Source: a virus
Direction: 5' to 3' (one strand)
DNA length: 32,453 bases
IMG/VR virus record: IMGVR_UViG_3300020176_000052
Location: 1-32,453 of that record
Numbering within the stretch: position 1 is the first letter of the stretch; each line of letters starts with the position of its first letter. Position numbers and translations under genes: made by a program. Below are positions 1-32,453 of this stretch, piece by piece. Under the pieces are notes generated by a model. The model was not told where the DNA came from. It saw only the letters and a list, made by a program, of their open reading frames with translations, and made no database searches.

Positions 1-1541
1 AATCCAGCTTTGTCCAGTGCCGCTTCAAATTTATCGTCTGAGTTAACAATTTTAAATCCAAGAGATGTCAATGCGGTTTTACCAACCGTAAATGATTTTC
101 CCGATCCGGGCCCACCTGCTAGGAATATCGCCTTAAAGATGGCTGGGTCATTTACGCCTTCTTCTACGCTTTCCTCGGACTCATTCATTCCTGCTCGCTT
201 GCCCCAATCCAACGAAGTTTCATCCTTATCAATTGGACCACCTTTGGCCCATGTATGACAGGATCTTGCAGAGTGGCACTTAAAGTGATGCATCCAGCAA
301 TAGCCAAGAACACCGTCGTCATCAGAGGTTTCTCCAGGCATACAATCTTTCATGCGGGGAGAGACGTCAAAGGCAACACAGTTTGCACAAACAGATTTCT
401 TCGCAGCTTCAACTGTCGTATCCCAGTATTTCGCAATCTTTTCCCAATAATCACCAGGCTCATCGACATTCAACGGGCCATAATTGTATTTCTTTATAGT
501 TGCGTCGCGGTTCTTTGTATTAATCTCAATCTTTTGAGTAGCAGGAGGGCAAGGTGCCGCTTCTTCATGTTGAACCTCTGCAGAAAGAGAAATGAGTTGA
601 TTAATAACAGATGTCAGCATTGGTTGAGGCAATGCCATTATCTTTTCTGCAGTTTTAGAAGTAAGGCCGGCCGTCTTTATAAGCTTTTGTTTTAGTGCCG
701 GAGATGGCTTAATAAGCTTTTCTTCTAAGGTGGTAGATTCCTTTTTACCTTTATGCTTTGCCCAAAGATCGGCATCGGTAGTCTTTTGAGTTTTACCTCC
801 AGTGATAAAAGAGTTAACACGAGCAAAGGCCCACTGATGTGGAGTAGCACCAGGTCGGTGGCCTGTTCTCCATGCGGCCATACCACGGTCATATACTTTC
901 TTTAAGATATTATAGTCAATACCTGTTTCATCAGCCTTCTTTTGCAGACCTTTTATAACCTTTTCTTCCAGTTCTTCTGGAGTTTGGCCGGGTGTAGCTT
1001 TTTTATAGCTGTTTGCAAGACCATCAGTTCCCCAACCCTTTGTGTCAGTATCTTCTTTCTTACCATATTTTTTATGATAAGCTTTGGTGTACTTACTTGG
1101 TTTGGTCTTTGCCCTTGCATCTCCAGGCGCAGGTTTATAAGCGGCAGGATTGTCATCATCCATTTTCGCTTGCTTATTAAACTGAGCTCTTCGCTTGTCT
1201 TTGGTTGAATCTCCAAGACCGGTGCCGTATCCTTTAGCAAGTTTCTTTTCAACTATGTTCTTAAAGGAAGGAATGGCCTTCTCAACAATCTCTAGAACTA
1301 GATCGGTATCACCTGCCTTAAACAGCCGGTGCCATTCCATCTTGGTGATGAAAAGCTCAGTGCCTTCTTTTAATTCAAAAGGAACTTCTTCATCCCGTTG
1401 GAAAAACCAACCTTTTCCTTCAAGTACTTTAATCTGACGGTGTTCTCGATCCCGATGCCAAACAAGCTCACTGGATTCAACTCCAGTGGGAAAGGTTCTA
1501 ATCTTTTTTCCTTCTCGGTGCTCGTCTGTATAAGGTTGCAT
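1..1541 (-). CDS. Multidomain phage protein with Cys/His cluster and P-loop kinase domain (3' end beyond window)
   Basis: An uninterrupted frame of 513 codons runs off the left edge, so the C-terminus is missing. I translated it by hand. Visible parts: an N-terminal module with the motif ELVWHRDREHR (about residues 25-35), a basic linker, a helical module with RGMAAWRTGHRPGATP (219-234) of a type common in marine T4-like phage proteins, a Cys/His-rich stretch (C385, C388, C400, C415, C422, C428 with several His) that looks like a metal or Fe-S site, and then a P-loop domain with Walker A GGPGSGKS (476-483) followed by VNSDD. The P-loop part resembles small kinases of the zeta-toxin/nucleotide-kinase type. 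ATG 1541 is the first Met after an in-frame stop, 7 nt after the stop of the preceding gene, without a clear SD. The substrate and role are unknown. The reading frame is certain; the function is not. Confidence 0.8.
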   Translation of the reverse strand, partial: MQPYTDEHREGKKIRTFPTGVESSELVWHRDREHRQIKVLEGKGWFFQRDEEVPFELKEGTELFITKMEWHRLFKAGDTDLVLEIVEKAIPSFKNIVEKKLAKGYGTGLGDSTKDKRRAQFNKQAKMDDDNPAAYKPAPGDARAKTKPSKYTKAYHKKYGKKEDTDTKGWGTDGLANSYKKATPGQTPEELEEKVIKGLQKKADETGIDYNILKKVYDRGMAAWRTGHRPGATPHQWAFARVNSFITGGKTQKTTDADLWAKHKGKKESTTLEEKLIKPSPALKQKLIKTAGLTSKTAEKIMALPQPMLTSVINQLISLSAEVQHEEAAPCPPATQKIEINTKNRDATIKKYNYGPLNVDEPGDYWEKIAKYWDTTVEAAKKSVCANCVAFDVSPRMKDCMPGETSDDDGVLGYCWMHHFKCHSARSCHTWAKGGPIDKDETSLDWGKRAGMNESEESVEEGVNDPAIFKAIFLAGGPGSGKSFTVGKTALTSLGFKIVNSDDKFEAALDKAG

Positions 1542-1548
1542 ATACCGT

Positions 1549-1740
1549 TTATCTTGCTGAAGAATCTACCAATTCTGTCTTATTTGTTTTACCGTCAACA
1601 GCGTGAATTGCCCAAGTGGGCTTACCTTCTACCTCTGCATAGGCGGCATTCATACCGCTTCTTGACTTGGGAAAAGACTTTATGGTCGGAACCTTTTTGT
1701 TGTTATCTGCAATAACAACCATATAGAAATCTTGATTCAT
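1549..1740 (-). CDS. Small hypothetical protein (63 aa)
   Basis: A 63-aa protein lying between the large late gene ending at 1752 and the partial gene starting at 1541. The gaps are 11 and 7 nt, consistent with one late transcription unit. The sequence has a beta-rich look (YMVVIADN near the start, then GKPTWAIHAVDGK) and a Ser/Arg end. No signal peptide, membrane segment or recognisable motif is seen. It is not a frame shadow, because neither neighbour covers it on the minus strand. I do not recognise the family. Confidence 0.6.
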   Translation of the reverse strand: MNQDFYMVVIADNNKKVPTIKSFPKSRSGMNAAYAEVEGKPTWAIHAVDGKTNKTELVDSSAR

Positions 1741-1751
1741 AGTTTTATATA

Positions 1752-3635
1752 TTAAGGCATCAGCTCACCAAGGTTATCGCCCTTCATTACCTTAAGAGTA
1801 AATTTTTTCTGGTAACTTGGCCAATCCTTGGGGTAAGATGTTTTCACCAATTCTCTGAATACATCATCAGCCTTTTTCTTTGCAGCGCTCAGGTCCTTGG
1901 CCAGAACCCAAAAGGTTGAGTAAAGCTGACCACTGGACTTAACGCGTGTTTCAGCGGTGAACCATTCTTCGCCAGCGCGTTCTTCAAGTTCAGTAACATT
2001 CGCTCCTTCACTCATTTGATATTCTCTATCAAACTCATCAAGCGTGTCAAGAATTAAACCAATGGCATCTTCCATCTTAGCAAAGTCGGAATCGTATTTA
2101 CCACCAAGTCGCTTGTTAACAGCTTTATTTAAGTTAGAGCCCTTTTTGAGCGACTTTGAAAGCGAAATCACATTGTCATAAGTTTGCTTGGCGCCAAGCG
2201 AAGAGGCAGGAAAGCCACGTGCTTCTTCAAGGTCATCTGATACACCTTCTGCAACGCCTTGGGATGATACCTTACACTTCGGACAAAAACCACCATTCTT
2301 TTTCCATGCCGCGGCGGTAGAAACTTCATCACATTCCAAACATGCAATTTTTGCGGCTTCGGTTAAATCGGTTGCTTCTTCAAGATCAGCTGATTCGTAT
2401 ACTTCATACCCATCCTTTTTCAGCTGTCCTGCTTCTTTATTTGTTGAAGGAACCCAAAATTTGCCATCATCGCCCATAAATACTTGAGTTTTATATTTCT
2501 GGAGAGCAGCTGCTCGCATTGCCGCTTGAGGGCTTGAAAATTTAGATATGTTAGAACTTGGTATTTTAGCTTCTTTAACAGTCTTATCCCAAGCAGAGAT
2601 GAACTTGTCAGGATTTACCTTAAGATGAATAATAAGATCTGTAATGATTTCACTTGTTGCCACTTGGTCCGAATCTTGATAATCTTTACCAGTAATGCCC
2701 TTGTAATTTTTATGAATGGCCTTCGCCAGTTTCGGCATATCAGTAACACGACCACTGATACCATCCTTGGCAAGAACCTTCAGTGAATTTTGTAATGTAC
2801 CCACAGCTTCTTCAAGCTCTTCCTTTACGGGTTTACCGTTCTTAGAGATAATGCCCTTGTACCCTTCTTTTTCCTTATCTGCAAGAAATTTCTTGGCGTC
2901 TGGCAATAGGTCGAAAGACATCGACTGAATCGGTCCACTCTTTGTCGCTGAATACTTAACCACAAATTCTTCTTCAAGATCGGTGGATTCTTCTTTCTCT
3001 TTCTTCGCCTTTGCAAGATCTTTGGCAAGGTCAATAGCTTGAGACATAATCTTTTCAGCGGTCTCTTGACTAATTTCAACAGGATATGTTTTACCGTTGA
3101 ATTTAAATTCATCTTTACCAGCAACCTTGGCTGCGGCAGCTGCGCCAACAAACTCGTTACTTTCTACAAAATCTACATCTTCTTCCATATCCTTTGCAAG
3201 TTGTTTTGCAAGCTTCAGCGATTGAGACATAATCTTTTTAGCAACCTCTATGTCCATCTCAACGGGATATGTTTTACCGTTGAATTCAAATTCATCTTCT
3301 CCAGCAACGGCAGCGGCTGCAGCAGCTCCAGTAAAATCATTGGCTTCTTTGAATGACTTGTCAAGCTTTTTGCCATCCGGAGTAAGTTTAACAAGATTCA
3401 TCAGCAAGTAGTCTGGACTACCCATCTTCCGCTGCCTAAAAACGATTTTAGTTTTAGGTGTATCCTTTGCCTTAAACGTAATACTATCAGAACCAATTGC
3501 AACAACGGTTCCGTAGTTTGTTTTATCGCCAACTTCTAGCTGAGCAACTTTCTTTTTGATTTTTGCAACATCTTCTGTAAGCATCATAGCTTCAGCTGCG
3601 GCAACGAGCGGGTCTCTGTTATAAGATTCTTTCAT
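1752..3635 (-). CDS. Late protein, probable capsid-processed polyprotein with internal repeats and zinc ribbon
   Basis: A 627-aa protein downstream of a TATAAATA late promoter (3660-3667). Two copies of a module, residues about 101-150 and 162-211, share an Ala-rich run, then EFNGKTYPVE or KFNGKTYPVE, then a KIMSQ helix. A CxxC...CxxC zinc ribbon lies at C432/C435/C451/C454. Four sites match the T4 prohead-protease rule (I/L)-x-E|(A/G/S): LEE|A at 274-277, LEE|A at 418-421, LTE|A at 424-427 and LEE|A at 469-472. They fall between the apparent modules, and the zinc ribbon (427-471) would be released as a 45-residue peptide. This resembles phage internal-head or core proteins that are packaged and cut during maturation. 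Late expression and the sites are seen; packaging is inferred. No enzymatic domain is recognised. Confidence 0.75.
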   Translation of the reverse strand: MKESYNRDPLVAAAEAMMLTEDVAKIKKKVAQLEVGDKTNYGTVVAIGSDSITFKAKDTPKTKIVFRQRKMGSPDYLLMNLVKLTPDGKKLDKSFKEANDFTGAAAAAAVAGEDEFEFNGKTYPVEMDIEVAKKIMSQSLKLAKQLAKDMEEDVDFVESNEFVGAAAAAKVAGKDEFKFNGKTYPVEISQETAEKIMSQAIDLAKDLAKAKKEKEESTDLEEEFVVKYSATKSGPIQSMSFDLLPDAKKFLADKEKEGYKGIISKNGKPVKEELEEAVGTLQNSLKVLAKDGISGRVTDMPKLAKAIHKNYKGITGKDYQDSDQVATSEIITDLIIHLKVNPDKFISAWDKTVKEAKIPSSNISKFSSPQAAMRAAALQKYKTQVFMGDDGKFWVPSTNKEAGQLKKDGYEVYESADLEEATDLTEAAKIACLECDEVSTAAAWKKNGGFCPKCKVSSQGVAEGVSDDLEEARGFPASSLGAKQTYDNVISLSKSLKKGSNLNKAVNKRLGGKYDSDFAKMEDAIGLILDTLDEFDREYQMSEGANVTELEERAGEEWFTAETRVKSSGQLYSTFWVLAKDLSAAKKKADDVFRELVKTSYPKDWPSYQKKFTLKVMKGDNLGELMP

Positions 3636-3659
3636 GAGTTATTGTAAAGATTAGATATC

Positions 3660-3667
3660 TATTTATA
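3660..3667 (-). promoter_or_regulatory. T4-type late promoter TATAAATA
   Basis: The exact octamer TATAAATA on the minus strand, 24 nt before the ATG at 3635. With the T4 late spacing (about 5 nt to +1) this leaves a leader of about 19 nt, without a Shine-Dalgarno sequence. Confidence 0.7.
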
Positions 3668-3679
3668 TGATTTATGGTT

Positions 3680-4204
3680 TTACCAAAAAAAGTTTCCACC
3701 GCCTTTTAAGCCAAGGTCTTTGGCATAACGTGGCATATTACATGCCCACCAGCCAGGAGTTGTTCTGTCTTTCTTTAAATGGCATTGGTGGCGAGCGGCG
3801 AAGGAGGCAGCTGCAGCTTTATCGTTAATCTTGGCGGTGAGACCACTTGTATCGCCCCACTCAACCTTAACCACTTTGCCTTCGTCATTCTTAACGTAAA
3901 CAAAGTATTTCTTTTTACCACCACGCTGAGGAGTGTCTAGCTCGACCTTTCTTCCCTTATACTCAGCCTCTGCAATAAAGGGATGATCAAGCGGAACTTC
4001 TTCTCCTTCATAGCTACCAAACTCTCCAATATCTGTTGAGAGCAAATGGCGATCAAAGGAGGTAAGATCAAGATCTTCTTTCAAAGCACGAGCAGCGCGG
4101 AAGAGAGCGTAGTAATTTTCCGTGTGAGGGCGGAAAACGTTTTCTGAAATAGGAATACCGTTATCCTTATGAAACTGCAGCGCGTGCTCTATTACTTGAT
4201 CCAT
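3680..4204 (-). CDS. Conserved T4-like phage protein of unknown function (174 aa)
   Basis: A 174-aa soluble protein. The C-terminal half has a conserved-looking block, RHQCHLKKDRTTPGWWACN, and ends in GGGNFFW. I associate this block with uncharacterised proteins near structural genes of marine T4-like phages, but I cannot assign a function. Its ATG overlaps the stop codon of the upstream 461-aa gene (TAATG at 4206-4202), so the two are translationally coupled. It therefore probably belongs to the late unit driven from 5599-5606. The block contains one His and two Cys that could bind metal, but the spacing is not a classic finger. Confidence 0.7.
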   Translation of the reverse strand: MDQVIEHALQFHKDNGIPISENVFRPHTENYYALFRAARALKEDLDLTSFDRHLLSTDIGEFGSYEGEEVPLDHPFIAEAEYKGRKVELDTPQRGGKKKYFVYVKNDEGKVVKVEWGDTSGLTAKINDKAAAASFAARHQCHLKKDRTTPGWWACNMPRYAKDLGLKGGGNFFW

Positions 4205-5589
4205 TATTTTTCTTTTAGTATTACGTATGAACTTGAATCAGATGTAGAACTTCCTGCGTAATTTACAAGTTGGGTAATAAATTGGTCGGCCTTTTCCCCA
4301 CCTTTATGAATAAGTTTAAGGATATAAAGACCACCCAATTTACCATGAATCCAGATTTCAGCTGCCTTTTTATCGCTTAATTGAGAAGTAACTTCTTCTT
4401 CAGAAATTCGCTTATCATATAGATTCAACATTTGTGTAAACTTCTTTATCGCTCTACGATCTCCATTTGCGATGAGATTGGATTCTTTCCTTATCTGCGT
4501 GTTCTTGGGAAGCATGCTTGATGAACCATAAATTCTTTTTGAAGCATCTTGCATAAATCCCCATGAAACTCCTCCCCCTCTCGCACCCTTCATTTTAATC
4601 TCAGCTTTATGCGATCCCATTGCCTGATTGGCTCGCAGATCAACCTGACCACCAACGTAAGTAATATAGCATGCCTTTGTTGTCCACCATTCCCCACGAG
4701 AGATTGATTTAATATGTCCTGCGGTCAACTTGTAATCAGAAGTTTGAGGAGGTCTTTCTACGTTTTTCTCAATAGATTTACAGGCCTTCGCAACCTTTTT
4801 CAATGATATTCCGACACAAGTTTTTTGAAGATATGCGTCGAGAATGTCATCATTATAGTTTTCCAAAGTACTTACATCAAAGGACGTGGGATCAAATCCT
4901 TTTTCTGCGGCCCAAATATCTCCAGGGTTCCATTTATCATCGGTCAGCGGACGAAACCCATTATTCTTAAATGCGGTATTCTTTCTAGAATAGATCGCCT
5001 TCATTAATTTATCATCACGATGGAATGTCATCCCTCGTTCAATAATCCCGTTGTTAATTGCGTATTGAGCGCAAAGATATGAACTTGTCTTCCAACTATC
5101 ATCAATGCTAAGGCAATCTTTCAAACTTGTTCTACCTACTGAAATATTCTTAAAATACTTTGAGAGGATTTTGTCAGTAAAATATTCTATTGGCTTATCC
5201 TGACCTTCACCAAGCATCGCACTCATCCAAAGGCACTGCGCAGATTCTGCAACGGCCGTTTGAGCGGTCCCGCCTCCTGCACCAGCACCGCCACCAAATT
5301 CAGCAGTCTTCTTGATGTCAGAAGTGGAATGTGTTTTTCCATCAACGGCTGTAAACGTAAATGCTTTGCCGTCTTTTTTGAACTGCTCAATTTTTGCAAG
5401 TACTTCTTCAACATTGGCGACAACAACCTGCTTGTTGTTCATTAGGGTTATAGGATCCTGCTTTTTAACCATGGCCGCTAGAATATCTATTCTAGCCTGC
5501 CCTTGATTGGGTCCTCCACTGGCCATTTTTTTTAATTCAAACGGCGCTAAGTTTTTGCCCTCTGTAATAAATTGCTTAAACGAGTTCAT
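4204..5589 (-). CDS. Late protein with T4-like capsid-targeting N-terminus (461 aa, unknown function)
   Basis: A 461-aa protein starting MNSFKQFITEG. This resembles the capsid-targeting leader of T4 internal proteins (MKTYQEFIAEA as I recall it), which prohead protease removes after Ile-x-Glu; here the equivalent cut is ITE|G after residue 10. A Gly/Ala-rich linker (about residues 99-110) separates an N-terminal part from a C-terminal domain of about 340 residues. That domain has FHRDDK, KWNPGDIWAAEKGFD, a run GARGGGVSWGF and SSSYVILKEK at the end. The domain recurs in marine T4-like phages but I know no function for it. A late promoter lies just upstream (5599-5606), 9 nt from the ATG. I infer that it is packaged in the head, and possibly injected. 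Confidence 0.75.
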   Translation of the reverse strand: MNSFKQFITEGKNLAPFELKKMASGGPNQGQARIDILAAMVKKQDPITLMNNKQVVVANVEEVLAKIEQFKKDGKAFTFTAVDGKTHSTSDIKKTAEFGGGAGAGGGTAQTAVAESAQCLWMSAMLGEGQDKPIEYFTDKILSKYFKNISVGRTSLKDCLSIDDSWKTSSYLCAQYAINNGIIERGMTFHRDDKLMKAIYSRKNTAFKNNGFRPLTDDKWNPGDIWAAEKGFDPTSFDVSTLENYNDDILDAYLQKTCVGISLKKVAKACKSIEKNVERPPQTSDYKLTAGHIKSISRGEWWTTKACYITYVGGQVDLRANQAMGSHKAEIKMKGARGGGVSWGFMQDASKRIYGSSSMLPKNTQIRKESNLIANGDRRAIKKFTQMLNLYDKRISEEEVTSQLSDKKAAEIWIHGKLGGLYILKLIHKGGEKADQFITQLVNYAGSSTSDSSSYVILKEK

Positions 5590-5598
5590 TCTAGTCTA

Positions 5599-5606
5599 TA
5601 TTTATA
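5599..5606 (-). promoter_or_regulatory. T4-type late promoter TATAAATA close to ATG
   Basis: The exact TATAAATA, with 9 nt separating it from the ATG at 5589. With T4 late spacing the leader would be only about 4 nt and has no Shine-Dalgarno sequence. Confidence 0.7.
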
Positions 5607-6045
5607 TAAATTTCTTATGGGTTTGATACTCATTATATAATTTGGTTTCTAACCGTGTAGCTTCCTTTTCCCATGGCAGGGATTCATAAGCTGCGCCATG
5701 GTAATACTTTTTACCACACCAAGTATCAATCTTATGACCAAATTTAAGTTCATGTCTGCAGAATTGCTTTACATGAACAAACTCATGAGCCAATGTTGTT
5801 AGGCAATCTTTTCGAGAAAGGCTTGCGTCAAGTAGAATCTCAAAGCAGTGGGGCTCGTCAAGTTGCCAGCATTCGCCGTATGTTCCGCTCTTCTGAATTA
5901 GATCCTTTCTTCTTTTAATAGCAATGTGAAGAATTCGCTTTCGGGAAATCAGCTTGTTGATAAAGAAGTTAGAAGCTTCACGAATATCTTCTTTTAGAGC
6001 TGGGGTGGACTTATAACCATATATTCGCAAAGTTTTGTCTATCAT
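5602..6045 (-). CDS. HExxH zinc metallopeptidase, SprT-like/WSS1-like
   Basis: A 147-aa protein with a gluzincin-type active site, LAHEFVHVKQ (HExxH at 87-91), and a downstream acidic cluster SLPWEKEA (122-129) that can supply the third zinc ligand or position the helix. The length and the single-domain layout fit small SprT-like or DUF45-like phage peptidases. No signal peptide is present, so it acts in the cytoplasm; the substrate is unknown. It has its own early-type promoter (6060-6088) preceded by a terminator (6103-6126), so it is expressed separately from the late genes around it. Its 3' end overlaps the late promoter of the next gene. Confidence 0.75.
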   Translation of the reverse strand: MIDKTLRIYGYKSTPALKEDIREASNFFINKLISRKRILHIAIKRRKDLIQKSGTYGECWQLDEPHCFEILLDASLSRKDCLTTLAHEFVHVKQFCRHELKFGHKIDTWCGKKYYHGAAYESLPWEKEATRLETKLYNEYQTHKKFI

Positions 6046-6059
6046 TTTTACTATTAAAT

Positions 6060-6088
6060 ATTATAAACTATTTTACCATAAATGTAAA
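6060..6088 (-). promoter_or_regulatory. Early-type promoter TTTACA-N17-TATAAT
   Basis: Minus strand: -35 TTTACA at 6088-6083, 17-bp spacer, -10 TATAAT at 6065-6060. The predicted +1 is near 6053, giving a leader of about 8 nt to the ATG at 6045. It matches the T4 early consensus (GTTTAC...TATAAT) and seven other sites in this window. Confidence 0.85.
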
Positions 6089-6102
6089 TAATATAATTAA
6101 GA

Positions 6103-6126
6103 AAAAAGGCTGAAAAATGCCCTTTT
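6103..6126 (-). terminator. Intrinsic terminator after the AAA+ ATPase gene
   Basis: On the minus strand AAAAGGGC pairs with GCCTTTTT around an 8-nt loop (8 pairs, one G-U), followed by a T-rich run. It lies 12 nt after the stop of the gene ending at 6138 and just upstream of the next promoter. Confidence 0.7.
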
Positions 6127-6137
6127 ACTTGATTACG

Positions 6138-7682
6138 CTAGGCGTAGGTTTCAATCATTCTCTGGAGTTCAGCGTCTTTAACCTCAACCCCGGCTGAAAT
6201 GGCTCCAGCCTTCATGTTAAGGCCGCGGCTTAGCTTACGAAGGTTAGGCTCTTGTTTGCTCTTACCTTTACGAAGAAGCTCGACAACTTTTTTCCTTTCC
6301 TTTAAATCAAGAGTCAGGCCTTCTTCAAGCTCCATCTTCTCTACGATTTGATCCATGAAGTCATAAATCTCTGATTCAGTTGGATCAATGTCAATGATAT
6401 ACGCTCGTGTTCTGAGAGCACCGTCAGGATCAAGTTTGTCCATTTTCAGGTTGGTAATAAAGATGATCTTACCAGTAAACTCAAAGTAACGAGGAATAAG
6501 GTTTTGGTCAAGCATTTCTTCGTCTGTTATATCCTCTTCAGGATCCACGACGTTCTTGCCCATCTTGTTCCAAACAAGCTTACGAATCTTTTTGGTATCA
6601 GTTGCAGCCTTGAGAAGGTTTCTACTTTCCTGATCCTTAAAGGCATCGTCACTATCATCAAAAAGAATGATATCGTTCTTATAACGGAAAAGCAGAGAAT
6701 ACATACCTGCAGCAGTTGTACTACCAGTATTCTTAAAGTATCCTTGGCCGTCGCGCAGACCCATATCAGCAAGAACCTTTTCGGTGGTATGCGTTTTACC
6801 AACTCCGCCTCGACCAGCAATAAAGATTGCATTAGCCGCACCATTCACGGTTAGCTTGAGAAGGTTTTCCATATCTTCAAGTTGCTTCTCAAAGGTAATA
6901 CGCTCACGGTCAGCCATAAGCTCGGCACCGTTACCAGTGTCAGCAATCTTTTCAGCACCACCCCGACTCACGGTTGCTTTTGAGCAACCAATTGCAAGCA
7001 AGATGTTTTCTTTTGAACCTTTAATCTTAGCAAGATCGGCCGGTTTGCCAGCAAATGTAAATGAATTCCCCTTCTTTTGAAGAAGGTTAGGATACATGCC
7101 GTCAATGGCGTCAAATAACTTTATTCCAGCACTCTTATACTTTGAGTAAATCTTACCCTTTGAAAAATTGCTGCCGCCGATCATTTCAAGGATGTCGTCG
7201 AACATTGCTCCAACGTCGCCAGAGGATCCTCTGGCTTCAGTTAAAAAATCAAGGGTGCCTTCATTAACGTTTTCGTTAAGAGGAACGCCGTCGGGAAGCG
7301 TGTAAACTTCTTTACCTTTTACACCTTTAGAGTTAATTGCATCAGCAACAAGAGGAATGGTTTTAACCAAACTTGTCGCACGATCAAACTCGAGGTGAAA
7401 GGATTTTTTACTGTTAAACCAAATGTCAATGGAAGCAAGACTTGATGCGGTGGGACTTGCCGTTTTCCAATTAAATCTAACACTAATGTTATCTTTAGCA
7501 GAAAACATTCGAATACCGTGTCCGCTCCCGCTTGCGCCTGAGTATTTCTCAATGCCTGGCAATTTGAAAAATGAAATCCCTGTTTTGCGTTTAAGGTATT
7601 TTGCAATTAAGAAAACCGCCTTTTCAAGGGAACCTGTTGAAATATCTTCTTTAAGAAAGTCTTTGAAATTGAGTGTGCTCAT
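6138..7682 (-). CDS. Late-expressed AAA+ family ATPase with cleavable N-terminal domain
   Basis: A 514-aa protein. The N-terminal 150 residues form a separate domain starting MSTLNFKDFLKED, similar to capsid-targeting leaders, and end at LTE|ARGSS (cut after 149), a match to the T4 prohead protease rule. The C-terminal part is a P-loop ATPase: Walker A GRGGVGKTH (about 291-299) and Walker B IILFDDSDD (338-346), followed by an IIFITN sensor-like strand and a possible arginine finger in ALRTRA. The overall plan resembles AAA+ or packaged helicase-like ATPases, but I cannot name the family. Two TATAAATA boxes lie directly upstream, the nearer only 6 nt from the ATG, so it is a late gene. A terminator follows the stop. 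A virion-packaged ATPase is an inference. Confidence 0.75.
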   Translation of the reverse strand: MSTLNFKDFLKEDISTGSLEKAVFLIAKYLKRKTGISFFKLPGIEKYSGASGSGHGIRMFSAKDNISVRFNWKTASPTASSLASIDIWFNSKKSFHLEFDRATSLVKTIPLVADAINSKGVKGKEVYTLPDGVPLNENVNEGTLDFLTEARGSSGDVGAMFDDILEMIGGSNFSKGKIYSKYKSAGIKLFDAIDGMYPNLLQKKGNSFTFAGKPADLAKIKGSKENILLAIGCSKATVSRGGAEKIADTGNGAELMADRERITFEKQLEDMENLLKLTVNGAANAIFIAGRGGVGKTHTTEKVLADMGLRDGQGYFKNTGSTTAAGMYSLLFRYKNDIILFDDSDDAFKDQESRNLLKAATDTKKIRKLVWNKMGKNVVDPEEDITDEEMLDQNLIPRYFEFTGKIIFITNLKMDKLDPDGALRTRAYIIDIDPTESEIYDFMDQIVEKMELEEGLTLDLKERKKVVELLRKGKSKQEPNLRKLSRGLNMKAGAISAGVEVKDAELQRMIETYA

Positions 7683-7688
7683 GAATAA

Positions 7689-7696
7689 TATTTATA
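7689..7696 (-). promoter_or_regulatory. Late promoter TATAAATA, 6 nt from ATG
   Basis: The exact octamer with 6 nt between its last A and the ATG at 7682. With T4 late spacing, transcription would begin within one or two bases of the start codon. Confidence 0.7.
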
Positions 7697-7704
7697 AACA
7701 TTAC

Positions 7705-7712
7705 TATTTATA
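7705..7712 (-). promoter_or_regulatory. Second late promoter box TATAAATA
   Basis: A second exact TATAAATA, 16 bp upstream of the first box (7689-7696), giving a tandem pair in front of the ATPase gene. It would yield a leader of about 17 nt. Confidence 0.5.
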
Positions 7713-7731
7713 TTTTTTACCTTCTTAATGC

Positions 7732-9126
7732 TCATTCAACCTTAAAATCACTAAAGTCAGATGACCCACGACCTCCACTGAAAGGCTTGTCAGGAACTGG
7801 AGTGACGGTGCCCGCATCTTGAATGATACCAGCAGTAGGATCGGCAATATCGTAAAGTCTCATTTTGGAACGATCCACGCCAACCGTAAACCTTTTGTTT
7901 GTGGCAGGATCATTATAACGATTCTTAAGCTGTTTAATCATTAGCTGACCCATACTTTCAAGTTGCTCGTTAGAGATGAGAGCAATCATCAAGTCGGCTG
8001 TGGCGGGAAGTCCAAAACTTTCTGAAGTATCAGTAAGCTCAACATCGCTGTTATTAAATCCCGTTCGTGTTACCTGTGTAGCACTCCAGATTGGAACATT
8101 GTTTTCTACCGCAAGTCCTCGAAGTTCTTCAGCAATTGCTTTAATCAAAGAGTATGTGTTAACACCTCCGCTTAAACCTTTGATACGAGACGACGCGCAA
8201 ATGTTTAGATAATCTACATATACCACATCAGGAACAAAATCCTTTTTCATTTTTAGCTCTGTTAGCAGCGCTCGGAAGTGGCCAACATGAGCACTTGCCG
8301 TGGGATATTCTTTTACAACAAGCTTACCGTTTGTTTTACTTGAGATGCTTTCGACCTTTGACGTAAAACGATCATTAGTCATTTCTTTTAGCTGATCAAT
8401 ACGAACATCAAAAAGGTTTGCATCAATACGTTCGGCAATTCGTTCTTCCGCCATCTCCAGTGTAATATAAAGAACGTTCTTACCTTGAGATAGCGCAGCA
8501 GAAGCAAGGTGACACATGGCCAAACTTTTTCCAACACCGGTTCCTGCAAGTATAATATTCAGCGTTTTGTTTGGTACACCGCCACCGGTAATGGTGTTCA
8601 TCATCTCAAGATCAAACTCCATCTTGTCCTCATGAGTATTGTAAAACTCATAACGAGCTTGTGCGTTTTCAATATAGTCGTGACCAACATTGGTATCAAA
8701 TGTAACACCCAGAGCTTTACTTAGAATGTCGGGAATGGCGCCTTCAGCTTTATCTTGACTCTTACCATCAATAATGTTAATGGCTTCCATAACCGCAAGA
8801 TGAACGGCGCGATCTTTACACCATTTCTCTGTTGTGGAAATCAGCCACGAGTCATCCGCCTTTGCAGGAGACTCAAAGGAGTTAATCGTTTGGAGAATCT
8901 CATTCACATTAGAACGAGAAGAATAGTCCGAGCTTTGTAGCTCGATAGAAAGAACTTTAGAATTAGGAAGCTTGTTATACTTCCCAACAAACTTTAAGAT
9001 AAGATCGTATACCGCTCTATCCGAACCTTCAAAATATTCGGGACGAAGATGCGGCATTGCCTTACGACAATATGTTTCGTTGTGTACTAAATTGTTTAGT
9101 ATAATATCTTCAATCTTTTCCGTCAT
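7732..9126 (-). CDS. 41: Replicative DNA helicase, T4 gp41 (DnaB family)
   Basis: A 464-aa protein of the length and sequence expected for T4 gp41, the hexameric 5'-3' helicase of the replisome. It has an all-helical N-terminal domain, then a RecA-type core with Walker A AGTGVGKS (about 194-201), an ITLEMAEE strand-helix, Walker B VVYVDYLN and a following SATQVTR segment typical of DnaB enzymes. I place the start at ATG 9126, with GGAG just upstream, rather than at TTG 9135. It overlaps the end of the 103-aa gene by 17 nt. It is co-transcribed after uvsX, an arrangement also seen in T4. It probably works with the primase and with gp43, gp44/62 and gp45. Confidence 0.95.
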   Translation of the reverse strand: MTEKIEDIILNNLVHNETYCRKAMPHLRPEYFEGSDRAVYDLILKFVGKYNKLPNSKVLSIELQSSDYSSRSNVNEILQTINSFESPAKADDSWLISTTEKWCKDRAVHLAVMEAINIIDGKSQDKAEGAIPDILSKALGVTFDTNVGHDYIENAQARYEFYNTHEDKMEFDLEMMNTITGGGVPNKTLNIILAGTGVGKSLAMCHLASAALSQGKNVLYITLEMAEERIAERIDANLFDVRIDQLKEMTNDRFTSKVESISSKTNGKLVVKEYPTASAHVGHFRALLTELKMKKDFVPDVVYVDYLNICASSRIKGLSGGVNTYSLIKAIAEELRGLAVENNVPIWSATQVTRTGFNNSDVELTDTSESFGLPATADLMIALISNEQLESMGQLMIKQLKNRYNDPATNKRFTVGVDRSKMRLYDIADPTAGIIQDAGTVTPVPDKPFSGGRGSSDFSDFKVE

Positions 9127-9421
9127 TCTCTCCAATCTTAAATTCGTTTTTTGTTATAATTGATGCAAGTACATTTCCAATATGTTGTTCAAAATCTTTA
9201 TTGGATTGCAATTCTTCTTTGGTGTATTCTTCGTTACCTTCTTCAACTTCGTAAAGAAAGCTTAAACGACCAACCTGCTCGCCATTCACTTCTTCTTCCG
9301 TTAGTTTGACGTCACCATAGGCATACACAGACCCGCTGTATTGCCCGCTTGTTAACTTTATTGAAAAGTGATCAGTGTGGCGATCACTGTCCACCAACTT
9401 GTAATCAAATTCTTCTTTCAT
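9110..9421 (-). CDS. Small conserved protein between uvsX and gp41 (103 aa)
   Basis: A 103-aa acidic protein with a beta-rich pattern (HFSIKLTSGQYSGSVYAYGDV) followed by an EEGNEE-type acidic helix. The frame opens further upstream, but those codons run through the stem-loop at 9432-9462, so I choose ATG 9421, directly after the hairpin. No Shine-Dalgarno sequence is present; translation may be coupled or unaided. The position between uvsX and the helicase gene suggests a replication or recombination accessory role. It could be functionally comparable to UvsY or a helicase loader, but nothing in the sequence proves this. Confidence 0.7.
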   Translation of the reverse strand: MKEEFDYKLVDSDRHTDHFSIKLTSGQYSGSVYAYGDVKLTEEEVNGEQVGRLSFLYEVEEGNEEYTKEELQSNKDFEQHIGNVLASIITKNEFKIGENDGKD

Positions 9422-9431
9422 AAATGATAAA

Positions 9432-9462
9432 GGGGCTGGGCACCACCACAACACCCAGCCCC
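9432..9462 (-). terminator. GC-rich stem-loop with conserved 13-nt loop (copy A)
   Basis: A 9-bp perfect stem (GGGGCTGGG with CCCAGCCCC) closes a 13-nt loop, TGTTGTGGTGGTG on the minus strand. It sits between the uvsX stop (9474) and the next ATG (9421). The T-run after it is weak (CTTTATCATTT), so partial termination, RNA stabilisation or control of the downstream start are all possible. A second copy with the same loop is at 30556-30588. Confidence 0.7.
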
Positions 9463-9473
9463 CTTTTACGGTT

Positions 9474-10556
9474 CTACTTTTTAGTTGGAGAGTCGTCACC
9501 TGCAGAACCAGATTCGGGAGAGACGGGGTCGTCTCCTAGTAACGAACGGTGAGCAACCTTAAATTTATTTTCGATGGCTGTGGCAAAATCGGTCTTCTCT
9601 AGAATCGTCTTCCAAAAATCGGCCTGGAGTGTGTCCTTCATTCGAACATTACCAGAGAGCTCTTCTTTGGTTTCTGGATTGATTGCCATGTACCATCCGT
9701 TCTTCGGCTTGATAACATATCCCATATCAATGGCAATTTCGGTAAAGCCAGACCAGCGTTCGATTCCGCCTTCCCATGATACAGAAATAGGGATCTTAGA
9801 TTTTTCTTTAACGAATCTGGACTTCTCAACGTTAACAACAAAGTCATATCCAATAACCTCGGTTCCTTTCTTATCCTGCCGCCGGCCGATAATCCAAACG
9901 TTATCAGCACTGTACATCACGCCCGTTCCCCCACTAACAATTTGCTTAGGGAAAAGGCCTTGCTCTTGGTAGGTGTGGTTAATAGCGAGGAGTGGGATAT
10001 CGTTGATTGTAAGGAATGGTGTAACCATTCTAAACAGACCTTTAAGAGCCTTTGCTCTTGTCATATCAGCCACAGACTTTTCGTTGATCGCATCTTCAAC
10101 TTCTTTCTTTGAAGCGATGTTACCAACCGAATCAATAATTACAATAACCTTATCCTTTCTTTCAATTTCTTTAAGCTGATTAACAAGATCAAACTTAAGT
10201 TCCTCGATGTTTGTAACGGGACAGTGAAGAACCCGACTTGTATCAATATCAAAAGATTCAAAGTAAGCCTGAGGAGAACCAAACTCAGAATCATAAAAAA
10301 TCAGAGCGGCATCTTTATGCTTTTTAAGATAAGCACCAGCCATAAGAAGTGCGAAGCTTGTCTTGAAGTGTTTACTTGGTCCGGCCAAAACGGTAAGACC
10401 ACTTGCAAGTCCGCCGTCAATGCTTCCGCTTAGAGCGACGTTGACCATTCCCACCGGGGTTGAAGTTAAATCCTTTTCAGAAAAGAACTTTGAATCAGAG
10501 AGAATATCCGCACCCTTAACACGGGTGGTTTTCATCAGTTTATCAAGTAATGCCAT
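9474..10556 (-). CDS. uvsX: UvsX, RecA-like recombinase
   Basis: A 360-aa RecA-family strand-exchange protein, close in length to T4 UvsX. Walker A is GPSKHFKT (59-66); a FYDSEFG segment follows, then Walker B in VIVIIDSVG and a conserved LLAINHTYQE loop, all characteristic of UvsX. The C-terminus is acidic and Ser/Pro-rich. It acts in recombination-dependent replication and repair by forming filaments on ssDNA. It has its own early promoter (10585-10613), which lies inside the end of the upstream methyltransferase gene. The leader is about 22 nt and shows no Shine-Dalgarno sequence. The helicase gene gp41 lies two genes downstream. Confidence 0.96.
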   Translation of the reverse strand: MALLDKLMKTTRVKGADILSDSKFFSEKDLTSTPVGMVNVALSGSIDGGLASGLTVLAGPSKHFKTSFALLMAGAYLKKHKDAALIFYDSEFGSPQAYFESFDIDTSRVLHCPVTNIEELKFDLVNQLKEIERKDKVIVIIDSVGNIASKKEVEDAINEKSVADMTRAKALKGLFRMVTPFLTINDIPLLAINHTYQEQGLFPKQIVSGGTGVMYSADNVWIIGRRQDKKGTEVIGYDFVVNVEKSRFVKEKSKIPISVSWEGGIERWSGFTEIAIDMGYVIKPKNGWYMAINPETKEELSGNVRMKDTLQADFWKTILEKTDFATAIENKFKVAHRSLLGDDPVSPESGSAGDDSPTKK

Positions 10557-10584
10557 ATGTTTTATTGTATTTTTGTTCTATTAT

Positions 10585-10613
10585 ATTATAAACTATATTC
10601 TTATGAATGTAAA
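10585..10613 (-). promoter_or_regulatory. Early-type promoter TTTACA-N17-TATAAT (uvsX)
   Basis: -35 TTTACA at 10613-10608, 17-bp spacer, -10 TATAAT at 10590-10585. It overlaps the last codons of the C5-methyltransferase gene (stop at 10601). The predicted +1 near 10578 gives a 22-nt leader to uvsX. Confidence 0.85.
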
Positions 10614-11851
10614 TCAAAAAATGCGTCCAACTCCAAAGTATTTGATACTTCGTTTCCATCTTCGGTCAGAACATCTTGCTTTTTATTATTCTGTCTTACA
10701 CGTGGGGTAGGAGCAAATTCAGTATGTCCTTCTAAGTAAAGTAAAACATTCTTCATCATATCTTCAGCAGTTGAAGCAGGTACGTTCTGGCAAATATGAT
10801 TTACTTTAGAACGAACGTTTTCACCGACCAAATTAAAATCATCAGGCATCTTCATGATACGCAAGCAATCTCGAATCGTAATCCAATTATCAGTATAAGG
10901 ATTTAAAAGGGAATGGGGTAAAGCTCCAATCAGCGCTGGAATTTCGTTTCCTCGAGGAATGGTAATACCGTGAGCCCAGTAACCTTTTCCCTGATCAAGT
11001 TTCTCTTGCATTGCCCTGGCGCGGGCTCCAACCTTATCATGGCCGTTAGCCTCCATCCAGTCAGCTACATCAGAAAGACCTTTATTATATCCTCCGTCCG
11101 AATGAACAATGAGATTTTCAGTTTTAGTGAAAGTCTTTTGAAGTTCTGCAATGGTTTTTGTTCCTGTAGCTGCAAGTTGATACTGCAGCCATGAATTATC
11201 GTATGGCGAGTTTTGGTTCGCGGTAACATTCATTGGGTCATCCTTAATTGGCTTTTGTTTAAGGATATCTTCAATACTTTCCTGAGGCTTTCTATACCAA
11301 GGGAAGATTGGTGCTGTTTTAGAATCTGTAAAGAAGTAAAAGGTTCTAGGTCGCTTCTGTGATAGGCCGTGAAGACGGCTTTCGGTGTAATACAGATTAA
11401 GACTGTAACCATGTTCTTTAGCGATTTCAGCCAACTTATCGGCTACAGCGGAGCCTGCTTTCGTAAATAGCCTAGGCGCGTTTTCGCCCCAGAATACTCG
11501 AGGCTTTACTTTTCCAAGAACGTAATTTGCGGTAAGATACATCCAATCGTTTGCTGCATAATCAACACCACTGTTTACGTTTAAGCTAGAAAGACCTGCA
11601 CAGGGACAAACCGTATTAACAACGTCAACCTTTTCGGGAACATAGTTTTCATTGCCTTCTTCATCTAGATAGGTATACTCTCCGGTGTATCCTTTACCGC
11701 GGATGTAATCAATAAAGTGTTCATCATTTGCCGTAAAGGGTTTATAAGAAAGAACCCATTCAGGAAGCTGACCTTCCATGGCATTCATCACACCAATGTT
11801 CTCTCCGCCAATTAATGGAACAATGGTTCCGTATGTAGTTTTGTTTTTCAT
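10601..11851 (-). CDS. C5-cytosine DNA methyltransferase-like protein
   Basis: A 416-aa protein with the C5-methyltransferase motifs in order. Motif I-like LIGGENIG is at 13-20. Motif IV VCPCAGLSSLN has the catalytic Pro-Cys at 83-84. Motif VI is ENAP (123-126, usually ENV) and motif VIII is QKRPR (165-169). A C-terminal motif IX/X-like stretch is RIMKMPDDF followed by QNVP. The family moves a methyl group from SAM to cytosine C5. Motifs I, IV (PCAG rather than PCQ) and VI are atypical, so specificity may be altered. It lies directly downstream of a hydroxymethylase/glycosyltransferase block, so a role in base modification or anti-restriction is likely. No Shine-Dalgarno sequence is seen. Confidence 0.8.
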   Translation of the reverse strand: MKNKTTYGTIVPLIGGENIGVMNAMEGQLPEWVLSYKPFTANDEHFIDYIRGKGYTGEYTYLDEEGNENYVPEKVDVVNTVCPCAGLSSLNVNSGVDYAANDWMYLTANYVLGKVKPRVFWGENAPRLFTKAGSAVADKLAEIAKEHGYSLNLYYTESRLHGLSQKRPRTFYFFTDSKTAPIFPWYRKPQESIEDILKQKPIKDDPMNVTANQNSPYDNSWLQYQLAATGTKTIAELQKTFTKTENLIVHSDGGYNKGLSDVADWMEANGHDKVGARARAMQEKLDQGKGYWAHGITIPRGNEIPALIGALPHSLLNPYTDNWITIRDCLRIMKMPDDFNLVGENVRSKVNHICQNVPASTAEDMMKNVLLYLEGHTEFAPTPRVRQNNKKQDVLTEDGNEVSNTLELDAFFDLHS

Positions 11852-11862
11852 AGTTAACTAAT

Positions 11863-13377
11863 TTAATTATTCAATTCATTTTTAACAACCTGTGTCATTT
11901 TCCACTGTCTTTCAGGATCGTCGTAGTGTAAAGGAATACACGTCGCTAGGAGGAGTAGACCTCCATCCAATATTTGTTTTACAGGTAAATTAAATTCTTC
12001 TAGTTTCTCTACAAACACCTTCTTAACAGTTTCGTTTTGGCTGGTGTTGGAAACAATGGAACTATACCCATGATAAAGATCGTGCGCGAGTTTACACCAA
12101 TCATAAAAGTTATCGCCGATGGTACCAATCAAGCCACCGTAGTTTCCTCTTGGGTCAATAAACTTAAACTGATTTGTATAGTGGTTATAAAGTATGTTAC
12201 CAAAGTGGAGATCCCCGTGATGAACATCTACAGGTGTAACACTGTTCCAAATATCATACGCGGTATCAATAAGTTTAGACTGTTCTTTAGGAGTCAGGGG
12301 GACATCCGCAAGTCGTGTTTTTGATTTATCGACCCAGATGTTTTTAGAAAGTCCTACAAACCCATCATGGTGGGTTTTTACAAACCTATTACACTTTTCA
12401 ATCGGAGTCGAAAAGTAATTAGCTTTAATCCTAAACAGCTTGTCCATAATAAATGACCAGTTGGCTTCTGAAAGATTTTCATACAGCATAAGATCTGAAA
12501 GCAGGGATCCAGATTCGTATGACATTATTAGATCCGTTTTATGCGGGAGAATCCTAGGGACAAACATACTCTGTTCGGCCGTGATAGAATTATACCACGA
12601 ACGCTCTGCGTGTAATGTATCTACACTATGCTTTGACGTATAGTCAGGAGTCTTGGTAACGGTACCAAGATCGTCGTTAAATGCAATGTTATTAAATGCG
12701 CGACTTTTAAGCCGTAAAAGCTTTGCGCAAGTTTCGTGATAAACACTTAGTGTACCAATGTCGTACCATTCGGTTGTTCGTTGATCAGCAAACACCAAAG
12801 CATTGTTAAGGCTTTCGTATCCCTGCAGCGCAGATGAGATATCATAGTCAGAAGATTCATCAAATGCCTGCTTTGCCAATTCCCCGTTCTTAAAAGAATA
12901 CAATCCTACCAGTGCAACACCTCCTTTGATGTTTTTCTCTGGCTTGTCAAAGTAAGTGGTTCCGTCCCACATACACCAAGAAGAGTGATTCTCAACTTCC
13001 TTACATAGCAGGAAGTCGGTTCCAAGATCCATGTTTTCAGTTAAGATGATTGCATCTCCAAGCCATACGACAGTGGGACGAGGAACGACAATCTCCCCAA
13101 AGCCAAGGGCAATCGCTGGTCTAGGACCGTTAAGTGTCTTTTGTTTTACAAATTTAATCTCTGGATATTTCTTAGAACAGTATTCACGAACATCATCAAA
13201 CTTACCGTCAACAATAACAATCTCTTGAATGTCTGCAAGCCTTTTTGCTTGCTCTATAATATAATCAAGACAGGGTTTACCGTTAACCCTGACCATGATT
13301 TTGGACATGTTATTTGAAAGCGGCTTTAAGCGAGTTGCCTCTCCAGCTGCTGGGATGATAAGATTAATCTTCTTCAT
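11863..13377 (-). CDS. Fused sugar/choline-type nucleotidyltransferase and APH-like kinase
   Basis: A 504-aa two-domain enzyme. The N-terminal half (about 1-240) is an NTP-transferase: PAAGEATRLKPLSNNMSK carries the G-x-x-x-R-x-x-P-x-(5-6)-K signature near residues 9-26, with VWLGDAIIL later for the metal site. The C-terminal half is a choline/aminoglycoside-kinase fold with catalytic HHGDLHFGNIL (386-396) and metal motif IDPRG (407-411). Together they could phosphorylate a small alcohol or sugar and activate it to an NDP derivative, as LicA and LicC do for choline or as sugar kinase/pyrophosphorylase fusions do. I choose ATG 13377 because upstream codons overlap the HAD gene; the overlap is then 14 nt. 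It probably supplies an activated donor to the neighbouring glycosyltransferase. The substrate is unknown. Confidence 0.8.
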   Translation of the reverse strand: MKKINLIIPAAGEATRLKPLSNNMSKIMVRVNGKPCLDYIIEQAKRLADIQEIVIVDGKFDDVREYCSKKYPEIKFVKQKTLNGPRPAIALGFGEIVVPRPTVVWLGDAIILTENMDLGTDFLLCKEVENHSSWCMWDGTTYFDKPEKNIKGGVALVGLYSFKNGELAKQAFDESSDYDISSALQGYESLNNALVFADQRTTEWYDIGTLSVYHETCAKLLRLKSRAFNNIAFNDDLGTVTKTPDYTSKHSVDTLHAERSWYNSITAEQSMFVPRILPHKTDLIMSYESGSLLSDLMLYENLSEANWSFIMDKLFRIKANYFSTPIEKCNRFVKTHHDGFVGLSKNIWVDKSKTRLADVPLTPKEQSKLIDTAYDIWNSVTPVDVHHGDLHFGNILYNHYTNQFKFIDPRGNYGGLIGTIGDNFYDWCKLAHDLYHGYSSIVSNTSQNETVKKVFVEKLEEFNLPVKQILDGGLLLLATCIPLHYDDPERQWKMTQVVKNELNN

Positions 13378-13732
13378 TGTAATTCCAAGATGCAAATTGA
13401 TCAAGTGTCATGGCTTTATCATCAACATAGTATGTACTTGCATAAGGCTTTCCAAAATGAATTTGATTGTAAGGAACACCATGACGGGATAGCCAAGAAG
13501 TAGTTATAATGCCAATGTCAGCAATGATCTTCTCGACATCTCCGTCGTGTGTTAGCATCCGTCGTGCGGAAGAGATAGTAATGTACCATCCATCATCAGC
13601 CATTTGCTGCATCTTTTCAATAAGAGGAAGGTTGGGTTTAGCTAACCCGTACTTTTCGTAACTGTCCTTTTTGGAATGATCTGGAAAACAGATAGTGTCG
13701 TCCATATCAAAAACGATTGATTTTTCTTTCAT
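13364..13732 (-). CDS. Small HAD-superfamily phosphatase
   Basis: A 122-aa HAD hydrolase. Motif I is FDMDDTI (8-14, nucleophile and acid Asp), motif II is ISSARR, and motifs III/IV are represented by GKPYAST and YVDDKAM. It is short and lacks a large cap domain, as do capsule-biosynthesis phosphatases that act on sugar phosphates. It lies between the glycosyltransferase and the nucleotidyltransferase-kinase, overlapping the latter by 14 nt and the former by one base, so the three are probably made together. A role in preparing a sugar or alcohol for transfer is inferred from this context. Confidence 0.8.
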   Translation of the reverse strand: MKEKSIVFDMDDTICFPDHSKKDSYEKYGLAKPNLPLIEKMQQMADDGWYITISSARRMLTHDGDVEKIIADIGIITTSWLSRHGVPYNQIHFGKPYASTYYVDDKAMTLDQFASWNYNEED

Positions 13733-15003
13733 TATAAGATTTCTTCTACACCTTTTAGGAGTGTGTTGTTCATGTATGTACCGTCGTAGTATTCATCTAG
13801 CAAAGCTTTATCAATAGCATCCCGCAGCTGATCATACGCCTCTGGGTTTTCCTCAAGGAATTTAATCTTATCAAAAAGTTCCTTTGAATCCTTTACGCGA
13901 AGAAAGGCTGGAACATCTAAGTGCTTTTGCTCATCATAAGTTGGATGCAGGAACGGGATAATTCCATAATGAGCCATCTCCCAAAACTTAGCGGTAACCC
14001 ATCCCTTTTTAATCGGAATGCAAAAAGTATACTTGACACGAGGAAGCATGCTTTGTAATTCGTTGAATTTCTTAGGTCCTTTGAATCTGTTATCATCACC
14101 GATTGTATCTGGATTCCACTTGCCATAGATATCAACATCTTGCACGTGGTCAAGTATGTATTTTTTCAAATCGGGATACCTAGACGGAAGGCCTTCGTTA
14201 CATACAACCATAAAGTTAATATCCTTCGCGCCAGATTCAGAATCAGGTTCGGCATCGCTGAAAAAGGAATCAAGCGAAGATTCTTCTTTTGTAATCGCTT
14301 CACCTCGAGTCTTACCAATAAGAAATATCGTTTCCATCGCTTTGTATTCTTGAGGGATCCGTATTGTGAAGTCTTCTGCTGAATCGTATTCCTTACAAGC
14401 AATGTGATCGCAGATGCGTTCGTATTGTGAATAAATCTTTTTAGGTGGATTCATCAAGTCCCTCATCTTCCCAGGGTAAAGGCGGGGATCGTTTAAGACC
14501 ATAATCCAAGGGATATCTCGATAGGTATTTAAGTAGTGAATGGTTGGACCTGCGTACAACTTTTGAGCGTCAAGAGGAGTTGCTAGTGTATCGCGCTCTT
14601 TTCGCCGTCTAGCCCACCCTACAACATTAGAGGTTGCGACCAATCCCTGAAGCATGATGGCAGCATCTACTTTTAAGTCGGGGTTAGTAAGAATGAATTC
14701 CTCCATAAATGCCTGATTGCCGTTAGGCCGAATCACACCATCTCTTGACATAAAAACATTAGACTTCCAATCTGAAAGTCCAGCCCATGCATCAATAAAG
14801 TTACGATGTTCGTTTATGCGTTCTTTATCTGCAAGAGGTAGGCGAGAATAATCGCTTTGCCCCAGCATAATAAAAGTGTGCTGGGGATTATTACGAATAA
14901 GATTTTCGTATAAGATAGGAGCTTCATTATCTCCGCCTACTGCACCCCAGTTTTCGCTGTCGAATAAAACAGACCTTCCGATTTTTCCAATTCCGATTTT
15001 CAT
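13732..15003 (-). CDS. Putative glycosyltransferase (GT-B-like)
   Basis: A 423-aa protein. The C-terminal half ends with KFWEMAHYGIIPFLHPTYDE and then an acidic helical tail. This is the layout of GT-B enzymes, where a Glu near the E-x-(A/H)-x-G-x-x-P segment binds the sugar nucleotide. The N-terminus (KIGIGKIGRSVLFDSENWG, then FIMLGQSDYS) looks like a Rossmann-type first domain. No signal peptide is present, so the acceptor is intracellular. Given the dCMP-hydroxymethylase-type enzyme, deaminase and nucleotidyltransferase around it, the acceptor may be hydroxymethylcytosine in phage DNA, but a protein or glycan acceptor is not excluded. It overlaps dCMP deaminase by 4 nt. Confidence 0.65.
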   Translation of the reverse strand: MKIGIGKIGRSVLFDSENWGAVGGDNEAPILYENLIRNNPQHTFIMLGQSDYSRLPLADKERINEHRNFIDAWAGLSDWKSNVFMSRDGVIRPNGNQAFMEEFILTNPDLKVDAAIMLQGLVATSNVVGWARRRKERDTLATPLDAQKLYAGPTIHYLNTYRDIPWIMVLNDPRLYPGKMRDLMNPPKKIYSQYERICDHIACKEYDSAEDFTIRIPQEYKAMETIFLIGKTRGEAITKEESSLDSFFSDAEPDSESGAKDINFMVVCNEGLPSRYPDLKKYILDHVQDVDIYGKWNPDTIGDDNRFKGPKKFNELQSMLPRVKYTFCIPIKKGWVTAKFWEMAHYGIIPFLHPTYDEQKHLDVPAFLRVKDSKELFDKIKFLEENPEAYDQLRDAIDKALLDEYYDGTYMNNTLLKGVEEIL

Positions 15004-15443
15004 TGATCTATATATGTGGTCTTTATTCCGGCTTCACGGAAGAAGATTTGAGCAAGGTCGCATGAATCATTCCAGCGATTATCTTTTGTTTCTTTTCGCA
15101 TTACCACCTTCTTGATTCCAACCTGAATGATCGCCTTTGCGCATTCGTGGCAAACGGGTAATCCATAAACATAAATGGTTGAACCATAAAGTGAAACACC
15201 CGTGCGGGATGCGTTGTAAATCCCATTCATTTCCGCATGGGAAATCCTTTTGTATTTGGTTTCTCGGTGAGCATAAAGCTCATCCAAGTCGCTCATTCCT
15301 CGAGGAAATCCATTGTATCCTTGGGAAAGAACTTGGCCAGAGTCGCCAACAATGACCGCCCCGCATTGAGTTGAAGGGTCTTTTGACCAAGAAGAGATTT
15401 CTTTAGCCAAAGAGATATAACGCCCGTCCCAGTCAGTAAACAT
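15000..15443 (-). CDS. cd: dCMP deaminase
   Basis: A 147-aa zinc-dependent deoxycytidylate deaminase (dCMP to dUMP). The zinc site is HAEMNGI (His69, Glu71) plus PVCHECAKAI (Cys98, Cys101). N-terminal WSKDPSTQCGAVIV and GYNGFPRG are typical of the family. The enzyme controls the dCTP/dTTP balance and here sits four genes from a hydroxymethylase-type enzyme. That matters because dCMP is the substrate of both. The gene overlaps the glycosyltransferase by 4 nt (ATGA) and follows the DUF1599-like gene by 4 nt, so all belong to one operon from the promoter at 15811-15839. Confidence 0.93.
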   Translation of the reverse strand: MFTDWDGRYISLAKEISSWSKDPSTQCGAVIVGDSGQVLSQGYNGFPRGMSDLDELYAHRETKYKRISHAEMNGIYNASRTGVSLYGSTIYVYGLPVCHECAKAIIQVGIKKVVMRKETKDNRWNDSCDLAQIFFREAGIKTTYIDQ

Positions 15444-15447
15444 AAAC

Positions 15448-15804
15448 TTAGTCTTCTGTATCTAAAGGCTTGACGCGATTTAAAAAGTCGCGGTTTGGAT
15501 CCTGACCGTCAACACCGCCTCGGATAAAGGAGACAGCAAAGCTTGCATAGTTAATCATGTCTTTGAATGAATCTTCAACCGACTCGAAGTTTGGCTCGTA
15601 GGAAGGATCAAGTTCCATTGCTTCAATAACGCTTTGAGCGCGAAGCACTTTGGCATAAATGATTTCAAGAATCGTTTTTACTCCACTTGGATAGTAATCG
15701 GATTGACGAATTCTTGACTGAGGGTTCTGATAGTCGTTTGACTTTTTAAGTTGCAGTTCTGCGCATTCTTTTAAAACACGAAGGCTTTCTTTATCGTTAT
15801 TCAT
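15448..15804 (-). CDS. DUF1599/Nmad1-like nucleotide-modification-associated protein
   Basis: A 118-aa all-helical protein with KKSNDYQNP near residue 20 and ESVEDSFKDMINYASFA near residue 85. This pattern (KxxDY...ExxxDxxNYA) resembles DUF1599, named nucleotide-modification-associated domain 1, which is related to MazG-like NTP pyrophosphatases. The frame opens upstream at 15897, but ATG 15804 is the start because the promoter -10 box ends 6 nt before it, so transcription should begin at the A of this ATG. It could hydrolyse unmodified dNTPs or process modified ones. The family call is from pattern recognition only. Confidence 0.65.
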   Translation of the reverse strand: MNNDKESLRVLKECAELQLKKSNDYQNPQSRIRQSDYYPSGVKTILEIIYAKVLRAQSVIEAMELDPSYEPNFESVEDSFKDMINYASFAVSFIRGGVDGQDPNRDFLNRVKPLDTED

Positions 15805-15810
15805 GTTACT

Positions 15811-15839
15811 ATTATACACTATATTTGGGTGAATGTAAA
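15811..15839 (-). promoter_or_regulatory. Early-type promoter, leaderless (TATAAT-N6-ATG)
   Basis: -35 TTTACA at 15839-15834, 17-bp spacer, -10 TATAAT at 15816-15811, then 6 nt and ATG at 15804. The predicted +1 coincides with the A of ATG. Confidence 0.85.
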
Positions 15840-15842
15840 TAC

Positions 15843-16508
15843 TTATTTGACAAACTTGAAGTGGCGTTCGTACACGTGAAGTGAGCCAACTTGCCACGTA
15901 ATATCACCGACTTTATAATCGGCTTCACCAAGACGGTTAATATCAGCAACAAGATTTTGAAGAACATGCAGTTGCCAAGCATAGTCATTGCGATAGCCAA
16001 AGATAACATCATTGCTTCGCATTTGAACAACTGCATTCACTTGGTTTCCTCGGATGAGATACTGAACTGCGTTTGTGCAGATAAAGTCAGACATGCCATT
16101 CGCGGAAAAGTCAGTATGCATTGTAGGGCGTTGATAAATCATCACTGCCCTGCGAGTTTGGCGATCTGCAAGAAGCTGAGTTAAAACCTTTTGGTATTGA
16201 TTAAAGTTTTCATCACTGTTGATAAGGTATCCATAATTGGAGTTAATCTGCCCGCTATCAGAGGAAATGCTTTTCCAAATAGCAGGTGTTTCACCGGGTA
16301 TATCTTCAACGTTCAAGCTTTGGCTTTCATACCAAGCGATTTCACGAGAGATGTATTCTTCATTAGGTGTACCAAAGATTGCCGGAGCATCAGCAAGAAA
16401 GCTCGCACCAACAAGGTCAAGTGTTTTAACACCGGTTTTATCTTCTACGTATTCTTCATTCTCAAGTGCAGAAATGAAGTAAGAACGTATGTCTTTTATT
16501 GTTTGCAT
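15843..16508 (-). CDS. Thymidylate synthase-family enzyme, probable dCMP hydroxymethylase
   Basis: A 221-aa enzyme of the ThyA/dCMP-hydroxymethylase fold. TRR (118-120) binds phosphate, Cys144 in DFICTNAVQYLIR is the nucleophile, RSNDVIFG (164-171) matches RSxD of the family, and SLHVYERHF (209-217) matches the HxY motif. Counting 11 residues from the RS arginine, as in E. coli ThyA where Asn177 reads the uracil ring, gives Asp175. Asp at this position marks T4 dCMP hydroxymethylase (Asp179). The likely product is 5-hydroxymethyl-dCMP for modified DNA. A caution is that Asn174 is next to it, so a one-residue shift would restore a thymidylate synthase reading. ATG 16508 coincides with the predicted transcription start. 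Confidence 0.8.
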   Translation of the reverse strand: MQTIKDIRSYFISALENEEYVEDKTGVKTLDLVGASFLADAPAIFGTPNEEYISREIAWYESQSLNVEDIPGETPAIWKSISSDSGQINSNYGYLINSDENFNQYQKVLTQLLADRQTRRAVMIYQRPTMHTDFSANGMSDFICTNAVQYLIRGNQVNAVVQMRSNDVIFGYRNDYAWQLHVLQNLVADINRLGEADYKVGDITWQVGSLHVYERHFKFVK

Positions 16509-16514
16509 GGATAT

Positions 16515-16543
16515 ATTATATCAAAAATTTGGTAAAATGTAAA
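16515..16543 (-). promoter_or_regulatory. Early-type promoter, leaderless, with extended -10
   Basis: -35 TTTACA at 16543-16538, 17-bp spacer, TGa-TATAAT with the -10 box at 16520-16515, then 6 nt and ATG 16508. The predicted +1 is the A of ATG. Confidence 0.85.
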
Positions 16544-16595
16544 TACAATTATTCAACACAAACCTCGTGTAAAAGCCAACCGCGGTTGATCATAA

Positions 16596-16757
16596 TTAGT
16601 AAACTCTAGTTGCTGTATAAAGTCTGAGGGCTTTACCGCTAAAGGCACTGGCCCCACCTGTCTTTGCGTAGGCCTGATTAATTGCGCTTTGCTTTGAATA
16701 GGCACGCACCTGACCCATTGGTTGTCCGTCGTAAAAAACTTTATAGATAAAGATCAC
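16596..16757 (-). CDS. Small conserved phage protein (53 aa, GTG start)
   Basis: A 53-aa protein found by reading the frame directly; it begins IFIYKVFYDGQPMGQVRA after a GTG start. It continues with an AINQAYAKTGGASAFSG block and ends TATRVY. The pattern of a short strand, GQxxGxVRA, then a helix and ASAxSG recalls small conserved proteins of T4-like cyanophages. The GTG lies 3 nt after the stop of the upstream gene, without a Shine-Dalgarno sequence, so translation is probably coupled. A later in-frame ATG (residue 14) would leave only 40 residues and cut the conserved block. No function is known. Confidence 0.6.
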   Translation of the reverse strand: MIFIYKVFYDGQPMGQVRAYSKQSAINQAYAKTGGASAFSGKALRLYTATRVY

Positions 16758-16760
16758 GGG

Positions 16761-16949
16761 TTAATTAATAGGGTCAGGTGTTATGAAGTCCAGTCGATCG
16801 GCGGTAACATCGTGCTCGCCGCCAATGCGGTCAATGCAAAAGTAATCACCTGTGTCGGGATCACGCTCTTCAACAATGGCCCAGATTTTTCCGTCAATAA
16901 GAACTTCTGAACCGCGTTCGAATTCTTCGTTTTCTTCTGTGTTTTTCAT
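16761..16949 (-). CDS. Small beta-rich protein, tandem paralogue 1 (62 aa)
   Basis: A 62-aa protein with a core GSEVLIDGKIWAIVEE, then DYFCIDRIGGEHDV. The same layout recurs in the next gene upstream (16964-17143), so the two arose by tandem duplication. The pattern of alternating short strands suggests a small beta-barrel (SH3/KOW-like), possibly binding nucleic acid or protein. It is part of a run of small early-region genes without separate promoters. The spacing to its duplicate is 14 nt. I do not recognise a named family. Confidence 0.6.
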   Translation of the reverse strand: MKNTEENEEFERGSEVLIDGKIWAIVEERDPDTGDYFCIDRIGGEHDVTADRLDFITPDPIN

Positions 16950-16963
16950 ATTACAATTTCTAA

Positions 16964-17143
16964 TTAAAGGTCCTTTGGGCGGAGCACGCTTTCGGGATCA
17001 ACACGGTGTTCTTCGCCATGGCGGTCAACACAAACAAGAAAGGTTTCACCGGTGCTGTCCTCGATAACCTCTTCTACTTTAGCCCAGATGCCTCCGGCAA
17101 TAAGGACGTGTTCCCCTGGTTCAATGATTGTTTTATCTTTCAT
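16964..17143 (-). CDS. Small beta-rich protein, tandem paralogue 2 (59 aa)
   Basis: A 59-aa protein with GEHVLIAGGIWAKVEE and then FLVCVDRHGEEHRV, clearly related to its downstream neighbour: shared VLI-x-G-x-IWA-x-VEE and C-(I/V)-DR-x-GxEH. The frame opens further upstream, but ATG 17143 aligns with the paralogue's start and overlaps the 85-aa gene by 11 nt, so I choose it. The function is unknown. Confidence 0.6.
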   Translation of the reverse strand: MKDKTIIEPGEHVLIAGGIWAKVEEVIEDSTGETFLVCVDRHGEEHRVDPESVLRPKDL

Positions 17144-17390
17144 GATAATATTCGAGTGCAAGACTCTTAAGTATAAAGTCAATTGATGTGTCCATTTGAT
17201 CGGCTTCGCGAAGCGTTTTAACATCGACCCAACTGTGGGTAGTGTGATTGGTCACCTTGCGTTTTACCATGCCTCCTTCGATAAAGTGATCCTCACTCCA
17301 GCCAAGCTCTTTATAGAGGTATTCCAAAGCGATTTTCCTTTGCTCTTCAGGAGAGATAGTGATGCTAATTTGTCCTGTTACGGTTTTCAT
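17133..17390 (-). CDS. Small conserved phage protein (85 aa)
   Basis: An 85-aa protein starting MKTVTGQISITISPEEQRK. It has a beta-strand N-terminus, a helix with ALEYLYKELGW, a middle VKRKVTNHTTHSWVD and a C-terminal helix. It looks like a compact alpha/beta protein without catalytic motifs. Similar openings occur in uncharacterised T4-like phage proteins. It overlaps the next gene by 11 nt, which suggests coupled translation. Confidence 0.6.
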   Translation of the reverse strand: MKTVTGQISITISPEEQRKIALEYLYKELGWSEDHFIEGGMVKRKVTNHTTHSWVDVKTLREADQMDTSIDFILKSLALEYYHER

Positions 17391-17418
17391 AGATGCAGTA
17401 AATTAGTGGTTGGGGGTT

Positions 17419-17739
17419 TTACATTGACCAGTAGGTCTCAGAAGAAGGGCTGCAGTAGAGCGGGGTGTTAGCCGGCTCCATGTATTTTTTTCCAGTCATG
17501 AGGTTGGTCCGCTCGACCATTTTGACCTCACCGTTTTCGTAATCGGGGCAGATCCCGTGGGTGTATTCTTCGATTGTGCAAACTGCTGCGAAGTCGGAAA
17601 GCTCGTTGAGACGGTTAGCCAAACGGGTTGCTGGTCCTTTGGTCTCGTAAAAGGCGAGATCGTAACCGGTCGGATTTTTGTAAAGAGCGTAACCTGTGTC
17701 AATGCGATAAACGACGTATTTTGTTTTGTGTGGGATCAT
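17419..17739 (-). CDS. Small conserved T4-like phage protein (106 aa)
   Basis: A 106-aa protein with an N-terminal strand-helix module (YVVYRIDTGYALYKN, then a helix ATRLANRLNEL) and a C-terminus with ERTNLMTGKKYMEP and SPSSETYWSM. The C-terminal block is one I associate with small conserved proteins of unknown function in marine T4-like phages. Cysteines at about 54, 64 and 95 show no metal-site spacing. It lies in the cluster of small genes driven by the promoter at 18131-18159. Confidence 0.6.
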   Translation of the reverse strand: MIPHKTKYVVYRIDTGYALYKNPTGYDLAFYETKGPATRLANRLNELSDFAAVCTIEEYTHGICPDYENGEVKMVERTNLMTGKKYMEPANTPLYCSPSSETYWSM

Positions 17740-17786
17740 AATATAAAAAAGTTAAAGTGAAAAATTAGGGGTTGGATTAAATTGGA

Positions 17787-18086
17787 TTAGAGCTTGTTGG
17801 CTGCGAGTAGCTCGTCTGCTGTTGGCAGGGTCTCAGCATATTGCTGAAGGTCGTAAATGATATCGTCAAGGATTTCTCTGTAATGCTGATGGGTATCCCA
17901 TTTAGAATTCTCGGCGATCGTGTTGACGATCGTGTCCTTGATTGTCTCATGAAGGTTTGGATCCTCCATGGCCTTGGCCTTTTCACGTTGAATATAGGCT
18001 ACGCGGGTCGCATGAACCATTCCCCTGGCCTTGGCCTTTTCAAGTTGAATATTGGCTGTGCGGGCGGCGAGTTGTTGATTAGTCAT
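17787..18086 (-). CDS. Small helical protein with internal tandem repeat (99 aa)
   Basis: A 99-aa mostly helical protein. Residues about 9-46 consist of two 19-residue units, RTANIQLEKAKARG... and RVAYIQREKAKAME..., encoded by a 57-nt tandem repeat; the rest is an acidic helical region ending ADELLAANKL. The open frame continues upstream to 18224, but that part crosses a terminator, a promoter and operator-like sites, so I choose ATG 18086. The leader is about 38 nt. No known function. Confidence 0.65.
   Translation of the reverse strand: MTNQQLAARTANIQLEKAKARGMVHATRVAYIQREKAKAMEDPNLHETIKDTIVNTIAENSKWDTHQHYREILDDIIYDLQQYAETLPTADELLAANKL
17971..18084. repeat. In-frame 57-nt tandem repeat, two units
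   Basis: Units at 17971-18027 and 18028-18084 begin with the same GCCTTGGCCTTTTCA and stay alike for about 40 nt, with a period of 57 (19 codons). The divergence between units shows that the duplication is not very recent. Confidence 0.7.
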
Positions 18087-18130
18087 AATATAGTAGGGTT
18101 GTTTGGGATTAGTAGTACCGTTACAGATAT

Positions 18131-18159
18131 ATTCTAACACAGTTTGGGATAAATGTAAA
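18131..18159 (-). promoter_or_regulatory. Early-type promoter TTTACA-N17-TAGAAT
   Basis: -35 TTTACA at 18159-18154, 17-bp spacer, -10 TAGAAT at 18136-18131 (one mismatch). The predicted +1 near 18124 gives a leader of 38 nt to ATG 18086. Confidence 0.75.
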
Positions 18160-18162
18160 TAG

Positions 18163-18187
18163 AAAAATGCTAAAAAAGTGCATTTTT
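18163..18187 (-). terminator. Intrinsic terminator after the halogenase-like gene
   Basis: An 8-bp stem (AAAAATGC with GCATTTTT) around a 9-nt loop, ending in a run of T on the minus strand, 53 nt after the stop at 18240 and immediately upstream of the next promoter's -35 box. Confidence 0.6.
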
Positions 18188-18193
18188 TCCAAA

Positions 18194-18225
18194 TTTGATA
18201 CAAAACTTGCCCAATTTGATACAAA
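18194..18225. promoter_or_regulatory. Two operator-like palindromes TTTGATACAAA, 21 bp apart
   Basis: TTTG-ATA-CAAA occurs at 18194-18204 and again at 18215-18225, a centre distance of 21 bp or two helical turns. They lie between the halogenase-like stop and the terminator/promoter for the small-gene cluster, about 35-66 bp upstream of its -35 box. Paired phased palindromes suggest a dimeric regulator. No regulator is identified. Confidence 0.45.
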
Positions 18226-18239
18226 CCAGCGAGATTTGG

Positions 18240-19493
18240 CTATTTTACGCTATGGCCGTAAGAAAGATTCTCCGGAAGGGGAGATAGCGAATTCATGGCC
18301 GAAAATAGTTCTGAAAACTTGTCTTCAAAAACATCGCCAATCAGCAAATCTGTTAGGGTACCTTTCAACTCGGGGGTTTCCTTTATCAGATCAGCAAAGT
18401 TAAAGGTGGGATGATAAAAGGCATAAACGATTTTTCTCATTCGTTCAATAGCATCACATAACGATTTTCCGTACTCGGCGAAGCAATCCTTTTCCGACTT
18501 TGGCGTGGTGAGATGAGTGTGAATTGCGTCGGCGGCAAGTTCGGCTGATTTAAGAGCAAGGAAAACACCCGATGAAAAGACGGGATCAAGAAAGGCAAAG
18601 GCATCACCTACTAAAACCATACCAGGTGTTGCGCAATGGGTAGCACGATAGCTATAGTCGCCAGTGACCCATGTTTGACCAACTTGCTCGGCCGTGGAGA
18701 GGGAATCCTTTATCCACAAGTTGTTTTCAATCTCGCGTTCGAGTATCTCCTTTGGATCTTGTGTGTCAGAAAAAAGATAATCTCGCTCAGCAACAATGCC
18801 TAACGAAACTCGGTCGCCTTGTTGAGGAATGTGCCAGAACCAACCTTTGTTTGGTAGCGCGGCTATAGTCGTTGAACCTTCGTCGATTCCACAGTTTCTT
18901 TTCCCGCCTTTGTAATAAGTCCAAATGGCTACCTTGTTTAAGCCTGGATCACGCTGTCTCCACTTTGACTTACTTGAATAAAAGCAGTCGCGGCCAGATG
19001 CATCAACTATTTGTTTACAATGAAACCCGCGTAAAGTGCCTTTGTGTTTAGCGACAAGACCCGTGATTCTTGCAGTGCGTTGATCGTAAGTGGTAGAAAG
19101 AACTTTGCTTTCATCACGAAATGTAGCACCATTACTTACCGCCTTTTCAATCAGCATTTGGTCAAACGCTGCACGTTCAACTTGCCAGGTGATAGAGGAA
19201 GGATGATCCTTATGATCAGAGAAATAAAACGGACTACTCACCTTTCCTTCTTCGGAAGCAAATTGAACGCTGTGTTTTTTCTGAAAACCGATTTCATCCA
19301 TACGGGAAACCAAGCCCAGTCGATTCAGTGTATACCAACAAAAAGGCATAAGGCTTTCGCCAACGTGATACCTTGGAAACTTTTCCTTTTCCAGTATAAG
19401 AACACTATGGCCTTGCTCGGCAAGCAGTGCTGCAGTTGTACTTCCTGCAGGGCCTCCGCCAATTACAATAACATCCCACGTATCTTTAAGCAT
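18240..19493 (-). CDS. Flavin-dependent halogenase-like FAD oxidoreductase
   Basis: A 417-aa flavoprotein. The N-terminal FAD-binding motif is VIVIGGGPAGS (8-18). FPRYHVGESLMP (39-50) is the conserved segment of flavin-dependent halogenases and their geranylgeranyl-reductase-like relatives. GWFWHIP (217-223) matches the GWxWxIP motif of flavin halogenases. GDAFAFLDPVFSSG (296-309) is the second FAD/ribityl motif of the phenolic-type (CndH-like) branch. The family uses FADH2, O2 and halide to halogenate aromatic substrates, though some members only oxidise or reduce. I place the start at ATG 19493, overlapping the stop of the upstream membrane gene (TGATG). A terminator follows. Viral halogenases are known from marine phages (VirX1); the substrate here is unknown. 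Confidence 0.75.
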   Translation of the reverse strand: MLKDTWDVIVIGGGPAGSTTAALLAEQGHSVLILEKEKFPRYHVGESLMPFCWYTLNRLGLVSRMDEIGFQKKHSVQFASEEGKVSSPFYFSDHKDHPSSITWQVERAAFDQMLIEKAVSNGATFRDESKVLSTTYDQRTARITGLVAKHKGTLRGFHCKQIVDASGRDCFYSSKSKWRQRDPGLNKVAIWTYYKGGKRNCGIDEGSTTIAALPNKGWFWHIPQQGDRVSLGIVAERDYLFSDTQDPKEILEREIENNLWIKDSLSTAEQVGQTWVTGDYSYRATHCATPGMVLVGDAFAFLDPVFSSGVFLALKSAELAADAIHTHLTTPKSEKDCFAEYGKSLCDAIERMRKIVYAFYHPTFNFADLIKETPELKGTLTDLLIGDVFEDKFSELFSAMNSLSPLPENLSYGHSVK

Positions 19494-19699
19494 CAAAGTA
19501 AAAACTTCCCTATGATACCAACAGCGGTCATTGCTCCGTTGGTAATGATAATTGGTTTGTCTTTCATTCTAATGCCGGCGGTTAGCCAGATCAGACCTCC
19601 AAGAATTTGAAGATACCATCCAACTGCAACGCCAGCACTGAATAGGCCAAAACCAAGAATAAGGAAGGCCGTGGCCGTCCATTTCAAAATGCCTGTCAT
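19493..19699 (-). CDS. Small two-helix membrane protein (68 aa)
   Basis: A 68-aa hydrophobic protein. A first membrane segment (about 7-27, ATAFLILGFGLFSAGVAVGW) is followed by a second hydrophobic stretch (LQILGGLIWLTAGI) and a third weaker one near the C-terminus. The KDKPIII loop is positively charged. Its stop overlaps the halogenase-like ATG (TGATG), so the two are translationally coupled, and a functional pair is possible (for example membrane anchoring or substrate uptake). It also recalls small SemiSWEET-like or LpxB-N-like membrane domains, but is too short to be sure. Confidence 0.65.
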   Translation of the reverse strand: MTGILKWTATAFLILGFGLFSAGVAVGWYLQILGGLIWLTAGIRMKDKPIIITNGAMTAVGIIGKFLL

Positions 19700-19704
19700 T
19701 AAGT

Positions 19705-20001
19705 TTACTTGATAATCCCAACCTTCTTGAGCTTTCCTTTACCCCAGTCCCCTTGAAGCTTTTTAATATCCCGTGCGGTGAGTTCTTCAACAATATATGT
19801 TTTACCGCCAAGTTTTACTTCAGTCTTTACTGGCTCAATAACTTCTTCAACGGTTTCTTCCTCCGCAGCTTCAACCTCTTCAAGAAGATCGTCTTCTTCT
19901 GAAGACTTGTCTGTAAATTGAGGAGCGATTTGTTTTTCATCACCCCATATAAGATCGGCTTGGCCGCTGTTCCATCCAAAGATTCTTTTAAGTAGTCTCA
20001 T
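19705..20001 (-). CDS. Small acidic protein (98 aa)
   Basis: A 98-aa protein with a basic, aromatic N-terminus (MRLLKRIFGWN), a long Glu/Asp-rich middle (about 34-57) and a C-terminal module with KLGGKTYIVEELTARDIKKLQGDWGKGKLKK. The GKTYIVEE piece resembles the GKTYPVE strand in the late repeat protein at 1752-3635, but this may be chance. The acidic middle suggests a DNA-mimic or interaction region. An AATAAATA box lies 6 nt before the ATG, a weak late-promoter variant. No function is assigned. Confidence 0.6.
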   Translation of the reverse strand: MRLLKRIFGWNSGQADLIWGDEKQIAPQFTDKSSEEDDLLEEVEAAEEETVEEVIEPVKTEVKLGGKTYIVEELTARDIKKLQGDWGKGKLKKVGIIK

Positions 20002-20019
20002 AGTTTTTATTTATTAAAT

Positions 20020-20958
20020 TTAAGAATTTTGCAAAGCCCACTCGATTGCGCGAGCGGCTTCTTTTTTGAAGGGACGGTTCTTATACCACTCTCCAGTTTC
20101 GTTATCAATCTCCTTTGCCAACGATTCAATCTCGGCAGGTGTGATTGGATATCCTTTCTTAATTGCATTGGCAGCAATAGAACTCATTATAGAATACATC
20201 TTAGCATACCACCCAGTCTCTGAAATACACCGATATTCGCTTACATGTTTTTGATTAACGAATGGGCAATCCCGATAAGAAGACCACTGGTAGCTTGTAT
20301 TATTCAGCCGTTCTTTCTTATACGCTAGTAGCTTCTCTTGCATCTCAGCGCTTAACTTATCCTTAAATGAAGAAGAGTTTGGTTCTGCAAAAGGATGCTT
20401 TTTGAGTAGCTCGTCGCAATTAAGAAACTGCGCGTCACGATGAAAGCGAATGAACTGATATGAATTGGGATACTGAGCAGGAACGTAATACATACGAGAA
20501 AGATCCTTTGTCTGAGGATCGCCTAGCTCGTTATATTCCTTGTTAAGAGCAAACCAAAAGTGCTTTATCTTATCAGCAGGAATATATGCGTCACAAGGAA
20601 TAACAATGCGAAACTTTGGGTTCTCCTTTGTGCTGCTTGCCGAGGAATAACAAATATGACGAATACCTTTAAAGCTTTGCAGCGCTTCTTCAAAGGTGCA
20701 TTCATAATCATCAATATCCAGTGCAGCCCATGAACCCCAGCCGAGGACGTTTACATTCCTTCGCTTTTCACCAGGCTTATAAACGGCCGGGCTGATAAGA
20801 GGAGAGCTTTTTCCGCGCTCACCTTTCTTTGGCTTGTACCCAGGCTGTTGACTCAACCCCTCTAGGAGAGACTCAAATTCATCCCACGTCTTGAACGTCA
20901 TTCTACGATGTGTAGAATTATCAAAGATTGAGTTGAATATTGTAAGAGAGTATTCCAT
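20020..20958 (-). CDS. Primase-like protein (archaeo-eukaryotic primase type, tentative)
   Basis: A 312-aa protein. The N-terminal half has WAALDIDDY (DxD at 81-83), HICYSSASSTKENPKFRIVIP (from 101) and LSRMYYVPAQYP. This order, an acidic DxD, a Ser-rich segment followed by RIVIP, then a conserved Tyr/Pro strand, matches the primase-polymerase (AEP/PriCT-like) domains found in phage and plasmid replication proteins. The C-terminal helical part (EWYKNRPFKKEAARAIEWAL) could be a PriCT-like domain. It sits two genes after DNA polymerase gp43, separated by a MazG-like gene, which fits a replication role. There is no helicase domain in the protein. The call is tentative because I rely on motif spacing alone. 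Confidence 0.5.
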   Translation of the reverse strand: MEYSLTIFNSIFDNSTHRRMTFKTWDEFESLLEGLSQQPGYKPKKGERGKSSPLISPAVYKPGEKRRNVNVLGWGSWAALDIDDYECTFEEALQSFKGIRHICYSSASSTKENPKFRIVIPCDAYIPADKIKHFWFALNKEYNELGDPQTKDLSRMYYVPAQYPNSYQFIRFHRDAQFLNCDELLKKHPFAEPNSSSFKDKLSAEMQEKLLAYKKERLNNTSYQWSSYRDCPFVNQKHVSEYRCISETGWYAKMYSIMSSIAANAIKKGYPITPAEIESLAKEIDNETGEWYKNRPFKKEAARAIEWALQNS

Positions 20959-20960
20959 TC

Positions 20961-21368
20961 TTATACGCCTGTAAGCGTACCGTGATTACCTTCGTGACTT
21001 GGGTTCTCCCATCCTTCGGGCTTAATCAAATCTGGAAGTCCGAGGGGATTCGGCCGTTCTTCTTTAATGCCAACTTCCTTTGCCATATTTGCCTTATGAA
21101 CTTCGTCCCACGCTTTATAAGCATCAACGCCAAAAGCATCAAGAGTTCCAATCGCGACGACGCATAGGTCAATCAGCCCATCCACGACTTCTTCTGCATC
21201 AACCTCGTAAACCGCCGCTGACTTTGTTTCGTTAAGTTCTTCGTCAAGAAACCTTAGTCTAAACTCAAGGAACTCCTTCAGCTTCTTTTTATCAAAATCC
21301 TTAACGGCTTCGTGAACACCGAACTTGCGGTGCATATCATTTATATCTTTTACCCAGTCTTTACTCAT
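20961..21368 (-). CDS. MazG-like nucleotide pyrophosphohydrolase
   Basis: A 135-aa helical protein with the all-alpha NTP-PPase pattern: LEFRLRFLDEELNET (ExxE-type helix) followed by EEVVDGLIDLCVVAIGTL (ExxD metal site) and ending KAWDEVHKANMAK, typical of MazG and phosphoribosyl-ATP pyrophosphohydrolase-like proteins in marine T4-like phages. These enzymes hydrolyse NTPs or dNTPs to monophosphates. In phages they have been linked to nucleotide pool or ppGpp control. The frame is open upstream into the gp43 end, but ATG 21368 avoids the overlap and begins the conserved part. It is co-transcribed after gp43. Confidence 0.8.
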   Translation of the reverse strand: MSKDWVKDINDMHRKFGVHEAVKDFDKKKLKEFLEFRLRFLDEELNETKSAAVYEVDAEEVVDGLIDLCVVAIGTLDAFGVDAYKAWDEVHKANMAKEVGIKEERPNPLGLPDLIKPEGWENPSHEGNHGTLTGV

Positions 21369-21384
21369 AGTTGTTATATTATAG

Positions 21385-23874
21385 TTATCCAAAAAATTGT
21401 TCAAGGTCGGCCACAGGTTCTACGTGCCAACCAATTGCGTCAAGAATCATCTTGATCGGATCAACAAAAGTTTTGCTGAACTGTAATTCATAGTCAATGT
21501 AACGATCAAGTTCAAGTTCGGTCGGAAGATGATCGGGAAAGGAGATGATATTCTGCTGAATAGGATTAGGCTTTTTAAGATATACAAACTTAATCTTATC
21601 ACCGCTTTGAATAAGAGGAAACTGCTTATCGAGTCCACGGTCCTTAATTGCTTTGTTATACAGCAGCGAACCTCTTACGTGAATAGGTGTACCTTTTTCA
21701 AATATAGTATTTGTGTTTGCCCACTTACGAAGAGCGTTAACACCACGGGGAAAGGCAACCTTATCCGCTGGAAGATCGCAGAAGTGAGATTTGAAAAGTT
21801 GAATTGCTTCTTGTGTTTTACCTTCATCACCAGTCATGATAATCTTGAACATTGCGTTCATAGCTTCTCGACAGACTTGCGGAGTTGAACTCTTGATAGC
21901 CTCAATACCCATGATCTTGATCTTTGGTTCTGCATACTGAACACCTTCATTGTTATGAACATTGAGGATGTATCGTTTCTTAGCAGTCCAGATTCCACGA
22001 TCGGCAATAGCTTCTCTTGCCATAACCATACGGTTGGTATAAGCGTTACTTGATTCGGCAAACTCATCAAAAGCTTTTACGAACATCGGCTCAATAGCTT
22101 TGGAACCAAACTCATCAAGGAATGCAACGGGATCCTTTGGTTTAAACTTATCAATTACGTCCTTTGCTGACACGTATAACGAGTCAGTATCAATCGCAAT
22201 AACACGATCCTTCTTTTCTTTGAGAAAGTCGTCAAGAAAATCATTTAACTTTTCTTCAGCATACTTAATCACAGCTTGGCCTGTTAGAGTAATTCCTGAA
22301 GCAATACGAAGATCAAAGTAACGAAAATATTTGTTACCACACGCTCCGTACAAAGAGTTAAGAAGAATCTTAACCGCCATCTGAGAAGTATCAAGTCTGG
22401 CCACGTCACCTTCGGCAACCTTCATTCCTTGCTTATCGGATTTTGAAACCTTTTCCAATCTTTGCTTGGCAAGAATCATATCATCTTTGATTTCAACACG
22501 CTTGGCATAAAGCTCTTCAACAATCTCTGGAATAATTCCCTTCTTAGCTTTACTAAACACAGCACCGTTTGAAGCACGTGCACCAATAGGATCTTTCATT
22601 GGGAGCAGCGTTTCGGGCGACATGTTATATTGAACAATAAGATTAGGATACAGAGAGTTAAGGTCAAATGACATAACCCAGTCATGCATACCAACGTGAG
22701 GTTCCTTTACATACCCTCCTGGGTAACTTTCGGAATAGTTGTCTTTGCTTGGTAACACGGCAATCTTTTTATTAGCCAGGCGGCGGAAGATAATGCTGTC
22801 CCATATTGCTGTAGTGCCAAGGGTATCTGTATAATTCACGCCGCCAAGATAAGCCATTGTTAGGACAAGCGTAATAAGGCCGAGCTTTTCTTCCATACGA
22901 TCAACCAGCTCAACATCCTTGATGTTATAGTCAACAAACATCTGATAGTCTGCATCATAAAGATCGCGGAGAGTACCAATCTCTGAATAGTCAAGTTTCT
23001 TCTCGCCAAGAACCACACTCGCAATATGATTAAGCGAATAAGACTCTTGGTTACCATAGGTATAAGCAAACTTCTTAAAGAGCTCCATGTAGTCCAATGA
23101 CTGAACCCCGCTTATATCAAAAGTAACTTGTGTCTTACCCATGATGGTAATCTCACGACGATTAATCTTACCCCAAGGTGAAAGACCTTTGGCGGTGTTT
23201 TCTCCAAGAAGAATCGCGGAGCGAGCAATAAGATAAGGAATATCAAAGAACCTTGTATTCCATCCCGTGATAACATCAGGTGTGTAATCAGGCTGAGACC
23301 AATGATCAATAAAGTCGTGAAGCATTTCAGCCTCAGATTCAAACTGACGATACTCGATTTTAAGGTGAGTCAGTTTAGATGCAGCCACATCATAAGGCTT
23401 TAAGCCCCATACACGATACCGATCTTCTTTACTTGATTTGTACGCAAGTGTAAGGATTTCGTTTGTGGGATTATCAACATCGGGAAACCCGTCACCGTAA
23501 CTCGTCTCAATGTCAAGAGAGGCGACATCAATGTTGGCGCGAGAATAATCAATTTCACCTGGAAACTGACTTTGAATAAAAGCAGGAATGTGACGGGTAT
23601 TGCCATAAAGGTTGAAGTCAGGTACTCCGTCATAAGTCTTTTCAAACTGTCGTACCTCGGCCATTGATTCAAAGCGCATAGGCTCAACCGGTGTACCGTC
23701 AAGCGCTTTCCATTCAGTGTCATCGGATTTTGACTGAAGAAAAAGCTGAGGACGGTAACGAATCTTTTCACGGACTTTATTCCCTTGGTCGTCGTAACCG
23801 CGATAAAGAAGTGAATTGCCATAGCGGTCAACACAGGTGTAAAACCCATTTTTAATGTGGTCGGTTTTTAGCAT
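21385..23874 (-). CDS. 43: DNA polymerase, T4 gp43 (family B)
   Basis: An 829-aa family B polymerase with proofreading. ExoI is SLDIETSYG (DIE at 121-123), ExoII is in TGWNTRFFDIPYL and ExoIII is in DYNIKDVELVDRM. Polymerase motif A is FDLNSLYPN, motif B is KILLNSLYGACGN and motif C is AIDTDSLYVS. The C-terminus ends in EQFFG, like the clamp-binding tail of gp43. The length is slightly below T4 (898 aa). The open frame continues upstream, but ATG 23874 lies exactly 6 nt after a TATAAT box, so the transcript is predicted leaderless. It divides from the plus-strand late gene at 23934 and is translated with the MazG-like gene behind it. Confidence 0.97.
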   Translation of the reverse strand: MLKTDHIKNGFYTCVDRYGNSLLYRGYDDQGNKVREKIRYRPQLFLQSKSDDTEWKALDGTPVEPMRFESMAEVRQFEKTYDGVPDFNLYGNTRHIPAFIQSQFPGEIDYSRANIDVASLDIETSYGDGFPDVDNPTNEILTLAYKSSKEDRYRVWGLKPYDVAASKLTHLKIEYRQFESEAEMLHDFIDHWSQPDYTPDVITGWNTRFFDIPYLIARSAILLGENTAKGLSPWGKINRREITIMGKTQVTFDISGVQSLDYMELFKKFAYTYGNQESYSLNHIASVVLGEKKLDYSEIGTLRDLYDADYQMFVDYNIKDVELVDRMEEKLGLITLVLTMAYLGGVNYTDTLGTTAIWDSIIFRRLANKKIAVLPSKDNYSESYPGGYVKEPHVGMHDWVMSFDLNSLYPNLIVQYNMSPETLLPMKDPIGARASNGAVFSKAKKGIIPEIVEELYAKRVEIKDDMILAKQRLEKVSKSDKQGMKVAEGDVARLDTSQMAVKILLNSLYGACGNKYFRYFDLRIASGITLTGQAVIKYAEEKLNDFLDDFLKEKKDRVIAIDTDSLYVSAKDVIDKFKPKDPVAFLDEFGSKAIEPMFVKAFDEFAESSNAYTNRMVMAREAIADRGIWTAKKRYILNVHNNEGVQYAEPKIKIMGIEAIKSSTPQVCREAMNAMFKIIMTGDEGKTQEAIQLFKSHFCDLPADKVAFPRGVNALRKWANTNTIFEKGTPIHVRGSLLYNKAIKDRGLDKQFPLIQSGDKIKFVYLKKPNPIQQNIISFPDHLPTELELDRYIDYELQFSKTFVDPIKMILDAIGWHVEPVADLEQFFG

Positions 23875-23880
23875 AATGTA

Positions 23881-23909
23881 ATTATACCATATTTTAAGCT
23901 GATTGTAAA
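23881..23909 (-). promoter_or_regulatory. Early-type promoter of gp43, leaderless, extended -10
   Basis: -35 TTTACA at 23909-23904, 17-bp spacer, TGg-TATAAT with the -10 box at 23886-23881, then 6 nt and ATG 23874. The predicted +1 is the A of ATG. Confidence 0.88.
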
Positions 23910-23920
23910 TACAAAAATAA

Positions 23921-23928
23921 TATAAATA
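23921..23928 (+). promoter_or_regulatory. Late promoter TATAAATA on plus strand, 5 nt from ATG
   Basis: The exact TATAAATA, followed by GAGAT and ATG at 23934. With the T4 late spacing of 5 nt to +1, transcription would begin at the start codon. It lies 11 bp from the -35 box of the divergent gp43 promoter. Confidence 0.75.
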
Positions 23929-23933
23929 GAGAT

Positions 23934-24737
23934 ATGGCGATTTGGCATAAAGATGATCAGGCTTACAACAGCAATAACACCACGCAATTTGAAGCGATGG
24001 TGCTTGCTGATAAAGACGGGAACATACTAAACACAAGTGGTGCCGCGTCAAACATCCCTATTGCTTCGGGAGATGTAACAGGATATTCCCACATCAATAA
24101 GTTTGGATACAGCGATGATATTTCAGCCCTTTCTACTGTATGGGACGGGCAAAACATCTATACATATTCCACTTCGGCAGGAGCCGTTACTGTAGAAAGT
24201 GATGCGTCTACAAATGGGGACGACGGGGCAGTTATTGAAGTTCAGGGTTTGGATTCATCTTATAATGTAGTTACACAGGATATCACAATTAGCGGAGCAA
24301 CTGGAACGGGTACTACTGATTTGATTCGAGTCTTTAGAGCAAAGGTTAAAAGTCCAGCAAGCGGTGAATCCACAAATGTGGGAAATATTGATATTGATAT
24401 TGCCGCTGCACTAAGAGCAAAGATTCTTGAAGGTAAGGGTCAAACACTTATGGCCATTTACACTGTGCCAGCTGGGAAAACGGCTTATCTTCTAAACCTT
24501 ACAATGTCTGTAGACAAAAACGTCGACGCTATTTTTCAACTAATGGTTCAAACATACGATGATGGAGCATTAAACATCAAAGGTCAATTTGGTACCTTTG
24601 GAACTCCCTTTGATCATCAGTATCCGGTTCCTCTTCGTTTCACGGAGAAAACAGATATTGAAGTAAGAGCTGATGCTGGCAACACCTGCGGCGGTGGAGC
24701 AACCTTTGATATTATCTTAGTAGATAATCCAAGCTAA
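23934..24737 (+). CDS. Probable virion structural protein (267 aa), only plus-strand gene
   Basis: A 267-aa protein rich in Gly, Thr, Asp and Asn with long beta-strand patterns and few charged helices. It is followed by a C-terminal beta-domain with KTAYLLNLTMSVDKN and FDIILVDNP. No signal peptide or enzymatic motif is seen. The composition and the late TATAAATA promoter directly before the ATG fit a virion protein (tail fibre accessory, decoration or tube-associated), which I cannot narrow down. It is the only plus-strand gene in the window and overlaps the end of the convergent secreted-protein gene by 4 nt. Confidence 0.75.
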   Translation: MAIWHKDDQAYNSNNTTQFEAMVLADKDGNILNTSGAASNIPIASGDVTGYSHINKFGYSDDISALSTVWDGQNIYTYSTSAGAVTVESDASTNGDDGAVIEVQGLDSSYNVVTQDITISGATGTGTTDLIRVFRAKVKSPASGESTNVGNIDIDIAAALRAKILEGKGQTLMAIYTVPAGKTAYLLNLTMSVDKNVDAIFQLMVQTYDDGALNIKGQFGTFGTPFDHQYPVPLRFTEKTDIEVRADAGNTCGGGATFDIILVDNPS

Positions 24738-25672
24738 CGGCGACGGCGACCACGCTTTCTAGTCTCATCATCAATATTCGGATCCGAATCGTTTAGCTTC
24801 TTTGGACTTTTGCCAGGGTTGCTCGAGTCGACTCCGTCGTAATTATTACCATGTCCGTTGTTTTGCTTTAAAGCCGTTTCTTCCGCCTCGGTGAGATTCC
24901 CCTCGCAGTCAACCGAACCAACGTCGGTCTCAACCTCTTCATAGAAACTGACCAGAAATACCAGATCCTGAAGATCAAACCCACTGCTATTCGCATCAGT
25001 ATGGGTCAGCTCGACCAGGTAAATCACATCTCTCGAGCCGATCTTTATCTTACCTTCCGAATCGAGAAATGGCAGGAGGAAGGACTCGATGGAGGGCTGC
25101 TGATACAGAGGTGTCGTCGTCGGGGGGACATCGCCATTCCGTAGAGCCCTGACGTTTTGGGAAACTGAACGGGAATCGAACGAGGAGCTCCAAGACCCGT
25201 TGGCGCGAACGTAGCGACCGCTGAAATCAAGTGTGTCCCCGCTAGCCAACTTTGTCGACCAAACAATCTTGTTTGGATTAATACGATCATTCGTATCAAA
25301 GAAAAAGCTTTTTGAGGGGTATCCATTTTGACTCACCCTTCCTTGCGTAGGTACCCATTCCCAGTGAACAACTTTATCACGCCAATTTTTCCAAATTCTT
25401 TTTACGGATGCGCCAAGTACCCTGACATCGGCAAAGACGCAACGATCAGCGCGAACCGTCCCTGTATTTTCGATGGACACAATATCCGAAACAGCCTCGG
25501 GAACAGTAACGCTCCAGGTTAAAGTAGGATGAGTCCCAGTCTGAACTTGGGTCGGATAAGCGCTTAGCGTCCCAACGGGAATGACCGGAGACTCTTCCTG
25601 TCCCAGCATCAAAACTGGAGCCGCCGTCAAAGCAGCGACCAATGAGGTGAATAATTTATTTTTGTTGTTCAT
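24734..25672 (-). CDS. Secreted protein with N-terminal signal peptide, possibly of bacterial origin (312 aa)
   Basis: A 312-aa protein with a signal peptide: MNNKNKLFTSLVAALTAA, then a likely cleavage near VLMLGQ. The mature part has PTLTWSVTVPE and DVRVLGASVK early, a Trp-rich middle, an acidic Asn/Gly/Ser linker and a basic tail ending RKRGRRRR. The codons look GC-richer than in the neighbours. The opening PTQVQTGTHPTLTW and the RVLGASV strand recall secreted proteins of marine Verrucomicrobia that I have seen, so it may be host-derived; that is memory, not a search. It has no visible promoter of its own and follows hsp20 after a hairpin. Function unknown. Confidence 0.7.
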   Translation of the reverse strand: MNNKNKLFTSLVAALTAAPVLMLGQEESPVIPVGTLSAYPTQVQTGTHPTLTWSVTVPEAVSDIVSIENTGTVRADRCVFADVRVLGASVKRIWKNWRDKVVHWEWVPTQGRVSQNGYPSKSFFFDTNDRINPNKIVWSTKLASGDTLDFSGRYVRANGSWSSSFDSRSVSQNVRALRNGDVPPTTTPLYQQPSIESFLLPFLDSEGKIKIGSRDVIYLVELTHTDANSSGFDLQDLVFLVSFYEEVETDVGSVDCEGNLTEAEETALKQNNGHGNNYDGVDSSNPGKSPKKLNDSDPNIDDETRKRGRRRR

Positions 25673-25683
25673 TTATTTTAATT

Positions 25684-25718
25684 GGATACCAGCTACCCGA
25701 AAAGGTAGCCGGTGATCC
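25684..25718 (-). terminator. Stem-loop after hsp20
   Basis: GCTACC-cgaaaa-GGTAGC (6 bp perfect) extends after one mismatch through ACC/GGT and GGAT/ATCC with a bulge. It lies between the hsp20 stop (25729) and the ATG at 25672. The absence of a T-run makes termination uncertain; it may stabilise hsp20 mRNA or reduce read-through. Confidence 0.45.
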
Positions 25719-25728
25719 AGTGGTTATT

Positions 25729-26157
25729 CTATTCAGAAAGAAATTCTTTTTCCGATTTACCGTTAATATCAAACACCTTTGGTTGAAGTTCCTCGGGTAT
25801 TTCCCTTTCAAGTGTAATTGAAAGAACTCCGTTTGCAAGCGTTACACCTTTAACTTGAACGTGCTCGGCAAGGTCAAAGGATTTCTCGAACTTTCGAGTT
25901 CCAATACCTTTATGCAAATACTCAACATCGCTAGATGCGGAATCGTTACCTTCAATTTTAAGCTGACTTTTATCAAGAGTAACCTTAAGGTCTTCTTCTT
26001 TAAAGCCTGCTACTGCAATCGCAATTTCAAATGCGTTATCCGAATGTTTAATAACATTATGAGGTGGATAGGTTTGATTGTTTTGCGATGATTCAATTCG
26101 ATCAAAGAATTGATCGAACCCTACTGTCCACGAACGTGGGATACTATATGCTGTCAT
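25729..26157 (-). CDS. hsp20: Small heat-shock protein Hsp20 (IbpA-like)
   Basis: A 142-aa alpha-crystallin-type chaperone. An N-terminal PRSWTVGFDQFFDRIE segment, then the crystallin core with IAIAVAGFKEEDLKVTLDKS, KGIGTRKFEKSFDL and the conserved ANGVLSITLERE near residues 108-119. The final hydrophobic tail is replaced by an acidic one. Hsp20 is a signature gene of environmental T4-like phages, where it may help capsid assembly or host protein stability. It is one of few genes here with a canonical Shine-Dalgarno sequence (AAGGAG, 7 nt before ATG), which suggests high translation. Confidence 0.92.
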   Translation of the reverse strand: MTAYSIPRSWTVGFDQFFDRIESSQNNQTYPPHNVIKHSDNAFEIAIAVAGFKEEDLKVTLDKSQLKIEGNDSASSDVEYLHKGIGTRKFEKSFDLAEHVQVKGVTLANGVLSITLEREIPEELQPKVFDINGKSEKEFLSE

Positions 26158-26164
26158 TTGTTTT

Positions 26165-26170
26165 CTCCTT
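26165..26170 (-). promoter_or_regulatory. Strong Shine-Dalgarno AAGGAG of hsp20
   Basis: AAGGAG on the minus strand, 7 nt before ATG 26157. It stands out because most starts in the window have none. Confidence 0.75.
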
Positions 26171-26255
26171 GTATTAAGCGAGTTTATGTTAGTCGGAACC
26201 CCGAAGGCATTCCTATTGACTGACCTTCTTGGCCAATCAAAATTGTGTTGTGCAT

Positions 26256-26555
26256 TTAACCGTAAAAGGCAGTCTTTGTAAAGAGTATGTCGTTTGCACC
26301 GTTGTCTCCGTCAAGATCTTCAGTTGCATATATCTCTTCATCATGGTCCTTGCGAACAAAGATACTTTTATTACCCTGTATAGCAATTACATTATCCTCC
26401 GATACATCATATCCTGAAGAACCAGAAGGTTGTAGATGGATATACCGAACTTGGGACTGGGTATTTTGAACAAATACCTGCTGAGCTTCTTCAAGCGTTG
26501 TAGCACTCCCTTGCCCTTCAGCATAGGTGGCTAATCCAAGCGGATGAATCTTCAT
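26256..26555 (-). CDS. Late structural-type protein, tandem paralogue 1 (99 aa)
   Basis: A 99-aa protein related to its upstream neighbour: both begin MKI(H/N)PL, have QQVFVQNT or QQVLVQNT followed by RYIH, then SIFVRKDHDEEIYA or SVLVRKDNDDEIFA, and end ILFTKTAFYG or VLFTKTGFYA. The beta-strand pattern and late promoter (26858-26865, before the first copy) fit a small capsid decoration or tail-associated protein, but the family is not recognised. Five nt separate it from the paralogue. Its presence next to hsp20 is usual for small virion-associated proteins. Confidence 0.7.
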   Translation of the reverse strand: MKIHPLGLATYAEGQGSATTLEEAQQVFVQNTQSQVRYIHLQPSGSSGYDVSEDNVIAIQGNKSIFVRKDHDEEIYATEDLDGDNGANDILFTKTAFYG

Positions 26556-26560
26556 TTGTA

Positions 26561-26848
26561 TTAAGCGTAAAAGCCGGTCTTTGTAAAGAGGACGTCAGTG
26601 GCGGCACCTGTTCCACCGGAGGCGGTGGAAGCAAAGATTTCATCATCATTATCTTTACGAACCAAAACACTTTGATTTGGCTGCAAGTAAAATGATGCAA
26701 TGCGCGTTCCTGTACTACCTTCTTCAACATGAATGTAACGGCCGGAGGAGGAAGTGTTCTGAACAAGTACCTGCTGTGAACGATCAATCGTGGAAGCTCC
26801 GGCTGTAAGAGAAGCGGTTGCTGCAATATTTAAAGGATTAATTTTCAT
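26561..26848 (-). CDS. Late structural-type protein, tandem paralogue 2 (95 aa)
   Basis: A 95-aa protein, the first of two paralogues transcribed from the TATAAATA box at 26858-26865, which is 9 nt from the ATG. It has a Thr/Ser-rich N-terminus, the VLVQNTSSSGRYIHVEE strand pair and SVLVRKDNDDEIFA. Divergence from the second copy is mainly in the N-terminal and middle segments, while the C-terminus is kept. I infer a small virion protein present in many copies. No enzymatic motif is visible. Confidence 0.7.
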   Translation of the reverse strand: MKINPLNIAATASLTAGASTIDRSQQVLVQNTSSSGRYIHVEEGSTGTRIASFYLQPNQSVLVRKDNDDEIFASTASGGTGAATDVLFTKTGFYA

Positions 26849-26857
26849 GTGTATTGT

Positions 26858-26865
26858 TATTTATA
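26858..26865 (-). promoter_or_regulatory. Late promoter TATAAATA upstream of paralogue pair
   Basis: Exact TATAAATA, 9 nt before ATG 26848. A second exact copy lies 16 bp further upstream (26874-26881), inside the regA stop region, mirroring the tandem pair before the gene at 7682. Confidence 0.7.
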
Positions 26866-26872
26866 CAAAATG

Positions 26873-27310
26873 TTATTTATACTGTTTCTTAACATTACCA
26901 ATTGAATATTTTTCCTTTAAGTTCCAATTGGGCTTATCAGCAAAAGAGATGATCTTAATCTTTTTTAGATCTGTGGTTTCGGTTATCTGATCGCGCTTGG
27001 CAAGGCGAATCAAACCCCAGTCAGAAAGAAGAATTGAAATTGTATTCCTTCGTCGCAGGTCATCAAGTGTAAAGTCTGCGCCTTTGCCATCTAGCATAAA
27101 AAGCTCTTTGAAGTGGAGGATAAAGTACCTACCTTGTTTATGAAGAATGTGGCAGCTTTGAAAAAGAGTGTTTCCATCTCGTTTTGAAGCAACTCCAATC
27201 CGTGAAAGAGTTTCTTTCACCTTTAAGAAATCGTCAGGTTCGTTTAAGTAGACCTCGAGCATATCCTCGGGTCGCCAATCAATGTAATCATTCTGTGAAT
27301 CATTATTCAT
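26873..27310 (-). CDS. regA: RegA translational repressor
   Basis: A 145-aa protein with strong T4 RegA features: EPDDFLKVKETLSRIGVASK, then LFQSCHILHKQGRYFILHFKELFMLDG, LLSDWGLI and the ending KEKYSIGN. RegA binds the initiation regions of early mRNAs and represses their translation. It has a short N-terminal extension (about 22 residues) relative to T4 RegA. If early mRNAs here are leaderless, the RegA target must lie in or right at the start codon, which is unusual. It follows gp62 with a 16-nt gap. An AATAAATA box lies 5 nt before its ATG. Confidence 0.95.
   Translation of the reverse strand: MNNDSQNDYIDWRPEDMLEVYLNEPDDFLKVKETLSRIGVASKRDGNTLFQSCHILHKQGRYFILHFKELFMLDGKGADFTLDDLRRRNTISILLSDWGLIRLAKRDQITETTDLKKIKIISFADKPNWNLKEKYSIGNVKKQYK
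26874..26881 (-). promoter_or_regulatory. Second late promoter box TATAAATA
   Basis: Exact TATAAATA overlapping the last codons of regA, 16 bp upstream of the first box. Confidence 0.45.
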
Positions 27311-27326
27311 AATCTTATTTATTAAT

Positions 27327-27767
27327 CTATTTCTTCCCGCCTTTATCTCTAAGTTTATGAAGCTCGGCTAATGCGGATTCTGTGAATAGCGGAAGGACTT
27401 CCCGCGCCTTTTCAGAGCTGTATCCATAATGTTCTTTAATAACCTCAACGTCCTTATCATCAGGTACCGCCTTAAACCATTTGCTAAATCTTCGACGAGG
27501 CCTGATTGTATTTCGTAAAAAGTCATATTGCATTCTTGCAGGAAGAGCTGCGTACCGATTCATCTCATTAGCAAAAAGAATCGTGTCTTGGAAATAAGAC
27601 AACGAGCGATTAACCATAAACGGAACATACGCCTTTTCAGGTGAATCAACCGACACAGCTTCTTCACTGTATGCGGTGGCATCCTCGAGAATATCCTTTG
27701 ACTTTGGACCACTGTTAATGTTTGAAACAATGTCGAAGAAGGAGAGCTTTTTTTCTTTTTTAGCCAT
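27327..27767 (-). CDS. 62: Clamp loader small subunit, T4 gp62
   Basis: A 146-aa protein starting MAKKEKKLSFFDIVSNINSG. With VPFMVNRSLSYFQDTILFANEMN it has the conserved block of T4 gp62, and it keeps the LPARMQYDFLRNTIRPRRR segment. gp62 forms the clamp loader with four gp44 subunits and loads gp45 on DNA. The length is shorter than T4 gp62 (187 aa) mainly in the C-terminal region. It follows gp44 with a single base between stop and start, so translation is coupled. Confidence 0.92.
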   Translation of the reverse strand: MAKKEKKLSFFDIVSNINSGPKSKDILEDATAYSEEAVSVDSPEKAYVPFMVNRSLSYFQDTILFANEMNRYAALPARMQYDFLRNTIRPRRRFSKWFKAVPDDKDVEVIKEHYGYSSEKAREVLPLFTESALAELHKLRDKGGKK

Positions 27768-27768
27768 C

Positions 27769-28713
27769 TTACTTCTTCCAAGTTACGTTAGCCATCAGCT
27801 CCGTCATGCACGCGACCATGTTCAGCTCTTTGTCAGCTACAAAAGCTGCTTTATATTGATAGTCAGCAAGAATAAGAACTGCGGAAGGAATCCCACTTGC
27901 GGTGGCATGGTCGCTTAAGACATCATAGATCTTTCGAAAGATGGCCGACGTATCTAGTGCTGCGTTGTTAGCAACCCAAGCTCGCATTGACTTAAAGTCT
28001 TTTGACTTGAGATGGGTAATCACTTCAGCAACAGATTCATCGCTGTTACCAATAAGAATGGCTGCGGGGATTTCACCGCTGCTGCCGTAACGTTGACACT
28101 CACCAATTACTCTCCGCCAATCAGGTGCGTGACGAATAATAAGTTCGGCAATAACCTTTTCATTATAAGTGACGCCTTCCTTGTCAAGGATACTTTTAAG
28201 GCGGCCCATGAATTGGCTTGCAAGACCAGCAAGTTGTTTCTTGTTTGTGTTAAACTCAACTACCGCGCATCGGCTATGAAGAGGCTCGATAAGTCGGTTC
28301 TTAAAGTTGCACGTAAGAATGAATCGGCAGTTATTACTAAACTCCTCGATAAATCCACGAAGTGCGGGTTGGGTACTTTGGGCGTTGAGGTAATCGGCCT
28401 CATCAAGAATGATAACCTTAATACCTCCGGTAAGACTAACGGTACTTGCGAATTGTTTGATCTTGTTGCGAAGAACGTCAATCCCACTTTCCTCTGAGCC
28501 GTTGATTAGCATCCAATCTAATCCAAGCTCGTTACACAGCGCTTTGGCAACGGTTGTCTTACCCGTCCCAGCGGTTCCAGAAAGAAGCATGTTATGCAAC
28601 TCTCCGCTTTTAACGATTCCGTTGAATGTGTCTTTAAGGTCTTTAGTAAGAACACATTCGTCAATAGTTTGGGGTCTGTATTTCTCGACCCACAAGAATT
28701 CACTTTTACTCAT
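27769..28713 (-). CDS. 44: Clamp loader ATPase, T4 gp44
   Basis: A 314-aa AAA+ clamp loader subunit. Walker A is GTAGTGKT (46-53), Walker B is IILDEADY (101-108), sensor 1 is FILTCNF, and the SRC motif is at 147-149, as in RFC-type loaders. It hydrolyses ATP to open and place the gp45 clamp. The predicted transcript is leaderless, because the promoter -10 box (28725-28720) is followed by 6 nt and ATG 28713. Its product pairs with gp62, encoded immediately behind. Confidence 0.97.
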   Translation of the reverse strand: MSKSEFLWVEKYRPQTIDECVLTKDLKDTFNGIVKSGELHNMLLSGTAGTGKTTVAKALCNELGLDWMLINGSEESGIDVLRNKIKQFASTVSLTGGIKVIILDEADYLNAQSTQPALRGFIEEFSNNCRFILTCNFKNRLIEPLHSRCAVVEFNTNKKQLAGLASQFMGRLKSILDKEGVTYNEKVIAELIIRHAPDWRRVIGECQRYGSSGEIPAAILIGNSDESVAEVITHLKSKDFKSMRAWVANNAALDTSAIFRKIYDVLSDHATASGIPSAVLILADYQYKAAFVADKELNMVACMTELMANVTWKK

Positions 28714-28719
28714 GATATT

Positions 28720-28748
28720 ATTATAATAAAATTAGGGGTTTATGTAAA
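28720..28748 (-). promoter_or_regulatory. Early-type promoter of gp44, leaderless
   Basis: -35 TTTACA at 28748-28743, 17-bp spacer, -10 TATAAT at 28725-28720, then 6 nt and ATG 28713. The predicted +1 is the A of ATG. Confidence 0.85.
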
Positions 28749-28750
28749 GG

Positions 28751-28837
28751 TTAATCTGTCATAAGATGAACCAGTTCAAAGGTGCATAGTAGTATTATGA
28801 CACCTCCGTATATTCCAAAAAAGGTTTCGTGTGACAT
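28751..28837 (-). CDS. Tiny single-span membrane peptide (28 aa)
   Basis: A 28-codon frame, MSHETFFGIYGGVIILLC then TFELVHLMTD, found between the tRNA and the gp44 promoter. Residues about 6-23 form one hydrophobic span. No Shine-Dalgarno sequence is visible. It fills an otherwise empty gap exactly and has no overlap with a longer frame, but an ORF of this length can arise by chance. Small phage membrane peptides often affect host or holin functions; none is claimed here. Confidence 0.4.
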   Translation of the reverse strand: MSHETFFGIYGGVIILLCTFELVHLMTD

Positions 28838-28847
28838 AATTAGTAAG

Positions 28848-28920
28848 TGGGCCCGGTAGGATTTGAACCTACGACCAAGGGATTATGAGTCCCCTGCTCT
28901 GACCACTGAGCTACAAGCCC
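28848..28920 (-). tRNA. tRNA with CAT anticodon, probably tRNA-Ile2 (AUA)
   Basis: A full cloverleaf: acceptor GGGCTTG with CGGGCCC (two G-U pairs), D-arm GCTC/GAGC, anticodon stem GGGGA/TCCCT with loop CTCATAA (anticodon at 28887-28885), T-arm GTAGG-TTCAAAT-CCTAC, discriminator A. The CCA end is not encoded. The body (GCTCAGTGGT...AGAGCAG, CTTGGTCG, GGTTCAA) resembles bacterial tRNA-Ile2, whose CAT is changed to lysidine-AT to read AUA, more than elongator or initiator Met. Met identity is still possible. Confidence 0.9.
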
Positions 28921-28929
28921 TCTTAGGAT

Positions 28930-29205
28930 CTAGGATCTGAAAACTCCTAAAAGCCTTTTAAGAATTCCAGGCTTGGGAAGTTGCTCGCACTCTTTATCAC
29001 AAATGTCAACAAATGTAATTGGAACAATATCTTCAGGATTTTTCGCTGCTCTCTTAGCAGCATTAGCCAGTTCGGTTGAGGTGAATAGCAAAGGATCATT
29101 GTCCTCGATAAACACCTGAAAGTATTCACTAGAAGCAGAAGTTCTAGCCTTTCGATTTGGTACCTTACAGACGTAAGCGCGGGATTGCGTTGGCTGTTCT
29201 TTCAT
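28930..29205 (-). CDS. Small hypothetical protein (91 aa)
   Basis: A 91-aa protein with RAYVCKVPNRKARTSASSEYFQ near the start, EDNDPLLF in the middle and a basic end GILKRLLGVFRS that could form an amphipathic helix. Two Cys lie at about 69 and 73 in DICDKECEQ. It is transcribed between the lipoprotein gene and the tRNA. No family is recognised. Confidence 0.6.
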   Translation of the reverse strand: MKEQPTQSRAYVCKVPNRKARTSASSEYFQVFIEDNDPLLFTSTELANAAKRAAKNPEDIVPITFVDICDKECEQLPKPGILKRLLGVFRS

Positions 29206-29207
29206 AA

Positions 29208-29534
29208 TTAGTAGTTATAATAATAAGACGGACGTTGGAAATTTTCACGGTCGTAATTATAAGGATAATAAGTTTGGCGATTGTAATTATAATATGGTTG
29301 CCGATCGCGATTATAATAAGGTTGGCGGTTGCGATGAGCTCGGTTCTTGGACATTTCCGATCCGGCCACCGCACCTACGGCACCACCAATAAGAGCGCCA
29401 GTCTCATCACCAACGAGATAGCCAATACCCGCACCAACGGCACCACCAGACACAGCACCGCGTTCACCGGGTGTGCAGGAGACTCCAAGAAGTGCGGATG
29501 CGGAGAGAAGAGAAAGTATGAATGTTTTTTTCAT
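29208..29534 (-). CDS. Glycine-zipper lipoprotein with Tyr/Asn/Arg-rich repeat tail
   Basis: A 108-aa exported protein. The signal sequence MKKTFILSLLSASALLGVSC has a lipobox-like end, though position -3 is Gly rather than Leu. A glycine-zipper membrane segment follows (GAVSGGAVGAGIGYLVG and GALIGGAVGAVAGS). The C-terminal 45 residues consist of irregular repeats such as NRQPYYNRDRQPYYNYNRQ. Glycine-zipper lipoproteins are common in Gram-negative outer membranes, and in phages they may alter the envelope or block superinfection. It probably acts in the host envelope. No Shine-Dalgarno sequence; the gene is in the clamp-to-gp44 interval. Confidence 0.75.
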   Translation of the reverse strand: MKKTFILSLLSASALLGVSCTPGERGAVSGGAVGAGIGYLVGDETGALIGGAVGAVAGSEMSKNRAHRNRQPYYNRDRQPYYNYNRQTYYPYNYDRENFQRPSYYYNY

Positions 29535-29564
29535 AATGGATTTAAGTTATAATTATACTAGGTT

Positions 29565-29825
29565 TTATTCAGCAAAGTTAAACTCAAGTTGCTCGAGTTC
29601 TGCTTCGGTTGCTTTGCCTTCTTCGCCCTCGCCTTCTTCGCCCTCGCCTTCTTCATCTGGAGGAGTAGGAAGATGCGCAACTAGTCGAGTAAAAAGATCG
29701 CCAACCACACTCAGTTCTTCGGCCTTAAACGCACCCCGCTTTGAGCAAATGTCGATAAGCTGGGCCATGGTTGCAACGTCCGTAAGAATCACGGGCACGG
29801 TTGAATTGATTTGTTCTTCAGTCAT
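29565..29825 (-). CDS. Small acidic protein downstream of the sliding clamp (86 aa)
   Basis: An 86-aa protein with an N-terminal helical domain (VPVILTDVATMAQLIDICSKRGAF, then VVGDLFTRLVAHLP) and a strongly acidic Gly/Glu repeat (GEGEEGEGEEG) before EQLEFNFAE. Similar small acidic proteins follow the clamp gene in marine T4-like phages, as far as I recall. Ten nt separate it from gp45, so it is co-transcribed. An interaction with the clamp or with DNA-binding proteins is plausible but not shown. The repeat makes the DNA in this part low in complexity. Confidence 0.65.
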   Translation of the reverse strand: MTEEQINSTVPVILTDVATMAQLIDICSKRGAFKAEELSVVGDLFTRLVAHLPTPPDEEGEGEEGEGEEGKATEAELEQLEFNFAE

Positions 29826-29835
29826 ATTTTATATA

Positions 29836-30510
29836 TCAGGCTGTAAATGTGGAAGACTTCTCAAGAGCGATATAGTACTCAATAGGAGCAACAGTGTTTT
29901 CCCAACGGGAGATAAACTTGGAGCTAATATCGACATTATAATCGCCGGAAACTACACGGATGTTAGAGATAAGAAACTGAAAGTCAAACTCAGACTTACA
30001 ATCGTTGTCTTCATCAACCACCATATCAAAAGTATTGGCGGAAGAGTTTTTACTGTCAGTAACGCTAAGATTGATAACACCTTCTTTACCAACTACAGAA
30101 ACAACAGAATGACCAAGAACAGCTGCGGCTTTGCGGACCTGTGTAAGCTGATCTTCAGTTACGGTAACAGATACTTCAGCATCAGGCATCTTGATCTGAC
30201 TGGTTGGAGCTGTAAGAATCTCGGGATCAGCAAAACGATAAGAAGCTTTACTTCGGCCATTCTTTAGCACGACACTGTCATCGTTAAACTCAAGAGTGGG
30301 GTCGCCAACAAGATTCACAACGTTAATGAATTCGTTTAGATCGTAGATGCCAAAGTCGCTCTTAAAAGGTTCAGGGATTGTTGCTTTGGCAAAAACATTC
30401 TTGGCTTCTGCGATAGTTGAGAGAGGCTCATCGGCCTTCACAACAAGGTTTGGATTAATACTTGCGAAGTTCTTAAGTACTTCGAGTGTTTCAGTTGATA
30501 GTGTTGTCAT
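29836..30510 (-). CDS. 45: Sliding clamp, T4 gp45
   Basis: A 224-aa processivity factor, the length of T4 gp45 (228 aa). N-terminal LSTETLEVLKNFASINPNLVV and FGIYDLNEFINVV fit the family, with a second repeat containing VTEDQLTQVRKAAAVLGHS. It ends in EYYIALEKSSTF, a typical final strand. It encircles DNA as a trimer and tethers gp43; in T4 it also activates late transcription, which would suit the TATAAATA promoters here. The predicted transcript is nearly leaderless: TATAAT (30523-30518) is followed by 7 nt and ATG 30510. Confidence 0.95.
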   Translation of the reverse strand: MTTLSTETLEVLKNFASINPNLVVKADEPLSTIAEAKNVFAKATIPEPFKSDFGIYDLNEFINVVNLVGDPTLEFNDDSVVLKNGRSKASYRFADPEILTAPTSQIKMPDAEVSVTVTEDQLTQVRKAAAVLGHSVVSVVGKEGVINLSVTDSKNSSANTFDMVVDEDNDCKSEFDFQFLISNIRVVSGDYNVDISSKFISRWENTVAPIEYYIALEKSSTFTA

Positions 30511-30517
30511 ATTCTAT

Positions 30518-30546
30518 ATTATATACTATTTTGGTTTATTTGTAAA
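30518..30546 (-). promoter_or_regulatory. Early-type promoter of gp45, near-leaderless
   Basis: -35 TTTACA at 30546-30541, 17-bp spacer, -10 TATAAT at 30523-30518, then 7 nt and ATG 30510. The predicted +1 is one base before the A of ATG. Confidence 0.85.
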
Positions 30547-30555
30547 TAAAAAAAT

Positions 30556-30588
30556 GGTGGCTGGGCACCACCACAATACCCAGCCACC
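30556..30588 (-). terminator. Intrinsic terminator with conserved 13-nt loop (copy B)
   Basis: A 10-bp perfect stem (GGTGGCTGGG with CCCAGCCACC) around a 13-nt loop, TATTGTGGTGGTG on the minus strand, followed by ATTTTTTTATTT. It terminates the HTH gene unit and lies 10 bp from the gp45 -35 box. Loop and stem match copy A (9432-9462) with one compensated base pair. Confidence 0.85.
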
Positions 30589-30601
30589 CTTCTAAGGAGC
30601 A

Positions 30602-30859
30602 TTAGGAATGCTGCTTAGGTGTACCCAAACGATAGCGGCTAACACGCTCGCCATTAGAGTCGTATCGGCTATTAAGATAAATCGGAGCACCTTGCTCGTA
30701 GCGAAGGGTATTCACCACACGATACGGATCTGAGATCCCTGCGTTATAAAGGTCGATCGGGGAAGGTTCGTATCCGGCTTCGAGGGCGGTCATTACCGCT
30801 TCCTTTTGCGTCTTCACGAGAACGAGTTTAGTTAATCGGTTGATTTGTCTTTTTGTCAT
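30602..30859 (-). CDS. Small HTH DNA-binding protein (HTH_39-like, 85 aa)
   Basis: An 85-aa protein starting MTKRQINRLTKLVLVKTQKE. A helix-turn-helix segment (ALEAGYEPSPIDLYNAGISDPYRVVNTLRYE) is followed by a wing-like GAPIYLNSRYDSNGERVSRYRLG. This is the winged-helix layout of the small phage HTH family that pairs an alpha-helical reading head with a YRLG-type final strand. It likely acts as a transcription regulator. It is followed by the strong terminator at 30556-30588. Its upstream 5' region is within one of the direct repeats bounding the methyltransferase cassette. Confidence 0.75.
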   Translation of the reverse strand: MTKRQINRLTKLVLVKTQKEAVMTALEAGYEPSPIDLYNAGISDPYRVVNTLRYEQGAPIYLNSRYDSNGERVSRYRLGTPKQHS

Positions 30860-30868
30860 ATTGATTAT

Positions 30869-30989
30869 ATGTTGTTTATTGTAGGCGGCCTGATTTGTTA
30901 TAGATTGGCTCAGACCGAAGCCAAGTTGTTAAATTAGAAAGGGACTGGACCTTCAGCAGGAGTATTATCAGCAGTTGCTGTTTCCTCAG
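30869..30989. repeat. Direct repeat, left copy, flanking the methyltransferase cassette
   Basis: It matches 31961-32073. Both contain ATGTTGTTTATTGTAGGCG (19 nt), a diverged middle around TTGGCTCAG, and 49 identical nt at the right end (30941-30989). It includes the last 17 codons, stop and 3' flank of the methyltransferase gene. Confidence 0.9.
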
Positions 30990-31938
30990 TTGTAGCAGCA
31001 ATTCTGTCTTTAATAATCTGACAGTATTCTTCTGAGTATTCAACACCAACTGAGTTGAATCCCAGTTCTTTTGCTGCAATAAGAGTAGTACCACTGCCAG
31101 CAAATGGATCATAGACAGTACCACCCTTTGGTGTAATGAGTTTGATAAGGTACTTCATTAACTCAAGATTCTTCACAGTAGGGTGATCATTTTTGATAGT
31201 TTTATTGTGAGTTCTTTCTTTCACAGAACTTTTGGTAGAGTAGAAGAACCTACTAGCAGTACCAGAATCACAGTAAGTGGTTTCACCAATGTATCCACCC
31301 CCACCAAAAACTCCACCATCATACTGCTTACCTTGATAGTCTTCGACTCCATAGTTCCTAGACCATCCGTTACCACGGTCTCCAAACTTAGCAAAATGTT
31401 CTTCCACTTCTTCACTTCCATCGTGCAGAACATTACCTGGCCAACGTCCAGACTCTAAACGAGTATCTTCAATGTTAATACCACCAACACCATGAGTTTG
31501 ACAATTCTTTACAATAGTCTTCTCTTCAATTGGTTTCTGAGCAAGAAGAATAGGTTCATAACATGGTTTGAGACCAGTTCCCCATCCTTTCCAAGCAGGA
31601 TCTTTCTTACCAATGTTCTGACTCTTCGGCATACCCTGCCCATACAACCACATCAAAACATCTTTAATCTTAAGACCAGAGTCTTCCACAGCGCACACGA
31701 GTCTATGGAAAGTCTTAGAAGCACCAAAGATCAAAAGATGCCCTCCAGGTTTCAGAGTCTTAGCAATCGATTGCCAGGTCTCTACCTTAAAAGCAACACA
31801 GTTTTGATACGAATCCCACCCATTGCCTAGGTACTCAATACCATATGGAGGATCAGTTACGATAGAATCAAACAGTTCTCCATCATAGTTGTTTGAGAAG
31901 AGAACACAATCATCATTATGAAATTCAGAGGTAGGCAT
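30934..31938 (-). CDS. Adenine-N6/cytosine-N4 DNA methyltransferase (beta-type)
   Basis: A 334-aa methyltransferase. Catalytic motif IV DPPYG is near the start (29-33) and SAM-binding motif I DPFAGSGTT is near the end (277-285), the order of the N6_N4_Mtase beta group. It methylates DNA bases with SAM, probably against restriction or for regulation. I choose ATG 31938, preceded by GGGAGA at a 6-nt spacing, rather than the ATG at 31983, which lies in the repeat. The last 17 residues, EETATADNTPAEGPVPF, are identical to the end of the CobS-like ATPase upstream. Direct repeats of about 115 bp flank the gene, so it looks like an inserted cassette. No restriction enzyme gene is seen. Confidence 0.92.
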   Translation of the reverse strand: MPTSEFHNDDCVLFSNNYDGELFDSIVTDPPYGIEYLGNGWDSYQNCVAFKVETWQSIAKTLKPGGHLLIFGASKTFHRLVCAVEDSGLKIKDVLMWLYGQGMPKSQNIGKKDPAWKGWGTGLKPCYEPILLAQKPIEEKTIVKNCQTHGVGGINIEDTRLESGRWPGNVLHDGSEEVEEHFAKFGDRGNGWSRNYGVEDYQGKQYDGGVFGGGGYIGETTYCDSGTASRFFYSTKSSVKERTHNKTIKNDHPTVKNLELMKYLIKLITPKGGTVYDPFAGSGTTLIAAKELGFNSVGVEYSEEYCQIIKDRIAATTEETATADNTPAEGPVPF

Positions 31939-31944
31939 CAAAGG

Positions 31945-31950
31945 TCTCCC
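31945..31950 (-). promoter_or_regulatory. Shine-Dalgarno GGGAGA of the methyltransferase
   Basis: GGGAGA on the minus strand, 6 nt before ATG 31938, decides the start over the upstream ATG at 31983. It is not inside the shared repeat, so it came with the cassette. Confidence 0.7.
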
Positions 31951-31960
31951 GGCGTTATTT

Positions 31961-32073
31961 ATGTTGTTTATTGTAGGCGACATAATTTATTATAGGTTGG
32001 CTCAGGTCGGGACCAAATTAGAACGGGACTGGACCTTCAGCAGGAGTATTATCAGCAGTTGCTGTTTCCTCAG
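31961..32073. repeat. Direct repeat, right copy, flanking the methyltransferase cassette
   Basis: The partner of 30869-30989. It holds the 3' end, stop codon and downstream spacer of the CobS-like gene. The 49-nt block 32025-32073 is identical to 30941-30989. Confidence 0.9.
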
Positions 32074-32453
32074 CATCAGGATCAATCTCACCTGTATCAA
32101 TCTTAGTGTAAAGATCGAGAAAGGCTTCTCGGGTTTCCGTTTCAAAACGGGAGATGCACATCTTGATTGCCGTAAGGCGATTCGCAAAGATTGAATACGC
32201 TTTGGCAATGTGGCAAAGTCGTCGAGTAGAAACCACTTCGTCAACACCGTCATCATCAAACGTCTTTCGAATGATCTTACTCCATGCAACAAGCTTGGTA
32301 ACAAACTCAGAGTCGTCAACGTCATAGCTGTTCATGTGCTTTTCAACAATTTTAGTTTCGATCGGAGAGGTTGGGAAGGGCTGATCAATGCTGGCCACAA
32401 AGCGCTCAAGAAAGGCTTCATCAATAACCTGTGCGGCTACAAATCGACCATCA
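32018..32453 (-). CDS. CobS-like AAA+ ATPase (5' end beyond window)
   Basis: The C-terminal 144 residues of a frame that continues past the right edge. The visible part begins DGRFVAAQVIDEAFLERF and continues with IDQPFPTSP, followed by a helical lid with VSTRRLCHIAKAYSIF. This matches the end of the MoxR/CobS-like ATPases common in marine T4-like phages (porphyrin-chelatase subunit homologues of unclear phage function), where LxRF precedes the lid and an R-finger-like RR follows. The Walker motifs lie outside the window. The C-terminal tail after IDTGEIDPDA is shared with the downstream methyltransferase. Confidence 0.7.
   Translation of the reverse strand, partial: DGRFVAAQVIDEAFLERFVASIDQPFPTSPIETKIVEKHMNSYDVDDSEFVTKLVAWSKIIRKTFDDDGVDEVVSTRRLCHIAKAYSIFANRLTAIKMCISRFETETREAFLDLYTKIDTGEIDPDAEETATADNTPAEGPVPF

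Follow-up and report, generated by a model that had tools for sequence, protein, structure and literature searches.

A gene cluster of about 6 kb in the window, a viral sequence of 32,453 nucleotides (IMG/VR record IMGVR_UViG_3300020176_000052), belongs to a T4-like phage and forms a cassette for DNA hypermodification. It is best explained by a glycosyl-hydroxymethylcytosine pathway in which the donor sugar is made by the phage, a reading that we rate at a probability of roughly three in four.

Content and location of the cassette

The seven genes proposed in the first-pass annotation were recovered at the positions given in Table 1, all on the minus strand and with support for their families. 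The cassette occupies the site of gp42 and the beta-glucosyltransferase (beta-GT) in T4, with gp43 on one side and uvsX on the other; the order at this locus is 42-bgt-uvsX in T4 and 42-TAGT-bgt-uvsX in Serratia phage PS2. It shares with the T4 module the gp42-type enzyme, the beta-GT-like fold, and the gp43–uvsX site, whereas the HAD phosphatase, the nucleotidyltransferase/kinase (NTase-kinase), and the C5-methyltransferase (C5-MTase) homologue are additions. A megablast search of phage records with the cassette region returned no match. The starts at 15804 (DUF1599-like protein) and 13377 (NTase-kinase) were preferred over those of the longest ORFs. The overlapping starts and stops from which joint expression had been suggested were present between the deaminase and the glycosyltransferase (GT; 4 nt), the GT and the HAD (1 nt), and the HAD and the NTase-kinase (14 nt, ATG at 13377), but the hydroxymethylase and DUF1599-like genes are separated by 38 nt (ATG at 15804) and the NTase-kinase and MTase genes by 11 nt. 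Separately, a promoter-like sequence was observed inside the 38-nt gap.

Table 1. Features of the cassette and its surroundings in the window.
Feature	Position	Strand	Evidence
UvsX recombinase, downstream cassette border	9474..10556	-	phrog_97 4e-83
C5-cytosine-methyltransferase homologue, altered motif I	10601..11851	-	PF00145 2e-14; AlphaFold pLDDT 86
LDAFF, clamp-binding-like motif at the C-terminus of the MTase homologue	10616..10630	-	75/75 distinct members, 9% expected
Motif IV CPCAG with catalytic Cys84	11594..11608	-	Cys84 in 80/80 members
Motif I, VPLIGGE instead of LFAGIGG	11801..11821	-	Pro12 and Leu13 in 79/80 members
Fused sugar-1-phosphate nucleotidyltransferase/APH-like kinase (putative donor synthesis)	11863..13377	-	PF00483 1e-12; phrog_4098 7e-28
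HAD phosphatase, EcbF/BcbF capsule-biosynthesis type	13364..13732	-	TIGR01689 4e-22
Glycosyltransferase, GT-B, fold nearest T4 beta-glucosyltransferase	13732..15003	-	AlphaFold pLDDT 79, pTM 0.80; Foldseek
dCMP deaminase	15000..15443	-	PF00383 6e-20; phrog_174 6e-43
DUF1599/MazG-like all-alpha protein, probable dCTP-removing pyrophosphatase	15448..15804	-	phrog_18404 hydrolase 1.7e-9; DUF1599 sub-threshold
dCMP hydroxymethylase, gp42 type	15843..16508	-	56% identity to T4 gp42; PDB 1b49 E 1.4e-83
Asp175 codon, pyrimidine-reading residue	15984..15986	-	aligned with T4 gp42 Asp179 and E. coli ThyA Asn177
Second MazG/PRA-PH-like protein, which may be a further nucleotide pyrophosphatase	20961..21404	-	PF01503 7e-10
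Matching tail LEQFF of phage DNA polymerase gp43	21391..21405	-	motif in 11/11 polymerases

The ThyA-like enzyme is of the dCMP-hydroxymethylase type and is predicted from its sequence to yield hydroxymethyl-dCMP. It has the ThyA fold (PF00303, 1e-17; phrog_160, 2.5e-51), its catalytic Cys and Asp columns are the same as those of gp42, and it retains the folate-site columns Trp80 and Asp169 (ThyA numbering), as gp42 does. The earlier proposal that Asp175 stands where thymidylate synthase (TS) has Asn was borne out by the alignment: Asp175 occupies the pyrimidine-reading column, and Asn174 lies one column earlier. These columns and the identity to T4 gp42 support an enzyme that hydroxymethylates cytosine. 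The DUF1599/MazG-like protein, which probably removes dCTP, reached 20.1 bits against the DUF1599 Pfam cut-off of 25 bits; it is present in 29 of 31 dereplicated loci, and its homologue in PS2 (50% identical) directly adjoins gp42. No hmdCMP kinase was found in the window, and two of the eight cassette contigs searched, which are mostly fragments, have one. The family model (PF21448) detected a gp1-type kinase in the 170-kb relative of L019; a single-sequence search with T4 gp1 gave no match beyond T4. A search for TET dioxygenases (PF20515) yielded no match, nor did its control.

The C5-methyltransferase homologue

Of all parts of the cassette, the C5-MTase homologue is the one that never varies and the one least explained, a point overlooked in the first-pass annotation. 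A DNA glycosyltransferase and an enzyme of the gp42 type accompanied it in all 60 of the 60 loci (31 after dereplication), and the sugar modules beside it were swapped across these loci. Most of the loci come from one phage clade, so part of this linkage reflects shared ancestry. One scan yielded at least 590 confirmed matches to the phage family of these homologues. The PF00145 alignment begins only at profile position 56, and the PDB matches of the AlphaFold model are C5-MTases. Motifs IV (PC), VI (ENx), and VIII (QxRxR) are each found in 80 of 80 members, and the unusual PCAG motif reported earlier is indeed present, being conserved in 79 of 80 relatives. Motif I is altered yet conserved as [IV]PL[IV]GGE; the SAM-binding pattern FxGxGG (FAGIGG in Dcm) is absent, and [IV]PL[IV]GG is found in nearly all members. 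The hhalign comparison of the family with Dcm was too weak for a safe alignment of motif II, so no loss of the ribose-binding Glu is asserted.

The chance that this protein is an ordinary SAM-dependent 5mC methyltransferase, which does no more than shield leftover cytosines or imitate host methylation and is linked to the cassette by inherited gene order, is considerable, if somewhat short of even. Its overall fold and catalytic motifs agree with such a role, as does a gene order with core replication genes that is common to most loci. However, motif I is altered in a fixed manner (79 of 80 members), the homologue also accompanies a D-type TS homologue and a DNA GT in phages vB_Psh_XG4 and S-TIM5, outside the main gene order, and the C5 position would be blocked if all cytosine were hydroxymethylcytosine. 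A tentative and on the whole unlikely reading is that the homologue is not a methyltransferase: with the covalent cytosine chemistry kept (Cys84, Glu123, Arg167/169) and the standard SAM loop lost, it would ride on gp45 and act on hydroxymethylcytosine in new DNA, for example by taking the hydroxymethyl group off or exchanging it at chosen sites, or with the help of another cofactor, and so give a sequence-dependent sugar pattern.

Judging from its C-terminus, the homologue looks tethered to the replication clamp gp45 through a polymerase-like tail, which resembles that of the phage's own gp43. The tail motif is found in every MTase homologue and polymerase counted in Table 1 and in 22 of 27 AGTs. 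According to PMC13216743, the T4 alpha-GT binds gp45 and the beta-GT does not, as the tails would predict; the T4 alpha-GT lacks the exact motif although it binds gp45, which counts against the argument from the tails. The cytosine carboxymethyltransferase CmoX (PMC12783734, PDB 8yf3), likewise a C5-MTase homologue in phage hypermodification, gave a weak profile and fold match. CmoX has an SPPC motif, a Cx-SAM-binding Arg, and unmodified cytosine as its substrate (PMC12783734), whereas the window homologue has CPCAG, a changed motif I, and a hydroxymethylcytosine pathway. Membership of CmoX was rejected because the SPPC motif that defines it (PMC12783734) is missing.

Glycosyltransferase and sugar donor

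In the Pfam scan, the GT matched PF00852 and PF13524 below threshold only and PF09198 (T4 beta-glucosyltransferase) not at all, and single-sequence and profile searches against solved structures returned nothing usable. The GT-B-like fold proposed earlier is backed by the AlphaFold model, for which the first six Foldseek matches in the PDB were all T4 BGT (E 6e-8 to 9e-7, TM 0.44–0.60) and the second-ranked match in BFVD was a named DNA beta-glucosyltransferase. The fold is similar to that of the T4 enzyme, but the protein is too diverged for a sequence match. In related loci, the same slot is filled by a DNA alpha-GT (PF11440) or a TAGT (PF20691). The modelled fold and these replacements support a beta-GT-like DNA glycosyltransferase.

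The putative donor-making genes lie between the GT and the MTase homologue. The HAD match to TIGR01689 (EcbF/BcbF capsule phosphatase) falls below the strict cut-off of that model; the protein is 27% identical to RB69_051 and 44% identical to the HAD of Enterococcus phage 9183. The phrog_4098 match of the NTase-kinase spans residues 10–454, covering the NTase N-terminus and the APH-like kinase C-terminus; phrog_4098 is the family of Thanatos TH_063, and the protein is also similar to RB69 ORF052/053. The fused enzyme is present as first described, but it is not itself new, being of the RB69 ORF53_52c/Thanatos TH1_060 type (PMC6024577, PMC12838424). Donor genes were found in 41 of 42 beta-GT-like loci (the 42nd, L075, has a nucleotidyltransferase–HAD fusion instead) and in 14 of 18 AGT loci, which argues against host UDP-glucose and for the other donor suggested earlier. 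A HAD, an NTase-kinase, and a GT of the same family also stand, unannotated or hypothetical, beside a D-type TS homologue in Pseudoalteromonas phage vB_Psh_XG4 and the unrelated Enterococcus Denvervirus 9183, with 29–33% identity to the window in the GT and NTase-kinase; XG4 has the MTase homologue as well, and Enterococcus phages gave no match to it. Donor genes unrelated to DNA modification were rejected as the main reading on the basis of the 41 loci and the 9183 unit. The gene position, the locus counts, and the 9183 unit likewise make it improbable that the GT takes host UDP-glucose, giving glucosyl-hydroxymethylcytosine as in T4, with the HAD and NTase-kinase serving another use such as a surface glycan, even though the nearest fold is that of a UDP-glucose enzyme and the HAD family is named after capsule biosynthesis.

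The pentosyl-5-hydroxycytosine pathway of RB69 and Thanatos (PMC6024577, PMC12838424, PMC13390438) shares the HAD and the fused nucleotidyltransferase/kinase for a phage-made donor, whereas the cassette has another class of TS homologue and another GT and lacks the U32-like protein and the arabinose-5-phosphate isomerase. PMC13390438 and PMC12838424 describe arabinose or deoxypentose in the DNA of these phages and, for RB69, arabinose linked to 5-hydroxycytosine made via a TS homologue (PMC13390438), so the earlier statement that RB69 glycosylates hydroxymethylcytosine did not hold. It is highly improbable that the window phage likewise makes 5-hydroxy-dCMP and places a pentose directly on the ring oxygen (5-O-glycosyl-5-hydroxycytosine): the donor enzymes are common to both systems, but the window enzyme is only 27–28% identical to RB69_048 and TH_065 (27% for RB69), RB69 and Thanatos have Ala and Asn at its Trp80 and Asp169 columns, and the U32-like protein, which a PF01136 search found in RB69 and Thanatos only, is missing both from XG4 and from every cassette contig searched. 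A 5-hydroxy-dCMP synthase was rejected on this identity and the unchanged folate-site residues. Among 15 records, the isomerase (SIS, PF01380) was found only in RB69 and not in XG4 or the cassette contigs, the window being a fragment; the sugar therefore need not be arabinose, and the host could supply its precursor. Since the HAD and NTase-kinase resemble the pentose-donor enzymes of RB69 and Thanatos, the product inferred here is likely hydroxymethylcytosine with a phage-made sugar, perhaps a pentose.

Proposed pathway and its meaning

In the glycosyl-hydroxymethylcytosine pathway, the MazG/DUF1599-type pyrophosphatase would convert dCTP to dCMP, the gp42-type enzyme would hydroxymethylate dCMP, and the dCMP deaminase would channel the remaining dCMP towards dTMP. 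After phosphorylation, hydroxymethyl-dCMP would be incorporated by gp43 into DNA, where 5-hydroxymethylcytosine would thus replace cytosine. The HAD phosphatase, kinase, and nucleotidyltransferase would make an NDP-sugar from a sugar phosphate, for which a pentose of the D-arabinose kind is our best guess, and the beta-GT-like enzyme would transfer the sugar to the hydroxymethyl group in DNA, where it would shield the genome against nucleases. The C5-MTase homologue, with its C-terminal tail on the gp45 clamp, would work on newly replicated DNA. The computation itself establishes what the genes encode, the gp42 type, the fold of the GT, its exchange for known DNA GT families, and the conservation of the tails; the donor, the linkage, binding to the clamp, the reaction of the MTase homologue, and each step of the chemistry are inferred from these.

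The cassette predicts a DNA base composed of hydroxymethylcytosine and a phage-made, perhaps pentose, sugar, a combination that we found in no paper. It shows that T4-like phages trade sugar modules while the core of the block stays fixed, and it brings to light C5-MTase homologues that form a large family in phages and accompany hydroxymethylcytosine and DNA glycosylation. Such modified bases determine which restriction and CRISPR systems act on a phage.

Gene content and setting

Sequence and family searches recovered all seven genes of the first-pass annotation, each in its assigned place and family (Table). The setting is T4-like, with gp45, gp44, gp62, RegA and gp43 upstream and UvsX and gp41 downstream on the same strand, and the cluster is a predicted hydroxymethylcytosine glycosylation cassette. 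The window, a 32-kb virus record, and most of its relatives are fragments; contig IMGVR_UViG_3300018413_000031 (L010) is identical to the window record across the compared part. Three sites within the cluster are, from their sequence, predicted sigma-70-like promoters. A flavin-dependent halogenase (18240-19496, minus strand; strong match to PDB 8zop, 2e-60; CmlS/PltA-like, WFWHIP motif) adjoins the cassette and was found elsewhere only in the nearest relatives (L010-L012).

Table. Cassette genes, promoter-like sites and features of compared contigs
Feature	Location	Strand	Remark
Hydroxymethylase	15843-16508	-	
DUF1599-like protein	15448-15804	-	
dCMP deaminase	15000-15443	-	
Glycosyltransferase (GT)	13732-15003	-	
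HAD phosphatase	13364-13732	-	
Nucleotidyltransferase-kinase	11863-13377	-	
C5-methyltransferase homologue	10601-11851	-	
TTTACA-17-TATAAT, 11/12 matches	16543-16515	-	just 5' of hydroxymethylase start
TTTACA-17-TATAAT, 11/12 matches	15839-15811	-	just 5' of DUF1599 start
TTTACA-17-TATAAT, 11/12 matches	10613-10585	-	just 5' of UvsX start
Thymidylate synthase (TS) homologue, annotated thymidylate synthase	S-TIM5 (L052) 6769-7605	-	Asp at ThyA Asn177 column (alignment)
HAD-kinase fusion, HldE-like nucleotidyltransferase, SDR epimerase, then same GT	L033 5478-7999; also L062, L065		alternative donor module

The probable modified base and its nucleotide supply

The best solved-structure match of the ThyA-like enzyme in a sequence search was T4 dCMP hydroxymethylase (E 1.4e-83), and its identity was 56% to T4 gp42 versus 27-28% to RB69_048 and Thanatos TH_065. 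Its Asp175, noted in the first pass where thymidylate synthase has Asn, indeed aligns with Asp179 of gp42 and Asn177 of ThyA, and the enzyme retains the catalytic Cys; like many relatives, it ends about 20 residues before T4 gp42. Trp80 and Asp169 of ThyA are folate-site residues of TS. At these two columns the window enzyme and every gp42-type relative have Trp and Asp, whereas RB69 and Thanatos carry Ala and Asn. The distinction is relevant since current work describes RB69-type DNA as bearing arabinose attached to 5-hydroxycytosine, which is produced by a TS homologue, "5-hodCMP synthase" (PMC13390438). RB69 and Thanatos each have a U32-family protein; none was returned for XG4 (Pseudoalteromonas phage vB_Psh_XG4) or any cassette contig searched. 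The gp42-like identity, the conserved folate columns and the lack of a U32-family protein therefore make hydroxymethylcytosine the most likely base. The Ala/Asn pair is a possible sequence mark separating the 5-hydroxy-dCMP-synthase type from the gp42 type.

The dCMP deaminase was clearly assigned. The DUF1599-like protein, a weak Pfam match, is encoded in 29 of 31 dereplicated loci, has a homologue directly adjoining gp42 in Serratia phage PS2, and may be a dCTP-removing pyrophosphatase. A gp1-type hmdCMP kinase (PF21448) occurs in the 170-kb and 107-kb records behind contigs L019 and L020, respectively. In contigs L014-L023, a 249-aa ORF between the hydroxymethylase and DUF1599 genes, within the cassette, encodes an HD_4-domain protein (ppGpp-hydrolase-like).

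Glycosyltransferase and proposed sugar donor

Sequence searches with the GT gave only sub-threshold matches. Its AlphaFold model, built from 18 relatives (pLDDT 79, pTM 0.80), was nearest to T4 beta-glucosyltransferase, which supports the proposed GT-B-like fold; all of the first six PDB matches were this enzyme (E 6e-8 and up), and because the global TM is only 0.44-0.60, the model supports the fold class and nearest relative, not the details. Among predicted viral structures, the rank 2 match was a named DNA beta-glucosyltransferase. The corresponding locus reads gp42-beta-GT-uvsX in T4 and gp42-TAGT-beta-GT-uvsX in PS2, and in related marine-type contigs the slot holds a DNA alpha-glucosyltransferase (AGT, PF11440) or TAGT (PF20691); the position thus agrees with a DNA-GT assignment.

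The HAD and fused nucleotidyltransferase-kinase recur as a pair in XG4, Enterococcus phage 9183, RB69 and Thanatos. The RB69 fusion is thought to produce UDP-arabinose (PMC6024577). In Thanatos the DNA has a deoxypentose attached to cytosine, and the fusion is essential (PMC12838424). The RB69 isomerase was absent from the window and all cassette records searched. At other loci, the module is swapped for a HAD-kinase fusion and an HldE-like nucleotidyltransferase, to which an epimerase is added in some of them. In the heptose pathway, the same kind of series is formed by a kinase, a HAD phosphatase and a nucleotidyltransferase. Our best guess for the transferred sugar is a pentose, at slightly less than even odds. 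A further donor variant (L075 8207-9741; also L079, L080) is a nucleotidyltransferase-HAD fusion, encoded next to a 145-aa glycerophosphodiester phosphodiesterase-like protein, and an inositol-1-phosphate synthase-like protein (L142 955-2250), perhaps for another decoration, lies close to one homologue-bearing cassette.

The conserved C5-methyltransferase homologue

The predicted structure of the homologue matched C5-methyltransferases, and motifs PC, EN and QxRxR were invariant in 80/80 homologues. Motif I is [IV]PL[IV]GGE, versus LFAGIGG in E. coli Dcm, and the Pfam model aligns only from profile position 56. At least 593 relatives were found, and the best 80 of 593 by similarity, mostly from one phage clade, were kept. 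In 60/60 loci with at least 5 kb of upstream sequence, as counted with gene-family models built from those loci, this sequence encodes both a gp42-type enzyme and a member of a DNA GT family, as it does in 31/31 representatives at 90% identity; the GT was beta-GT-like in 42 of the 60 and AGT in 18, four of which also had TAGT. Outside the clade, the XG4 homologue lies near a hydroxymethylase, HAD, nucleotidyltransferase-kinase and GT, and that of cyanophage S-TIM5 accompanies an Asp-bearing TS homologue and a PF11440 alpha-GT encoded at another place in its genome; given this Asp and the AGT, glycosylated hydroxymethylcytosine is probable in S-TIM5 as well. A search of T4 found no homologue. 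The 10 bacterial contigs matched are probably phage, since nearly all are metagenome bins and most again carry hydroxymethylase and deaminase. In L035/L036 (5950-10000), UvsX is in several pieces separated by long ORFs, probably inteins, introns or homing genes.

The C-terminal residues are variable and, in the model, disordered, save for a motif, [LIM]xx[FY][FLIMVT], present in 75/75 distinct homologues versus 9% expected from shuffled tails. This tail is of the same kind as those of T4 gp43 (ASLDFLFG) and gp55 (SLDFLYEAND), both known binders of the gp45 clamp. The motif also occurred in DNA polymerase (11/11), AGT (22/27) and TAGT (4/7), was rare in beta-GT-like proteins (2/28) and was near zero in most other families. 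The AGT and beta-GT-like counts are in line with the gp45 binding shown for T4 alpha-GT and not for beta-GT (PMC13216743). On inspection of C-termini, the exact motif was absent from T4 alpha-GT, and the motif was absent from the XG4 and S-TIM5 homologues. An adenine-specific DNA methyltransferase-like protein (30934-31983) and an unrelated neighbouring ORF (32018-32398), both on the minus strand, have a common tail, EETATADNTPAEGPVPF. We infer that the C5-methyltransferase homologue would bind the gp45 clamp via its tail, and this conserved protein is the most interesting component of the cassette.
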